A stretch of DNA of 64,000 bases from Leclercia adecarboxylata (lineage in GTDB: Bacteria; Pseudomonadota; Gammaproteobacteria; Enterobacterales; Enterobacteriaceae), in NCBI GenBank assembly GCA_901472455.1, contig LR590464.1:496001-560000 (forward strand). Direction: 5' to 3'. Shown here piece after piece: positions 1 through 64,000 of the stretch. The translations under genes were made by a program, and so were the position numbers. Under the pieces are notes generated by a model, which was given only the letters and a program-made list of their open reading frames with translations, did not search any database and had not been told where the DNA came from. Within the stretch, counting starts at the first letter, position 1, and every line of letters starts with the position of its first letter.

Positions 1-1192
1 TCAGTGCGTTTCATCTACAATGATTTTGCGGTCGTAATCTTCGACCTGATATAAATCTTGACTAGATTCACCTTCGACGATGACATCATCATTGGTGGAG
101 AACTAATTCATCCAAATTAGTTCTAATGCGCTTAACCCGGTATGGTGTGAGAAAACCGTCGTTGATACCATCCTTTAGTGAATACACATAGGCAGGCTGG
201 CCAAAATATTCATAGGTGTCCACGTTGTCTGAGCGTTTTGGTGTGGCAGTCAAACCCAAATGCACAGCGCTACTGAAGTGATCAAGAAATTGCTCGCCAG
301 GAACCTGCTTCATTGGCAGCACCTCTGTGACATTCATCAATCAATACCATGTCAAAGAAATCTTTGGGATAGGCTTTATAGTAGCCATCAATGTTTTCCC
401 GTTCCGCAATCGCCTGATAGATCGCAAAAAAGATGTGTGCGTTGGTGGGCACCACGCCATTGCGCTTGCGAACTTCCTCCCCATTAATTTTAATCAAATC
501 TTTTTCATAGGGGTTGAAGGTGTTAATGGCTTGGTCTGCAAGGATATTACGATCGGCCAGAAACAGAATGCGTGGTCTGCGCGAACCGGGGTTGTCGCGG
601 TTCCAGCGAGCCTGAAATACTTTATGAACGATTTGGAAGGCAATGAATGTTTTACCAGTGCCAGTAGCTAGTGTGAGCAAGATTCGGGATTTACCCTCAC
701 CGATTGCGTCTGTAACGGAATGGACTGCCAGTTCCTGGTAATAACGTGGTTGCATTGCTCCTACCAAGTGAAACGGGATGTTTCTTAGTTCTTGACTTAA
801 TCCCGTAGTTTCACTTGTATAGCGTTTTTCTAGCTCTACAGGTGTTGGATAGAACTCAATATAGTCGCCTTTGCCTGTTTCCAGATCGAATTCGTAGGTT
901 TGCTTACCGTTGCTTGAATAGACGAAACGAACGCAAAGCTTCTTAGCGTAGTCGATGGCTTGTTGCAGGCCTTTCGTAGGATGCTCGGATTCTTTTTTAG
1001 CTTCCACCACTGCCAAATAGCGACTGTCTTTATGAAGCAGATAATCCACAAAACAACGCCGCCCACGCACACACCTGCCATCTTTCTACCGTCGGTGAAG
1101 TAATGCTCCCGGCTGACGTTGCTCGATAGCCAACCAGCTGAAACCAAAGCTGGATCAATATAGTTCGCTCGAGTATCTGCTTCAGAGGCCAT
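1..1192 (-). CDS. hsdR: Type I restriction enzyme R subunit, EcoEI-like (N-terminal part)
   Basis: Motor and nuclease subunit of a type I restriction-modification complex, which cuts unmodified DNA after ATP-driven translocation. The N-terminus (MASEADTRANYIDPAL) is typical of the EcoEI family. It is followed by a nuclease-like stretch (LAVVEAKKES), helicase motif I (LATGTGKTFIA), a DEAH-type motif written DECH (LIDECHRG) and the GLTATPKR motif. The frame changes near 1075, 335 and 95, and a TGA falls at 1-3, so only about 390 residues are present. The start at 1192 has an AGGAG ribosome site and lies 11 bases after the small HTH gene, suggesting one operon. hsdM and hsdS are not in the window and would lie to the left. 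Identification is firm; whether the breaks are real is not known. Confidence 0.85.
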
Positions 1193-1203
1193 TAGGCTGC
1201 TCC

Positions 1204-1392
1204 TTAGTCATTTTGGCTTGGCATCAATTCCAATAGCTCACCAACAGTGCAATCGAATAGTACGCAGATCTGCTTAATGGCATTTAGATCTACCTTCTGT
1301 GCCGTCTCTTTATAGAGCAGGGTCACTGTAGCGCGGCTGAGCCCAGTTTCCCTGGCAACGTCTGCAATGCGCAATTTGTGTTCGCCCATCAT
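1204..1392 (-). CDS. Small XRE-type HTH regulator
   Basis: A 62-residue protein that is essentially one Cro/CI-type helix-turn-helix: the first helices (IADVARETGLSRATVTLLY) are followed by the C-terminal helix with VDLNAIKQICVLFDCTVGELLEL. It sits directly upstream of hsdR in the same orientation and probably controls the restriction operon, as small XRE (controller-like) proteins often do. Two adjacent ATG codons (1392 and 1389) could start it. The frame is intact. The role in controlling hsdR is inferred from position only. Confidence 0.8.
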   Translation of the reverse strand: MMGEHKLRIADVARETGLSRATVTLLYKETAQKVDLNAIKQICVLFDCTVGELLELMPSQND

Positions 1393-1821
1393 TCGGGCGA
1401 GGGTGGCAGCGGATCATGGCTGTGACTCTGGGTATAGTGGTAACTTAAGAGAATACCACGACTTACTGATTTACAAAGTGTTTTGTGAGTTGAAGTTGAA
1501 TTTTGACGTTTAAACTACGTTTTTAGGTATTGGTAACAATAGGGCTGGCAAAGAAATGACACAGATTGAAGATCGTCGAGTTGGCTTAACTAAGGACCCC
1601 TATTAATTGATAACTCTTTGCTAGTTAAAATCTTTGTATCATTTGTCAAATGTACCAGACCAAATAAAAATTATTGCGAACGATACCGCATCGTGGCCAA
1701 TGCTTAACCATATGTTGCATTTATATCAACGATATCAATAATTTTTATTAAGTCATGGGGATGAGCAATGGACAGGAACACTCAGGGATTTGCATCATAA
1801 CCAACTACGAGAACAAATACC
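1393..1821. other. Intergenic, no gene seen
   Basis: About 430 bases of AT-rich DNA between the restriction operon and the zinc-ribbon genes. It should contain the promoter for the HTH-hsdR operon. I see no convincing ORF, tRNA or long repeat here. Confidence 0.5.
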
Positions 1822-2256
1822 TCATTTCGCAAACGTCACCGGTATCGTCAGGGTATCAAGGTCATTCATTTCTGTGCTGTAGATATGTTCTCCGCACTCC
1901 GGGCAACACCGCTGACCATGATAATCACGTTGGCAGAGTACGCAGAAGTAATCTTTTTCTGAAGGTGCTATGACGGATACATCATCACGTTCAATAAGTG
2001 GCTTCACTGCCTGCTCAAAAGGCTGATATTGGTTTGTACTGCGAAATAACACGGTATTCACAGTGCATCAACCTGTGTACTTCTGCTTCTTCTAGGTGAT
2101 GTTCAAAATAACCGCCGCAGTCATGCGTCCAGTGTAGCGCAGGGGATTGTTGCAGGAACGACAGTACCAGGCTCCCCGCGATCGCGGGCTTAAGTTTCTG
2201 GTGTGAGCGACTTGGCCCTTGTGGTCAAGGGCGGTACGAATTGTGCGAAATTGCAT
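1822..2256 (-). CDS. Putative zinc-ribbon protein (copy A), frameshifted
   Basis: Joining three frames gives a protein of about 144 residues with two cysteine clusters: WYCRSCNNPL then HDCGGYFEHH in the middle, and a C-terminal ribbon CVLCQRDYHGQRCCPECGEH. The frame changes are near 2115 and 2030. It resembles the next gene upstream (copy B) in layout: an N-terminal Cys pair, a Phe-Glu-His motif, then a C-terminal CxxC...CxxC ribbon following D-Y-H-G. Such zinc-ribbon proteins are common, uncharacterised cargo of AlpA-bearing islands in enterobacteria. Function unknown; nucleic-acid or protein binding would be a guess. Confidence 0.6.
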
Positions 2257-2307
2257 GGTGTAAATCCTGTGATGATATCGAGATGGCAAGTGGCAGATAG
2301 CGGAGCC

Positions 2308-2701
2308 TCATTCTGCGCAACGTTCAGTGCTGTGGTCACCGGTCCGGCAGTTCTGGCAGTAACGTTCACCATGGTAATCACTGCCACAACCGCAACAATT
2401 CCATTCGGCCCTGCATACCAGCGGTTAAGACTTCCGGCACATAGCGACGCAGCATGCGTATCCGTCGCGCTTCCTTAGGCTCAGGGCGTACATACGGACA
2501 ATGGTGGCGTCCGTTCTCCGTCAGGTCTTCCCATGTGTGCTCAAACCATGGGAGGTTAGTACCCCATTCAGGGTGGAATACCAGCGCACTGCCGCAGAGG
2601 TGGCAGGTGTATCGGTCGTAAGGGTGAAGCTGTGCAGTGACCGCGCCCGTGAGGCGCTGATTGCCGTCAAGCGCGATAAAAGATTTGGCGTATATCGTCA
2701 T
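2308..2701 (-). CDS. Putative zinc-ribbon protein (copy B), frameshifted
   Basis: A protein of about 130 residues starting at MTIYAKSFIALDGN with an AAAGGA ribosome site. It has an N-terminal zinc site (YTCHLCGSALVFHPEWG, then WFEHT and HHCPY) and, after a one-base frame change near 2400, a C-terminal ribbon CCGCGSDYHGERYCQNCRTG. The combination matches the putative zinc-ribbon family found next to AlpA in enterobacterial islands. With copy A it forms a tandem of diverged paralogues on the same strand. No enzymatic motif is visible and its job is unknown. Confidence 0.7.
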
Positions 2702-2818
2702 AGTATTGGTCCTTTGCCATACGACAGGGGGCAGTGAGCCGTCCCGGGTAGGGCAGCAGTGCAGGTCATACAACTGGTGGCGTTAATTCAGATGGGGAAT
2801 GTGATTCCGTTCGATAGA

Positions 2819-3025
2819 TTACTGACGGGACTGCGCGATGCGTTGCTGTAGCCAGGCTTCCACTTCGCTTTCAAGCCAGCGAGAGCTTCTGCCCAGCTTA
2901 ATTGGCTTCGGGAATTCCCCCGATGAAATCAGTTTGTAGAACCATTTGTCCGTTAAGCCGGTCAGTTTTGTGATAAACGCCATATCGACAAATTTGTCGT
3001 TAAGAAGACTGGCAGGAGTGGTCAT
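2819..3025 (-). CDS. alpA: AlpA-family phage regulator
   Basis: A 68-residue MerR-like winged DNA-binding protein. The pattern FITKLTGLTDKWFYKLI followed by FPKPIKLGRSSRW and ESEVEAWL is diagnostic of the AlpA family. In E. coli CP4-57, AlpA activates expression of the integrase gene and so promotes island excision. The ribosome site GGAGAAAAACG precedes ATG at 3025. The frame is intact. No integrase gene lies in the window, so its target would have to lie to the left or be lost. Confidence 0.85.
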   Translation of the reverse strand: MTTPASLLNDKFVDMAFITKLTGLTDKWFYKLISSGEFPKPIKLGRSSRWLESEVEAWLQQRIAQSRQ

Positions 3026-3113
3026 CGTTTTTCTCCGTTGGTGGTAAGGGAGAAGAAGTCAGGGATGCGAATGGTGCAGACTTCTTCAAACGATGAGGGA
3101 CTGGCGTAATTTT

Positions 3114-3712
3114 TTATTCGCTGATGGCACACCTGCGACGTCTGCCACCCACCGCAGGAGCGGGAATGTCACTCAACTGGCAAACCACTTTCTCGCCCTT
3201 CTGGTCCTGCTTGCTCAGGTAGCTCAGAATGTACAGCATGCCCTTACGGCCTTTCATATCACTATGCGACGTCACCCGCTCGCCCTGCACTTTGTAATAC
3301 TTCTGAGGCGTACAGCGGTAAGCACAGCCTTCCTCTCTTGTTATCTCAACCCAGAGGGCTTGCAGGGTTTTAAAGGTCGGCCCATATCTTCCGATGCTTC
3401 TGACCGTTGAGATAAAACGCAGCGTGGATGTGATAGCCATGCTGTTCGGTGTATTCAAGCACCCCAAGTAAACCCGACAAGCCCTGTCATCGTGTTACAC
3501 CGCTGGAGTAACAGAATCATATCCGCCGTCGTGGAATGTTTATCAGCGTGGCACCAGGCATTGCTGTCTACGCGGTAGTAGAAATCAACCCGGAGCATGA
3601 GCAACTTGGAAAAGCGTTCAAATAATTCGGAGAGATGATGACGTTGGTAACGTTGTAGCGTGCGGTGCTGGACGTAGTTAAGATTGGTATCGGTAATGTT
3701 GTGGTAAGCCAT
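3114..3712 (-). CDS. Inovirus Gp2-like protein (copy 1), frameshifted
   Basis: About 200 residues across three frames. The N-terminal part contains LLMLRVDFYYR, the middle (after a shift near 3465) reads VLEYTEQHGYHIHAAFYLNG, and the end (after a shift near 3395) carries KGRKGMLYILSYLSKQD and a basic tail. This is the arrangement of the inovirus-type Gp2 family, a Rep-like (HUH-related) fold with the conserved H-x-H (HIH), which is widespread in P4-like islands. Both shifts sit in short homopolymers. Replication activity is not shown for island copies. Confidence 0.7.
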
Positions 3713-3914
3713 ATGTCGTTTCCTGGTGAATACTTGTCACGGGAATGGACGCAGACTTCAGATTTGACGGATACGCTGATCACGAGGCTAAGGCTCAGTA
3801 TCGTGGGATATTTCGTTCGGGAAGATTATCGATATGTGGATCTGACGGAAGACCATTACTGGATAGCATCGTTCATAAGCAATGGGGCAATGTGATGACA
3901 GCCAGGGGGAAACG

Positions 3915-3980
3915 ATGATTATTAGAAATATCTCTTCTTTAGAAACAGTATTATTTACCTTAATTACAGCGTATGCCTGA
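3915..3980 (+). CDS. Possible 21-codon leader ORF
   Basis: A short ORF (MIIRNISSLETV...TAYA) starts 4 bases after a strong AGGGGG-type ribosome site and ends about 50 bases before the next gene. It could be a leader peptide or chance. The only support is the ribosome site and position. Confidence 0.25.
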   Translation: MIIRNISSLETVLFTLITAYA

Positions 3981-4031
3981 CCAACAACACGGCACCGGAA
4001 ACCGCTGATTTATCGTAGGGAAATACCGTTT

Positions 4032-4597
4032 ATGCGCCATTTTTTGACAACGTACCGGGACTCGATCCTCGCATCTGCAGGCATCATCATTGCCATTATC
4101 TCGCTTGCATTCGCTATCTGGCAGGGCAGAGAGGAAATCAGGCACAACCATATTTCTGTAGAGCCAAGGATAAATGCCTATTTCTCTAACGATGGTCGCA
4201 AAAATCAGTGGGAATTTAACGTCATCAACAACGGTATGGGAACGGCCTTTGTTAACGAGTTCACCGTGACGGTCAATGGCAAACCCGTGAATGCCATTGA
4301 TTAACAATATCTTGGTGGGGGGCCATTCAGGCACTGGGCCTTCACGCAGAATGTTTTGTGATTGGTGGCCCGCGCCCAAATGATTCCTTCAAGGTAGGAG
4401 ATGAGATATTTCTGGTGGAGGCAAGAGGGTCAGATAAAGGCTGTTCGGAAGACATGCTGCGCCTGAAGTGGGCCTCAAAGGATCGAGAGCAGCTGGACTT
4501 TGTGCTGGATATGGAATCCATCTACGGTGATAAATTTCGTTTATACCTATTCTCAGAACCGTCAGGTAAAACTGAATTAACGTCCGGGAACACATGA
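4032..4597 (+). CDS. Membrane-anchored hypothetical protein, frameshifted
   Basis: About 185 residues. One N-terminal membrane helix (ILASAGIIIAIISLAFAIW) is followed by a soluble domain beginning EPRINAYFSNDGRK, a beta-rich pattern (FNVINNGMGTAFVNEF) typical of small single-pass proteins of unknown function. The frame changes near 4304, then resumes with ALGLHAECFVIGGPRPNDSF to the stop at 4597. Its last 21 bases overlap the end of the opposite-strand Gp2 relic. I do not recognise a named family. Confidence 0.55.
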
Positions 4598-4997
4598 GCG
4601 TGATCTGCCGCTCACCGCTGGTGCCGGAACTGCGCTGACTCTGTAAATCCGGCGTTCTATACCCTGCGGCTGCTTGCCTAAGTAGCTCAGGATTATATTG
4701 CATTCCTTCCCGCCCCCCTGCTATCGCAGTATGGATGCGGTAACTGTGGTCTTCTGTGTACTCCAGTACCCAGGCATAACCCACCAGCCCGGATAGCGTC
4801 GTACATTGTTCTGTTAGCCAGGTCATATCGGCGACCAGTTGGTTCACGTCAGCGGCGTTAAATGAGTCACTCTCCTGGCGGTAGGCAAAATCCACCCGCA
4901 GCATGAGCAGTTTTGAGTAGCTGCTGAAGAGCTGATTCTGATGAGTGAATAACACGTTCTGTAGAGAACTATCGGGTAGGTGGATTTCTGTTGGCAT
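4577..4997 (-). pseudogene. Gp2-like gene, copy 2, internally deleted
   Basis: The first two thirds match copy 1 in motif order (LLMLRVDFAYR, GLVGYAWVLEYTEDHSYRIHTA). The sequence then jumps directly to the C-terminal part (GREGMQY, then in the next frame ILSYLGKQPQG and PAPAVSGRSRSC). About 60 residues present in copy 1, including the AFYLNG region, are missing. A frameshift at about 4697 is also needed to reach the natural stop at 4577. The missing block is a real deletion, not a one-base error, so this copy is probably non-functional. Confidence 0.65.
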
Positions 4998-4999
4998 TG

Positions 5000-5426
5000 T
5001 GAAGCATGATGTTATCCCGTGATGAATAGTGTGTTCATGGGATAACAGCAGATTGTTATTTTTTACTGTGTGGAATTATCAGATTATCCGGCAGGTTCAT
5101 GCTTAACGCCGTCACTGGTACCGTCAGCAGAGTATTATCAGCGTGAAGGATATTGTTCATATCATCCTCAGGGTAATATCCGGGACTATTGTTTAGAATA
5201 AGTACATCAGGATCAAACGGCAGATGAGATTAATCACACTGAGTGTATGAGGCTAAACTCTGCGGATGGATATCTCATCGAAGGATGTCACTGCGGAGTA
5301 TCAGTACGCTTCTTTATAAAATAACACTAATAACCTAAATGAATCTGTTTTGAGGGTTTCATTCAGTCTATGGTTAATGGATTTGTGAAGTGTTTCTGTA
5401 GATAGAAAATGTGTTATCGACGTTTT
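5000..5426. other. Intergenic, no gene seen
   Basis: AT-rich DNA upstream of the Gp2 relic, containing its presumed promoter. I see no ORF worth annotating and no clear repeat. Confidence 0.4.
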
Positions 5427-5546
5427 TTAATCCGGCTGTATCTGATTAATATCACCATGGCATTCCAGTAATGCTACCGTACAGGTGTTATGCCTACGCA
5501 TAGCTTCCCGCCACTTACGATAATACTCTCTGAGTATGTCGTTCAC
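5427..5546 (-). CDS. Small 39-residue basic protein (GTG start)
   Basis: An ORF reading (V/M)NDILREYYRKWREAMRRHN and ending DINQIQPD. The GTG start is preceded at a good distance by AGAGGAGT, a strong ribosome site. The composition (an amphipathic, Arg/Tyr-rich helix) looks like a genuine small protein rather than noise. The family is not recognised. Confidence 0.45.
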   Translation of the reverse strand: MNDILREYYRKWREAMRRHNTCTVALLECHGDINQIQPD

Positions 5547-6087
5547 TGTGCTTACTCCTCTACACCTCAGCGTATATTATCTTTACCATTCTGACAGCAG
5601 AGTGATGTGTGTTCCACCCCCGGTCACTTATATTGGCACAACGGCTACGCCGGTGCCGGTACCTGTAAAGGTAACGTTTCGTATAATTGCAAGACAGCGT
5701 AAAAAATGAAAGCACGAACGCCGCGGGTAAAGCCCCCCTATCCAGGCCAGATGCTCTCACACTGAACCTGTAGCATAATAATCCAGTTATAATGAGATAT
5801 AAAATTTTCTTAATAAGAAATAAACAACATGAGTATATACAAACTAACTCATTGATTTAATTTAATTATAATGATATGCAATTGTATGATATTCATCCGA
5901 TATCTGCGTGATAACTCAGTGAAAAGCCACTTGGTTTTTGTAGTGAATCCAACTGGTGTTTTAGCTACTGCCTCCAGATATCGCCATGTATATTCAGTTG
6001 AATTCTTTGTGATGTTTCACATTTCTGTTTTTATACTCTACGTATACTTGTCGATAATTTTTATTCAATGTTATCAGAGGGAGCTGT
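5547..6087. other. Intergenic, no reliable gene
   Basis: About 540 bases, strongly AT-rich after 5770. Short ORFs occur on both strands but none has a ribosome site plus a protein-like composition. It probably carries the promoter for the next two genes. Confidence 0.4.
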
Positions 6088-6604
6088 ATGCACAGGTATA
6101 TTGAAGTGAATTCAGTCAGGGAAGGGGGCTATCTTCTCTGGCGCCTTGGTCATGCAGAAGATGCCAGGCGTTTTGCTTTCAGTTCGCAAAAAGAACAGGC
6201 AACAAATTCAGGATAAAATTAACAGTATCATTGATGATGAAATACAAAATAATGACGGTGACGCACGTATTCTCAGAGCAGTGCTCCGGTATGCCTCAAA
6301 TTACCGTGAACGTAGTGTTGATGAATCTCAGTTGTCATGGCTCAGGCGGGATGCTTATGGTTGTCTGTATTTCTGGTTAGGGTTAGTAAAAGAATATGTA
6401 ACATTCGGGCTGACGGAGAGTAATGAAGTGAATCCACGATATTATTACCGACGGCAGGGGCGTTTCTGGCTTACTGGTGAGCACATGTCGTCATCAGTCC
6501 CTGACACACCGGAACAATGTTATCTGGCAATATTATCCATCCTGGATATGTTACCTCACCGGATTAAACGCAAAGATGCCATTATAGCGGGAACTAAGGG
6601 ATGA
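6088..6604 (+). CDS. Hypothetical island protein, frameshifted
   Basis: It starts MHRYIEVNSVREGGYLLW after an AGAGGGAG ribosome site. A one-base shift near 6200 connects RRFAFSSQKEQ to the long frame continuing QIQDKINSIIDDEIQ. The total is about 170 residues. The rest is helical and Tyr/Arg-rich (WLRRDAYGCLYFWLG, RYYYRRQGRFWLTGEH). Its stop overlaps the next start (ATGA), indicating translational coupling. I do not recognise the family. Confidence 0.55.
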
Positions 6605-7019
6605 GTATTTTTTACAATAAGGAACGATTAAGAAAAAGATTTTTCCTGGATAACTGACGCAGAGCCTGAAAACATTGAATGGATAATGGCTCAATTCGGT
6701 CTGCATCGAAAGATTCTTCGGGATTTTAAAAATATTAACCTTGTTCATGAGATGCAAAACCTTGCTGTTCCTGCACTATATTATCTCTGGGAGGAAGAGC
6801 CAGACACAAAACAACTGTTTCTTAATACGTTTCGCAAACGTTATGCAAATATGAAGCATCGTAAGAAAGTAGCGGTTAAGTCTCCGGTTAATATTCGTAT
6901 TTCTGAAAATGCAAAAAAAGACGCTGGTCAAACTGGAGAAACGCTTTAACCGAAACAGGGCTGATGTGATTGAATATCTGATAGAAAAAACCTGGCAAGA
7001 GCTGAACCAGAAAAACTAA
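6601..7019 (+). CDS. Hypothetical protein with RHH-like C-terminus, frameshifted
   Basis: Two frame changes (near 6640 and 6920) give a protein of about 138 residues from MSIFYNKERLRKR. The C-terminus (VNIRISENAKKRL, then NRADVIEYLIEKTW) resembles the ribbon-helix-helix pattern of CopG/Arc DNA-binding proteins: a short strand, then two helices with V-I-E-x-L-I. It overlaps the preceding gene by four bases, so the two probably act together. A regulatory role is an inference. Confidence 0.5.
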
Positions 7020-7072
7020 AAAAATCTAAGTTATATATCATTTTATTGATTCCCTCCCGTTTACTTAAGTCA

Positions 7073-7098
7073 GGCCATCCATTCCGGATGGCCTTTTT
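7073..7098 (+). terminator. Rho-independent terminator
   Basis: GGCCATCC and GGATGGCC form a perfect 8-bp stem around ATTCC and are followed by six T. It closes the preceding two-gene unit. Confidence 0.85.
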
Positions 7099-7114
7099 TC
7101 ATTCAGAGGCCAGC

Positions 7115-8002
7115 ATGAAACATCTCTCGGGCTACGCCATTATCCGCCGTCACCTGCGGCGCTATCCACGCTCACTTCGACAACATTTGCTGAAAGAACT
7201 CAATCAACTCGTCACGTATGAACCCGTGATTGGCATTATGGGCAAAACTGGCGTAGGGAAGTCCTCGCTGTGCAATGCTCTATTCCGTAGTGAAGTCTGC
7301 GCCGTGAATGCAGTGGAAGCCTGCACCCGTCAGCCACAGCGAGTACGGCTACGTTTCGGCACTCACTTCCTGACGCTCGTGGATTTACCCGGTGTGGGTG
7401 AAAGTGTTACTCGCGATGGCGAATACCGCGAGCTGTACCGGGAACTGATGCCACAGCTGGATATGGTGCTTTGGGTGCTTAAGGCCGATGACCGCGCTTA
7501 TGCGGCGGAAGAGCAGTTTTACCTGGACGTGTTTGCACAGTACGGCGGACCTCTGCCGCCGGTGTTATGGGTACTGAATCAGGTGGACAAAACCGAACCC
7601 GCTGAGCGCTGGAACTGGTTATCGGCTCAGCCCTCGGCATTACAGGCAGAACGTATTGCGCAGAAGCAGCAGGCGGTGGCCCGACAGTTAGGCATCGCTG
7701 AGCAGGAAATCCTGCCGGTTTCCGTCCGGGGACGTTATCGCCTGTCACGTCTGGTAGAAGCGATGATTACCCGTCTCCCAAAGCAGGCCCGCAGTCCGCT
7801 GGTTCCCCACCTGCATAATGGGTATCACACCACCAGCGTCATCAGAACCGCCAGCAGCAGCTTTGGCGATGCCGTAATGGAAGTGATTGATAAGATTATT
7901 GATCTGGCCCCGCTACCACAGGTGGCTCGCATTGCACTGCAGGCTGCAACACACACTGTCGCCCGCGCAGCACGCTCCCTGTGGGGATTTTTCTTCGGCT
8001 AG
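7115..8002 (+). CDS. YfjP/YeeP-family GTPase
   Basis: An intact 295-residue Era/Der-like GTPase. The G1 P-loop is GIMGKTGVGKSS (about residues 41-52), G3 is DLPGVGE, and G4 is NQVDK (VLWVLNQVDK). The C-terminus contains hydrophobic stretches (VIDKIIDLAPLPQVARIAL, ARSLWGFFFG) that may contact membrane. It corresponds to the YfjP / YeeP / YkfA GTPases of E. coli CP4-57, CP4-44 and CP4-6, whose function is unknown. ATG 7115 is chosen over the upstream in-frame start because the latter lies within the terminator region. It opens the CP4-type block. Confidence 0.85.
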   Translation: MKHLSGYAIIRRHLRRYPRSLRQHLLKELNQLVTYEPVIGIMGKTGVGKSSLCNALFRSEVCAVNAVEACTRQPQRVRLRFGTHFLTLVDLPGVGESVTRDGEYRELYRELMPQLDMVLWVLKADDRAYAAEEQFYLDVFAQYGGPLPPVLWVLNQVDKTEPAERWNWLSAQPSALQAERIAQKQQAVARQLGIAEQEILPVSVRGRYRLSRLVEAMITRLPKQARSPLVPHLHNGYHTTSVIRTASSSFGDAVMEVIDKIIDLAPLPQVARIALQAATHTVARAARSLWGFFFG

Positions 8003-8059
8003 TCACTTCGCTTTCGATGAGCGGCCTTGCCGTTTTCGATAAGTTTCTTTGTTTCATTA

Positions 8060-8088
8060 CGATCGATTTTGTCGATCGAGCCGATCGA
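8060..8088. promoter_or_regulatory. Cluster of three CGATCGA heptamers
   Basis: CGATCGA occurs at 8060, 8073 and 8082 in the 212-base gap after the GTPase, with TTTCGAT variants just upstream. Each includes GATC (a Dam site). It could be an operator or methylation-sensitive site; no factor is known to me. Confidence 0.3.
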
Positions 8089-8214
8089 TATTCATCGTTG
8101 TACATGATTAATCCGGTAGCCACATAATCCACAGGGCATTATGTGATTTGTTAATTTTAACCATCAAAATCAATGCGATGTATTGCAGGGATTGTCACGC
8201 ATTAAGGAAAGTAT

Positions 8215-8373
8215 ATGCCGTTAATTCTGTTATGGGGCGGTCTGGCCCTGTTGCTGGGTATCGTGGCTTCCGCTAACGGACGCTCGTTCTGGGGGCTGGT
8301 TCATTCTCGGTCTGATAATCGACCCGATACTGGCGGGGCTGCTGTACTGGCTTATTGCAAAGGACCGCACATG
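8215..8373 (+). CDS. Small two-helix membrane protein, frameshifted
   Basis: About 52 residues. It starts MPLILLWGGLALLLGIVA; after removal of one G from the run near 8293 it continues GWFILGLIIDPILAGLLYWL and ends IAKDRT. Two hydrophobic segments make it an inner-membrane protein. The ribosome site is AAGGAAAG. Its corrected stop overlaps the next start (ACATGA). It is common small cargo of CP4-type islands; function unknown. Confidence 0.6.
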
Positions 8374-8487
8374 AAAACATTTCTGCGTCTGTTCGGTAAG
8401 TTCACCCGCTGGTACATCACCCTCATTATCTTTATGGCCTGCCTGCTGTTCATTATCACCACCCTGGGCAATATGGCTGGCTTCTGA
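8371..8487 (+). CDS. Small single-pass membrane protein
   Basis: A 38-residue protein starting MKTFLRLFGKFTRW with one strong membrane helix (YITLIIFMACLLFIITTL). A basic amphipathic N-terminus followed by a helix suggests N-in topology. It overlaps the preceding gene's corrected stop by a few bases, so translation is probably coupled. Without that correction the two read as one fused ORF, which is misleading. Confidence 0.55.
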   Translation: MKTFLRLFGKFTRWYITLIIFMACLLFIITTLGNMAGF

Positions 8488-8499
8488 CAGGACACTCCA

Positions 8500-8965
8500 A
8501 TGAAAAATAAACTGATTATTTCATTTTTACTGGCTTCAGCGCTGACGCCTTCTGGTCTCGCATGCGTTTGGCAACCGTGATAGCTGGGTAAGTGGCTATG
8601 CGCAGGGAACGTCTGAATACACCATCCTCGGTAAAGGGCAATCACAACTTTATCTGGCCTGCGATAGTTCCGGCTCACAGCCAGCGACCATTATCTTCAC
8701 TGATGTGAACGGCCATCAGGTCAGGATGGACAGCGGCCAGACACTTGCCATGAGAATTGATAACGCTGAAGAAGTGAATATCAGCGAAAGCGAGTCTCAT
8801 GTGGGATCTGACAATGTGATGTGGGCATGGAACAAATTACGCACCGGCAAACGTGTTGTGGTTTCAGGTAGCGGGGTAAAACCTGTCACTTTCACTTTAG
8901 CGGGGGCAGCTGCAGTTATTCCTGCGTTCGGTGACAACGGCTGCGTGCCCGGATTTGCACTGTAG
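8500..8965 (+). CDS. Secreted hypothetical protein, frameshifted
   Basis: Starts MKNKLIISFLLASALTPSG, a clear Sec signal peptide. A frame change near 8562 leads to a periplasmic beta-rich domain of about 130 residues (GYAQGTSEYTILGKGQSQLY ... GLY-like turns ... FGDNGCVPGFAL). Two cysteines (LACDSSG and NGCVPG) could form a disulphide. It pairs with the next gene, also secreted, and both are typical neighbours of the YfjP-like GTPase in CP4-like islands. Function unknown. Confidence 0.6.
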
Positions 8966-8999
8966 TTCTGCCTCACTCTTTCAGGTTAAAGGAGATTTA

Positions 9000-9342
9000 A
9001 TGAAGAAAATCATCACAGTCGCAGCACTCTGTCTGCTGTCATTTTCTTCGCTGGCCGCTTCTTCACCGGTCAGTGTCAGTGTTAGTCCCGGAAGCTATAG
9101 CCACTACTCATCGATTCGGATTACATCAAAAGTCGATTCGATTGTGATTAAACAACTCATTGTCAACCGGGGGAAACTGCCAGGATGCAGAATTCGCCAG
9201 CCCGTGGAAACCGGTACGTCTGGGATTTGGCGGTGCTGTATCCCATGAATTTACCGGCAAGGGTCTGATGGTTCCCTGTAATGTACTGGAAGTGGTGGTC
9301 CAGACAAGCGAAGGCGCATGGCAGTTTGATTTTGACAGCTGA
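9000..9342 (+). CDS. Secreted hypothetical protein, frameshifted
   Basis: About 114 residues with an N-terminal signal peptide (MKKIITVAALCLLSFSSLAA, cleavage after Ala likely). A shift in the GGGGGAAA run near 9170 joins IKQLIVNRGNCQ to DAEFASPWKPVRLGFGGAVS and the end (NVLEVVVQTSEGAWQFDFDS). A GGAG ribosome site precedes the start. Two cysteines remain in the mature form (GNCQ, VPCN). It forms a pair with the upstream secreted protein. Confidence 0.6.
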
Positions 9343-9433
9343 CACCGCGCGCTTTTCCACCTTTCTTTTCTATCTGAACGCCTTGCTCAAACGAGCAGGG
9401 CGTTTTCTTTTGCCTCTTTTAAAGGAATTACTC

Positions 9434-10255
9434 ATGAGATTAGCCAGCCGCTTTGGCCGTATAAACCAGATACGCCGTGACCGTCCTCTGACCCATGAAG
9501 AGCTGATGAGTCATGTTCCCAGTGTATTCGGGAGTGACAAACATGAATCGCGTTCAGACCGTTACACCTATATTCCGACCATCCACCATCCTCGAAAGCC
9601 TGCAGCGCGAGGGTTTTCAGCCGTTCTTTGCCTGCCAGACAAAGGTTCGGGACCAGAGCAAGCGGGAGCACACCAAACATATGCTTCGCCTGCGTCGCGC
9701 CGGGCAGCTAAACGGTCATCAGGTACCGGAAATCATTTTACTCAACAGCCATGACGGCTCATCAAGCTACCAGATGCTGCCGGGGCTGTTTCGTGGTGTC
9801 TGTACTAACGGTCTGGTCTGCGGTCAGTCATTCGGAGAGGTACGGGTGCCACATAAAGGTAATGTCGTTGAGAAGGTAATAGAAGGGGCTTACGAAGTGC
9901 TCGGGGTATTTGACGGGTGGATGAAAAGCGCGATGCCATGGCGTCACTGTTACTTCCGCCACCAGCAAAGCACGCTCTGGCGAATGCCGCGCTGAAATAT
10001 CGCTTTGGTGAGGACCACCAGCCGGTCACGGTATCGCAGTTGCTGACCTCACGTCGCCGGGAGGATTGCAGCGATGACCTCTGGACCGTCTACCAGCGCG
10101 TGCAGGAGAACCTGATGAAAGGGGGATTGTCAGGACGAACCGCACAGGGGAAAAGCAGTCGCACCCGTGCCGTTACCGGTATTGATGGCGACGTGAAGCT
10201 CAACAGGGCGCTCTGGGTGATGGCAGAGAACATGATGGATCTGCTCAGCAAATAA
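9434..10255 (+). CDS. DUF932 (YfjQ/YafZ-like) protein, frameshifted
   Basis: About 273 residues over three frames: MRLASRFGRINQIRRDRPLT at the start, then GFQPFFACQTKVRDQSKREH and LPGLFRGVCTNGLVCGQSFG, and after a shift near 9925 the end KYRFGEDHQPVTVSQLLTSR to AENMMDLLSK. This matches the DUF932 family (YfjQ, YafZ, YubP; distantly related to plasmid and phage proteins of unknown role). Its place between the GTPase module and the antirestriction gene is the standard CP4 order. The ATG at 9434 has AAAGGAAT upstream. Confidence 0.8.
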
Positions 10256-10331
10256 CTATCTGCGTGCCTCACTGATATCCCGTTTGATCACTCCCACAAA
10301 CTTAACTCATTAGTGAACAAGGAATATTCCA

Positions 10332-10817
10332 ATGACCGACATTGTTAACTTTAACGACACCCTCCCGTTACAGCCACAACCTGCCGATGCCGGTTGTGCG
10401 CCAGCTCTGACCGCCATCCTCGTCCCGGACGAACAGCGTGTGGAGTTCTGGCCGCAGCATTTCGGCACCATACCGCAGTGGATAGCCCTTGAACCGCATA
10501 TTTTCGCGTGGATGTACCGCTTCTGTGAGGACTACAGCGGGGGTATCTGGAACTTTTATACGCTCAGCAATGATGGCGCGTTTATGGCTCCGGAGCCCGA
10601 CGGTGACGGCGATAAAAAATGGACGCTGTTCAACATGATGAATGGTAACGGTACGGAGATGAGCTCAGAAGCCGCAGGTATAGCGGTCTGCCTTATAGCT
10701 TACAGCCACCATGCCTGTCGTACGGAGTGCGATGCCATGACAGAGCACTATTACCGTCTGCGGGACTACGCGCTCAACCATGCGGAATGCAATGCCATCA
10801 TGCACATCATTGACTGA
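10332..10817 (+). CDS. Antirestriction protein, KlcA/ArdB family
   Basis: An intact 161-residue homologue of ArdB/KlcA/YfjX. These proteins block type I restriction enzymes in vivo without mimicking DNA. Family hallmarks are RVEFWPQHFGTIPQW, FCEDYSGGIWNFYTLSN, GAFMAPEPDGD, MSSEAAGIAVC and SHHACRTECDAM. The first 30 residues are a variable extension. A good ribosome site (AAGGAATA) precedes ATG 10332. Its presence on an island that also carries hsdR material fits the entry of mobile DNA into restricting hosts. It should act in the cytoplasm. Confidence 0.9.
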   Translation: MTDIVNFNDTLPLQPQPADAGCAPALTAILVPDEQRVEFWPQHFGTIPQWIALEPHIFAWMYRFCEDYSGGIWNFYTLSNDGAFMAPEPDGDGDKKWTLFNMMNGNGTEMSSEAAGIAVCLIAYSHHACRTECDAMTEHYYRLRDYALNHAECNAIMHIID

Positions 10818-10827
10818 AGACAGCCCA

Positions 10828-11294
10828 ATGAAACAATAGCTGCCTTTATTTGCCTCAGACCTGCCGGCATCCGCACAGCAGACAATCCGGGAGGCGTTAG
10901 CCCTGCTGAAGTGCCAGTTGCGCGAACCCAGCGCATCGTTTACCTCCGGTCAGGCAGTACGTGACTGGCTGCGTCTGCATCTCTCCATACTTGAGCGCGA
11001 AGAATTTGCCGTACTCTTCCTCGACAACCAGCATCGCCTGATTACGCACGAAACGTTGTTCACCGGCACCCTGAACGGCACAGAAGTTCATCCCCGCGAA
11101 CTGATAAAGGCCGCCCTGAAGCACAATGCTGCCGCCGTTATCGTCGCCCATAATCACCCGTCTGGCCATGCCGAGCCCAGCGTGAGTGACAGCAACATCA
11201 CCCGACGTCTGAAAAACGCTCTTGAGCTTGTCAATATTCCGACTGCTGGACCACATGGTGGTGGGTGGAATGGACATCGTGTCGCTGGTTATAA
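10828..11294 (+). CDS. radC: RadC-family (YeeS/YfjY) protein with an amber codon
   Basis: About 155 residues. The JAB/MPN metal site is complete in outline: an upstream Glu (LEREEF), HNHPSG and a following Asp/Ser (PSVSDSNI). An in-frame TAG at 10837-10839 is the fourth codon (MKQ[13 protein letters not shown]), where a Gln codon would fit. A one-base shift near 11240 is needed to read [17 protein letters not shown]. The natural stop is probably TAA at 11292, because the uncorrected frame runs into the next gene. It is the RadC-like member of the antirestriction-radC-DUF987-CbeA string. Biochemical function of island RadC copies is not settled. Confidence 0.75.
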
Positions 11295-11314
11295 CTCAGA
11301 AGGAAAACCACCCA

Positions 11315-11536
11315 ATGAAAATCATCAGCAAACGCCGGGCAATGGCGATATACCGTCAGCATCCGGAGGTCCGGTTATTTCGCTTCTTCACCGGGAAATA
11401 CATGTGGTCCGGCAGTATATGTCACTATGCCGGTCAGGAGGTGCAGGATATCAGCGGTGTGCTGGCAGTATTCGCAGAACGCCGCCAGGACCGCAACGGT
11501 CCTTATGTCGTATTACGCAGCGTTACCCTGAGTTAA
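11315..11536 (+). CDS. DUF987 protein (YeeT-like)
   Basis: A 73-residue intact protein: [20 protein letters not shown], then [12 protein letters not shown] and [20 protein letters not shown], ending VLRSVTLS. This matches the small YeeT/YkfH/DUF987 family that always sits between RadC and the YeeU-type antitoxin in CP4 islands. Function unknown. The start follows AGGAAAACC. Confidence 0.85.
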
Positions 11537-11558
11537 CGCATAGTTAAGGATTACTAAA

Positions 11559-11909
11559 ATGCAGAACATAACCAATGTAGCAAACCATTATATTGCCGAA
11601 CCCTGGTGGGGGCTTAAGCCCACCGCCACGCCGTGCTTTGGCGCACGACTGGTGCAGGAGGGTAACCGGGTGCATTATCTGACCGACCGGGCCAGTATCG
11701 CCGGGACGTTCAGCGACGATGACGCGCTGCACCTGGATCAGGCCTTTCCGTTGATATTCAAGCAACTGGAGCTGATGCTCGCCAGCGGAGAACTCTCTCC
11801 CCGGCATCAGCACTGTGTCACCCTATGTCACAATGGGCTCACGTGCGAAGCCGATACTCTTGGCAGTTGTGGTTACGTATACATCACTGTTTATCCCACT
11901 CAACGTTAA
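11559..11909 (+). CDS. cbeA: CbeA/YeeU-family antitoxin
   Basis: A 116-residue antitoxin of the type IV CbtA/CbeA system. CbeA homologues stabilise MreB and FtsZ filaments and so oppose the cognate toxin without binding it. The family signature is present: WWGLKPTATPCFGARLVQEG, RVHYLTDRASIAGTF, QHCVTLCHNGLTCEADTLGS and GYVYITVYPTQR. The frame is intact, with an AAGGAT ribosome site. The toxin gene that should follow is broken, so this is now probably an orphan antitoxin. Confidence 0.9.
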   Translation: MQNITNVANHYIAEPWWGLKPTATPCFGARLVQEGNRVHYLTDRASIAGTFSDDDALHLDQAFPLIFKQLELMLASGELSPRHQHCVTLCHNGLTCEADTLGSCGYVYITVYPTQR

Positions 11910-11929
11910 TTACTTTCACGAGTACCATA

Positions 11930-12016
11930 ATGAAATTTCTACCTGCAACAACTCTGCGTGCAGCGAAGTCATCCCATCACCTGTCGCTATCTGGCAAATG
12001 TAACTTACTCATCTGC
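11930..12016 (+). pseudogene. cbtA: cbtA (YeeV/YpjF) toxin remnant
   Basis: Just after cbeA, an ATG opens MKFLPATTLRAAKS, the typical CbtA N-terminus. In the shifted frame PSPVAIWQM and then LTHLL follow, which is also CbtA-like. A TAA splits WQM and LTHLL, and the rest of the toxin (normally about 120 residues) is absent. Unlike most breaks in this window, this is a large loss, so the toxin is dead. Confidence 0.7.
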
Positions 12017-12061
12017 TATCGTCATAGTCTTTACCAAGATGACTGTAAACGGTGACTTAAA

Positions 12062-12085
12062 GTCCGCTTCGTGTCAGAAGCAGAC
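12062..12085. repeat. 24-bp hairpin element, copy 1
   Basis: GTCCGCTTC ... GAAGCAGAC: an imperfect inverted repeat of 24 bases that recurs at 12535. The two copies bracket the 96-residue membrane protein gene. Confidence 0.6.
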
Positions 12086-12168
12086 AGTCGGCTCAGACTT
12101 TGATTACCTTGTTACATGCTGTAAATTATGTGCTTACTGTTGCAAACTTTATACCTTAAGGAGTATTA

Positions 12169-12459
12169 ATGACAATTGAAACTATAAAAATATTAGCTGC
12201 AATAAGCAGTATTATTGGCTCTGGGATTCTTGCTTATCGAGTTACAGGAATCCTATCAGCACTTACTCTTGTGGCCAATTGCCATGAGGTAAACATTCAA
12301 CAATTAATGCCAAATAATAAGGGGGATATCCATTATTTCGCCAATGCACCGAAGCACGTTGAAAAGGCACAAAAGAAAACTCTTCTAATCACGGGGTTTA
12401 TATTTCTAATTGCATCTGGAATTTTGCAGCTCATAGCTTTGATGATGGCAAATTCATAA
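12169..12459 (+). CDS. Two-helix membrane protein, unknown
   Basis: An intact 96-residue protein starting MTIETIKILAAISSIIGSG after an AAGGAG ribosome site. It has an N-terminal helix (about 6-35), a short soluble loop (HEVNIQQLMPNNKGDIHYF) and a C-terminal helix (LLITGFIFLIASGILQLIAL). Codon use is more AT-rich than in the CP4 genes to the left. It occupies the place behind cbeA where cbtA should be and is bracketed by two copies of a 24-bp hairpin. No family is recognised. Confidence 0.6.
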   Translation: MTIETIKILAAISSIIGSGILAYRVTGILSALTLVANCHEVNIQQLMPNNKGDIHYFANAPKHVEKAQKKTLLITGFIFLIASGILQLIALMMANS

Positions 12460-12534
12460 CAAGGCACATATATTGCCAGTGGTGCCACTGGGACGATTTG
12501 CATTTCACCTTAACCCCATAAATTTGGCTTTAAT

Positions 12535-12558
12535 GTCCGCTTCGTGCTAGGAGCGGAC
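12535..12558. repeat. 24-bp hairpin element, copy 2
   Basis: GTCCGCTTC GTGCTA GGAGCGGAC, an inverted repeat closely similar to the copy at 12062 and in the same orientation. Confidence 0.6.
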
Positions 12559-12635
12559 GTTGCTAGTATCAGTTCATGTTAGTCAATGGGACTAGGTCAC
12601 TGGCATCAATGAACCTCGTCTCATCTTGTCGTTGC

Positions 12636-15600
12636 TTAATTACAGTGCATATTAAGTAAAAAATGACAGAACATAACTTCACGTTCCCCTCTTAATCTGG
12701 TTTCAGTACAAACCCAAAGATTGTCTGTAACGGATTCTTCATCAATTATTACAGCTAGGCAGTCTTTTTTGTAACCTGTATAGTCCGTTTTCGAAATAAA
12801 ATTGTGATATCCCACCGTAAGTGTGCTGAAATCTTTAACATCACAATAGGCGACCATGAATACCGGGCTCAGGGCTTCAGCATCGTATCCTGATACTTTA
12901 TTGAGATGTTCGGTTATAACTTTTTTGTTGAGTGAAGAGAGGCGAAATGCTTCGAAAATTGCAATCCGTCTGTTTTTGCTGTCGGTAATCAAACCATCAC
13001 TCTCACCGGGGCTTTTTCCTGATTCAGAGCTGCCGGTACGTTTCTGATCGCGAAAACCAATTCTCGCTTCAGCCATTCGCATATCGACAAGAGAAGCAAA
13101 CCAGTCGTTGATGAGATCTTCATGAATAATTTTATTGAGCTGTCCATCAGTGCTCTGCTGGCTTTGCAGGTTCTTTTTCCTCAAAAGCAACTCACCAGCA
13201 ACCTCAGTAATTACTTTTTTCAAAAACATCTCTTTCGAACGGCCACCTCCAGTAATCTGTACATAATCCTCGAAGCTACCACCGGTGATACGTAAGTAGT
13301 GCTGTCTGAGTTGATCAATACTGCGCTGACTGGATTCTGCCATTGCATGGACAATGTCGAGAACAGAGTTCTGATTAGGAAGAGCTTGACTGAGCTGGGT
13401 AATCAGTTCGGCCAGCCCAACATCATGTTCGCTGAGAATGAGATTACACTCTCGAAACTCATTAATTATTTGAGACGCGACAAGGGGTTTACCTCGTTGG
13501 ATAAGACCTTTGCAATATGGCAGGAGGATTTCCCGTGTTCTGTGCTGCTCACCTGTGAGTTTTCTCCAGTATTCATCCGCCTGTTGCTGATCGCCGACCT
13601 GTATCATAACGTCAAGCACCATGGCTACCCAGCTTGCAGCCATCTGATCCGGTGTAATGCTGCTCGTCTGCTCTAGAAACTTATTCAGAGCGCGACGACG
13701 CGCGTCTTTATTCTGGCTATCTGACAGCTCGGCTATATGCCCTCTGAACAGAGTAAATGCGAAGTGTGGCGCATTGACCTCTGCGCAAAGAGCTTCCATA
13801 TATCGTACCGTTTTGCTGGGCTCAATCTGACAGAATGCTATTGCGATGATATAACGACGGAACTGTTCACATTCCCTGAGCTGGCGACGGACTATTTCAT
13901 GCCCCGGTAAGCCAGTCAGGCCATCAGGTAAAGAGATACGTAACACTACTTCTTCTAAGGCATGAGGATCTTCGTGACCGGAAAGGTAGGCTGTCAAAAG
14001 GGTGTATTTATAGTGATAGGTTTCCCATAGGTAGATAGTTTCTTTGAACTGTATGTGGGAGTGGCCTCTGAAACGTTCAAGCAAGGGTTTTGCAGCAGAT
14101 AGAACTCTTTCGGCAAGTTCCATATGACTATTTTCGCAGGCATGAATAAATGCCGTTTCCAATGATTTTAGGCCAAGCTTTTCGTCCCTGAGCTCCTGTC
14201 GGTCGAGAATTGCATCATGAAGAACCTGTCTTCTTTCATGGATATTACAACGTTGAAGCAGGATATATAGTGAATCAAGCGGAATCATGTCGATACAGCG
14301 TTCCGTAAACTCATCGTACTTTGATGGGGGAAGGTTATTCACAAAAAGGCTAAACATTTTCCACAGGTCTGCTGCCTCATCATTAAGAACAGCGCTAAAG
14401 AGATAGCATCTATCCTCATCATGACCGAATCCAAACGCGCACACGATGTTTATGATGCGCTGCCACGCGCGCGAGCGCTCTTCTTCTTCCAGCGGACCTT
14501 TAGAGATTAGCATCAGGAGTTGCAAATACTGGCAGATAGCTGATACAGCATCAAAGCATCGGTCATGCTTGTAGGTCAGCACGCTAGACCAGCTATCATA
14601 TCGACTAGAAATCCGCAGGATTTCATTAATTCCAATAACTTTTATCAGGCTTTGCCAAGGTAGAAGCGCAAAAAAATTGTCAGATTTAAGGTCTCGTCTA
14701 CGCGTAGCAATGCATTCACAGAATGCATTGCTATAAAAGCGAATCAGGCATTCACCCAGTTGGGGCAACAAGTCACGATACGCAACATCCGTAGATTCGA
14801 GTCGCTGAATAATCCAGAGCCCGAGGTGGTATATACTCCTTTCCCTGATATGTGAAATGCGCCGTTCATATTGTACGGGGATGGTTTCAAGGAAGGCAGA
14901 AGCAACTGCAGCTACGTGCTTATCCTCAAGCTTGTGCATAAAACAGGTTAGCGCCCTGTACTGGAAACTGTCTGTGTTAAGCAACGTATATAGGCCACTG
15001 TTTGTCGGCAAGATAAAGAGATACGTTGAGTAACTTCAGACCGTTATCTGAACGATCTTTTATGGTACGGACATACTCTCTCACCAGCACGTCGAGAAAC
15101 AACTGACTCAGGTCATTGGACACATCATGTCGACGGGTCACAGGCAGCGGATATTCCCGATTGGTCAGATGATAAATTGCAATCTCACATGTTTCAGGCC
15201 TCGATAGTAAAAAGAGGATAGATTTGCAGTTGAAGCGGAGAGGGAGAGCAATGAAGAGCAAATACTTTAGCGCTTGACGTGACTCGGCCAGCGAAAGCAG
15301 ATTGAGCGCAAACGGTTTTGTAGTGAGTGAGTGATGGTCAATGAGTATTACATGATTAAAGCACGCCTGAATGAGCCTGGACAAGGCCCCCCATAGGATC
15401 ACGCCAGTTTCCCCAGTATTGCAATTTTCCTTGAGCAATTATTTCGGCAGGATCGTCAATGTCAGGGAAATGGTAGGCACCATCCAGAGTCTCCCGCAGT
15501 TCTCAGTGTCAGAGGAGCAGGCTCATCTGGCTCATCGGTTTTTATCCGGCATGATACTTTCACTGTCGATGTGTAGGTTTATTTCCAACGTGACAGGCTG

Positions 15601-16420
15601 GTTCAGGCTTGCGAAGTCATATGAGTTTACGGCCTGCTTGTAGATTGTTCTGAGTGGATAACTGAACTCCAGGCGCCGTCTTCACCAGCAATTCAACCTG
15701 ACGTAAGAATTGATCCGTTTCATTTTTCATCAAGCAAGCTGAACTGCACCGGAACAATTGAATGACTCAATGCGCGCACGCAAAGCATCCATTGGCGAAA
15801 AGCCTGTTCAGGGAGAATGACGTCTCAGAAGACACTGCCAGAGATAGGTGCTCTCTAGTTGGGTAAATCGATGCTTTTCAGGATAAATGGCAACCCTTCC
15901 CGCCCTGCTGAACTGCGCTGGGAAAAAGACGATCAAGATGAATATTCCCCAGTTCTTTACTTATGAGAGCAATGAGCTGAGCTTCCTCCATCACGAAATG
16001 AGGTTGAACGTAACCCTTCCGACCAAAGGTAATATTCTGCAAAAGGTTTGTTACCCGAAGAATATCCTCAATGCTCTGATCCAACTGCTTAGATTGCTGC
16101 GATTCACTGCAGTGAATCGCAGCCCATCCTCCGGGAAATGAAATTAATCCCCCAGCTTCAAAAAATGCCAACGAATGTTGGGTGCCAGAGTCAAGAGCTG
16201 AGCCTTCAGAACGTGGCCAAGATAATTCTCCCGCAATCAACGCGGCCACGTTGCACCGGTTTAACTCGGGGGTTGCAAGTGTTGCGTCAACCAAAAAAAT
16301 GGCAAGCGCATAGGCCTGCTGGTGTACGAAAAGATTGCCATTACCGTGCGAAACTTGTCCTGAATTATCATTAAGTAACTTGAGAAGAAATGCCCAATTT
16401 TCTGAATGTGAAGTGTCCAT
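12636..16420 (-). CDS. Very large uncharacterised protein (about 1260 aa), frameshifted
   Basis: Three long pieces on one strand belong together. The N-terminal 180 residues run from MDTSHSENWAFLLKLL. A middle section (15.0-15.88 kb) needs five or six frame changes, with readable blocks such as PEQAFRQWMLCVRALSHSIV and SYDFASLNQPVTLEINLHID. An uninterrupted C-terminal 780 residues follow from about 14.98 kb. The long central part is alpha-helical and repeat-like with no P-loop that I can find. Near the C-terminus (about 12945-13020) GESDGLI followed by RIAIFEAFRL has the spacing of a PD-(D/E)XK nuclease core (D...ExK), but the Lys is replaced by Phe-Arg. The start at 16420 was chosen over the upstream in-frame ATG because of GAGACATAAA. 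I do not recognise the protein; a defence role is suggested only by its position. Confidence 0.6.
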
Positions 16421-16682
16421 TTTATGTCTCTGCCCCATCCGTATTTTAGCCAATATTACTGGCTGAACCGCTGACCGGTCATTGTTTTTTCACCGTATGG
16501 CCCGCTCTCCGTTCGTTTACACATAGCAACGTTAGTAACGCATCCTGCGCAGTAATAACAATTGCGAGCTTCCGCTCCTCGCTCATAGCAGCGCTGCAAG
16601 CGCTTAGGTTCTGCCACCTTGTACCAGAAGCTGTCAATGCTAGTATTGCGATGTATCGATCAACGAGTGAAGGTTAGGAGAA

Positions 16683-16928
16683 ATGATTGTAACCAGGGAA
16701 AGCATGAAAAAATGGATCATCGAGTGTCTTCAGGAACGGGGTGGTAGGGCTTGGCCACGTGAAGTTTCAAAGTATGTATGGGACAGCTACGAGGCTGAGC
16801 TTAGGGATTCCGGCGATATGTTGTATACGTGGCAATATGACATTCGTTGGGCAGCTCAACAATTGAGAAACGAGGGTACTCTAAAACCAGTAAATAGACG
16901 CAGAGATTTGCCATGGGAACTAGCATAG
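16683..16928 (+). CDS. Small winged-helix-like protein
   Basis: An intact 81-residue protein: MIVTRESMKKWIIECLQERG, GGRAWPREVSKYVWDSY, then WQYDIRWAAQQLRNEGTLKP and RRRDLPWELA. The order helix-helix-strand, with 'RWAAQQLRNEG' as recognition helix, resembles the N-terminal winged-helix domain of Mrr-type restriction proteins. It is divergent from the giant gene and separated from it by about 260 bases. DNA binding is likely but unproven. The ribosome site is TAGGAGA. Confidence 0.6.
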   Translation: MIVTRESMKKWIIECLQERGGRAWPREVSKYVWDSYEAELRDSGDMLYTWQYDIRWAAQQLRNEGTLKPVNRRRDLPWELA

Positions 16929-17185
16929 CAAAGCAAGGGTTAGCGTTCATTTCGCAGCCAAATCTGACTTTGTTCTGAGTGGATGGGAATTGATATCTCT
17001 GAAGAAAACGTTCCTGCCTGCCTGAATCTTGCTTTGACAGCCATATCGGTGTTCTACTGGTATGGCTTTATACCTACTCGCGATGTCTATTTTTTATACG
17101 GATTTTAACTTGTGGGTACAAGTGCGGGTATAAATAATTATTCCTGCTTGAAAACTAAATTGATATCAGTCTATTGGGTGTGAAA

Positions 17186-17207
17186 TTCGAGTCCGGCCTT
17201 CGCACCA
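17186..17207 (+). other. Attachment site: 3' end of tRNA-Leu (leuX)
   Basis: TTCGAGTCCGGCCTTCGCACCA equals the T-loop and acceptor 3' end of leuX (anticodon CAA) with one G missing from GGC, again a homopolymer difference. Only the last 22-23 bases are present, not a tRNA, which is what an att site looks like after island integration. Just upstream, GTGGGTACAAGTGCGGGTAT resembles the arm repeats of P4-type integrase sites. It marks the likely right end of the island. Confidence 0.75.
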
Positions 17208-17218
17208 TAAGATGCAAA

Positions 17219-17250
17219 GATAAGTCGCTTAAGGGCGGCTTTTTTTTGTG
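17219..17250 (+). terminator. Terminator following the tRNA-Leu end
   Basis: AGTCGCTTAAGGGCGGC makes a short stem-loop followed by eight T. Such a terminator belongs to the tRNA gene that the att site duplicates. Confidence 0.6.
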
Positions 17251-18017
17251 TCTGGAATCCGTAATACAAAATTTTTCAAGATTGTATTTGAAAATGAATA
17301 CGCATGAATAAGGCACTCATTATATCGGTTATAAATATATGTTTGGATTTTTATGCTGTATTATTAATGATTCTAAATTCACATTAATATATGAAAACTA
17401 ATCCATCAGATTCTGATGTATGTCAAAATGAGTTATAAGGATATTATTATAATCATTGGCTCTTATCAATCGGAAGAGCATTCATTTATTCTTTACTATA
17501 AATGTTGAAAATACTAGCTATATGAATTATACATTGAATTACCAAAACATGATGGTTGCTGGATCTAGTTCAGTACCTTTTTATTAAAAGAGTTATAAAG
17601 ATATTTTTATTACTAGTTTATGTCCATGGTTTATGTCCATGTGAACATAAGCATGTCGTGAAAAAAGAATAAATTAAAAGGTTATTACCGCTGAGACTGT
17701 TACCAAGGAGTGTCTTTAACATATTGATTTTATTGATATATTTTTTTACATGACACTACATAATATATATCCACGCCTTACAGAAGAACCTCCATAACTG
17801 TCATTCGAACTTTATCAAAAACTTTTGGTTATGATAATACACTCAATTAAATAAAAGTGAATTTATTTCAATGTAATCAATTGGTTAAGTTTTTCTGGGG
17901 TTATCTTTATTACGAAACAAATATCATAATAGATGTGAACCAGAGGGGGTTAAGATCTAGTAAGGCTTTCTCTCATCTGCTAAAGTTGGATATGAGTGAT
18001 AATAGAGAAAGATACCA
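17251..18017. other. AT-rich intergenic DNA
   Basis: About 770 bases with GC clearly below 30%, much lower than the DNA on either side of region 2. No ORF with a ribosome site is visible. It presumably carries the promoter of the methyltransferase gene. Base composition points to recent transfer. Confidence 0.5.
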
Positions 18018-19345
18018 ATGAACGACATCGATAAAGACAATATGCTTTTGAACAAAGTCATCTCCAGCTCAAAAGGTGACAAAGCTTATTGGTCATTTAA
18101 GGGACGAGCAAAAAGACAATATTGTCACGCTTTAATTCAATACCCTGCCATGATGGTCCCAGCCCTGCAGGGAGAACTGATTGATGCTGTATTAGAAATT
18201 GATTCCAGCATAACAAGTATCATCGATCCTTTTGTCGGTTCCGGGACTACTCTTGGTGAAGCTATGTGCCGAGGACTTGATTTCGTTGGAATGGATATTA
18301 ACCCTCTCTCGATATTGGCATGTGAGGTTAAAAGCGGCCCTTTATATATTGAGGCATTAGAAAAAAAAATGTGTTAATCTAATAGAAAAGATACGTACTG
18401 ATCTACAAGAAAATGTACCTGTTAAAATAAACAACATTGATAAATGGTTCACTAAAGAAGTCCAATTGGACTGAAGTAAAATATATAGGGCTATTCAGCA
18501 AGAAGATTCTAAATGGGCTAGAAAGATATTTTGGCTATGCATGAGTAATACTGTACGCGCTGTATGTAATTCAAGAAGTTCAACTTTCAAACTACATATT
18601 AAATCTACTGATCAAATTGAGAATACACCAAATACATTAGAGGTTTTTACAAAAAATATTGAAAAAAGCTTAATTGCTCTTAGTGAGCAAAAAAATGTCC
18701 TTAAAGAAATGGATAGTTTAAATAAATCGTTATCAAAAAGCAATGTTAAAATAATACATGCTGATACATCAAAGAAGATTAATAAAAAAATACAATGTGA
18801 TCTTCTTGTAAGCTCTCCGCCTTATGGAGATAATAATACTACTGTCACATATGGCCAATTTTCTTATTTGTCTTTGAAATGGATTGATGAGCGAGATATA
18901 GATAATTTAAAAAATCAAAGGATTGCTGGAAACGCAAAATAAAATTGATTCTAGCAGTCTTGGCGGTTCCCTTAAAGGGTCAAGTGAAAAGCTTGAATTA
19001 TTAAAGCATAAATCTCCAACATTATTAAGAATTGTAAAAGAGATTTCCGCTCTTAATCCTCAACACGTTAAAAAATTAGTGACATTTATTTTTGACCTAG
19101 ATCTATCTTTAGATAACGCATTATTATACTTACGAAAAAATGCTTATATGATATGGACGTTAGGTAATCGAAGAATTTCTAATATTGAAATACCATTAGA
19201 CAGAATCATGAGAGAGATTTTAGAGCATAAAGGTTGTGTATTTATTCATCAAATCGAAAGGGAAATATTGTCCAAAAGGATGGCTATGAAAAATAGTTTT
19301 GCAAATACGATGGATAAAGAATTAATTCTAATGATGCGAAAATAA
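18018..19345 (+). CDS. SPPY-type DNA methyltransferase, frameshifted
   Basis: About 440 residues across three frames. The SAM-binding motif I is DPFVGSGTTLGEAM (about residue 70) with VGMDINPLSI as motif II. The catalytic motif IV is SPPYGDN (about 18815). SPPY favours N4-cytosine, though amine methylases with this motif vary. Shifts lie near 18370, 18470 and 18935. The tail (EREILSKRMAMKNSFANTM) is basic. It is on AT-rich DNA and ends 50 bases before the GHKL ATPase on the same strand, so the two are likely one operon. No restriction nuclease partner is recognisable nearby, making the ATPase the only candidate effector. Confidence 0.75.
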
Positions 19346-19394
19346 TTTTATCTAAAGCGGCTTTATTATATTTTGAGAGGGAGTTTTTTTATAT

Positions 19395-21279
19395 ATGGTT
19401 TTCTACTACACTGAAGTTTGGAGGAAGAATAATTGAGGAGCTCTCTCAAAAAATTCCTTCATCATTATTTGCTTTAAATGAGTTAATCAAAAATTCATAT
19501 GATGCATTCTCTCCCAGATGTGGTCATTACTATAGTCCCATCCAAATTAATGGTAAAAATATCTGATACCGGTAACGGTATGTCAGAAGAAGAAATACAT
19601 TCCTTGTTTCATATTTCAAAAAAGTACTAAGAAATATGGAAATGAAATATGTCAAAATGGCATAACTAGAATCATTCAAGGTTCTAAAGGTCTGGGCTTC
19701 TTATCTGCTTTTAAATTTGGTGATGAAGTTGAATGGAAAACATGTAAAAACGGCATCCGTAGTACTTTCTCTGTTCAAAAAGCGGATTTTAATAAATAAA
19801 GATGATGTATTATCAACAAAAAAAATAAAAACCATATGTTTCTGAATGTGAAAATAGCCAATTGTTTTATGTGATATATAATTCGGCGAAAGGACAAATT
19901 AATTTTTTCCATAAGGGAGAGTTAATTGATCAAAACACCTTTTTCGATAGATCGTACCGATTACAGCATTGATATTGACTTAGTAATATTTTTATTTGGT
20001 AAAGGTAAAAGTGCTCGCACGATATCTAACCTTCATAAAAGATTGCACGATAATGCTCTCTATCCTTTAATATATGTAAATAAAAATCTCTTTAATAATA
20101 CTAATTTTGTTTGATCCCGATTTACTTAGAAAAAGAAGCTCTGGTTCATCTTTACCTCAAATGATAGGCCGAGTATTAATTCTTAGCCAAAACAAAAAGA
20201 TGGAATTTAACTCTGATAGAACTTTTTTTGTAGAAAATAATATAACTAAAAGTATTGTTAGTAATCTTCAGAAATTGAATGAAACTATTCAAATTAGAGG
20301 TTCGGAATTAAAAAATCAATTAAAGAGTAATCCTTCTTCATCATTAACTGGAAAAGCATTCCCAAACGATGAAAATAAAGTCATCAAAAACAAACCTGCC
20401 TCAATATTGATTGATAGGAAAAAGAATATAAAATTCTCTATCCCTTCAGAACAAATAGATTTAAGCGAATACATTTATTCTGTAAAGGATAGTAATGGTA
20501 ACGATGTAAATAAGAATAATGTAAAAATAAGCATTGATAATTTTGAAATTAATAACAATATATTGGGGGCGTTAGAGGAACCTTCTGAAATGGAGGTGGT
20601 TTTTCGGTATGAAGATAGTGTAACAGGGCTTGTTTCAGCAAGTATCTATCTTTTCTTTGAGAAAAAGCTTTCTAATATATCAGGCAATAAAGAAGATAAA
20701 TCATTATTTACGATACAGTCTGCATCGGATTACACTATTAAAATTGGAACAGTTTCTTCCATTATTTATGCTATAGATAAATTGTATTCTTTGAGAGAAA
20801 AAGATGGCTATCTTCCACTAATTGCGTGTTCAATTCGATCAATTTTTGAAATATCACAAGACAAGCTTATCAGAACACATCGATTTTTATTTCCACAATT
20901 AAAGATTCAATCATATATTCCTGAAGCTAAAAGAGAAATGAAAGACAAACTTCTTGGTAATATTATACATATAATTTTATTAATCAAGAAAAATCCTAAA
21001 TTAAGCACAAAAATTGCTGAAAAGCTAGATATTAGCTACTCAACATTTTCAAACTCGCTAAATGTTGATGAATTCAAAACTGCAGTTAAGTATTCACATA
21101 TTGGAGCTCATCAATCTACTAAATTTTTATCAAAACCAAAAATAGAGGTTTGTGCGGATTCTTGTGGTTTATTTGCAGTGATTTGTGATGTTTTGATTAA
21201 TATGGACAAAAAAGATATTAATGATCTTAATATAGTGAGGATTGATGCTCATGATATAAATCAATGCTTTGTGGGTTAA
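19395..21279 (+). CDS. GHKL (MORC/Hsp90-like) ATPase, frameshifted
   Basis: About 625 residues. The Bergerat fold is clear: N box ELIKNSYDAF (about 19480), G1 box DTGNGM (19570) and GSKGLGFLSAFKFG (19690). After several shifts the intact C-terminal 390 residues begin SGSSLPQMIGRVLILSQNKK and FNSDRTFFVENNITKSIV, a transducer-like region. An Ig-like strand-rich part follows, then a helical C-terminal domain (IGAHQSTKFLSKPKIEV). The start at 19395 follows GAGAGGGAG. Bacterial MORC-like ATPases are known to be linked to restriction-modification loci. No helicase or nuclease domain is visible. The exact function is unknown. Confidence 0.75.
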
Positions 21280-21302
21280 TCCAACATCACGCCGCGCTTT
21301 TT

Positions 21303-21347
21303 ATGAAGGCTGTATTATACAAACATACAGCCTTTCATAGTTTTTTT
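21303..21347 (+). terminator. Terminator of the methyltransferase-ATPase unit
   Basis: ATGAAGGCTGTAT and ATACAGCCTTTCAT form a near-perfect 12-13 bp stem about 20 bases after the ATPase stop, followed by a run of T. Confidence 0.8.
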
Positions 21348-21715
21348 TTAAAAATCGTGACTGTTCAATTTACTGAAAATACCCTTGGGTGATAGACATC
21401 ACTTAAATATTATATTAAATCATTGAAATGGTTATTTATCTAATGTTGGCGAGTGAAGTACCACCCTAACATAACTTTGATTTCAGATTTAAATCTAAAG
21501 AAAATAAACTATGCACATAGGCTGACCTTGTCCTATTTATTTCCTGTGAGTACTAAATTAGTTATTTGTTCACATAAATAATAGATAGTTATAGCAATAA
21601 ATTTATTAATTAAAATTAATTAATTTTATCTGATTTCGTGAAATAGTTTTGCGCCATAAAGATGATATTTTTATGGCGCAAAGTGAAATAATGAGAATGT
21701 GCTCAATATTAATAT
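21348..21715. other. AT-rich intergenic DNA with a perfect hairpin
   Basis: Low-GC DNA without a gene. TTTGCGCCATAAA (21648) and its exact reverse complement TTTATGGCGCAAA (21670) form a 13-bp stem with a 9-base loop. It sits about 35 bases downstream of the HNH gene's stop on the minus strand and could terminate it. Confidence 0.5.
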
Positions 21716-22589
21716 TTACCCCCTGAATACCTGCCGCCTATGCCATTCCACAAATCCCTCAAGCGGAAAATCTCCCTTTATCATTGGCAATCCAATCTGC
21801 TTCCCTGAAAAATCCCAGAACAGCTGCCCAACGATTCCATTCCCGTTCACGCCCTTCGACACCAATACCCGCATATCCTCATCCAACCCAATCGACCCTT
21901 TATCAAACGCCTTATGGTGAATCGCGCAGAGCGCCAGCCCATTAGTAATCTCACACGGTCCACCATGCTGCTTCCATTTGATATGTGCCGCTTCAAGCGC
22001 AACAGAAGAATGATCGTGCCGCATGTTGAACCCACAGATCGCGCATTGGTAGTTATAAGCACGTAGCACCTGCTGACGGAACTGAGGATCGCGAACCTTA
22101 CGGATCTGCCTGATATCAAACCCCATCTCGTCAGCGATCTCTTCCTGAATACTTTCCGGGAAATGGGCTTCAAGAATCTGCTGCGCCAGCGAGCCGATAA
22201 GGTTTTTGTTCCTTACTCAGCAGCGCATAATGTTGCTCATCAAACCCACCCGCGACGTGATGCTTTACCAGTTCTCCAGCGGGTGGCTGCCTGCTGCTAC
22301 CCGTTGTTGAACAAAACTCGTCATTCTGTAGCTCCCAGAAGCCATCCCCTTTAAGCCGCCAGAACGGCATATCGGGGCGGTACTGCGCGCGTTGCGGACC
22401 AAAACGCTCCAGCAGGCTATACAGCTGATCGCGGATTTCAGTACCGTAATCGAACAGGCGAGTATGTCCCTGCTGGTAGTTCGCCAGCACATACAGTAGC
22501 AATAACGGTTTATGCGGCGCACGCTGATCCCCTTTGCGCCAGATAGTGATGTCGGCAATTGCCTGTTCGAGTGTTTTGCTGGAAGCCAT
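21716..22589 (-). CDS. Phosphorothioate-dependent HNH restriction endonuclease, frameshifted
   Basis: A type IV enzyme of about 290 residues that binds DNA with phosphorothioate backbone modification through a sulfur-binding domain and cuts nearby. The N-terminal SBD pattern is visible: WRKGDQRAPHKPLLLLYVLA, then LLERFGPQRAQYRPDMPFWR and LKGDGFWEL. The C-terminal HNH has CAICGF, then ALEAAHIKW, ITNGLALCAIHHKAFDKG and the final Trp-His. One extra base near 22208 breaks the frame between LLSK and NKNLIGSLAQQILEAH. I chose ATG 22589; a TTG at 22631 with GGTGGGG upstream is an alternative. No dnd or ssp modification genes are in the window, so it would act against incoming modified DNA. Confidence 0.85.
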
Positions 22590-22659
22590 CGCGTTACGGA
22601 AGAAGGTAAATAATTGCGATGATGCTCGCAAAACCCCACCCGATCAACCTACCAGCTTC

Positions 22660-22802
22660 TTACAAGTAATAAAATGTGGCCATCGACGCCCTCGCATCAA
22701 TCTTCATTCCGGTACTAAATCCGGTTCCATTCACTCAATGGTCTGTCATGAAGAACGCAGGGATGCAGGTGAAATCCCCATAACACGTCATTTAGCTCTC
22801 GG
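22660..22802 (-). pseudogene. symE: SymE relic
   Basis: Read on the minus strand, the segment gives YGDFTCIPAFFMTDH, a TGA, then VNGTGFSTGMKIDARASM. This parallels the SymE gene at 24.9-25.2 kb (FGDYTRIPAFIMKGLWLNEA, GFSTGTKVDVKVM). Both ends are missing and there is an in-frame stop, so it is dead. It lies immediately upstream of the HNH endonuclease, recalling the symE-restriction gene linkage in the E. coli immigration control region. Confidence 0.7.
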
Positions 22803-23108
22803 TTAATGCAGGATTGTCAGAAGGTCATACCTAAAGTTAGCAGACTTCCTAATCAAGTTATTAGATAGCCGAAGGAATCAGGATTCAATTAAACCATTTT
22901 AATTCAGGGTGCTTTTTATCCTACTCAAACACTGCGCTAAATTAACCATCAACACTAAACAACTAATTACCTCAGGTTCATTCCATCACACTCTATATAC
23001 GCAAAATCCCCCGCATCTAACCCCCCAAACTCCGTTTATTAGTAGTTGCCTAACCTATGCAAAGCCATATCATTCTGCCGATAACAAATCTCAATTTAGG
23101 GAATGAAG
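22803..23108. other. Intergenic, no reliable gene
   Basis: About 300 AT-rich bases before the zinc-finger membrane protein. One short ORF (22909-23106) has a low-complexity, Pro/Thr/Ser-rich product and no ribosome site. It should contain the promoter of the gene at 23109. Confidence 0.4.
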
Positions 23109-24777
23109 ATGAAAGACGCGTGGCTGGATACGTGCTCTACAACCATCCAGGACTTCGTGGAACGCTCTACGAGGCTACAGCCAGATAATCTTGATCTGGA
23201 ATTGGTCGAAAAAATCGATTTTGACTACCAGATTAACCTCAGTCTGCATTTTCGTATTGAGACGACAGACCACACTCAGGTGGGAAGAGTCAGCGCCGGG
23301 AACGGCACCCGCGTTTTTACCAGTACTTTCCAGTACGCCGAGGCTCTCCAGGCTGAAACCAGCGCTGTCTTATCCCGTGCAGAAACCCTTCGTGAAGCTC
23401 AGGCGCTGGTCCTTTCCCATCCTTACGGTGCACTTAAAAAAGATCACGAAATCTACTCCCATCCAACACGCCTCTGTTTAACTGAAGACTGCACGAACTG
23501 TAATGGACGCGGGCAGGTCAATTGCTCCTGGTGCTATGGTACTGGTCGCGTGAGCTGCACCACCTGCGGGGGAAGTGGGCAGGTACTGGAACAGCGAAGC
23601 CATTTCGATCACTACACCAATCAGTACCGCACGGAGAGCCACTATCGGATGTGCTACACCTGCTCAGGCGGTAAGGTGAACTGCAACCACTGTAGCGGCT
23701 CGGGAAACCAGCGCTGTTCCCCCTGTGACGGAACAGGTGAAACAACCCGCATTACCCGGCTTTCCAGCGTTGCCGTGCCTAAATATCAGTTGATCTACCA
23801 TCGTGAGGATGTGCCGACATTCATTAAAGATGGCCTCTACAAAGCGGGCATCCCGGAACTGGCGAGTTATGGTGCCGTTGAGCTGGCCGATTCCGGTATT
23901 GATGAGGGTTGCGTAACGTTAATTTTTTCTACAACGCCAGCATCCCCTTCGCCAGGTTTACGAGTCAGCTGCGCCAGGCTCAGCTTGCTGAACAGCCTGT
24001 TAACTGGATTGTTTACGGGCGTCGTCCGCAGATACTGGATGCGGGACATGTCGTTGAGTTGATGTTAAAAACGATCTCAATGAGCTTGTTTATCGAAGCA
24101 CCAGAGGGAAGTTGCTGAATCCGCTTGTTGCGGCGTGTAGCCGTAAAACGGTGGCCACATTTATGGAATCGGAAGCCCATCAGGACATGCTGGATGCGAA
24201 CCGCGCGGGTAAATCCGGGGAGATGCTCCGCGAAGCGATGAATCGTGGGGTCACTACGACCTATATTGATGAAGCCCTGACCAGCCTGAAAGCCATTACC
24301 CAGGCTGTGCAAAACTGGTCGGTGGTGAAGTGGGCAATCTTCAGCGCTGTCATCATCTATCTTTTTATGCCTCTGTATACTGCTTATGGCGACATCTGGA
24401 TCAGCGACATTGCGACAGGACGGGTTTATCTTACGCCGTTCCTGCGCTGGGATAGTCAGCAGAATTTACTCGCTTCCCTGGAGGTACTGGCGCGTTACTG
24501 TGGCTTGTTTATTGTCATCGCTGCCGTTGTTATCTCGTTCCTGGGGTATTTATGGCGCAGGGGCTGGGTCCGCTGGCGAATGGGTCAGCATCTGTCTAAG
24601 TGGGCAGTTAACGAGAAGATTTTACGTAGCGGTTGGTTCAAGAGCCTTCTTCTGACCAGCCTGCTCACGACGTCCCTGTTACTGTTTTTCCCGATCTGGG
24701 TGACAAATGAGGGGGAACTCTTTGGGCAGTATTCCTTAATTGAATTACTTCGCTGGGTTGCTCAGTCCCTGAGATAA
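23109..24777 (+). CDS. Membrane protein with DnaJ-type zinc fingers, frameshifted
   Basis: About 555 residues. After an N-terminal domain of about 125 residues comes a cysteine-rich block (about 125-210): CTNCNGRG, CSWCYGTG, CTTCGGSG, CYTCSGGK, CNHCSGSG and CSPCDGTG, i.e. six CxxCxGxG-like units as in DnaJ zinc fingers, but without a J domain. Frame changes lie near 23920 and 24075. The C-terminal third has four membrane segments (WAIFSAVIIYLFMPLYT; GLFIVIAAVVISFLGYLW; SLLLTSLLTTSLLLFFPIW and one weaker). ATG 23109 is preferred to 23103 because AGGGA is then correctly spaced. It may be a membrane-tethered chaperone-like or zinc-binding protein; its function is not known to me. Confidence 0.65.
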
Positions 24778-24785
24778 TACGACCA

Positions 24786-24815
24786 GGGCTCCCGGTATTT
24801 TTCAGGGAGCCTTTC
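24786..24815 (+). terminator. Rho-independent terminator
   Basis: GGCTCCC / GGGAGCC stem with a T-rich 11-base loop and TTT after it, directly behind the zinc-finger gene. Confidence 0.65.
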
Positions 24816-24824
24816 GCAACCAAC

Positions 24825-24852
24825 AAAAAAGGCGCCCACCCGGCGCCTTTCT
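24825..24852. terminator. Bidirectional terminator
   Basis: Six A, then GGCGCC CACCC GGCGCC and TTT. The symmetric A/T tracts let it serve both the plus-strand zinc-finger gene and the minus-strand symE gene that converge here. Confidence 0.75.
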
Positions 24853-24867
24853 CATTCCATCGCAATC

Positions 24868-25201
24868 TCAAGCTTTTCGAAGCTTCCCGGATATCACCCC
24901 AACAAAATCCATCACCTGCTGTTGCTTCTGGTCCGACAGTTGACTCACCTCACGCATCAGCGTCTCTAACTCTGGCTCTCCCTGTCGGGGATGTCAGGAT
25001 CATGCAACTTTTCATCACCTTCACATCCACTTTCGTTCCGGTGCTGAACCCGGCTTCATTGAGCCACAGGCCTTTCATGATAAACGCAGGAATGCGGGTA
25101 TAATCTCCAAACCGCGTCGCATAACTCACGGTAAATACGCGGTCGGTAGATTCAAATACTTCTGGTTGCAGGGATTCTGCAATACAATCGATATCAGTCA
25201 T
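24868..25201 (-). CDS. symE: SymE-family type I toxin, frameshifted
   Basis: About 110 residues. The N-terminal part carries FTVSYATRFGDYTRIPAFIM, then KGLWLNEAGFSTGTKVDVKV and MKSCMIL, the SymE signature (AbrB-like swapped-hairpin fold). SymE is an SOS-induced RNA-binding/nucleoid-condensing toxin normally silenced by the antisense RNA SymR. One base change near 24985 joins it to REPELETLMREVSQLSDQKQ and the end VISGKLRKA. An antisense symR promoter would lie within or upstream on the plus strand; I cannot place it. No LexA box is evident in the upstream region. Confidence 0.75.
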
Positions 25202-25515
25202 GGTTACTATTCTCTGTAAATAGTGATTGTGATGAGCGATACGGGCATGTTGGCGCATGCCCGTATTGCGTTAAATAACACCTGTAAATCTACCCAGTAG
25301 ATAAAAATAAGTCCAGATTAATATAAAACGTAATAAGCGCGTTTAGAGCGCTTTTAAAATATTAATAACGTTAAATACATAATAATGTTTTTAATTAATT
25401 TATAGGGCTTAACTGCAATCAGGGAATATTCAAGGTTTCGTAATAAATATGCAGACATTGCACCTTAAAAAAGGGACTAAATGGATAGTGCCTGTTTTAA
25501 GGTACATTTTCCTCT
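25202..25515. other. AT-rich intergenic DNA
   Basis: Some 310 bases between symE and csiR with no ORF. It marks the change from accessory DNA to GC-rich core genes. A short GCGC hairpin at about 25336-25352 is the only structure I see. Confidence 0.4.
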
Positions 25516-26200
25516 TCAGGTCGCCAGGCCCACTCCCATCGCCCCCCTTATAATCGGAATCGGCGTCAACAAATGCTGATACATCAGCTCCCCCGCCTTA
25601 TCCGCATCCCGCGCCAGCACCGCATCCAGCAGCCTCTGGTGCTCCCCATGCTTCTCCTCTAACATCGCCACCGACAACACCGTCTTCCGCAACCACACAT
25701 ACCGATACCGCGCCGCCAGATCGAACAATCTTTCCCGCATCTGCAACAAATACCGCGACCCACACCCGGCCACAATCGCCGTATGAAACGCCTGATGTCG
25801 CTGGTCCCACTCGTCCAGCATGGTCTCGCTGGCGTCGCGGGATTCCAGCTTGTTCAGCAGATGCATCCGGGGCGAGGAGGTCGGCTTCCCACTCTTCGCC
25901 GCCGCGTTCGATGGCGAGGCGGACCAGCATCGCCTCCATATTGGCGCGGGCATCAAAGATATCGAGCAGCTCCTGTTCGGACATCGGGGCCACCCGGTAG
26001 CCTTTCTGGTTAATGACCGTGACCAGCCCCTCGGCAACCAGCTGCGACAGCGCTTCGCGCAGCGGGCCGACGCCCAGCTCATACCGGGAGGTCAGCAGGC
26101 TCATCCGCAGCTTCTCATCCGGGTGATACACCCCGCGGATAATGTCGTTCTTCAGCCAGCGGTAGCCGTCGATAGCCGTCGCCTGGGAAATAATGGTCAT
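25516..26200 (-). CDS. glaR: GntR-family repressor CsiR/GlaR, frameshifted
   Basis: Glutarate-responsive FadR-type repressor of the gla-gab operon. The N-terminal winged helix (LKNDIIRGVYHPDEKLRMSL, GVGPLREALSQLVAEGLV) is typical, and the FCD effector domain follows after a one-base shift near 25880 (METMLDEWDQRHQAFHTAIV-like stretch, RYLLQMRERLFDLAARYRYV). The start at 26200 has CAAGGAGC upstream. It lies last in the cluster it controls, 45 bases after gabT, as in E. coli except that gabP is missing between them. Confidence 0.85.
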
Positions 26201-26245
26201 GGTCGTGCTCCTTGAATACGGCCCGGCTCGCACCGGGCGTAAAGA

Positions 26246-27529
26246 TTAGTCCTGCTTCGCCTCGTCAAAACACGCGGCGATAATCGCCAGCCCCTGCTGG
26301 AGCTGTTCTTCTTCAACGGTGAGCGGCACCAGGATGCGCAGCACGTTGTGGTACGGGCCGCAGGAGAGCAGGATCAGCCCTTTATCCCGCGCACGCGCCA
26401 CAATCTGCGCCGTCAGGGCGGCGTCCGGTTTATGGTGGTCGCCCGCTTCAAACAGTTCGATGGCGATCATCGCCCCCAGGCCGCGAACGTCGCCGATCTC
26501 AGGATGTTTTTCAGCGATAGCCAGCAGGCCTTCGCGCAGGGTGTTGCCCAGTTTATTGGCTTTGCCCAGCAGATCTTCCTGCTCGAACACCTTCATCACC
26601 GCCAGCGCGGCGGCACAGGCGATCGGGCTACCGGCGTACGTGCCGCCCAGCCCGCCCGGGGCGATGGCGTCCATCACCTCGGCGCGTCCGGTGACGCCCG
26701 CCAGCGGGAAGCCGCCAGCAATGGATTTAGCGAAGGTGGTGATATCCGCCGCCACGCCCATCTGCTCCATGGCGAAGAAGGTGCCGGTGCGGCCCGCGCC
26801 GCTCTGTACTTCATCGGCGATTAGCATGATGCCGTACTCGTCGCACAGGTCGCGCAGGCGCTGCATAAAGGCCGGGGAGGTGGCATAGAACCCGCCTTCA
26901 CCCTGGACAGGCTCAATCACGATAGCGGCGATATCTTCCGGCGCGGCATCGTTCTTGAAGATGCGATGGATGCTGGCGATGGCGTCGTCATCGCTGATGC
27001 CGTGCAGGGCGCACGGATACAACGCGCGATAGACGTGGCCCGGCATCAGCCCCATGCCTGCTGAGTAAGGATTCACTTTCCCGGTCAGGGAGAGGGTGTA
27101 GTGGGTGCGGCCATGATAGGCCCCGGTAAAGGCGATGGTGCCGTTGCGCTTCGTCGCCGCGCGGGCAATCTTCACCGCGTTCTCCACGGCTTCGGAGCCG
27201 GTGGTCACCAGCAGGGTCTTTTTCGGGAAATCCCCCGGCACTTTCTGGTTCAGGGTTTCGCAAAGCTCCAGATAGGGTTCATAGGCCAGCACCTGGAAGC
27301 AGGTGTGCGACAGCTTTTTCAGCTGCTCTTCCACGGCGCTGACCACGTCAGGATGGAGATGCCCGGTGTTCAGCACCGCAATGCCCCCGGCGAAATCAAG
27401 ATATTCACGGCCTTCGACATCCCACACCCGGCAGTTCTCGGCGCGGGCGGCAAAGATAGGGTGGATCTGCCCCACGCCACGGGGTACGGCATTGCTACGA
27501 CGCTGCATTAACTCTTTGTTGGTGCTCAT
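26246..27529 (-). CDS. gabT: 4-aminobutyrate aminotransferase
   Basis: PLP enzyme transferring the amino group of GABA (or 5-aminovalerate) to 2-oxoglutarate, giving succinate semialdehyde (or glutarate semialdehyde). It is intact at 427 residues, the usual length. Visible motifs are the glycine-rich phosphate site (TTGSEAVENAVKIARA), AYHGRTHYT, the Asp that holds the pyridine nitrogen (LIADEVQSGAGRTG) and the PLP lysine in TTFAKSIAGGFPLAG. MSTNKELMQRR is the normal N-terminus, so ATG 27529 is the start. It follows gabD by 14 bases. Confidence 0.95.
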   Translation of the reverse strand: MSTNKELMQRRSNAVPRGVGQIHPIFAARAENCRVWDVEGREYLDFAGGIAVLNTGHLHPDVVSAVEEQLKKLSHTCFQVLAYEPYLELCETLNQKVPGDFPKKTLLVTTGSEAVENAVKIARAATKRNGTIAFTGAYHGRTHYTLSLTGKVNPYSAGMGLMPGHVYRALYPCALHGISDDDAIASIHRIFKNDAAPEDIAAIVIEPVQGEGGFYATSPAFMQRLRDLCDEYGIMLIADEVQSGAGRTGTFFAMEQMGVAADITTFAKSIAGGFPLAGVTGRAEVMDAIAPGGLGGTYAGSPIACAAALAVMKVFEQEDLLGKANKLGNTLREGLLAIAEKHPEIGDVRGLGAMIAIELFEAGDHHKPDAALTAQIVARARDKGLILLSCGPYHNVLRILVPLTVEEEQLQQGLAIIAACFDEAKQD

Positions 27530-27543
27530 TGGATGCTCCTGAA

Positions 27544-28993
27544 TTAAAGGCCGATGCACATATATTTGATTTCTAAGTAATCTTCGATACCGTATTTAGA
27601 ACCTTCCCGACCCAGGCCAGAGGCTTTAATGCCGCCGAACGGGGCCACTTCATTAGAAATAATGCCGGTGTTGATCCCGACGATGCCGTACTCCAGCGCC
27701 TCGCCCACGCGGAACACGCGGCTCAGGTCGCGGGCATAGAAATAGGCCGCGAGGCCAAACTCGGTATCGTTGGCCATGGCGATAACGTCGGCTTCATCTT
27801 TAAAAACGGAACAGCGGTGCCAGTGGGCCAAACGTCTCTTCTTTTGCCACTTTCGCATCACCGGGTACATCTACCAGAATAGTCGGCTGGAAGAAGTTGC
27901 CGCCTAATTTATGCAGGGACCCGCCGGTCACCACGCGGGCGCCTTTCTCCACGGCGTCGGCAATGTGTTCTTCCACTTTATCAACCGCCTTGCTGTCGAT
28001 CAGCGGCCCGATGGTCACGCCCTGGGTCAGGCCGTCGCCGATCTGCATCTTATCCACCGCCTGCTGGAGTTTTTCGGCAAAGTGATCGTAAACGCCGTCC
28101 TGCACGTACAGACGGTTGGCGCAAACGCAGGTCTGCCCTGCGTTGCGGAACTTCGACGCCAGCGCCCCTTCCACGGCTTTATCAAGATCGGCATCGTCAA
28201 AGACGATAAAGGGCGCGTTGCCTCCCAGCTCCAGCGACACTTTTTTGATGTCTTTCGCGCACTGGGCCATCAGCTGGCGGCCAATCTCGGTCGAGCCGGT
28301 AAAGGAGAGTTTGCGCACCAGCGGGTTGCCGGTCAGCTCGTTGCCGATGTCCGACGCCGAACCGGTGACCACGTTAAACACCCCGGCGGGGATCCCGGCC
28401 CGGCTCGCCAGTTCGGCCAGCGCCAGCGCGGAGTAGGGCGTCTGGCTGGCAGGTTTGAGCACCATGGTGCAGCCTGCCGCCAGAGCTGGCCCGGCCTTGC
28501 GGGTGATCATCGCCGCCGGGAAGTTCCACGGGGTGATGGCCGCCGTTACGCCGATCGGCTGCTTAATCACAATCAAACGCTTATCTGCCTGATGGCCCGG
28601 AATGGTGTCGCCGTAGACCCGTTTCCCCTCTTCGGCGAACCACTCTATAAAGGAGGCGGCATAGCTGATCTCGCCTTTGGCTTCCGCCAGCGGTTTGCCC
28701 TGCTCAAGGGTCATCAGCCGGGCCAGATCGTCCTGGTTAGCCATCATCAAGTCGAACCAGCGGCGCAGAATGGTGGCGCGCTCTTTGGCCGTGAGCGCGC
28801 GCCAGGCGGGCAGGGCGCGGTTCGCGGCCTCAATCGCTTCGCGGGTCTCGTCGGTGCCCATTTTCGGCACGCTGCCCAGGGTCTGGCCGTTCGCCGGGTT
28901 GGTCACGGCGAGGGTGTCACCGCTGTGGGCGTCGCACCACTCACCTTCTATATAAGCCTGCTGGCGGAATAAGCTGGGATCGTTGAGTTGCAT
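27544..28993 (-). CDS. gabD: Succinate-semialdehyde dehydrogenase (NADP+)
   Basis: Oxidises succinate semialdehyde (and glutarate semialdehyde) to the acid, the step after GabT. It is about 483 residues if a one-base shift near 27825 is bridged. Aldehyde dehydrogenase hallmarks: PWNFPAAMITRKAGPALAAG, FTGSTEIG, the catalytic Glu in SLELGGNAPFIV and the catalytic Cys in NAGQTCVCANRLYV, then EVAPFGGIKASGLGREGSKY. The pieces overlap cleanly, so the shift is most likely a sequence error. It is part of the glaH-lhgO-gabD-gabT operon. Confidence 0.93.
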
Positions 28994-29016
28994 GATGGCT
29001 TCCTGTCTCAGAATGA

Positions 29017-30283
29017 TTAACGGGTAAACGCGGCATGTAATGTCTCCACACCAGGGCTCTGCAAGGACCGCCCGGGGTTGTGCTGACTGGCAATCAAGGT
29101 CTGAACCTTGCTCACAATATGCGCGCCAATCGGGATTGCCGAGGTCGCAGCCGGTGAGGGGGCATTACAGGTATGGATGGTGCGCGGCGTGGTGACAAAT
29201 AAAAAATCGTCGATCAGCTTACCGTCTGGCGAAACTGCTTGCGCCCTCACACCTGCAGGCCAGGGGTGCAGATCCTTCACCGTCAGGCTCGGGCAATACT
29301 TCTGCACCTGTTTCAGATAGCCGCTTTTGCACAGCGAGTTTTTCATCTCGCCTAAGCCCGAGCGCAAATTGTTCTGCAGCACCCGGCGAATCCCGGACGA
29401 GCCCATAATTTCCAGCATATCGGATAAGGAGAAATCGCCCTTGCGGTAGCCCTCGCGCTTAAAGGCCAGCACCGCGTTCGGCCCCACCGTGACGCTGCCG
29501 TCGATCATCCGGGTGAGATGAACGCCGAGAAACGGCATGGCCGGATCCGGGATCGGGTAGATAAGGTGGTTGACGATCTGATTGTGCTCCGGCGCCAGGC
29601 GGAAATACTCCCCGCGGAACGGGCAGATAATAAAGCCGGGGTCGATGCCGAGCATCTTCACCAGTCGGTCGGCCATCAGCCCGGAGCAGCTGATTAAGGT
29701 GCTGGCTTCAAATTCGCGTCCGTCATGGGTGTGGATCACCACGCCGTCGCCGTGTTCTTTCAGGGCGCAGACTTCGGCGCGATACACCACTTCCCCGCCT
29801 TTCGCCTGGAAGCGTTTTGCCATTGCCGCCGCCACCTCGCGATAGCTGACGATCCCGCTGGAGGGGACAAAAATCCCGCCCAGCCCGGTGATATTAGGCT
29901 CGCGCTCGCGCAAGTTCCGCGCCGCTCAGCCACTCGCGCTCGATGCCGTTGGCGGCGGTGCGATCCCACAGGGCCTGCATCCGCGCCATCTCCAGCGCCG
30001 ATGTAGCAACCAGCATCTTGCCGCAGGTGTCGTAGCGGATGTTGTTCTCATCGCAGAAGGCTTTGGTCGCCCGATTGCCCGCCAGGCAGAACTGCGCCTT
30101 CAGGCTGCCGGGGGTGTAATAAACCCCGGCATGGATCACCCCGCTGTTGTGCCCGGTCTGGTGGCAGGCGGGGCCAGCCTCCTTCTCCAGCAGCGCGATG
30201 CGGGCGTCCGGGTAGCATTCAATCAGCTGCATGGCGGTCGACATACCGATAATGCCGCCGCCGATAATCACGAAATCATACAT
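29017..30283 (-). CDS. lhgO: L-2-hydroxyglutarate dehydrogenase, frameshifted
   Basis: FAD enzyme oxidising L-2-hydroxyglutarate to 2-oxoglutarate and passing electrons to the quinone pool; it recycles the product of GlaH. It is about 422 residues once a shift near 29910 is bridged. The N-terminal dinucleotide motif is DFVIIGGGIIGMSTAMQLIE, followed by HQTGHNSGVIHAGVYYTPGS and the C-terminal RSGLGEMKNSLCKSGYLKQV. The start is 12 bases after the glaH stop. Membrane-peripheral by analogy to E. coli YgaF. Confidence 0.92.
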
Positions 30284-30294
30284 CCGCTCAATTC

Positions 30295-31274
30295 CTACTG
30301 ATGGGTCTGATAGTGGCGGGTGGCGTAGCTGATATACCCGCGCTGGCGCATCAACTCCCGGCGCAGATCCGGGTGTGGGGTAAAGCGATCCCGGCCATGC
30401 AGCCAGAACATATTGTTGATCAGCAGGAATTTACCCCACCGGTACGGGAATTGAGACGATGCTTTTGCTGCTCTCCAGCGCGTCAGAAAGTTCGCTCAAC
30501 CAGACGCCCTCTTCAAAAATCTTTCGGCTGGACGAACTGGTCGATATAGCGCATCACCGGGCGGCCCTGCTGATCAACGTCAAACACCGGGTGGAACACA
30601 TCGGCCGCCACGTTTTTGCTCGGCGGTGCCGTCCAGCGCAGCGGGCGGCGGGCGAGGGGATGACTAAAGAATTTATCCAGCGCTTCCCAGTCGTCGAGGT
30701 GCAGCAGCAGGGAATTGCCGCCCTGCATATTCTGCTCATCGATTTTCATCATCAGCACGTAGTCGGTCACTTCATCAACAAAAGTGCCGTCGTTGTGCAG
30801 CTCCAGCACGCGGTGGGGCTGGCGCAGGTAGCTGTCTGAGTTATCAACATTTTTCACCGTAAAGCGGGCGTAGTACTGGCCGCTCATGGCGTCATAGTTG
30901 GAGCGGCCGATGAGGTGCGCGACGGCGGTGGCGATCTTCACCATCTCGTCGGCCTGGGTGACGTTATCCACCCCCTCGGCAGAAATCAGCATCGCGCCCT
31001 GGTCACGGCTGAGCAGGGTGTTCAGCAGCAACGGCTGGAGCTGGTTGCCGCACAGGTCATCGAGGATCTTCGCCACCCGAAAGCGCAGAAACGATTTGTA
31101 CTCCAGGGCCTGAATGGGCCACTGCTCTACCTCCCGCAGGAACTGCTGCGTGACCTCTGCGGAGAACGTCAGTTCCAGCAGACGCGGAGACTGCACGGAT
31201 GTCGCGATGCTAAAACCGGAGATGGTGCGGGCTAACGCCTCGTCGGGCTGTTGTACGGCGGTAAGTGCATTCAT
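30295..31274 (-). CDS. glaH: Glutarate 2-hydroxylase (CsiD), frameshifted
   Basis: Fe(II)/2-oxoglutarate-dependent dioxygenase converting glutarate to L-2-hydroxyglutarate, a step in lysine breakdown via cadaverine. It is about 325 residues with one shift near 30515. The iron ligands are visible: H-x-D in [13 protein letters not shown] and the distal His in [14 protein letters not shown]. It ends [18 protein letters not shown]. It is the first gene of the operon and the one nearest the shared regulatory region; in E. coli its promoter needs cAMP-CRP and sigma S and is repressed by CsiR. Confidence 0.93.
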
Positions 31275-31462
31275 CGAATCAATCCTCTCAGAAAGTATTC
31301 AGGAGACAGGGCTGTGCATTTCGTAGCCATAAATTAAAAATATCTACATTCTGGCGAAATGGGCCTGACCTGGCGTGAATGTTTAAATTTTGTGATGGAT
31401 GCGAGAAAAACAGGCGAAATGACGGGAAAATGCGCCGCCAGACGGCGAACGGGCTGAGACAA

Positions 31463-31478
31463 GGTGATCGCCCTCACG
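31463..31478. promoter_or_regulatory. Candidate CRP site between glaH and permease
   Basis: GGTGA-TCGCCC-TCACG matches the CRP core TGTGA-N6-TCACA at 8 of 10 conserved bases. It lies in the 350-base divergent region, about 190 bases from glaH and 148 from the permease start. CRP activation of csiD/glaH is established in E. coli; the site itself is a pattern match only. Confidence 0.35.
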
Positions 31479-31625
31479 GAAAAGGCGGGTTGCCCTTAAC
31501 AAAAACGTGACATATACATACAAAACTTAACAAATCGTGGCGGGGGTGCTGTACGGCGTTGTGGGGCTCTTCTATACCTTGATTCGTGTTACCTGCGACT
31601 CAACCTCAACACAGAGAATAAACGT

Positions 31626-33115
31626 ATGGAACAGACTTCTGGCAAGAAAAGTGAAGCAATTCATAGTGATACTACACAGCATTTCAACCGCTCCATCGGC
31701 CTTATCTCTAATTTTTCGCTTGGGTTCACCTACCTCTCGCCGCTGACGGCGGTTTACTCCCTGTTTGCGCTGGCGGTGACGCTGGCAGGGCCGCCAGCGA
31801 TCTGGTGGATCCCGATCGTGGCCTGCGGGCAGCTGCTGGTGGCGCTGGTGTTTGGCGAAGTGGCATCGCAGTACCCGATTACCGGCGGTTTGTACCCGTG
31901 GGCGCGCCGCCTGTGGGGGCGTAAATATGCGTGGATCGCCGCCTGGATCTACCTGTGGGCGCTGGTGGTGACCATCACCTCGGTGGCGGAATACACCGCG
32001 ACCTTCGTAGGTCGCTGTTCGGCTTTTTGACATCTCGGCGGGCAATATGCTGATCACCTCGGTGGTCCTGCTCCTGATGATGATGGCGATAAACATGTCG
32101 GGCACCAAAAACCTCGCCCGGGTTGCCAGGATTGGCTTCTGGTGTGAAATCGTCCAGCGTGATTGCGCTCGGGATCTACCTGCTGCTGTTCCATCGCGCG
32201 CAGCCTTTCTCGGTGGTCTTCGACTCGATGGGCCGTTATCGCCAAAGACGGCAGCTACCAGCCAGCTTTTATGGCGGCGGCGCTGATCGGCCTGTTTATG
32301 TTCTTCGGCTTTGAAGCCTGCGGCAACGTGGCGGAAGAGGTCAAAAACCCGAGCAAAAAGATCCCGGTGGCGATGATCCTGAGCATCGTGTTTGGCGCGA
32401 TCTCGGCGATCATCTCGATCCTCGGCTACCTGCTGGCCTCCGCCAAAATCTGATGAATATTGTTAACGGCCAGATCGCCGATCCCATCCCGGCCGATCCT
32501 TAACGAAGCTCTCGGCGAGACCGGCCGCCACGGTGTTTATTCATCATCGCGGTAATCGCCATGCTGTCGTGCATTCTGTCCCTGCAGGCCGCGTTAAGCC
32601 GCCTGATCTTCTCCTTCTCCCGCGACCAGATGCTACCGGGTAGCGCCTGGATGTCGAAGCTGTCGAAAAACAGCGTCCCGGATAACGCGATGATCGTCAG
32701 CTGCCTGCTGCCGGTGCTCATCTGCGTGTGGGTCTACTTCCAGCCGGACAACCTGGCGCGCATCACCGCCTTTGCGGTTATCGGCATCTACATTTCGTTC
32801 CAGATGGTGGTCCTGGCGGCGCTGCGTCAGCGTCTGAAAGGCTGGAAACCGGCCGGGGAGTGGAGCGTGGGCGGCTGGGGGATGCTGGTCAACATCCTGG
32901 CGCTGGCCTATGGCCTGTGTGGGATCTGGCTACTGGCACAACCGGCTGAAAGCAATGACTTTATGGACCGCTGGACGGTACTGGTGGGGCTGGCGGTGGT
33001 GGTGATCTCTGGCCTGGTGTACATGGTGCTGGCCCGTCCGTTCGGGCGCTCAAATGCGCCGGAAAACGACGCGATCGAGCATGCAAAACGGCTGAACGCA
33101 GGACAACCTCTGTAA
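31626..33115 (+). CDS. APC-family amino acid/GABA permease, frameshifted
   Basis: About 500 residues with roughly twelve membrane helices. The N-terminal APC motif is FSLGFTYLSPLTAVYSLFAL and the conserved ITGGLYPWARRLWGRK follows. Later helices include ALIGLFMFFGFEACGNVAEE and ILSLQAALSRLIFSFSRDQM. Frame changes occur near 32015, 32145, 32240, 32450 and 32500. It is divergent from glaH and 31 bases ahead of patD, so it probably imports GABA, putrescine or another polyamine-derived substrate for this cluster. It is not the usual GabP, which is missing from between gabT and csiR. Exact substrate unknown. Confidence 0.8.
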
Positions 33116-33146
33116 TTTCCCGAACATAAAAACAATGGAGTCGGCT

Positions 33147-34574
33147 ATGCAACACAACTTATTGATCAATGGCGAACTGATTGCCGGTTCAGGTGAGAAG
33201 CAGCCCGTCTATAATCCGGCCACCGGCGAGGTGTTGCTGGAGATTGCCGAAGCCAGCCCGGAGCAGGTGGATGCCGCGGTACAGGCCGCCGATCGCGCCT
33301 TCCGGCAATGGGGGCAGACCACGCCCAAAGCCCGTGCCGAATGCCTGCTGAAGCTGGCGGACGTCATCGAGCAGAACGCCGACACCTTCGCCAGACTGGA
33401 GTCGCTGAACTGCGGCAAACCGCTGCATTGCGTGCTGAACGATGAAATCCCGGCCATTGTCGATGTGTTCCGCTTCTTTGGCGGGGGCCACCCGCTGCCT
33501 GAACGGCCTCGCCGCCGGGGAGTATCTGGAAGGGCACACCTCCATGATCCGCCGCGATCCGGTGGGCGTGGTGGCCTCCATCGCCCCGTGGAACTACCCG
33601 CTGATGATGGCGGCGTGGAAGCTCGGCCCGGCGCTGGCGGCGGGGAACTGCGTGGTGCTTAAGCCCTCAGAGATCACCCCGCTCCACTGCCCTGAAGCTG
33701 GCCGAGCTGGCCAAAGATATCTTCCCGGCCGGGGTGATCAACGTCCTGTTTGGCCGGGGGTAAAACCGTCGGCGACCCGCTGACCGGCCACGATAAAGTG
33801 CGCATGGTGTCGCTGACGGGTTCCATCGCCACAGGCGAGCATATTCTGGGCCATACCGCGTCCTCGATTAAGCGCACCCATATGGAGCTGGGCGGCAAAG
33901 CGCCGGTCATCGTCTTTAACGACGCCGATATCGATGCGGTGGTGGAGGGGCGTCCGCACCTTTGGTTTTTTACAATGCCGGACAGGACTGCACCGCGGCC
34001 TGTCGTATCTATGCGCAAAAAGAGGTCTATAACGCGCTGGTGGAGAAGCTGGGTGTCGCCGTAGCCAGCCTGAAAATGGGCGCCCGGAGGATGAAACCAC
34101 CGAGCTGGGGCCAGTCAGCTCTGCCGCTCATCTGGCCGCGTCAGCGAGGCGGTGGACCGCGCAAAAGCCCTGCCGCACATCCACGTGGTCACCGGCGGTA
34201 ACGTGGCGGGCGGCAGCGGGTACTATTTCCAGCCGACCCTGCTGGCTGGGGCGAAGCAGGAGGATGAGATCATCCAGCGCGAAGTCTTCGGCCCGGTGGT
34301 CAGCGTCAGCCTGTTCGACGATGAAGAGCAGGTGCTGGAGTGGGCCAATGACTCACAGTACGGCCTGGCCTCATCAGTCTGGACCAAAGATGTGGGCCGC
34401 GCGCACCGCATGAGCGCCCGCCTGCAATACGGCTGCACCTGGGTGAACACGCACTTTATGCTGGTAAGCGAAATGCCGCACGGCGGCCAGAAGCTGTCCG
34501 GCTACGGCAAGGATATGTCGATGTACGGGCTGGAGGATTACACCGTGGTGCGGCATGTGATGGTGAAGCACTAA
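33147..34574 (+). CDS. patD: Gamma-aminobutyraldehyde dehydrogenase, frameshifted
   Basis: NAD-dependent oxidation of 4-aminobutanal to GABA in putrescine breakdown. It is about 474 residues, the PatD (YdcW) length. Motifs: [33 protein letters not shown], the Glu in [19 protein letters not shown], the catalytic Cys in [14 protein letters not shown] and the C-terminal [20 protein letters not shown]. Frame changes lie near 33490, 33690, 33770, 33955, 34085 and 34135. An ATGGAGT ribosome site precedes ATG 33147. It feeds GABA to GabT on the other strand. Confidence 0.88.
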
Positions 34575-34582
34575 CGGCACTG

Positions 34583-34650
34583 CCCGACGGCGCTTCGCTT
34601 GCATGGCCTGCGGTTTAACAGGCCGGGTAAGCGCAGCGCCACCCGGCCAC
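34583..34650. repeat. REP/BIME-type element
   Basis: TGCCCGACGGCGCTTCGC... followed by AGGCCGGGTAAGCGCAGCGC-CACCCGGC: two opposed REP-like units just after patD. Similar units recur at 35536, 36627, 58838 and 60702. They are enterobacterial intergenic palindromes that can stabilise mRNA 3' ends. Confidence 0.75.
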
Positions 34651-34795
34651 GTCCATATTCTATTTAACAATTTTTTGATTACTTATCATTTATTTACCGG
34701 AATTTTACGGGATCGTAAGACGTAATACCTGACAACGCAAAACAGAGATCACATAAGGGATATATGCATTCTATATGGATCATTTCCCTGCCTCT

Positions 34796-34814
34796 CTATA
34801 TACTTTGCATATAG
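34796..34814. promoter_or_regulatory. Inverted repeat upstream of the toxin-antitoxin pair
   Basis: CTATAT-ACTTTGC-ATATAG, a 6-bp inverted repeat 21 bases ahead of the antitoxin start, with related TATATGCATTCTATAT 30 bases upstream. This is the expected place and form for an autoregulatory operator; it may overlap the -10 box. Confidence 0.4.
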
Positions 34815-34835
34815 CTGTAAAGAAGAGAGATTATC

Positions 34836-35120
34836 ATGCCCACCCCAACACGCACTGCGCCAAAAAAATTCCTGTTCCAGCTCCGTTCTGTTGATAACGA
34901 ATTTGGTGTCAGCGAAGACACCTTTGCCCGGCTAATGGCGGAGTTATCTCTGAACCAGACCGAGTTAGTCCACAAGGCATTACGCAACCTTGCTAAAGAG
35001 GTGCTGCCCTCATACGAACAGGACGATGGCCCGTTGACCGACGCACAACATAAAGCGATCAGAAAAGTGTCAGGCCTCGATATTTCAGAGGACGATCTGG
35101 ACTCTCCATTATTCAAATAA
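34836..35120 (+). CDS. Putative antitoxin (partner of PemK-like toxin)
   Basis: An intact 94-residue protein: a basic start (MPTPTRTAPKKFLFQLRSVD), a helix-turn-helix or ribbon-helix-helix-like centre (FARLMAELSLNQTELVHKAL) and an acidic tail (DISEDDLDSPLFK). A DNA-binding front with an acidic tail that reaches the toxin is the usual antitoxin build. It precedes the toxin-like gene by 11 bases and follows an inverted repeat. The family is not one I can name. Confidence 0.6.
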   Translation: MPTPTRTAPKKFLFQLRSVDNEFGVSEDTFARLMAELSLNQTELVHKALRNLAKEVLPSYEQDDGPLTDAQHKAIRKVSGLDISEDDLDSPLFK

Positions 35121-35131
35121 GCAGGATGCTT

Positions 35132-35528
35132 ATGGCTAATAATTACAACCCGTTACCGGCAATTGGTGACATTATCTGGTGTAAAATTTCCTTCAACATG
35201 AGGATCTGGGCCATCCGGGGCCGAAAGCGCGTCCCGGACTGATTCTGAACGTCTTCCCGGAGCTGCATGCCGTCCTGATCGTCTATGGAACCTCACGGAC
35301 GGACCACGTCTATCAGGGCGAATTTGTCATCGACGATCAGCTGGATACGGCAGGGTTAAGCTGGCCGACAAAGTTTGACCTTAATCGCCTGCAAAAATTG
35401 CCTTTTAATACCGAGTGGTTTGCGGTGGCAACCAGGCGTGGAGATCGCTACGCCGTTGCCGAAAATGGGCGTCATCCCGCCGCGTATTTATTCCCGTTAT
35501 GCGTGCCGCCTGGGCTAAAAGAAATTAG
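35132..35528 (+). CDS. PemK/MazF-like toxin, frameshifted
   Basis: About 132 residues. With a correction near 35190 the N-terminus reads AIGDIIWCKFPSTEDLGHPG, PKARPGLILNVFP, matching the first strands of PemK/MazF-like (SH3-barrel) ribonuclease toxins (GDIVW.....PGP.RP.L.L). The raw frame runs past the end into the REP element (product ending NRPGKRSATGFKG). Removing one base near 35490 gives FPVMRAAWAKRN and a stop at 35526, just before the REP, which is far more natural. It follows the antitoxin by 11 bases. RNase activity is inferred from the fold. Confidence 0.6.
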
Positions 35529-35535
35529 CAGTCAT

Positions 35536-35605
35536 TGCCCGGCGGCGCTGCGCTTGCATGGTCTGCGGTTTAACAGGCCGGGCAAGCGCAGCGCCACCGG
35601 GTTTA
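35536..35605. repeat. REP/BIME-type element
   Basis: TGCCCGGCGGCGCTGCGCTT ... AGGCCGGGCAAGCGCAGCGC: a pair of opposed REP-like units abutting the toxin gene. Nearly the same spacing as the pair at 34583. Confidence 0.75.
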
Positions 35606-35736
35606 AAGGGTGACGGAGTATCGGGCTAAAATCCTAATAACATGCGGTTATATAGACAGCGATGGAAAAGAGTCCATACCATCAGGCCAGTCATTTTAAA
35701 AAATATAAATTCTGAGTTCACAATAAGATATCAGGG

Positions 35737-36163
35737 ATGATGTTTATTTTTATGAGATCTCTCACTGCTATATTTATCGCCGCATTAATCCTGGGCGGAA
35801 CATTTATCTACTTCACCGCATCTAACATAAACGAGATGACGGTTTACAAAGAAACCGACCGCTACCGTTATTACACTCTCCACTTATAATGAAATTCAAA
35901 ACGCGCCGAGAATTTCCCAACATTACTACTTTGAATCTCATCCTGGCGACGGATATCCCCCTTCGAATGACATTATTTTTAAAGACACGGCTAATGCTGA
36001 GCCGCTTCGTGTCTACCTCATCAATTTAGGGTATATCAAAGAAAGGCGAAGAAAGCGTGGAATGGAAGTGTGGTGCCAGCCCAAAAAAGAGTGCAGGGAT
36101 CGCTTCTATTTATACGTTGATAAACATGCTAAAGAAGTGAGGCTAACCTCTATCCAGGACTGA
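35737..36163 (+). CDS. Hypothetical single-pass membrane protein, frameshifted
   Basis: About 140 residues. MMFIFMRSLTAIFIAALILG begins an N-terminal membrane helix or uncleaved signal. A one-base shift near 35880 leads to TYNEIQNAPRISQHYYFESH and a C-terminal part with CQPKKECRDRFYLYVDKHAK. A second shift near 36045 is possible. The ribosome site is CAGGG. It ends 5 bases before fosA. Unrecognised. Confidence 0.5.
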
Positions 36164-36168
36164 ACCTC

Positions 36169-36595
36169 ATGCTTAACGCCCTTAACCATCTGACCCTTGC
36201 CGTCAGCAACTTGCCTGCCAGCATCGCATTTTGGCGCGATCTTCTCGGCCTGCGCCTACATGCCGAATGGCACACCGGAGCTTACCTTACCTGCGGCGAT
36301 CTCTGGCTCTGCCTCTCTTATGACGAGACGCGACAATTTATTCCGCCGCAGAACAGCGATTACACCCACTACGCCTTTTCTGTTGAACCGGAACACTTCG
36401 AGGCCGTCGCGCAAAAGCTGAAAGACGCTGGCGTAACGGTCTGGAAAAGAGAACAAAAGCGAAGGGGCGTCGTTCTATTTTCTCGACCCGGACGGGCACA
36501 AACTGGAACTGCATGTGGGCGATCTTGCCGCGCGTCTGGCCGCGTGTCGGGAGAAGCCTTACGCGGGAATGGTTTTTACGTCAGATGAAGCGTAA
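36169..36595 (+). CDS. fosA: Fosfomycin glutathione transferase FosA, frameshifted
   Basis: Mn2+/K+-dependent glyoxalase-fold enzyme adding glutathione to fosfomycin. It is 141 residues once the shift near 36455 is bridged: [57 protein letters not shown], then [20 protein letters not shown] and [14 protein letters not shown]. Metal ligands are the His in NHLTLAV, the His in THYAF and the Glu in KLELHVG. Length and ends are those of chromosomal enterobacterial FosA. If the frameshift is a sequence error the gene predicts reduced fosfomycin susceptibility. Confidence 0.92.
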
Positions 36596-36624
36596 CGGGA
36601 GACGGGGGCCGACAAAGGAAAAGT

Positions 36625-36657
36625 AGGCCGGGTAAGCGCAGCGCCACCCGGCATTCA
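36625..36657. repeat. REP-type element
   Basis: TAGGCCGGGTAAGCGCAGCG-CCACCCGGCA, a single REP-like palindrome between the convergent fosA and hydrolase genes. Confidence 0.7.
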
Positions 36658-36661
36658 ACCC

Positions 36662-37487
36662 TTACAGCGACTTCACAAACGTCAGCAGGTCTTCGTTCAG
36701 CTGGTCCTGATGCGTCAGCGCAAAGCCGTGCGGCGCATTGTCATACACCTTAAGTTCCGCGTTGCCGATCAGCTCTGCCGCCACTTTACCGGTGGTTTCG
36801 AACGGCACGATCTGGTCGTTGCTGCCGTGGATCACCAGCGTCGGCACATCAACTTTCGCCATATCCGGGCGGAAGTCGGTTTCGGCAAAGGGCGGTTACG
36901 CAGTCGGAGGGTGCCTTTCAGCGATGCCAGCAGGGCGATGTTCAGGGTCTGGGTCAGCGCGCCTTCGGAAACCGTCTGCCCGGCGTTGGTGCCGTAGAAC
37001 GGCGTAGCGAAATCGCTGATGAACTGGGCGCGATCTTTCAGCAGTCCGTCGCGAATACCTGCGAAGACCGACTGATCCACACCCTGAGGGTAGGAGTCAG
37101 ACTTACCGAAGATCGGCGTTACCGCACCCAGCAGCGCCAGGCCAGCCACGCGATCGGTGCCGTAGGTGCCGATATAACGGCTCACGTCGCCGCCGCCCAT
37201 CGAGAAGCCCACCAGCGTCACGTCGCGCAGATCCAGCGCGGTGATCAGGTCGTTAATGTCAGAGGCAAAGGTATCGTAGTCATAGCCATTCCACGGCTGA
37301 TCCGAACGGCCGAAGCCGCGGCGGTCGAAGGCGATAGCGCGGAAACCGCGTTCGGCCAGATAGTTGAGCTGGCTGTCCCCACATGTCGGCATCCAGCGGC
37401 CAGCCGTGGCTGAACAGAACCGGTTTACCTGCACCCCCAGTCTTTGTAGTAAATCTGAGTGCCATCTTTCGCTTTAATCGTCGCCAT
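36662..37487 (-). CDS. Alpha/beta hydrolase (non-haem chloroperoxidase type), frameshifted
   Basis: About 274 residues. HGWPLDADMW forms the oxyanion loop, the nucleophile Ser lies in TLVGFSMGGGDVSRY, the acid Asp in LVIHGSNDQIVPF and the base His in YDNAPHGFALTHQD. This is the arrangement of the bacterial perhydrolase/arylesterase family often called non-haem chloroperoxidases. Frame changes lie near 36895, 37380 and 37435. The start MATIKAKDGTQIYYKDWGAG at 37487 is preceded by GAGGAAGAC. True substrate unknown; haloperoxidase activity is usually a side activity. Confidence 0.8.
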
Positions 37488-37517
37488 AGTGTCTTCCTCA
37501 AAGTGTTGTTGTAGGTT

Positions 37518-39142
37518 CTAAACCGGCGCCACCAGGTAGCGGGTCGCCGGAGGTGCATCGCCCTGATGAAAAGCCAGCACGCGGCCTTTGCAGCAGGTGG
37601 TCATTCATGGTGTGGCGCTCCTGCAGGCGCAGGTGTTCCACCCCAGGATCCCATCAGGAAGGTCTCGATATAAAGACCCGGCTGGTCGATATCTTCATAC
37701 ACCGCCCAGCTGATGGCTCCCGCACGGCGGCGCACCCGGCGCAGCTCGTGGACGGCCTTCAGGAACTCGCTTACCGCTTCAGGCTCATTTGATACTCGCA
37801 GGAGACCAGCACCGGGGCCGCGCTCGTTGGGGATGCTCTCCCGCGCGTCATCGGCAATCAGGCCGCTGGTATCCGAGGTTCAGGTTAGGATCTTTCTCCA
37901 GCTTCCAGCGCAGCACCGTGGCGCTGGCGAGCAGCATCCCGATGGTCGCCACGCAGAGTGACGTGGCGGTGTTCACGTGCGAGGCCAATCTGTCCCCAGA
38001 TGGCGCTGCCTGCGGTCATCGAGCCCGAAGAAGACCGTCAGATAGACCGCCAGCGCCCGGGCTTTCACCCAGCGTGCGGCGCTGCGTTGCGCCCCCAGGT
38101 TCAGGGTGGGAAGAGCACGGCAATCCACGCAAAGCCGGTGAAGAACTCAAACAGGTTCAGCAGCCAGAAGTGGCGCACGAAGGCCAGAGCCAGCATGGTG
38201 AGAGCAAAGACCAGGCTCCGCCGCCCACCATCAGTTGATCGGCGTTCAGACGCTGGCGAAGACGCGGCAGCAGCACCGCCCCGGCAATCGCCCCCAGTCC
38301 GATGCAGGCCAGCATAATGCCGTACCCTGCCGGGCCGAGACCCAACTCCCGACGCGCCACCAGCGGCAGCAACGCCCAGCCCGCACTGGCGAATACGAAG
38401 AACGCCACGGTGCGAATCAACACGTTACGCAGCACCGGGGCAGCGTGAACGTAGCGCACGCCGGCGCGCACCGGCCGAGAAAAAGTGCTCCGGTGGGCAG
38501 GCGTTGCACCGAGGCCGCAGGCTTCCAGCGCCACAGCACCCAGGCGACGCCCAGCACCGACAGGGCATTGAGCATGAACACCATCCACGGCCCGGCCAGC
38601 GAGAGCAAAAAGCCCCCCAGCGCCGGGCCGATGGCGCGGACTGATGTTGACCCCGAGGGAGTTCAGCGCCACCGCCGGACCCAGTTCGGCTTTGCTCACC
38701 AGATCCGGCACCACCGCCTGGAACGGCGGCGAACTCATGGCGCTGCCAACGCTCAACAGAAACGCCGCGGCCAGCAGCACCGTCGGTGTCACATGCCCGG
38801 TGAACGAGAGGATCGCCAGCCCCCGCTGCGGCAATAAACATCCACAGCTGGGGAGAAGAGCAGGTACTTACGCCGGTCGACGATATCCGCCATCACCCCT
38901 GAGGGCAGGGCGAAGAGAAACATCGGCAGGCTGCTTGCCGCCTGCACCAGGGCGATATCCAGCGGATCGGCGCTCAGGGTCAGCATGCTCCAGTTGACCC
39001 CCACGTCGCTCATCCATGAGCCGACGTTCGAGACCACCGTGGCGATCCACAGCATACGGAACACCCGCTGATGCAGCGGCTGCCAGGTGGACATCGCCGG
39101 GGCAGGCGGATGCTCCACGTGCGAGTCGGTAATCTGGGTCAT
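37518..39142 (-). CDS. MFS transporter with extra C-terminal domain, frameshifted
   Basis: About 540 residues. The N-terminal half is an MFS_3/EntS-like exporter (VFRMLWIATVVSNVGSWMSD, FALPSGVMADIVDRRKYLLF as the loop 2-3 motif, ISRAIGPALGGFLLSLAGPW). After the twelfth helix comes a soluble tail of about 100 residues ending YEDIDQPGLYIETFLMGSW, VEHLRLQERHTMND and ATRYLVAPV, which looks like an antibiotic-biosynthesis-monooxygenase (dimeric alpha-beta barrel) domain. At least eight frame changes are needed. Its start overlaps the doxX stop (ATGA), so the two are translationally coupled. Substrate unknown. Confidence 0.75.
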
Positions 39143-39557
39143 GCGAATCTCTCCGTAACACGTGAACGTACCCGCCACGCGCCAGGGCCGGTGATCGCCA
39201 GCGTGGTGAAGATGATCAGCAGCAGCCAGCCAAACTGACCTTCAGCAATCGACCAGCCCGGATGCACCACCAGCATCGCCACCAACAATACGGCGATGAT
39301 CGGTACGCAGGCCAGACGGGTCGCCACGCCGAACAAGATCAGGATCGGGCAGATCACTTCGGCGACGATCGCCGGGATCAGGCTGAAGTACGGCCCGAAG
39401 CCAAAGGGATCTTCGATCCGCGTCAGTTCTTCGCTGAAATGCAGCACCTTCGGCAGGCCATGCACGTACAGCAGCAGCAGGCTGCCGGTGATACGCAGGA
39501 AGAACAGCCCACAGGTCAATCCGGGGCAGGGGTCTGATGTGAAGTTGAGTTCATCAT
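39139..39557 (-). CDS. DoxX-family membrane protein, frameshifted
   Basis: About 139 residues: MMNSTSHQTPAPD then, after one shift near 39518, LTCGLFFLRITGSLLLLYVH, GLPKVLHFSEELTRIEDPFG and helices AEVICPILILFGVATRLACV and LLLIIFTTLAITGPG. Four membrane helices and the G-L-P-K motif fit DoxX/SURF4. It follows the amidohydrolase directly and overlaps the MFS start by four bases, making a three-gene operon. Confidence 0.82.
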
Positions 39558-39559
39558 GA

Positions 39560-41437
39560 TTAAAAACGCAAAGCAGCTGCAGCCCCAGCGCTCCCCAGAA
39601 GGCGTTATCGTCGGCCACCGGCATCTCTGCCGTGGCGGGCAAAGTCATGCGCGTGGTTGTGTACGCCGCACGGGCCGCTGCAGTGGTGAACAGCCTGCAT
39701 TCCCACGCGGGTAGCCTGAGGCGGGTGCGCTGCGGTAGTGACCCGGCACTTTCACCACCCGGCGACCACTCCGGCAGGACCGGGATCGCAGGCGGAGCCA
39801 GTGGACCCAAAGCTGCCTGCGGCGTAGACGATATTTGCCATCCACCACCGTCAGTACCGACTCGATACCTTTGATTTCCTCTTCCGGCACGCGGAAGAAG
39901 TCTTTGCTCAGTACCGCCAGGTCGGCGAGCTGGCCTTTTTGATCTGGCCTTTCTGGTTCTGCTCGTTGGAGAACCACGCGCTGCCCTGGGTCCAGAGCAT
40001 CAGGGCGGTGTCGCGATCCAGACGGGCGCTGTGATCGTACATCTGCATCCCGCCGACGGTGCGGCCAGAGACCAGCCAGTAGAGCGCGGTCCACGGGTTA
40101 TAGCTCGCCACCGCGGGTGGCGTCGGTGCCCAGACCCACCGGTACGCCGGTCTCGAGCATGCGGGTGACTGGCGGAGTATGGCGCACCGCTTCCATCCCG
40201 TAACGCTCGGCGAAGTACTCGCCCTGGAAGGCCATGCGGTGCTGCACGGCAATACCGCCGCCCAGCGCCTTGATACGGTCGATGTTGCGTTGGGTAACGG
40301 TCTCGGCGTGGTCGAAGAACCAGTGCAGGCCATCAAAGGGGATCTCGCGGTTCACTTTCTCGAAGACGTCCAGCATCCGGCTGATGGACTCATCGTAGGT
40401 GGCGTGCAGGCGGAACGGCCAGCGGTGCTCCACCAGATGGCGCACCACGCGCTCGAGTTCGTCTTCCATGCCAGGCGCCAGATCCGGGCGCGGCTCGAGG
40501 AAATCTTCGAAGTCAGCCGCCGAGAAGACCAGCATCTCGCCTGCGCCGTTATGGCGGAAGAAGTCGGTGCCCTGGCCCGGCTTGAGCATATCGGTCCACT
40601 TCTCGAAATCTTCCAGCTCGTGGCCGGGACGCTGGGTAAACAGGTTGTAGGCGATACGGATCGTCATCTGCTTTTTCTCATGCAGTTCGGCGATCACTTC
40701 GTAGTCTTCCGGGTAGTTCTGGAAACCGCCGCCCGCGTCGATGGCGCTGGTTAAGCCCAGACGGTTCAGCTCGCGCATAAACTGGCGGGTGGAGTTCACC
40801 TGCTGTTCCAGCGGCAGTTTTGGCCCTTTGGCGAGGGGTGGCGTAAAGGATCATGGCGTTCGGACGGGCGATCAGCATCCCGGTCGGGTTGCCGTTGGCG
40901 TCGCGCTGGATCTCACCGCCCGGTGGGTTCGGCGTATCTTTGGTATAGCCGACCACCTTAAGCGCCGCGCGGTTGAGCAGGGCGCGGTCGTACAGGTGCA
41001 GGATAAAGACCGGCGTATCCGGCGCGGCTTCGTTGATCTCGTCTAAGGTTGGCATCCGGCGCTCGGCAAACTGGAACTCGTTCCAGCCGCCACCACGCGT
41101 ACCCACTGTGGCGACGGGGTGCGCAGCGCCTGCTCTTTCAACATCCGCAGGGCATCGGCCAGTGACGGCACGCCTTCCCAGCGCAGTTCGAGGTTATAGT
41201 TCAGCCCCGCCACGGATCAGGTGCAGATGCGAGTCGTTCAGGCCCGGGATGGCGGTGTGACCTTTCAGATCCACCACTTTGGTGGCGTCGTCGTGGTATT
41301 GCATCACTTCTGCAACGGTGCCCACGGCAAGGAATTTGCCGTCGCGCACGGCAACCGCTTCGGCGAGGGGATTTTCACGATCGACGGTATGAAACTGGCC
41401 GTTTACCAGAATCAAATCTGCTTTAGCAGAGAAGTCA
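39560..41437 (-). CDS. YtcJ-like amidohydrolase (family 3), frameshifted
   Basis: About 620 residues. The metal-dependent amidohydrolase layout is visible: ADLILVNGQFHTVDRENPLA, then IPGLNDSHLHLIRGG with the H-x-H pair, DGLHWFFDHAETVTQRNIDR, PVGLGTDATR as the late Asp motif, and VLSKDFFRVPEEEIKGIESV with VVDGK near the end. Related YtcJ/NfdA enzymes hydrolyse N-substituted formamides or amides. Frame changes lie near 41430, 41205, 41100, 40840, 40110, 39935, 39845 and the last 200 bases. The likely end is ...FWGALGCSCFAF with TAA at 39560. It is divergent from an isochorismatase-family gene, so both probably act on one amide substrate. Confidence 0.78.
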
Positions 41438-41502
41438 TAACTGCTCCTGGACTGAGAGGGGAAATGTCAGGATTATTGGAACCGGTTACCTAAAAAAAAC
41501 CA

Positions 41503-41575
41503 GTTATACAATGGGATAGGTATACCAAAGTATAACTATACCTCCGTATAACTATACGAAAGGTTAATTATACAA
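41503..41575. promoter_or_regulatory. Array of GTATA/TATAC operator-like half sites
   Basis: The divergent promoter region holds GTTATAC (41503), the palindrome GGTATACC (41519), GTATAACTATAC twice (41530 and 41546, 16 bases apart) and TTATAC (about 41569). The regular 16-base spacing suggests a regulator binding several helical turns in series. The factor is unknown. Confidence 0.5.
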
Positions 41576-41678
41576 AGAGATAATTACGCCGGGCGTAAGG
41601 GAGACATAGGATGCAGGCAACGCATCGTCGCAGCGTCCTGCGGCGGGTTTCACCCTGTTAACCTCACTGGATACCATT

Positions 41679-42371
41679 ATGTCTAACTCAAAACTCGAAG
41701 TGTTAACCCCTGATAACTGTCAGATGATCTTTATCGACCAGCAGCCGCAGATGGCGTTTGGCGTGCAGTCTATCGATCGTCAGGTGCTGAAAAACAACGT
41801 GGTGGCGCTGGCGAAATCGGCCAAAGTGTTCAACATCCCGACCATCATCACCACCGTTGAGACCGAAAGCTTCTCAGGTAACACTTTCCCTGAAACTGCT
41901 GGACGTGTTCCCGGGTAAAGACATTCTGGAACGTACTTCCATGAACTCCTGGGATGACCAGAAAGTGCGTGACGCCCTGAAAGCCAACGGCAAAAAGAAA
42001 GTGGTGGTATCCGGCCTGTGGACCGAAGTGTGCAACAACACCTTCGCCCTGTGCGCGATGCTGGAAGGCGACTACGAGATCTACATGGTGGCTGACGCTT
42101 CTGGCGGCACCTCGAAAGACGCCATGACTTCGCGATGCAGCGCATGATCCAGGCTGGCGTGATCCCGGTAACCTGGCAGCAGGTGATGCTGGAGTGGCAG
42201 CGTGACTGGGCGCGTAAAGAGACCTACAACGCGGTGATGGATATCGTGCGTGAGCACTCCGGTGCCTACGGCATGGGCGTTGATTACGCTTACACCATGG
42301 TGCACAACGCGCCGTCTCGCCAGAAGAGCGAGCACGAAACCCTGGCCCCGGTTCCTGCCCCGGTCCGCTAA
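41679..42371 (+). CDS. Isochorismatase-family hydrolase, frameshifted
   Basis: About 230 residues with two one-base shifts (near 41898 and 42125). The family triad is recognisable: Asp in MIFIDQQPQMAF, a Lys around VRDALKANGKKK and the nucleophile Cys in VVSGLWTEVCNNTFALCAML. The C-terminal WQQVMLEWQRDWARKETYNA extends beyond the minimal domain. Members hydrolyse amides, carbamates or enol ethers. It is divergent from the amidohydrolase and heads the run to the XapX, receiver and giant kinase genes. Confidence 0.85.
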
Positions 42372-42430
42372 GTGTGTCGCGGCAGGCTGGGCCCTCATCC
42401 GGCCTGCCGTTGATCTCTCTGGAGTTCATC

Positions 42431-42638
42431 ATGAGTACTGGGTTAATTTTCCCTCGCGGCAGGCGTGTTGATTGGCCTGCTGTACGCGCTGCTGAAAGTG
42501 CGCTCTCCCGCCCCGCCCGCGCTGGCGCTGATTGGCCTGCTGGGATGCTGGCCGGTGAACAGGCCACCCGTCATTTTTTGCATGCTGACGACACCGCGCA
42601 AAAAGCGCCGTCACCCTCTCCACAGGAGCCTCATCATG
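42431..42638 (+). CDS. XapX (DUF1427) protein, copy 1, frameshifted
   Basis: A small membrane protein starting MSTGLIF; after correction near 42452 it reads SLAAGVLIGLLYALLKVRSP, APPALALIGLLGMLAGEQ and a polar tail. G-x-L-x-G-x-x-Y-x-x-x-x-V-x-S-P-A-P-P-x-x-A-L-x-G-L-x-G-x-x-x-G is the XapX pattern. The true end is uncertain; it may overlap copy 2 by a few bases. Function of the family unknown. Confidence 0.6.
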
Positions 42639-42910
42639 AAAGCCTGGGTTGTTTCGCTGAGCTGTGGAATTCTGGCAGGGTGATTTATGCCGCAATTGAT
42701 GTACACTCGCCCGCACCCCCGGTCGTCGCGCTGATGGGGCTGTTTGGCATGCTGGTGGGTGAACAGCTGATCCCGATTGGACGCCGTCTGTTCAGCCGTC
42801 AGCTGACGATGACCTGGTTTCGCCACGAATGCGTTTCCCAAAAATTAGCGGCACTGCGCCTCCACCCGGTCCCGGCGACGGTCGCGAGGGTTAATCACGT
42901 TTTCGTTTGA
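42636..42910 (+). CDS. XapX (DUF1427) protein, copy 2, frameshifted
   Basis: Starts MKAWVVSLSCGILAG after AGGAGCC; one missing G near 42680 joins it to VIYAAIDVHSPAPPVVALMG and LFGMLVGEQLIPIGRRL. It has two hydrophobic segments with the SPAPP turn, as in copy 1. The tail WFRHECV is followed by either the present frame to 42910 or an earlier stop if one base is removed near 42837. The two copies are diverged tandem paralogues. Confidence 0.6.
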
Positions 42911-42921
42911 GGAAAGAGAGC

Positions 42922-43340
42922 ATGCCGCAGCGCATAGCCATCATTGATGATGAACGGTCTGTTCGCAGCGGGTTAAGCAACCTGCTGCAGTCCGGAGGGG
43001 TACGCCACAGAAGCCTTCGACTCGGCGGAGGGGTTTCTCAGCCACCCCACCGCGCTGGCAGACGCGGCGCTGGTGATTGCCGATATCCGCCTGCGGGGGA
43101 TGACCGGACTCGAAATGCTCGACAAACTTCCGTCTCATCGCCACCTCGCCACCCCCACTTATTTTTATTTCCGGTCATGCGGATGACAATATGCAACGCT
43201 ACGCTGTTGATCACGGCGCCGTTGCTTTTTTGCGCAAGCCGATTAATGTCGAGGTATTACTGGCGCACATTCAGCGCGCGCCTCACAGCCTGACAACCGC
43301 GACAAACCTCCCCACGAGAACCATTAATGAAGAACAATAA
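42922..43340 (+). CDS. Receiver-only response regulator, frameshifted
   Basis: About 135 residues, a single CheY-like receiver with no output domain. Acidic pocket DDE in IAIIDDERSVRSGLSNLLQS, the phospho-acceptor Asp in ALVIADIRLRGMTGLEML, Ser/Thr in LFISGHADD and the Lys in VAFLRKPINVEVLLAHI. Two shifts, near 43000 and 43150. A GAGGAAAGAGAG ribosome site precedes it. It ends 9 bases before the giant kinase, which is its obvious phosphodonor. Confidence 0.85.
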
Positions 43341-43349
43341 GGAACGTGG

Positions 43350-46300
43350 ATGAACAACTCATCGCTGCCTGCTCGCTGGCCCGCCCCCGGAAATTTGTCC
43401 GAAGGGCGGGCTTTTGTGCTTAAAGAAGACGTTATTTTTTACCCCACTGGGGCAGGAGGGGAGCCTCTGCTGGCTGAATGCCCGTCTGCCCAGTTCCGGC
43501 GGGTCGTTTATTATCGCCACCGGGGTGAGCGATGAAGAAGAGGCCAGCGCAACGCGCCTTGCTGCGCAACGAGTTTGCCCTGCGGGAGTACCTGAGCGAC
43601 GACTGGGCCATTCGCCCGGTTGCCAGCACGCAGTACCACGGGCGCTTTGCACTGGTTTTATGCCCCCCTTTTCGTTTGTGCTGTTAACAAGGATTGTCGG
43701 CGCGCCGATAGCCTGTATCCAGAGCTTCCTCGATCTGGCGATCCGCATCAGTCTGCCGCTGCGCCTGATGCACCTGCGCAACCTGGTACATGGGGATATC
43801 AAGCCCGGCAATATTTTTATTCACGACGATAACAGCTGTCGGCTGGGGGGCTTTGGCCTGTCGTCCGGCACCTCGCAAGAGCTACAGCAGGCGCGGCTGG
43901 CGAGTCATCGGCGGCACGCCGGCCTATATGTCGCCGGAACACCCACCCGCACCCAACGCGCGGTGGACAGCGCAGCGATCTCTACAGCCTGGGCGTTGTG
44001 CTTTACGACTGCTCACCGGCAGCCTGCCGTTTGAGCCGGGAAGCCAGGATCAGGGCAAATGGGGCGCACTACCATATCGCCTCCGAGCCGCGCGCGCCCG
44101 GCGTGGTGTGCCCCGGTGTGCCTCCATGCTGTCGGCCATCGTCCTCAAACTGCTGGCAAAAAAACCCGGAGAACCGCTACCAGACCGTTGACGGCCTGAT
44201 CGCCGACCTGCGCCGCTGCCAGGCTACCCTGGAGTGGCGACGGGGATATTGCCGCCTTTACCCCTGGTCTGCAGGATCGCTCTCCCGCGTTTTATCTTAC
44301 CGACACCCTTTACACCGCCCATCCGCAGGCGGCGGATCTTATTCACGCCTTCGATCGGGTCAGCCGCGATAACCTCGCCGGATTCGTGGCGATCAGCGGC
44401 CCGTCGGGGATCGGAAAATCCTCGCTGATCGCCTCCGGGCTGAAGGCCCTGCAACACCGCAGCGTGCTGCTGGCGGTGGGCAAGGTGGATCAGTTTTCCC
44501 CCACGCTGCCTTATGCGGCGTTAACCTCGGCGTTTCGTACCCTGGTGCTGCACCTGCTGGGGCTGTCGGCGGAGGAGGTGGCCCAGTGGAAGGTGCGGCC
44601 TGTCGCGCGAGCTGGAGGGCTACGAAGCCTTAGCCGTCAGCCTGGTGCCGGAGCTGCGGCTGCTGCTGGATAACAAGCCGCGCTTTACCAGCGACACTTT
44701 CTCCATCGACACCCGGGCGCGTTTCAGCCATATGGTGCTGGCGCTGGTGAAAGCCTTCGCCAGCGCAGGCTGCCCGCTGGTGCTGCTGCTGGACGATATC
44801 CACTGGATCGACGCCGCCAGCCTGCAAATCCTGGAGTATCTGCTGATCCACGCCAGCACCGTGCCGCTGCTGATGGTGGTGGCGCACCGGGATGCCTGCT
44901 CGCTGCCGGACAGCGCCCTCCATCATCAGCTGGCGAATCTGCATCTGGCCTCGCGTAATACCACCGAGCTGCGCCCGGAGCCGCTGTCGGTGAAGGCGGT
45001 GTCGCTCTGGCTGGCGAATATCTTTCATATCCGCTCGGCCAGCACCCTCGATCTGGCCGGGCTGATCCATGAGAAACCGGCGGCAACCCACTGTTCGTTC
45101 ATGAGTTTTTCCGCGGATCGTCGATGACGGGCTGGTGGCACATAATAAATATCAGGATAAATGGCACTACGATCTCCACGCCATCCGCACCCGGCACTAC
45201 ACCGAAAACGTGGTCACCCTGGTGCTACAGCAACTGGAGGAGATGCCGGACGACACCCGGCGGCTGCTGGGCAGCATCGCCTGCCTGGGCGGTAGCGGCG
45301 AGCTGGAGATGGTCTGCCGGGTCGTGTCGATGTCGACAGCGGAGATCCGCTATGCCCTGCACCCGGCGGTGACGGCGCAGCTGATCGCCCTCAGCGACGA
45401 AGGCTATGCCTTTACCCACGACCGGGTGCAGGAGGCGGCCTTCGCCCTGCTGGATAACGCCGAGCGTAGCCGTCTGCACCTGACCACCGCCAGCCTGCTG
45501 GCAGAGTCGGCCCGTCAGGCGGCGGGCAATGAGATCCTGTTCCGCGCCGTACATCACGTCACGGCGGCGCTGGACTGCATTCAGCCTGCGCCCCAGCGCC
45601 AGATGTTCCGCGAGCTGAGTCTGCTGGCGGCCCGCCGCGCCCGGCGTTCGGGGATTACCTGTCGGCCCTGAGCTACATTCAGACCGCGCGCGCGCTGGGC
45701 AACGCCGGTTCGCTGCCGGAGAGCGCCAGCGACTTCACGCTGGACAGCGAAGAGGCCGGGTGCCAGTTCGCGCTGGGCAATCTCGACGGCACCCGTCGGC
45801 TGTGCGACCGCATTCTTAGCTCCGCCGGCGGGCTGGCGGAAAAAGCGCTGGCGGCCAACCTGCTGACGGAAGTCTATATGCGCCAGTCCGACAACCGGCT
45901 GGCGCTGGAGGCGGCGCTGAGCTGGCTGGCGGTGTTTGGCATTCACGTCAGCCGCTACCGGAGACCGCCGAGTGCGACGAGGCCTGGCACAGCCTGTGCA
46001 ACCGCGTCGGCGATAACCCGCAGGGCCATTTTGCTGTGCTGCCGCGGATGAACGACGGTGACACCGAAGCGGTGATGAACCTGCTCAACAGCGCCTGCGT
46101 GTTCGCCAGCTTTACCAGCTCGCGCCTGCATTTCGTTCTGCTGTGTCGGATGCTGCACCTGACGCTGGATCACGGTATTACCGGCGCGTCTGCCCCGGCG
46201 ATTGCGTGGTTTGGGGTACTGATTGGCCACCGTTATGCCGAGTATCGTCTCGGCTTCCAGTACGGCACCCTGGCGGCGGGAGCTGGTCAGCCGCCACGGC

Positions 46301-48945
46301 TACGACGCTTTCGAAGCCAAAACCCTGCTGCCGCTGGATCAGCTCAGCGTCTGGACCCAGCCGCTCTCCTTCACCATCGAGTGCGCCAAAGCCTGCTTTA
46401 CCTCCGCCGTGACGCACGGGGACATGACGATGGCCTGCTTTGCCGCCTGCCACCAGGTGATCAACTTCCTCACCCGGGGCGATCATCTCGATGGGGTGCT
46501 GACCAGCATCGAGCGCGGGCTGGCCTTTGTGCGCAAAACCCATTTCCAGGATGTCGAGGCGATCCTGCTCATTCAGCGCCACTACGTGGAGCACCTGCGC
46601 ACACCGGTGAGCGGCCACTGGAGTGCCAGCGATGTGCTGCCAGAATCTCTGCTACCCGCCGCGCCGGAGCAGGCTACGGAGCAGACCTCCACCATGCTGT
46701 TTCTGGTTCTGGCTCTATCGTGGCATGGCCCACTTCGCCTGCGGCGAATTCCCGCAGGCGGCAGATAATCTTGCGCAGGCCGGGCGCTTTGCCTGGTCTG
46801 CCCCCGGTCATATTCATCTGCTGGATTACCATCTCTACAGCGCGCTTACGCTTTCGCAGCAGCTGACCCGGAGACCTTTTCCGCCGATCTGCGCCGCCAG
46901 ATCCATCTTCACTACGACAAAATCGTCCTCTGGGCGCGGATCAATCCGGGCAGTTTTGCCGATAAAGAGGCGCTGATCTACGCCGAGATCGTGCGGCTGG
47001 ACGGGATGAACAGCATCGCCCTTGAGCAGTACGAGAAGGCGGTGCGCCTGTCACGGGAAGGGGGCTTTAATCCGTTCAACGCCCTGGCGCACGAGCTGGC
47101 CGGGCGCTTCGCCCATGCCTGCGGCTACACCACCGCCGCCGATGCCCATTTCCGCGGGGCGATGACCGCCTGGGGACGGGCCGGGGCGCAGTCTAAGGTG
47201 CGCCAGCTGGAGCGGGATTTCCCGTACCTGCTCTCCCCCCGGTCAGGCCAACGCCTGGGACACGGTGGCCTTTGCCCGCAACGAAGAGATCCGCGACCTG
47301 CAAAGCGTGATCAAGGCCTCGCGTGCCCTCTCGGAGGAGATCAATCTTGAGCGGCTGATCGAAACCCTGATGACCATCCTGCTGGAGCGGGCCGGGCGCA
47401 GCGTGGCCTCTTGATTCGGGTAAATGACAACAACATCCCGGAGATCGAGGCCAGCGCCAGCACCACCACTGATGGGGTGCGGGTGCAAATCCGCAAAGAG
47501 GTGCCGATGGCCACCGACATGCCGCTGACGGTGCTGGCGGCGGTGATCCGCACCGGGCAGGAGATCCACACCGGCAAACCCGAAGAGTTTCACCCTTCAG
47601 CCAGGATCCTTATCTGGTGACCTCCGGCGCGGCGGTGATGTGCGTCCCGATGTTCAAGCAGGCGCGGCTGGTAGGGGTACTCTATCTGGAGAACCGCCTG
47701 ATGCCGGAAGTCTTCACCGTCGAACACTCCCGGGTGGTGAGCCTGCTGGGGCGCATGCCGCCATCTCTCTTGAAACCGCCCGCCTGTACGCCGAACTGCT
47801 GGAGGAGAACCTCCAGCGCCGCCGGGTTGAGAAAGAGCTGCGGGCCAGCCAGACCTCGCTGATGCTGGGGGAGCAGATCAGCCACACCGGCAGCTGGCGC
47901 TGGGAGCTGGAGCAGGATCTGATGTTTATGTCGGAAGAGTACGCCCGCATTCTGGGGCTGCCGGAGAAGCAGAAGATGATCTCCATGGCCGAGTTTCTGA
48001 CCTTTGTGCATCAGGATGATTATTCACGCATCAGCACCCTGGTGACCGAGAGCGTGCGCGACGGCCTGACCATGCGCGCCGAGTTCCGCATTATCCGCGC
48101 CGATGGCGCCACCCGCACCATTCTGGGGATTGGCGATCCGGTGGGGGTGGGCAGCGAGGTGAACGAGTATTACGGCATCATCACCGACATCACCACCCAG
48201 CGCAGGGCCGAAGACGCCATGCGCGTCGCCCAGGCAGAGCTGGCCCGCGTTTCGCGCGCCACGACTGTCGGCAGTTAACCTCGTCCATCGCGCATGAGAT
48301 TAACCAGCCGCTGATGTCGATTGTCGCCAATGCCGGGGCAAGCCTGCGCTGGCGTCAACCGCGATCCGGCCCGGCTGGATAAAGCCCGCCTCGGGCTGGA
48401 GGAGATCGTCTCCGAGGGCGAGCGGGCAGGGGAGATCATCCGCAGCCTGCAATCCCTTACCCGCAAGCAGGATCCGGTCTTTGCCCGCATCGATCTGCAC
48501 CATCTGGTGCGGCACATCATCACCCTGTCCCGCAGCGAGCTGGAGCAGCGACGCATCAGCGTCAACTATGCCCTGGCGGCAGAAGACAGCTTTATCGTGG
48601 GGGATAGCGTACAGATCCAGCAGGTGTTGCTGAACCTGGTGATGAACGCGATAGAGGCGATGGCCGAGATCGCGGATCGCCCAGGCACGCTGGTGCTCTC
48701 GACGTCGATCCTGAAGGCGGGGGATCACATTTGAAATGGCCGACAGCGGCACCGGCATCGAACCGGGGTTAACCGAGCGTATTTTTGACTCGTTCTACTC
48801 CACCAAAGCCCAGGGGATGGGAGTGGGGCTGACCATTAGCTACAGCATTATCGAGCGCCACCGGGGCAAGCTGACGGCCCGCAATCGCGAGCCGCATGGC
48901 TGCGTCTTCGCCTTTACGCTGCCGCTGGCAGCCAGCATGGTGTGA
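43350..48945 (+). CDS. Giant Ser/Thr kinase-like / ATPase / GAF / PAS / histidine kinase protein, frameshifted
   Basis: About 1865 residues. Order: a protein-kinase-like domain (about 1-290; catalytic loop LVHGDIKPGNIFIHDD, but DFG reads GFG in CRLGGFGLSS); an AAA/STAND-type ATPase (Walker A SGPSGIGKSSLIASG about 350, Walker B CPLVLLLDDIHWID about 480); a long helical, TPR-like region; a GAF domain (about 1315-1480, SGAAVMCVPMFKQARLVGVL); a PAS domain (about 1500-1625, GEQISHTGSWRWELEQD); HisKA with the phospho-His in TSSIAHEINQPLMSIVANAG; and HATPase (N box LLNLVMNAIEAMAE, G boxes ADSGTGIEP and GMGVGLTISYSIIERH). At least twenty frame changes occur. The start overlaps the region just after the receiver's stop. 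The missing Asp of DFG suggests that the N-terminal kinase may be a pseudokinase. Confidence 0.85.
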
Positions 48946-48947
48946 CG

Positions 48948-49313
48948 CTGACGGCGGATTTCAGGTCAGGCGCTCTGCGTCTCTGACCCGATCCGCCAGC
49001 GAGCGGGCCTGCATTGTATCCATCAACCGTCGGCTATGGACTTTCACCGTAATTTCACTTCTCCCGGCTCTGACGGCGGATTTCAGGCCAGGCGTTCTGT
49101 GGCCCTGACCCGATCCGCCAGCGAGCGGGCCTGCATCTTATCCATCACCCGGCGGCGATGCACGTTCACCGTGATTTCGCTTCTCCCTGCACTGACGGCG
49201 GATTTCAGGCCAGGCGCTCTGCGGCCCTGACCAGATCCGCCAGCGAGCGGGCCTGCATTTTATCCATCACCCGGCGGCGATGCACTTTCACCGTGATTTC
49301 ACTTACCCCCAGC
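48948..49313. repeat. Three tandem 122-bp repeats of a gene's 3' end
   Basis: Units begin CTGACGGCGGATTTCAGG at 48948, 49070 and CTGACGGCGG at 49192, exactly 122 bases apart. The third unit is the authentic end of the FixJ-type gene (codons for VKVHRRRVMDKMQARSLADL to the stop); the two others are diverged copies lying downstream of it. Since 122 is not a multiple of three, the copies do not extend the gene. Confidence 0.9.
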
Positions 49314-49804
49314 TCGGCGGCGATCTGCTTGTTCAGCAGCCCGCTGATCGCCAGCTGTAACACCTGTTGTTCACGGGGCGTCAGCGAGAGGTGGCGCTGC
49401 TTAAGGGAGTACTGCTCGCGCAGGTGCAGGGCATTCTCTTCCGCCTGCTTCAGCGCCGCGCTAATTGAGTCGATCAGATCGTTCGACGCCACCGGCTTAG
49501 TAAGAAACTCGTATGCGCCGCCTTTTATCGCCTTCACCGACATGGGAATGGTGCCATACCCGGTGAGATAGATAATCGGGATCTCACGCCCGCTGGCCTT
49601 TAGCGTATCCGCCACCTCAAACCCGCTGATGGTGGGCATCTGCATATCGAGGATCACGCAGGAGGGCACATCTTCAAACCTGTGTTGCAGAAAAGATTCT
49701 GCCGAAGAAAAGTCGAGGGCGTTCAGCCCGGCAGACTCCAGCAGCCCGACAACGGACCGCCTGACAGCGTGATCATCATCAACGACATAGACAATGTGTT
49801 CCAT
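49205..49804 (-). CDS. FixJ/NarL-type two-component response regulator
   Basis: An intact 200-residue regulator. The receiver has DDD in VYVVDDDHAVRRSVVGLLES, the phospho-Asp in SCVILDMQMPTISGFEVADT, Thr in IIYLTGYG and Lys in YEFLTKPVASNDLI. The LuxR-type HTH follows: SLTPREQQVLQLAISGLLNK, QIAAELGVSEITVKVHR. It lies tail-to-tail with the giant kinase and is a plausible second target of its histidine kinase part. ATG 49804 is taken as the start (a TTG at 49816 is possible). Its last 109 bases are tandemly repeated downstream. Confidence 0.92.
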   Translation of the reverse strand: MEHIVYVVDDDHAVRRSVVGLLESAGLNALDFSSAESFLQHRFEDVPSCVILDMQMPTISGFEVADTLKASGREIPIIYLTGYGTIPMSVKAIKGGAYEFLTKPVASNDLIDSISAALKQAEENALHLREQYSLKQRHLSLTPREQQVLQLAISGLLNKQIAAELGVSEITVKVHRRRVMDKMQARSLADLVRAAERLA

Positions 49805-49927
49805 TAATAGCCCCAATGTTTCAGCCTGACAGAGATGAGAGGATTTTCGCTCAGCGTGAAAACTACCTCCCGGGTGTTCAAGCGGTTATGGCGGCAGTTT
49901 TATGAACGCAGCAACTTTAACACATTA

Positions 49928-49946
49928 ATTATCATTATCATTTAAC
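49928..49946. promoter_or_regulatory. Fur-box-like sequence upstream of the FixJ-type gene
   Basis: Reverse-complement reading AATGATAATGATAATTAA contains two adjacent GATAAT hexamers plus a third partial one, the Fur motif. It is about 125 bases before the regulator's start. Could be chance in AT-rich DNA. Confidence 0.35.
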
Positions 49947-50044
49947 AATATGATAACTGTATGAAAGCGACGGATAAGATATCAAAACCGCTTTTCATAT
50001 TGGATAAGCGTAGGCCAGGAATGGTCAAATTGTCGTCAATTGAG

Positions 50045-50580
50045 AGGGGGGAAACGCCAGTTTTATGAAGCGGGTGCTTGCCAGACGCACGGACGATCCC
50101 CTCTCCCCTTTGGGGAGAGGGTCTGGGAGAGGGTCAGGGTGAGGGGAATGACTCCCCCCACCCGTTCAATACGGTTTCCATCAGAATCCGCAATTCAATT
50201 GAGAGGGGGGAAACGCCAGTTTTATGAAGCGGGTGCTTGCCAGATGCAAGGACGATCCCCTCTCCCCTTTGGGGAGAGGGTCAGGGTGAGGGGATTACTC
50301 CCCCACCAGCTCAATACGGTTTCCAGCGGGATCCGCAATCCTATAGCGAGGGGTGAAAGGCCAGTTTTATAAAGCGGATGCTTGCCAGACGCACGGACGA
50401 TCCCCTCTCCCCTTTGGGGAGAGGGTTAGGGTGAGGGGATTACTCCCACCCCCGTTCAATACGGTTTCCAGCGGGATCCGCAATCCAATAGAGAAGAGGG
50501 AACGGCCAGTTTTATAAAGCGGATGCTTGCCAGACGCACGGACGATCCCCTCTCCCCTATGGGGAGAGGGTTAGGGTGAA
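50045..50580. repeat. Four repeats carrying the 3' end of the VOC gene
   Basis: Units start at the GAAACGCCAGTTTTAT-type sequence at 50051, 50210, 50355 and 50500 (spacings 159, 145, 145). Each has a terminator-like palindrome CCCCTCTCCCC..GGGGAGAGGG and, before the next unit, a copy of the last ~40 bases of the VOC-family gene (codons for IADPDGNHIELVGE and the stop), whose original end is at 50585. The first unit is longer because of an extra GTCTGGGAGAGG. Confidence 0.9.
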
Positions 50581-50584
50581 GGGA

Positions 50585-50971
50585 TTACTCACCCACCAGC
50601 TCAATATGGTTTCCATCGGGATCCGCAATCACGGCTTCATAATAGCCGTCTCCGGTCATACGAGGGGCGCTCAACAGCGTGTGGGTTGCCCGCGCCTGCT
50701 CCGCCATCCGATCCACATCCGCTTTGCTGCCGACGTTCAAAGCGATATGCGCCCAGCCGACAAATTCCGCATGCGGCGGCGTATCGGCCAGATCCGGGAC
50801 GGTCATCAGCTCGATGGTTGGCCCGTCGCTGAGGGTCATAAAGTGGGACGCAAACCCCGGGCGATTTTTACTCAGGTAGCGTTCGTTGCGGCGTGCGCCA
50901 AATACCGACTCCCAGAAGTCTACCTGAGCGTCCAGGTTGCGGGTCCAGAGTGCGACATGTGCAATATTCAT
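50585..50971 (-). CDS. VOC-family (glyoxalase/dioxygenase fold) protein
   Basis: An intact 128-residue single-unit glyoxalase-fold protein: MNIAHVALWTRNLDAQVDFW, GARRNERYLSKNRPGFASHF, GWAHIALNVGSKADVDRMAE and IADPDGNHIELVGE. Metal ligand candidates are the first His (IAHVALW), the His in WAHIALN and the Glu in HIELV. It starts one base after the MFS stop and is co-transcribed with it. Substrate unknown. Its 3' end is the source of the downstream repeat array. Confidence 0.88.
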   Translation of the reverse strand: MNIAHVALWTRNLDAQVDFWESVFGARRNERYLSKNRPGFASHFMTLSDGPTIELMTVPDLADTPPHAEFVGWAHIALNVGSKADVDRMAEQARATHTLLSAPRMTGDGYYEAVIADPDGNHIELVGE

Positions 50972-50972
50972 A

Positions 50973-52131
50973 TCATCCCTCGCTGCGGGCGGGTTGGTTG
51001 GCGGTGACGGTCACGGAGAGCATGGCGACGACCAGCATCAGCAGCATAATGACCATAAACGCCTGGGTTAAAGAGGTGGCATGCGCCATATAACCGATAA
51101 TGGCAGGCCCGGCGAGCACGCCGAGGTAGCCCATCGTGGTAATTGCCGGGACGGCGACCGCCTGCGGCATGCGGGTCTGACGGCCAACGGCGGAGAACAT
51201 CACCGGCACGATATTGGCGCAGCCAGCGCCCACCAGCACATAGCCCACCAGCGACAGCTGCCACTGCGGCACAAACGTTACCAGTGCAAAGCCGACTGCG
51301 GCCACGATCGCGCCACCCACCACCGCGCGCAGAGCGCCCGTGCGGGCGATCAGCCGGTCGCCGGTTAAGCGGAAAATCGTCATTGCCACCGCAAAGCAGG
51401 TGAAGCCCAGCCCGCCCAGCGACTCCGGTACGCCGCGCACTTCGGTGAGGAACACCGCACTCCAGTCCAGCACTGTCCCTTCGGCGAGGAACACCGCAAA
51501 GCAGATAGCGCCAATCAGCAGCACCACGCCGCGCGGCACGGCAAACGCCGGGCCGGTGGCGGGGTTGGCCCACGGCAGCAGCCCTTTCAGGCTGGCGGCG
51601 AGCATCAGGATAACGCTCAGGATGATGATCAGGCAGGCGACAACGGCGCTGGCACCCAGGGTCAGTAGCAGGGTCATCGCCCCGGCCCCCGCGATGCCAC
51701 CGACGCTGTACATGCCGTGAAAACCGGACATCACCGGCTGAGGGGAGTCGCGCTCGACGATGATCGCCTGAATGTTCATGGCGCAGTCCGTCACCCCTAC
51801 GCCCACGCCGAACAGCAGCAGCGCGGCGGCCAGCAGGCGCGGGTCAGGGATGATGGCCAGCAGCGGCGTGGTGAGCATAACGATCGCCAGTGCCGTGACG
51901 ATCACCCGACGGCAACCGTAGCGGCTGGTCAGCATCCCGGTGAGCGGCATCGCAATCAATGCCCCCATCCCCAGGCAGAGCAGCCAGCGAGCCAAGCGTG
52001 GCCTCGTTAACCCCGGTATTGGCTTTGGCGTAGGGCACCAGCACCGCCCAGGTGGCGGTCACGTATCCGGCAATAAAAAAGACGATCCGGGTGGCAAGCC
52101 GATGGACGGCTCCGGTGGTCTGATGGGTCAT
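50973..52131 (-). CDS. MFS transporter (YbjJ-like), frameshifted
   Basis: About 386 residues, twelve helices. One shift near 51990 joins MTHQTTGAVHRLATRIVFFI and TGVNEATLGSLAAL to CLGMGALIAMPLTGMLTSRY. The layout, including GVTDCAMNIQAIIVERDSPQ and MSGFHGMYSVGGIAGAGAMT, is that of the YbjJ/FucP-like transporters. It is divergent from the DeoR regulator and overlaps the preceding 52-residue ORF by four bases. A sugar or sugar-acid substrate would fit the DeoR neighbour, but this is inference. Confidence 0.82.
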
Positions 52132-52286
52132 TTTATATCCTTATAAGGTTTCAGTATGGGAGGGGCGGGTGTTTTGTGTTGCACCTTCTCCCCCGGGCGT
52201 GAATTTGCAGTCTCAGGCTTAAACAGGAAGCCGTCATAAGGGTGGGTAGCGGGCACCTGCTGACGGTAATCATCATAGTATTTCAT
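52128..52286 (-). CDS. Small 52-residue protein coupled to the MFS gene
   Basis: Reads MKYYDDYRQQVPATHPYDGF ... ending PPILKPYKDIK. A CGGAG ribosome site precedes ATG 52286, and its TGA overlaps the MFS start (ATGA), strong signs of a real coupled gene. It is hydrophilic with no membrane helix. The family is not known to me. Confidence 0.6.
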   Translation of the reverse strand: MKYYDDYRQQVPATHPYDGFLFKPETANSRPGEKVQHKTPAPPILKPYKDIK

Positions 52287-52384
52287 CGTGACGCTCCGGT
52301 TTCGGGCCTGGTGGATTGACAGATCGCGCCGACATGCAACATTATGCGCATTGTTGCTCGATTCAAATCCAGAGAAGATAATTT

Positions 52385-53155
52385 ATGCTCGATTATGCAG
52401 CTTTCCCGGAACAACGACAAGATCTGATCCGCCAGATCCTGCAGGAAAATGGCCGAGTGGTCTGTGCCGAACTGGCGACCCGGATGCAGGTATCGGAACA
52501 TACCATTCGCCGTGATTTACAGGAACTTAGTAAAGAGGGAATCTGTAAGAAGGTCTATGGCGGGCCAGTGCTGCAGCTGGCAGATGCCGGAAACTTTCAC
52601 AGCCGTGAGCAAAAAAATCACGCAAAAAAAGCCACGATCGCGCAGAAAGCGGCAACCCTGATCAAAGCAGGAAGCTGCATTTTTATTGACACCGGCACCA
52701 CCAACCTCGCGCTGGCGAAGGCCCTGCCGCCGGATCTGGCCATCACCGTAGTAACCAACTCCCCGGCCATTGCCGCGGAACTGCTGCATCACCCCTTATG
52801 CGAGGTGATCATCACTGGCGGCCAGATCCAGCGTACCTCCGGCGGTGCGGTGGGGGCCACAGCGGCCAGCCAGATCCAGGGGATTATTTTCGATCAGGCG
52901 TTTATCGGCGGCTGCGCGATGGATCCGGGGATGGGGCTGACCGGGTTCGACTTTGCCGACTGCGAGTTTAAAAAAGCCGTGATCGCCCAGAGCAGCCAGA
53001 CCATTGTGGCGCTCACCACCGATAAAATTCCCGGCGTGGCACGCTTTGTGGTGGCGAAAAGCCGTGATATCGACGTGCTGGTGGTGGAGGCGGGCCTGGA
53101 TAATGAGGCGATGGCGGCCTTAGCGGCGCAGGATGTGCGGGTGATCAGTGCCTAA
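52385..53155 (+). CDS. DeoR-family transcriptional regulator
   Basis: An intact 256-residue regulator. N-terminal DeoR HTH: RQDLIRQILQENGRVVCAEL, MQVSEHTIRRDLQELSKEG. The sugar-phosphate-binding DeoRC domain follows (IFIDTGTTNLALAKALP, TVVTNSPAIAAELL, IITGGQIQRTSGGAVG, DQAFIGGCAMDPGMGLTGFD). It lies divergent to the small ORF-MFS-VOC operon, which it probably represses in the absence of a phosphorylated sugar. The two transcription units share about 100 bases of promoter DNA. Confidence 0.93.
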   Translation: MLDYAAFPEQRQDLIRQILQENGRVVCAELATRMQVSEHTIRRDLQELSKEGICKKVYGGPVLQLADAGNFHSREQKNHAKKATIAQKAATLIKAGSCIFIDTGTTNLALAKALPPDLAITVVTNSPAIAAELLHHPLCEVIITGGQIQRTSGGAVGATAASQIQGIIFDQAFIGGCAMDPGMGLTGFDFADCEFKKAVIAQSSQTIVALTTDKIPGVARFVVAKSRDIDVLVVEAGLDNEAMAALAAQDVRVISA

Positions 53156-53448
53156 CGTACCTCAAACACCACCGCCGTCCAGTTAACTTTGGTGTAGGGC
53201 GGAAACGCGGGGCAGGGGTCGATACGGGTACAGGCGCCGGACCAGATAAAGGTGTCCTCATCAATCCTGTACCAGTGCGGATTGCCCTGCACCGCGTCGC
53301 CAACTACCGCCGCCTGCACGCGGATACGGCTCCCAGCAGGCAGCTCGCTGGCCACAGGCGAGAACACCGACGGGTGCTCTTTGCGCGTATAGACTTCCAT
53401 CAGGGTCTTTACCTGGGCGGTAACGGGATATTCGGTAAACTGGCTCAT
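53152..53448 (-). CDS. Hypothetical SH3-like protein
   Basis: An intact 98-residue protein: MSQFTEYPVTAQVKTLMEVY, then VASELPAGSRIRVQAAVVGD and WYRIDEDTFIWSGACTRIDP, ending WTAVVFEVR. The V-x-A-x-V..G-x-x-I-x-V...G..W..I....IW.GA pattern is that of bacterial SH3 domains. GAGAGCTACC precedes ATG 53448. Its stop overlaps the deoR stop, so the two are convergent. Target unknown. Confidence 0.7.
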   Translation of the reverse strand: MSQFTEYPVTAQVKTLMEVYTRKEHPSVFSPVASELPAGSRIRVQAAVVGDAVQGNPHWYRIDEDTFIWSGACTRIDPCPAFPPYTKVNWTAVVFEVR

Positions 53449-53654
53449 GGTAGCTCTCATGACGGTACACTCTTTGTCATTAACGATATAAGTCGCTCTC
53501 TATCTCGCGCTCACGATAAAGCGTGAAACTGTCAGTCTGTGTCATGCGAAAGGCTGAATGAGACAGATTTCACCCCCGCTTGACCCATGACAAAGCAGCC
53601 AGCCCCGGCCCCTTCCTATAATCAGGCCCGTTTATCTTTTCACTGGTGCTCACC

Positions 53655-54777
53655 ATGGCGTATCAACTCAACCTGAACTGGCCGGAATTTTTAGAAAATA
53701 CTGGCAAAAGAAACCTGTCGTTTTAAAGAACGCCCTGCCCAACTTTATCGATCCTATTAGCCCGGATGAGCTGGCAGGGCTGGCGATGGAGCCGGAAGTG
53801 GACAGTCGCCTGGTCAGCCATAAAGAGGGTAAATGGCATGCCAGCAACGGTCCGTTCGAACACTTCGACGGCTTAGGCGATACCGGCTGGTCGCTGCTGG
53901 CGCAGGCGGTCAACCACTGGCACGCCCCGGCTGCGGAGCTGGTACGCCCGTTCCGTGTACTGCCGGACTGGCGTCTCGATGACCTGATGATCTCCTTCTC
54001 CGTCCCGGGCGGCGGCGTGGGGGCCGCATATCGACCAGTACGATGTGTTTATCATTCAGGGGATGGGCAGCCGACGCTGGCGCGTAGGGACAAGCTGCCG
54101 ATGCGTCAGTTCTGTCCACATCCGGCGCTGCTGCATGTCGATCCCTTTGAGCCCATCATCGACGAAAATCTGGCCCCGGGGGATATCCTCTACATTCCAC
54201 CTGGATTCCCGCATGACGGCTTCACCCCACGAGACGGCTCTTAACTATTCGGTGGGCTTCCGTGGCCCGAACGGCCGGGATTTGATCAGCAGCTTTGCCG
54301 ATTACGCCCTGGAAAACGATCTGGGCGGCGAGCACTACAGCGATCCCGATCTGACCCTGTCGCGAGCATCCGGGCCGGGTGGAAGAGTACGAACTTGAAC
54401 GCCTGCGTCAGATGATGATCGCGATGATCAGCCAGCCGGACGACTTCAGAGACTGGTTTGGCAGCTTTATCTCTACCCCACGTCACGAGCTGGATATCGC
54501 CCCTGCTGAGCCGGAATACACCACGGAAGAGGTGCTCGACGCACTGCTGGGCGGCGAAACCTTAACTCGCCTGAGCGGACTGCGGGTGCTGAATATCGGC
54601 GGCAGCTTCTTCATCAACAGCGAGAAACTGGAGACGGTAGACGCAACGGCGGCAGATGCGCTGTGCCGCTATACCGAGCTGGGCCAGGCTGAGCTGGGCG
54701 CTGCGCTGCAAAATCCGGCGTTTGTGGAAGAGCTGACCGGGCTGATTAACCAGGGTTACTGGTTCTTTGATGAGTAA
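53655..54777 (+). CDS. roxA: Ribosomal protein L16 3-hydroxylase RoxA, frameshifted
   Basis: JmjC-type Fe(II)/2-oxoglutarate oxygenase that hydroxylates an arginine of ribosomal protein L16. About 373 residues: MAYQLNLNWPEFLEKYWQKK, then the iron motif GPHIDQYDVFIIQGMGSRRW, PGDILYIPPGFPHDGFTP with the distal His, and the C-terminal winged-helix part ending INQGYWFFDE. Frame changes near 53695, 54025, 54092, 54225 and 54370. A highly conserved core gene, so its breaks are strong evidence for base-level sequence error. Confidence 0.93.
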
Positions 54778-54831
54778 CGTTAACGAGTGATCGTTAAGAC
54801 GGCGCGGGGCGCAGGCCCCACGCCGCTATCG

Positions 54832-55019
54832 CTAAGCCGCGAGGATATGACAGGCCTTCCAGTAATCAAGCAGGCGGTCATCATCGTTTTCTCGCTCGGC
54901 TTTCGTTTTCATGGCCCGGGCAAGATTCTCTCTCCGACACTTCCTGGCCTTTTTTGTACAACGTCTAAAACCGCTTCACCAAGAGCCAGGGATATTTCGG
55001 TACGATTGGCTTCTACCAT
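54832..55019 (-). CDS. Small hypothetical protein, frameshifted
   Basis: About 61 residues after removing one base each near 54943 and 54922: MVEANRTEISLALGEAVLDV, then VQKGQEVSERNLARAMKTKA and LLDYWKACHILAA. A GGAGG ribosome site is 7 bases before ATG 55019. It looks like a helical soluble protein. Convergent with roxA. Not recognised. Confidence 0.5.
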
Positions 55020-55229
55020 ATATGCCTCCATGTTGAGTGCGTGACAGTAATTATGCCGCATAATAACGTTGCTGGAATATTTATAGGCGCATTCTTATAT
55101 ATTTCGCTTGTTCTTTAAACGTGCCGGGAAATATGTTTCGAAATGCTAATGAGGCGGTAAATAAATTATTTATGGTCTACAGTTAGTTTCGTGACACAAC
55201 CCGTAGAAACCTGATGAGGAGAATTAATT

Positions 55230-55465
55230 ATGGTAAACAAGAGTGAAATCAAGGAACATGCTCCGGTTGTTGCAAGCTGCGGTCACCACGTCGGTACAGT
55301 TGACCATCTTGACGGCGAGCGTAATTAAGCTGGCAAAAAACGATTCCGAGTCTGGCGGCAAACACCATTATATTCCGCTGGAGTGGGTCGATAAAATTGA
55401 CGGCAAATAAAGTCGTGCTGAATAAAAATCATGAAGAGACCTTTGCCGCCTGGCAAGAGGCGTGA
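55230..55465 (+). CDS. DUF2171 protein, frameshifted
   Basis: About 77 residues: MVNKSEIKEHAPVVASCGHH, VGTVDHLDGERIKLAKNDSE, HHYIPLEWVDKIDGK and EETFAAWQEA, with shifts near 55326 and 55410. The pattern (I-K-E-H-x-x-V-x-x-S-x-G-x-x-V-G-x-V-D, then I-P-x-x-W-V) is the PRC-barrel-like DUF2171 family, often stress-induced. A GAGGAG ribosome site precedes it. Confidence 0.75.
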
Positions 55466-55491
55466 TTTAACAGCATTGCCATAAAATAATA

Positions 55492-55522
55492 TTTAAACGC
55501 TGGTGTTATGCCAGCGTTTAAA
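55492..55522 (+). terminator. Strong hairpin terminator
   Basis: TTTAAACGCTGG / CCAGCGTTTAAA, a perfect 12-bp stem with a 7-base loop, directly after the DUF2171 gene. Confidence 0.75.
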
Positions 55523-55616
55523 TACGTTTTAAGCGAAGCGGAATATAGCCGCATTGCCGCTGCGTTAAAGGAGTGATACTGTTTTATTTTTAATAGCTTC
55601 CTCCAGGCGCAGGTAT

Positions 55617-56597
55617 GTCCAACACAACGCTCCATAATCCCACCGCTGCAACGAAAAAAACCTTTTCCGTGGCAGACTTTAAGGTGTTTGGCGAGCGCTA
55701 CGGTATCGACTATCGCTTCCCTCTGCTGACGGATACCAGTGCCAACACCAGCCCCCGTTCTGCACGGCAATGTCGAAGAGATGATCCTGCCGTCCGGCAT
55801 CTCGTTAACCCATTCCGACGTGCGCGTGCTGCAACCCTATGAAACGACCTCCCGCCACAGCAGCCCCCTATATGTACTGGTGGTGCTGGAAGGCTGCGTA
55901 ACTCTGACCCTCAGCGGCGAAGTCTACTCGGTGCGGCCCGGCATGGCGTTTAGCGCCAGTCTCAGCGAACAGCAGGCCATGTCTGCCCGTCATGATGCCG
56001 ATATCGCCCTGAAAACCCTCTCCTTTGGCGTTTACCCCCGACGATGCCCGCCGTGAAAGCCTGCTCGCCTCGCTGCTGGAGCAGTGGGAGAAACTCAATG
56101 CGCCCACCTTTGTCTGGCAGGTGCCGGATTTTGTGCTGGCCGGTATTCAGCATGCCCGGCAGCGCGAGCGCAGCAGTCTGTCGCGCCAGCTGTTACTGGA
56201 AGGGGTGATGTATCAGCTGCTGGGCCATGGTCTGCACCTGCGGGAGCAGCAGGGCACGGCGCTGCCTGGCACCACCGGCGGCGAGCACGCCCGCCTGGAA
56301 CAGATCCGTCATCTGCTGGCACAGTCCCCGGAGCAGGACTACACCCTCGCTCAGCTGGCCGCCCGGGCGGCGATGAGCCCCAGCAGCCTGCGCAGCAAGT
56401 TCCGCCAGGCCTACGGCTGTACGGTGTTCGACTACCTGCGCGACTGCCGTCTTAGTCTGGCGCGCCGCTATCTGCTGGAAGGCCACAGCGTGCAGCAGGC
56501 AGCGTGGATGTCGGGCTATCAGCATGCCACTAACTTTGCCACCGCCTTTCGTCGTCGCTACGGCGTCTGTCCCGGCGCGGTGCGCAGCGACCGTTAA
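55617..56597 (+). CDS. AraC-family regulator (PchR/YbtA-like), frameshifted
   Basis: About 327 residues with shifts near 55745 and 56035. The N-terminal cupin-like half (RHSSPLYVLVVLEGCVTLTL, SVRPGMAFSASLSEQQ) is that of siderophore-responsive AraC regulators. The two C-terminal HTHs are YTLAQLAARAAMSPSSLRSK and HSVQQAAWMSGYQHATNFAT. It lies 137 bases upstream of the TonB receptor and most likely activates it when the ferric siderophore is present. Confidence 0.85.
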
Positions 56598-56689
56598 TCC
56601 GCTTTCCCCATTCGCCAACGCCTTTTGTGCGGTTTGGCATTGCGCATACGTACTCTGGCGGCGCGCATAGCTATCTTCGAAATGAAAAA

Positions 56690-56708
56690 GGTAATAATTC
56701 TTATTAAC
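56690..56708. promoter_or_regulatory. Candidate Fur box upstream of foxA
   Basis: GGTAATAATTCTTATTAAC: a near-palindrome (TAATAA / TTATTA) similar to the 19-bp Fur consensus, 27 bases before the receptor start and following the AraC gene. Confidence 0.5.
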
Positions 56709-56734
56709 AATTAGAAATGCCTTTGGAGATTTTC

Positions 56735-58827
56735 ATGTTCGCTAAAACGCGGCTGGCACTGCTGGTGGGATGGGTTACCGGGAGCGTCGCACTCCCTCTG
56801 ATGGCGCAGGAGACGCCGAAAACCGAAACTGTGGTAGTAACCTCGCAGATGGCAGAGTGGTGCCACCAAGCTGGCGACCCCGGATATCGAGACCCCGCAG
56901 GCGGTGTCTATCGTCACCCGCGAGCAGTTCGAAGAGCAGGGCGCCACCAGCGTGCGTCAGGCGGTGAGCTACACGCCAGGGGGTTTACAGCAACCAGATC
57001 GGCGCTTCAAACCGCTTTGACTACATTGTGCTGCGCGGCTTCTCGGACGGCAGTCTGGATAACGTCTATCTCGACGGGCTGAAGATGATGGGGGACACCA
57101 ACTCTCACAGCTCGCTGGTGGTTGACCCGTGGTTCCTGGAGAATATCGAAGTGGTGCGCGGCCCGGCGTCGGTGCTGTATGGCCGTTCCTCACCGGGCGG
57201 GATTGTGGCGCTCACCTCGCGTAAACCGTCGTTCGATCCGGGCGGCGAGATCAAGCTGTTCGCCGGGAATAACGATCAGCGCGGGGCGATGTTTGATGTT
57301 ACCGGTGCGCTGGACGACAACGACCGCGTGGCGGCGCGTCTGAGCGGTATGACCCGCTATGCCGATTCCCAGTTTGATCCGCTGAAGGAAGAGCGTTACG
57401 CGCTGATGCCGAGCCTGACCTGGCGCATCACCGATAACACCCGTCTGGATCTGATGGCCTATCTGCACCGCGACCCCGAGGGCGGTAGCCACTCCGGCCT
57501 GCCATACGACGGCACCGTGGTGCCACACGATGGCAAAATGATCTCCAATACCTTCTTCGAAGGCGAGGACGATTACGATAAGTACGATCGTCGCGAGAAC
57601 ATGGTCGGCTACAACATTGAGCATATGTTTGACAGCGGCTGGTCCGTGCGCCAGAAGCTGCGCTATCTGCATACCAAAGTGGAGCTGAATCAGGTCTATG
57701 CCGCTGGCTGGCTGAACGAAACCGAGCTTAACCGCGGGTATTCCGGCTCGGACGAGAAGATGGATGCCATCACCCTGGATAACCAGATCGACGGCAGCTT
57801 CGATACCTGGGCAGTGAACCACCGGGTGCTGATCGGCCTCGATTATCAGGATCGCAGCAACGACACCACCGGCTACTACGGCGGCTTCCCGCCTATCGAC
57901 GCCTTCCACCCGGTGTACGGCGCGAAGCCGGATTACATCACCATGTACAGCCAGGAGAAGCACAAGCTGCGCCAGACGGGCTACTACCTGCAGGATCAGC
58001 TCTCGCTGGATCGCTGGCGTCTGACCCTGGGCGGTCGCTACGATCAGGTGAAGGTCTCGAACATCGACAAGCTGAACGATACCCGCAGCGATCTGGACAA
58101 GAACAACTTCAGCAGCCGTGCGGCGCTGTTATACCTGTTTGATAACGGTATCGCGCCGTACATCAGCTACTCCACCGCCTTTACCCCGACCAGCTTTGCC
58201 GATGCCAATGGCGATCTGCTGGATCCAATGAAAGGCAAGCAGTGGGAAGCGGGCGTGAAGTTTGAGCCGGAAGGAATGAACAGCCAGTTCAGCGCCTCGG
58301 TGTTCCGCATCAACCAAAAAAATATCGCCACCAAAGAGGAGCCGACCGATCCGTACCGCTCTATCGGAGAGATCGAGTCTGAAGGGGTCGAGCTGGAAGC
58401 GGTGGGTCAACTGACCGACAACCTGCGTCTGCAGGCGGCCTATACCTATACCGACATCCGCTACAAGAAGAGCAGCCCGGAGGAAGAGGGCAAGCGTGCG
58501 GTCTATGCGCCGCGCAATATGGCCAGCGGCTGGCTCAGCTATGACGTCAAAACCGGGCCGCTTGATGGCCTGACGGTGGGATCGGGCGTGCGTTACGTCA
58601 ATGGCGTGACCAGCGACCGCATGAACACCCATACGCTGCCGTCATACACGCTGGTGGATCTGGCGGTAGGCTATGATCTGTCGAAGGTCGGGCTGACAGG
58701 GGTAAGCGCGCAACTGAACGTCAACAACCTGACGGACGAAAGCTACGTGGCGGCCTGTAACTCGCTCTCATACTGCTACTTTGGTGCCGAGCGCAGCATC
58801 GTCGGCAGCGTGTCCTGGAAGTTTTAA
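56735..58827 (+). CDS. foxA: TonB-dependent hydroxamate siderophore receptor (FoxA-like), frameshifted
   Basis: Outer-membrane receptor, about 697 residues, for ferrioxamine-type siderophores. Signal peptide MFAKTRLALLVGWVTGSVAL with cleavage near PLMAQ. TonB box ETVVV, then the plug (ETPQAVSIVTREQFEEQGAT, FDYIVLRGFSDGSLDNVYLD) and a 22-strand barrel ending AACNSLSYCYFGAERSIVGS, VSWKF. Two cysteines near the C-terminus (ACNSLSYC) are typical of FhuA/FoxA. Shifts near 56860 and 56985 only; the last 599 residues are intact. Ribosome site TTTGGAGATTTTC. Probably iron-regulated with the upstream AraC protein. Confidence 0.85.
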
Positions 58828-58835
58828 GCTGACAT

Positions 58836-58900
58836 TGCCCGGTGGCGCGACGCTGACCGGGCCTGGGTTTTTCCCTCTCCCTGTGGGAGAGGGCATCAGG
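58836..58900. repeat. REP-like unit and terminator-like palindrome
   Basis: TGCCCGGTGGCGCGACGCTG-ACCGGGCCTG, followed by CCCTCTCCCTGTGGGAGAGGG. The latter is the same GAGAGGG palindrome class seen in the 50-kb array. It lies between convergent genes. Confidence 0.7.
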
Positions 58901-58935
58901 CCCCACGATACCGCACTACGCCGTACTTCGCCGCA

Positions 58936-60359
58936 CTACGCCTCCATCGCAATATGAATCGCCTCGCCCATCTTCTTTAACGCCTCGCGGTTCTTCTCGG
59001 TCGGTGGCAAGGCCACGTTAATCCGCAGACAGTTGCGATACTTCCCTGAGGCCGAAAACAGCGATCCCGCCGCGGCCTGGATCTTCAGGCGACTCAGCTG
59101 CTTGCTGACGCATACCATGTCCACCTTCTCCGGTAGCTCCACCCACAGCAAAAAACTGCCCTGCGGACGCGTAACGCAGATCTCTGCCGGGAAATACTGC
59201 CGCACCCAGCACGTGTAGCGCTCCATATTTTGCTGATAAATCTGTCGCATACGGCGCACGTGGCGATGGGTAATGACCATCCCGAATAAACGCGGCGACC
59301 GCCATCTGCGTACCCGGCACGTTAAACCCACCCCGCGGCATATTTCATGTGCATCACCCCGGTCGTAATAACGGCCCGGCACAATCCAGCCGACGCGCAG
59401 CCCGGGGGCCACGGTTTTGGTGAAGGAGCTGCACAGCAGGACGCGGCCGTCGATATCAAACGAGTGGATGGTGCGCGGGCGCGGGTAGTCCGCCGCCAGC
59501 CTCGCCATAAATATCATCCTCGACGATGACAATATCGTGGCGCTGGGCCAGGGCCAGCACCTGACGTTTACGCGCCTCCCGGCATGATAAACCCAAGCGG
59601 GTTATTACAATTGGGCACCAGGATCACCGCTTTAATCGGCCACTGCTCCAGGGCCAGCTCCAGCGCTTCGATGCTGATCCCGGTCTGCGGATCGGTGGGG
59701 ATCTCAATCGCCTTGATATTAAACCCACGCAGCATCTGCATGGTGCCGTGGAACGACGGCGACTCCACCGCCACAATATCCCCCGGCTGGCACACCGACA
59801 GCAGCGCCAGCGACAGCGCCCCGTGACAGCCGTTGGTGATCACAATCTCGTTTGCCGCCACCGTCGAGCCGCCGTCCAGCATCAGGCGGGCGATCTGCTC
59901 GCGCAGCTCCTGTCGCCCCTCCAGCACGTCGTAGCTTCAGCATTTCTCCGGGATGGTGCTGGGCGATGCGGCTCATCTCGCGCCACAAGGGTTTCAGGCT
60001 CGGCTGGTTCAGATCCGGCGAACCGCCGCCAAAAGAGATCATTTCTTTATCGGCGCGGGCATCGAGGAGCATCATCACCTCATTCCCACTGGGTCACCTC
60101 TACCGGACGCTGAACAGGGCGGGTCATCGCCGGAACGGGCGGCTGTGCTTTGCGTGAAGAGACAAAATAGCCGGAGCGCGGCTGGGGGGTAATCAACTGG
60201 AGGGTTTTCGAGGATCTGATAGGCCTGCTGTATGGTGCTGATGCTAACGCCATGCTCCTGGCTCAGGGCGCGCACCGAGGGTAAACGCTCCCCACTGCGA
60301 TACAGCCCTTGTTCAATGCGTTGTGCCAGGAGATTGGCCAGATGTTGGTAACGCGTCAT
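58936..60359 (-). CDS. MocR-type regulator (YdcR-like), frameshifted
   Basis: About 470 residues, a GntR winged helix fused to an aminotransferase fold. N-terminal: MTRYQHLANLLAQRIEQGLY, RSGERLPSVRALSQEHGVSI, STIQQAYQILEN. The aminotransferase part includes NEIVITNGCHGALSLALLSV, PNCNNPLGFIMP, VEDDIYGE and the PLP Lys in CSSFTKTVAPGLRVGWIVPG. It ends NREALKKMGEAIHIAMEA. Frame changes near 60205, 60085, 59935, 59580, 59500, 59375 and 59335. Divergent from the DUF1127 gene with MocR-like operators between them. Likely binds PLP and an amino acid. Confidence 0.85.
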
Positions 60360-60380
60360 GCTGTATCCTTGGTTGTCGCC

Positions 60381-60482
60381 ATACAGATCTAAAAACCAGT
60401 ACAGATTGCCGCAAAAAACGGCATTCAGATACTGTTTTAGCGGATCTGTATGTTAAACAAAAAGTTGTTTTTGAATCTGTAT
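60381..60482. promoter_or_regulatory. Four ATACAGAT/ATCTGTAT half sites
   Basis: ATACAGAT at 60381, GTACAGAT at 60399, and ATCTGTAT (same sequence inverted) at 60444 and 60475. Spacings are about 18, 45 and 31 bases. Paired direct sites around the promoter are typical of MocR/GntR autoregulation. Confidence 0.5.
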
Positions 60483-60536
60483 TGTCCACCCCGATCTCCA
60501 TGATGATAACCCCACTGACAAGGTGAGGAGCGCATC

Positions 60537-60698
60537 ATGGAATTTTATGAAAACCGGGCAAAAAGGCCGTTTGCGGTGTTTATCTGGATGGGACGGGCAG
60601 TGAAAAGATGGTATCGCATCAACCGCACGCGCCGCATTTTACGCCAGATGAGCGATGAGCAGCTGAAGGATGTCGGGCTGTCACGATTTGATATGTAG
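60537..60698 (+). CDS. DUF1127 (YjiS-like) small protein
   Basis: A 53-residue Arg-rich protein: MEFYENRAKRPFAVFIWMGR, AVKRWYRINRTRRILRQMSD, EQLKDVGLSRFDM. The tail L-x-x-M-S-D-x-x-L-x-D-x-G-x-x-R is the DUF1127 signature; related alpha-proteobacterial proteins bind RNA and affect phosphate and carbon metabolism. GGTGAGGAG is upstream. Divergent from the MocR gene and probably its target. Too short for many gene finders. Confidence 0.85.
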   Translation: MEFYENRAKRPFAVFIWMGRAVKRWYRINRTRRILRQMSDEQLKDVGLSRFDM

Positions 60699-60699
60699 C

Positions 60700-60735
60700 G
60701 GATTGCCCGGTGGCGCTACGCTACCGGGCCTACAG
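60700..60735. repeat. REP-like unit
   Basis: TTGCCCGGTGGCGCTACGCT-ACCGGGCCTA, an inverted pair between the convergent DUF1127 and DUF4282 genes. Confidence 0.7.
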
Positions 60736-60749
60736 AGTGTGCTGTGGCG

Positions 60750-61022
60750 TTACTCTACGGTGGATTTCCCGGTGTTCTCGGCAATACGGCGCAGATATTC
60801 GTTATTTTTAAACGCGACCATGATCAGCTCGAACATCACGCGGGTGCCGATCAGGCTGAACAGCATGCCGAAAAAGCCGGTAATAAGATGCTCGGTAAAC
60901 ATGGAGTAGATGCCGCCGAGCAGAATAAACAGCATGACGATCCAGTAGAAGAAGACCAGTACGCGCGGTGTTAACAGATAATCGAATCCCAGAAGTGATT
61001 TCATTTTTTTGTCCTTAAACAT
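60750..61022 (-). CDS. DUF4282 membrane protein
   Basis: An intact 90-residue protein with a short leader and two helices: MKSLLGFDYLLTPRVLVFFY, WIVMLFILLGGIYSMF and FFGMLFSLIGTRVMFELIMV, ending KNNEYLRRIAENTGK. F-D-x-L-x-T-P-x-x-x-x-x-x-Y-W matches DUF4282. MKSLL (61004) may be the true start; MFKDKK (61022) is also possible. Function unknown. Confidence 0.85.
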   Translation of the reverse strand: MFKDKKMKSLLGFDYLLTPRVLVFFYWIVMLFILLGGIYSMFTEHLITGFFGMLFSLIGTRVMFELIMVAFKNNEYLRRIAENTGKSTVE

Positions 61023-61117
61023 GTAATTTAGCGCGTCGATTATAAAGACCGTGACGGTAATTCATACCTTAATGATTGTCTGATAACGGCTTTTTGTAGT
61101 GCAAAATCAGGGGGTTG

Positions 61118-62508
61118 CTATTTCAGAAGATCGCAGGTTTGGCTTTTTGGCCGCGTGAGTAGCGCAACGGCCTCGTCGTAGCTGCGCACGTTGTTATACC
61201 CCATCACCAGCCCATAGCGTTTGCCCGACCCGCTGTACCACGCCGACAGGGCATTCACCTGCAACTGCTGCTGTTGCCAGCAGTGGGCAATCTCCCGGTC
61301 GCAGCTGCCTTTGGTTAAAAACGCCACAATATGCATCCCACCGTCGTTCTGCTCGGTGAAAAACCGCTCCCCGTAGACCTCATGCAGGGCGGCGATCATC
61401 CAGTCGCGCCGCTGCTGGTACAGGGCGCGCATCTTTTTCAGATGGCGGAAGAAGTGGCCGTCGTTGATGAAGGCGGTCAGGATCTTTTGCGTCAGCACCG
61501 GCTGGCCACTGGCGAGCAGATCGGCGGTATCGTTAAAGGCCGACACCGTGCTGGCGGGCATCACCACGTAGCCGAGACGCAGCGACGGCATCACGGTTTT
61601 GCTGAAGGTGCCCATGTAGATCACCCGATCCTGACGATCGAGGCTTTTCAGCGACGGCAGCACCTTGCGGGTGTAGTGAAATTCGCCGTCGTAATCATCT
61701 TCGATGATCCAGGCGTCATTCTGCCCGGCCCAGTCGAGCAGTTGCTGCCTGCGGGGTAACGACAGCGTCACCGCCAGCGGGCTTTGGTGTGAAGGGTGAC
61801 GATAACGAAACGGGCGTCGGGGTGGTGGTGCAACAGATAGTCGGTGTCCATGCCTGAACGATCCACCGGCACGGTGTGCAGGCGCGGAACGATACGCCGG
61901 AGCAATTGCTGGCCCATAAAATAGCCCGGATCTTCAAACACCACCTTATCGTTGCGGCTGGCAAGGGTATCGAGGATCAGCCGCAGGCTGCCGCTGTAGC
62001 CGCTGGTGATCAGCACCTGCTCCGGGGTGCAGGACAACCCGCGGGAAATATTCAGGTAGCTGGCGATGGCCTGACGCAGGGGTGTCCAGCCCATCACCGG
62101 CGGACTGAGCATCTCCTCCTGGCGCATGGCGCGCACCGCCTGGCCCGCCAGCAGCAGCCATTTCTTGTACGGGAAACTGTCCAGCGCCGGGATGCCGGGG
62201 CGCAAAAAACCGCTGCGTTCGCGCTGGCTGACCAGCGATTCAGGCAATGCACCGGTCAGCGGGTCGGCAGGGGGCGGTGGCGTGACGGGGAGAGTTAAAT
62301 ACGGGTTCACCCGCGTGCCGCGCGCGCCCTGGCTCACCAGATAGCCTTCGCCGGTGAGAATGGCATAGGCGGTTTCCACCGTTTTGCGCGCCACCTTCAA
62401 CTCTTCCGCCAGCACGCGGATGGCGGGCACCTTGTCGCCGGGCTTGAGGATGCCGCGGGTAATGTTGTCCCGGTAGCGGGTATAAATCTGGTGATAGCCC
62501 GGCTTCAT
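61118..62508 (-). CDS. MocR-type regulator (PdxR-like), frameshifted
   Basis: About 463 residues with one shift near 61775. GntR winged helix: YHQIYTRYRDNITRGILKPG, KVPAIRVLAEELKVARKTVE. Aminotransferase part: EQVLITSGYSGSLRLILDTL, FEDPGYFMGQQLLRRIVPRL, IIEDDYDGEFHY and the PLP Lys in YMGTFSKTVMPSLRLGYVVM. It is divergent from the AhpD-like gene, 100 bases away, which is its likely target. Such proteins bind PLP as an external aldimine and activate or repress one adjacent gene. Confidence 0.87.
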
Positions 62509-62609
62509 GTCCTACCTCGTTTCGCGCTTTTTGTATCTTTTTACTATGTCATGAACGGCGTAAATTTGCCCCATCGCATTTCATATGCCGCACATCAAGA
62601 GGAAAGACA

Positions 62610-63089
62610 ATGAGCACTCGCGTTAACCACCATAAAGCCACACCTGCCCTCGCTAAAGCGCTGTCCGACCTGAGCATGGCGGTGGGCCAGACCTCCATCG
62701 ACCCGGCGCTCAAGCACCTGATCGACATCCGTGTCTCCCAGCTCAACGGCTGCACCTTCTGTCTGGATATGCATTCGAAAGAGGCCAAAATTGCCGGGGA
62801 GCGCGAGCTGCGCCTGTACCATCTGGCCGCATGGCGTGAGTCACCGCTGTTCAGCGCCCGTGAAAAAGCGGCGCTGGCCTTCACCGAAGCGCTGACCCAG
62901 ATTGGGCCGCACGGCGTCAGCGACGTGCTCTACCGCAGCGTGGCGGAACACTATTCGGACATTGAGATCTCCGAGCTGAACTTTGCGATCGTGGCGATCA
63001 ACGCCTGGAACCGCCTGGGGATCACCTCCCGTATGGCACCCGGCTCGCTGGATAGCGCCTACGGCCTGAACAAAGCTAATCTCGAATAA
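62610..63089 (+). CDS. AhpD-like carboxymuconolactone decarboxylase-family protein
   Basis: An intact 159-residue protein. The AhpD signature is complete: the Cys pair and His of QLNGCTFCLDMHSKEAK. The flanking helices ALKHLIDIRVSQ and LAAWRESPLFSAREKAALAF, TEALTQIG are normal for the family, which acts in peroxide or peroxynitrite defence or as peroxidase with lipoyl reductants. A GAGGAAAGAC ribosome site precedes ATG. Divergent from the MocR gene; converges on the LysR gene. Confidence 0.9.
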   Translation: MSTRVNHHKATPALAKALSDLSMAVGQTSIDPALKHLIDIRVSQLNGCTFCLDMHSKEAKIAGERELRLYHLAAWRESPLFSAREKAALAFTEALTQIGPHGVSDVLYRSVAEHYSDIEISELNFAIVAINAWNRLGITSRMAPGSLDSAYGLNKANLE

Positions 63090-63977
63090 GACCGCGCTCC
63101 GCGGATCATCGCCACCAGCGCCCGCAACCCCGGCGGGACGTGGCGATGCCCGGGATAGTAGAGGCGCAGCCCGGCAAAGGGCTGCGACCACTCCTCCAGT
63201 ACGCTCACCAGTTCCCCCGCTTTGCAGCTCCTGCTGAATATAGAGTTCCGGTAAAATCCTACCCCCAGACCCGCTTTCACCGCCCGGATCGAGGCGAACA
63301 GATCCGAGGTGGCAAAGCGCGGCGGCACCGCAGGGCTACCTGCTCCCCACGTCGCGCCAGCTCCAGCGATAGATCCCGCCGTGGGCCATCCGCATGCCGA
63401 TCCCCTGGTGATGCAGCAGATCGTCCGGGTTTGCGTATGCCGTAACGGGTTAAAAATAGTCCGGCGTGGCGGTGACGACCTGGCGAATATCGGGGGTCAG
63501 CGGCACGGCGATCATGTCCTGCGGGACGGACTCCGCCAGGCGAACGCCCGCGTCGTAACCCTCTGCCACGATATCGATCATCCGCGCTTCGCTTACCGCT
63601 TCGACGCGCATTTTCGGGTAGCGGATCATGTAGTCGATCAGCAGCGCATCCAGGAACAGGGTGCCGACATTGTTGGGAACGTTCAGGCGCAGGGTGCCAG
63701 CAGGCTCATCGGTATCGCTGTGGATCTCTTCATCGGCCTGACGGATTTCCTGCAACGCCGGGCCGATCCGCGCCACATAGCGTTGCCCGGCGTCGGTAAG
63801 CCCCACGCTGCGGGTGGTGCGGTTAAACAGACGGGTTTGCAGGCGGCTTTCCAGCCCGGCAACGGCGTTGCTCACGGCGGTGGCCGACATCCCCAGCTCC
63901 TGGGCGGCGGCGCGAAAGCTGCCGCGACGTACCACGGCCATCACCACTTCCAGCTCGATCAGTCCTGAACGGTGCAT
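63076..63977 (-). CDS. LysR-family regulator, frameshifted
   Basis: About 300 residues. N-terminal [63 protein letters not shown]. The effector domain has [20 protein letters not shown] and, after changes near 63455, 63395, 63345 and 63230, [20 protein letters not shown] and [20 protein letters not shown]. If one G near 63103 is removed the protein ends MIRERGLIRD with a stop at 63076. It then overlaps the AhpD-like gene's end by 14 bases. Target unknown. Confidence 0.85.
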
Positions 63978-64000
63978 TAGATTATCCTGAAAATCGAAAC

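Follow-up and report, generated by a model that had tools for sequence, protein, structure and literature searches.

A broken methyltransferase-ATPase pair at an island edge in Leclercia adecarboxylata, probably the relic of a mobile two-gene defence module

Introduction

In a 64,000-nucleotide stretch of the Leclercia adecarboxylata genome (contig LR590464.1, positions 496,001 to 560,000; hereafter the window), a first-pass annotation had singled out two adjacent genes, for an SPPY-type DNA methyltransferase and a MORC/Hsp90-like GHKL ATPase, as the best candidate for a new system that would do without a nuclease or a helicase. The locus raises the question whether such a minimal pair exists as a unit elsewhere, what it would do, and whether the copy in the window could still do it. 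Our overall explanation, to which we assign a probability of about 60%, is that a mobile, methylation-gated two-gene defence module has left a decayed copy in the window, with its ATPase effector disarmed.

Results

Layout of the pair and its surroundings

Homologs of the two proteins lie head-to-tail in the window, the methyltransferase at 18018-19345 and the GHKL ATPase at about 19408-21279 (Table 1). The proposed pair and its order are thus confirmed, but neither gene can be read as one open frame, as the stop-to-stop ORF list also shows: the first is found in three pieces with a stop and the second in six pieces with a gap. The GC content of the unit is 0.304 compared with 0.474 for positions 1-17186 and 0.592 for positions 25001-64000, far lower than the surroundings as had been claimed, and the immediate flanks (17203-18017 and 21280-21700) are about as AT-rich as the unit. 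The terminator proposed after the pair was also recovered, as a stem-loop with a T run that is missing from a simple hairpin scan because its loop is larger than the limit of that scan.

The unit had further been placed immediately beside an att site and a type IV restriction gene, and both statements hold in part. The repeat is an exact copy of the 3' end of tRNA-Leu(CAA), one of two exact copies genome-wide, the other lying within the tRNA-Leu(CAA) gene 28.2 kb leftward, but the unit starts about 0.8 kb outside the interval between the tRNA copies; the core genes csiR-gabT-gabD are on the other side. The restriction-like neighbour matches HNH_2 (2.3e-10) and the PADLOC models PDLC04132 (1.3e-23) and PDLC03662 (1.8e-8), but it is broken, with the HNH family match in one half and the PADLOC type IV model match in the other half. 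Neither the 20,395 records of 'ecoli_genomes' nor 72,556 plasmids contained a match to positions 17800-21400 at the DNA level.

Table 1. Features of the unit and its neighbours, in window coordinates
Feature	Position	Strand	Remarks
tRNA-Leu(CAA) 3'-end copy	17186-17202	+	right-hand att-like repeat of a 28.2 kb island on the left
Methyltransferase piece 1, SAM motif DPFVGSGTT	18018-18377	+	81% identity, P. khanii 1-117; PF01555 3.4e-6
Methyltransferase piece 2, catalytic SPPY	18379-18942	+	other frame, in-frame stop; 72%, P. khanii 121-305
Methyltransferase piece 3	18911-19345	+	third frame; 77%, P. khanii 298-441
GHKL domain, three pieces in three frames	19408-19787	+	P. khanii 5-40, 40-75, 71-130
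ATPase gap	19787-19799	+	about 68 residues (P. khanii 131-198, GHKL motif GTxIx[IV]) without counterpart
S5-like region, two pieces in two frames	19799-20099	+	P. khanii 199-241, 229-298
Linker, beta domain, C-terminal helical domain	20101-21279	+	one open piece; 57%, P. khanii 299-688
Terminator-like stem-loop and T run	about 21301-21350	+	-16.0 kcal/mol fold; 3' of ATPase gene
HNH / type IV-like restriction gene	21716-22643	-	outside the unit; split over two frames

The two proteins

Compared with the protein of Photorhabdus khanii (L002), the window methyltransferase runs through three frames with one in-frame stop, and residues 1-441 are covered save 118-120. The P. khanii protein matches the PADLOC type II model MTase_II (PDLC03360) at 6.3e-251 over residues 1-441 of 441 and also Pfam N6_N4_Mtase, making it an N6/N4-type partner. 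Judged by similarity, the window methyltransferase belongs to this type II DNA methyltransferase family.

The ATPase is damaged more heavily than the methyltransferase. Its six pieces correspond to P. khanii residues 5-688 with about 131-198 absent, and only a hint of Pfam HATPase_c_3 is left (0.014, at 19557-19796), a family that intact relatives match at 2.3e-15 and 8.7e-16. The N-box, the two glycine boxes and the final GT motif are all present in four of four intact relatives, and the segment of the GHKL domain with the GT motif is missing from the window. The architecture consists of a GHKL domain, an S5-like domain, a long helix and a beta domain, followed by an all-helical C-terminus. 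All of the best 50 Foldseek rows for the full ATPase model were of the Hsp90 or GyrB type, and the N-terminus is MORC/Hsp90-like, in agreement with the first-pass annotation.

Decay or assembly error

The source genome is one contig of 5.06 Mb with a completeness of 78%, compared with 99-100% for the listed relatives. In 14 of its 20-kb stretches, 280 kb altogether, 39.9% of the sequence falls within ORFs of at least 300 aa; the figures for two congeners are 62.7% and 66.3% (7 stretches, 140 kb, for each). Neighbouring core genes are broken too: comparison with E. coli revealed 5 frame changes over the 5.6 kb of csiR, gabT, gabD, lhgO and glaH, none of them in gabT, and gabP, the sixth core protein compared, had no match in the window. 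Because of these broken core genes and the low ORF coverage, single-base errors are widespread in the genome. At the rate seen in the core genes the unit should have 2.9 frame changes; it has 7 (P = 0.03). This is not a strong excess and, as the unit is rich in homopolymers (16 of at least 6 bases in 3.26 kb, compared with 3 in a 5.74 kb core stretch), it says little.

Most of the frame breaks fit an error-rich assembly, and if all of them were errors of base calling or assembly the pair would be intact and working in the actual strain. The gap does not fit, as neither the loss of about 68 residues (about 200 bases) nor the in-frame stop is a single-base indel. Because the gap differs in kind and removes a GHKL motif retained in all four intact relatives, we regard what is left in the window as a relic or, in the best case, as the product of poor assembly, and we consider it unlikely that the strain carries a functional pair. 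The working device that had been implied for the window is not there, the pair being broken and the ATPase missing a whole segment.

Occurrence of the pair in other genomes

A search for conserved pairing in other genomes had been suggested as a check. The methyltransferase was found to adjoin the ATPase in five of the six loci with an ATPase relative of the full-length type (the window, L002, L004, L076 and L086), and the sixth is a viral contig (L068) that stops just upstream of the ATPase, with an MvaI-type restriction-modification (R-M) pair about 2.5 kb further. In P. khanii both genes are intact and adjacent, and presumably they sit between guaA and the next core genes. The same place in P. 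thracensis (L003) has a nearly whole methyltransferase ORF and no ATPase ORF of at least 90 aa, and the ORF that follows the methyltransferase is one that we take to be transposase-like. Genome G531 (L076) has an intact pair adjoining TniQ and a Mu-type transposase gene, with a 572-aa ORF upstream for which there was no Pfam match. On a viral contig resembling a prophage (L086) the order of the pair is reversed and it lies directly behind a repressor-like gene, and in Lacticaseibacillus thailandensis (L004) the pair is present in pieces. No third gene separates the methyltransferase from the ATPase in L002, L076, L086 or the window, and no helicase or nuclease gene was found inside the unit, as had been noted for the window, where the HNH gene is on the opposite strand. 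Since the pair recurs in P. khanii, G531, L086 and L. thailandensis, with mobile contexts, sequence comparison indicates that the methyltransferase and the ATPase form a real but rare mobile two-gene module.

The rarity is evident from the sampled genomes. Besides the source genome, full-length ATPase relatives were found in 1 of 295 genomes of the family, 1 of 295 of the order and 0 of 321 of the class, samples that overlap and in which the single family match is the P. khanii genome itself; the ATPase had no match in the three congeneric genomes of the samples. The other nine ATPase matches in the sampled genomes are N-terminal only (L077-L085). A methylase gene adjoins seven of these nine loci, five times of the C5 type and twice of the N6 type, while the scanned neighbour in L085 is a helicase and the neighbours in L078 lay outside the scan. 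The protein search with the ATPase gave six plasmid records, matching the N-terminus only, and none among phage records, which also contained no relatives of the methyltransferase. The initial ATPase scan of viral contigs gave nothing and a later profile scan gave L068 and L086. A wide methyltransferase profile also picked up 23 viral-contig loci, which were set aside because the match is confined to 28-96 residues around the SAM motif.

Partners of the methyltransferase family

From the 14 plasmid records with methyltransferase relatives, 12 were fetched (H16 and H17 were left out). An MvaI/BcnI-type nuclease, recognized by annotation or similarity, is next to the methyltransferase in nine of the 12 loci (L020, L022-L029). 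In two (L018, L019) the methyltransferase is accompanied by a third gene and by a gene for a GHKL protein of 828-842 aa, and in one (L021) by neighbours without identification. The methyltransferases of MvaI/BcnI systems make N4-methylcytosine. In the phylum of Lacticaseibacillus, relatives occur in 7 of 348 sampled genomes, and the partners include the GHKL ATPase (L004), an EcoRII-C nuclease (L072) and a MrcB/AAA gene near the methyltransferase of L071. The EcoRII-C label of L073 is assumed from its near copy L072, which has an ORF of the same size and whose nuclease was the only one scanned. Nothing restriction-like was found among the scanned neighbours of the methyltransferase in L070 and L074.

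A methyltransferase tree was built with 23 rows. L029, which nearly duplicates L022, was omitted, as were the fragmented sequences of L004 and the window. A 100/99 branch separates seven methyltransferases with a present or former MORC-like ATPase neighbour, together with L021, from the other 15, and L017, which is accompanied by a double-HATPase protein, clusters with the Photorhabdus and G531 methyltransferases at 100/100. L075, L026, L086 and L027 have long branches. The two halves of the tree and the neighbours found in them show that the partner has been exchanged, being mostly a nuclease in one half and one of at least two kinds of MORC-like ATPase in the other. MvaI/BcnI nucleases accompany the more distant relatives of the window enzyme and MORC-like ATPases the closer ones.

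On the same tree, the label for the ATPase type of the present unit requires 3 changes, no improvement on shuffled labels (mean 2.9), and 5 changes are required for the MvaI label; these counts speak against a simple partner history.

The C-terminal domain of the ATPase

The end of the window ATPase matches the PADLOC profile PD-Lambda-5_A (PDLC04001) at 1.7e-6, and the domain was matched in five ATPases (the window piece, L002, L068, L076 and L086) at 6.4e-5 to 1.9e-14, in L002 and L086 only with the domain scanned alone; L004 was outside the scan. In the ATPases the profile matches are confined to roughly the last 120-145 residues; nothing matches the N-terminal half of PD-λ-5_A, in place of which the ATPases have a GHKL N-terminus. 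We propose kinship with PD-λ-5_A because of these profile matches. A comparison by hhalign with the C-terminus of a single PD-λ-5_A-like protein (L120) was weak (1.8% probability), and a solved-structure sequence search with the domain gave nothing below 0.04. The pair is less isolated than had been proposed, as the domain is shared with PD-λ-5_A and the methyltransferase family has MvaI/BcnI nucleases elsewhere.

Folding of the C-terminus had been suggested as another check. The domain is modelled as all helices with no strand. Such a fold is unlike those of PD-(D/E)XK, HNH or PLD nucleases, and on the model a nuclease hidden in the ATPase C-terminus was rejected as unlikely, which agrees with the earlier view of a pair without a nuclease. 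The HEPN motif R-x4-6-H at the conserved histidine is absent from the last 200 residues of five of the six ATPases and the sixth (L004) has one R-x4-H, elsewhere than at that histidine; the comparison proteins L084, L077 and L120 carry the motif. HEPN membership of the domain was not accepted given this absence and a profile comparison with the L084/L077-type domain that gave no similarity.

These data also bear on the idea that the pair is a true restriction-modification system, with the ATPase acting as the restriction enzyme by binding unmethylated sites and cutting DNA. The ATPase occupies the position that the MvaI/BcnI nucleases have in the plasmid loci, and its N-terminus matches PADLOC REase_II models and NF050001, the BbrUII/HgiDII family of restriction enzymes, at 1.1e-15. 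However, the NF050001 match scores 57.2 bits where the cut-off is 550 and is limited to residues 27-195 in the N-terminus, the C-terminal model is strand-free, and the paired methyltransferase is N6/N4-type, unlike the C5 methylase that is the partner of BbrUII/HgiDII. We regard this possibility as improbable.

Discussion

Proposed function

We consider it quite probable that the module is a methylation-gated defence. In such a system the methyltransferase would mark one short motif in host DNA as self, and the ATPase may work as an ATP-driven clamp dimer on DNA, by analogy with MORC and MutL, licensed by the unmarked motif in entering phage DNA. Motion of the clamp would activate the C-terminal helical domain and this would stop the infection, more likely through harm to or arrest of the infected cell, in an Abi-like manner (compare PD-λ-5), than through cutting at the motif. 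To these detailed steps, with their abortive rather than DNA-cutting outcome, we give somewhat less than even odds. In this strain, the loss of an essential ATPase segment would have disarmed the system. Perhaps, and this is more tentative still, a MORC-like clamp reads missing methyl marks and, rather than cutting DNA, fires a non-canonical helical effector shared with PD-λ-5, such that the methylation check would be a plug-in front end with swappable effectors. A non-defence epigenetic or housekeeping device, with the methyltransferase regulating genes and the ATPase compacting the mobile element as a MORC-like protein, might draw on the DNA entrapment and condensation reported for C. elegans MORC-1 (PMC8277788) and on a unit in which no nuclease is seen. 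The patchy occurrence, the locations next to transposition genes, on a prophage-like contig and at the edge of an island, and the defence-type C-terminal domain make it very improbable.

For finding out whether unmethylated DNA is sensed by a MORC clamp, and what the clamp then activates, few settings are simpler than a minimal pair of one methylase and one MORC-like ATPase with its own effector; the link to PD-λ-5 supplies a testable phenotype. The relic in the window is unsuitable for such a study; the intact relatives L002, L076 and L086 are suitable.

Comparison with known systems

The present combination was not described in titles or abstract openings of the open PMC literature, among the matches listed. 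Related material is seen in figure legends of the DefensePredictor paper (PMC13092281), and bacterial MORC biochemistry was still called poorly understood in a passage of a 2021 paper (PMC8011034). That paper also has HEF_HK / Response_reg_2 two-component-like units beside methylases. The loci L017-L019 likely, and only likely, belong to this kind. They resemble the present unit in that a GHKL protein, here of 828-842 aa, comes after a methyltransferase relative (59% for L017; 36% for L018 and L019), and they differ in the ATPase, which has HATPase domains at both ends where scanned, and in a third gene of 586-598 aa, which gave no meaningful Pfam match in the two of the three loci that were scanned. 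VcSduA, a Shedu protein with a GHKL N-terminus, similarly has a GHKL ATPase fused to an effector at the C-terminus, and defence against phage requires both parts (PMC12137116); its effector, unlike ours, is a PD-(D/E)xK nuclease, and the word 'methyltransferase' is absent from the main text of the paper.

MvaI/BcnI R-M systems have a methyltransferase of the same family, with 27-33% identity over 86-100% of the length in the nine plasmid loci, and differ in that the ATPase here stands where the nuclease would be. Pairing of a methylase with a GHKL protein was presented as unusual in the first-pass annotation, yet such units were described in 2008 (PMC2292703) and, including GHKL-HEPN fusions, in 2013 (PMC3710099). 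Iyer 2008 (PMC2292703) mentions methylase loci with MORC proteins, a minority of them without a helicase. These paraMORC/MORC R-M loci share with our unit a GHKL and S5 ATPase, a family-specific C-terminal extension and a neighbouring methylase; our unit lacks the helicase and nuclease that usually accompany them, and its C-terminal extension does not resemble the RE-fold or TIR extensions of that paper. The 2013 survey (PMC3710099) has GHKL ATPases with a C-terminal HEPN (Ymh) domain in R-M loci, proposed to be PrrC/RloC-like, and these paraMORC-HEPN fusions have the same two-gene plan, a methylase and then a GHKL ATPase with a C-terminal extension. L084, by its Pfam Ymh match, and L077, by motif, are examples of these fusions. 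Their methylase is of the C5 type and they carry the HEPN motif RNP[AI]AH, where the methylase of the present unit is N6/N4-type and the motif is absent.

PD-λ-5 is an RM+Abi-like, experimentally proven phage defence of E. coli prophages (PMC9519451), assayed in a strain from which the mrr region had been deleted. It is similarly compact, methyltransferase-containing and prophage-borne, and the C-terminus of its A protein is a domain like that of our ATPases. It differs in the rest of that protein, as the fetched PD-λ-5_A-like protein L120 has neither a GHKL nor any other Pfam match. The N-terminus of L120 is presumably a ParB-type domain. Most likely the module is a compact methylation-gated defence, abortive or restriction-like in its action and decayed in this strain, a variant of the known paraMORC/R-M and PD-λ-5 systems and not categorically new.

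Relatives of the unit and their partners

On the viral contig L017, the methyltransferase is 59% identical to that of the unit and is followed by two proteins, the first of which has an HATPase domain at each end, while a Pfam scan of the second gave no meaningful match. The adjoining gene, by reading, is presumably a phage integrase. This set is a three-gene sister of the methyltransferase-ATPase unit. A second viral contig, L068, is one locus with both partner kinds of a single methyltransferase family.

Loci related to the unit, and other features in the window
Locus	Coordinates	Strand	Content
L017	5983-11619		Methyltransferase, then 839-aa protein, then 595-aa protein
L068	647-8111		ATPase of the unit's family and MvaI/BcnI-type R-M pair, ~2.5 kb apart
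L071	5336-9416		Methyltransferase relative, MrcB_N/AAA_5 gene nearby
L072	4078-6159		EcoRII-C-type nuclease adjoining methyltransferase
L073	4628-6709		ORF equal in size to L072 nuclease
L003	7545-10473		P. thracensis methyltransferase, then transposase-like gene
L002	~7037-7126		Short reading frame
L077	4394-7104	+	C5 methylase and GHKL ATPase, two-gene unit
L084	5301-7971	-	C5 methylase and GHKL ATPase, two-gene unit
Window	12636-15438	-	Large protein over two frames
Window	23103-24777		DnaJ-type-repeat gene, then membrane-like ORF
Window	25537-31274		Core genes with frame breaks

Among sampled genomes of the Lacticaseibacillus phylum, the McrB-like gene of L071, which matches the PADLOC candidate system PDC-M26A, is a possible further partner of the methyltransferase family. 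The nuclease of L072, the only one of the two loci L072 and L073 in which it was scanned, lies beside a methyltransferase of the same family, and the L073 ORF occupies the matching position.

In Photorhabdus thracensis the methyltransferase is almost whole, and the expected place of the ATPase after it is taken by what we read as a transposase-like gene; this is a natural loss of the ATPase. Between guaA and the intact P. khanii pair, the start of a short frame resembles, on our reading, a tyrosine integrase, and perhaps this is a remnant of the element that delivered the pair.

Frame breaks and other genes in the window

The genome assembly has frame breaks at many sites, and core genes are not spared, with 5 breaks over 5.6 kb; every "pseudogene" finding in the window therefore calls for caution. 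Within the tRNA-Leu island, a large protein is split into 791 and 153 aa, and a Pfam scan of the 791-aa piece found no match. The stretch that separates the HNH gene from the core genes holds a gene with DnaJ-type CxxCxGxG cysteine repeats and, after it, an ORF of membrane-bound appearance.

Units with a HEPN motif

The ATPases of L084 and L077 both carry a HEPN motif (RNPAAH and RNPIAH, respectively), and the C-terminal end of the L084 protein is a Pfam Ymh domain. The same protein is matched by the PADLOC REase_II ("restriction enzyme") models (4.6e-32), and "restriction enzymes" of this type may be HEPN effectors.
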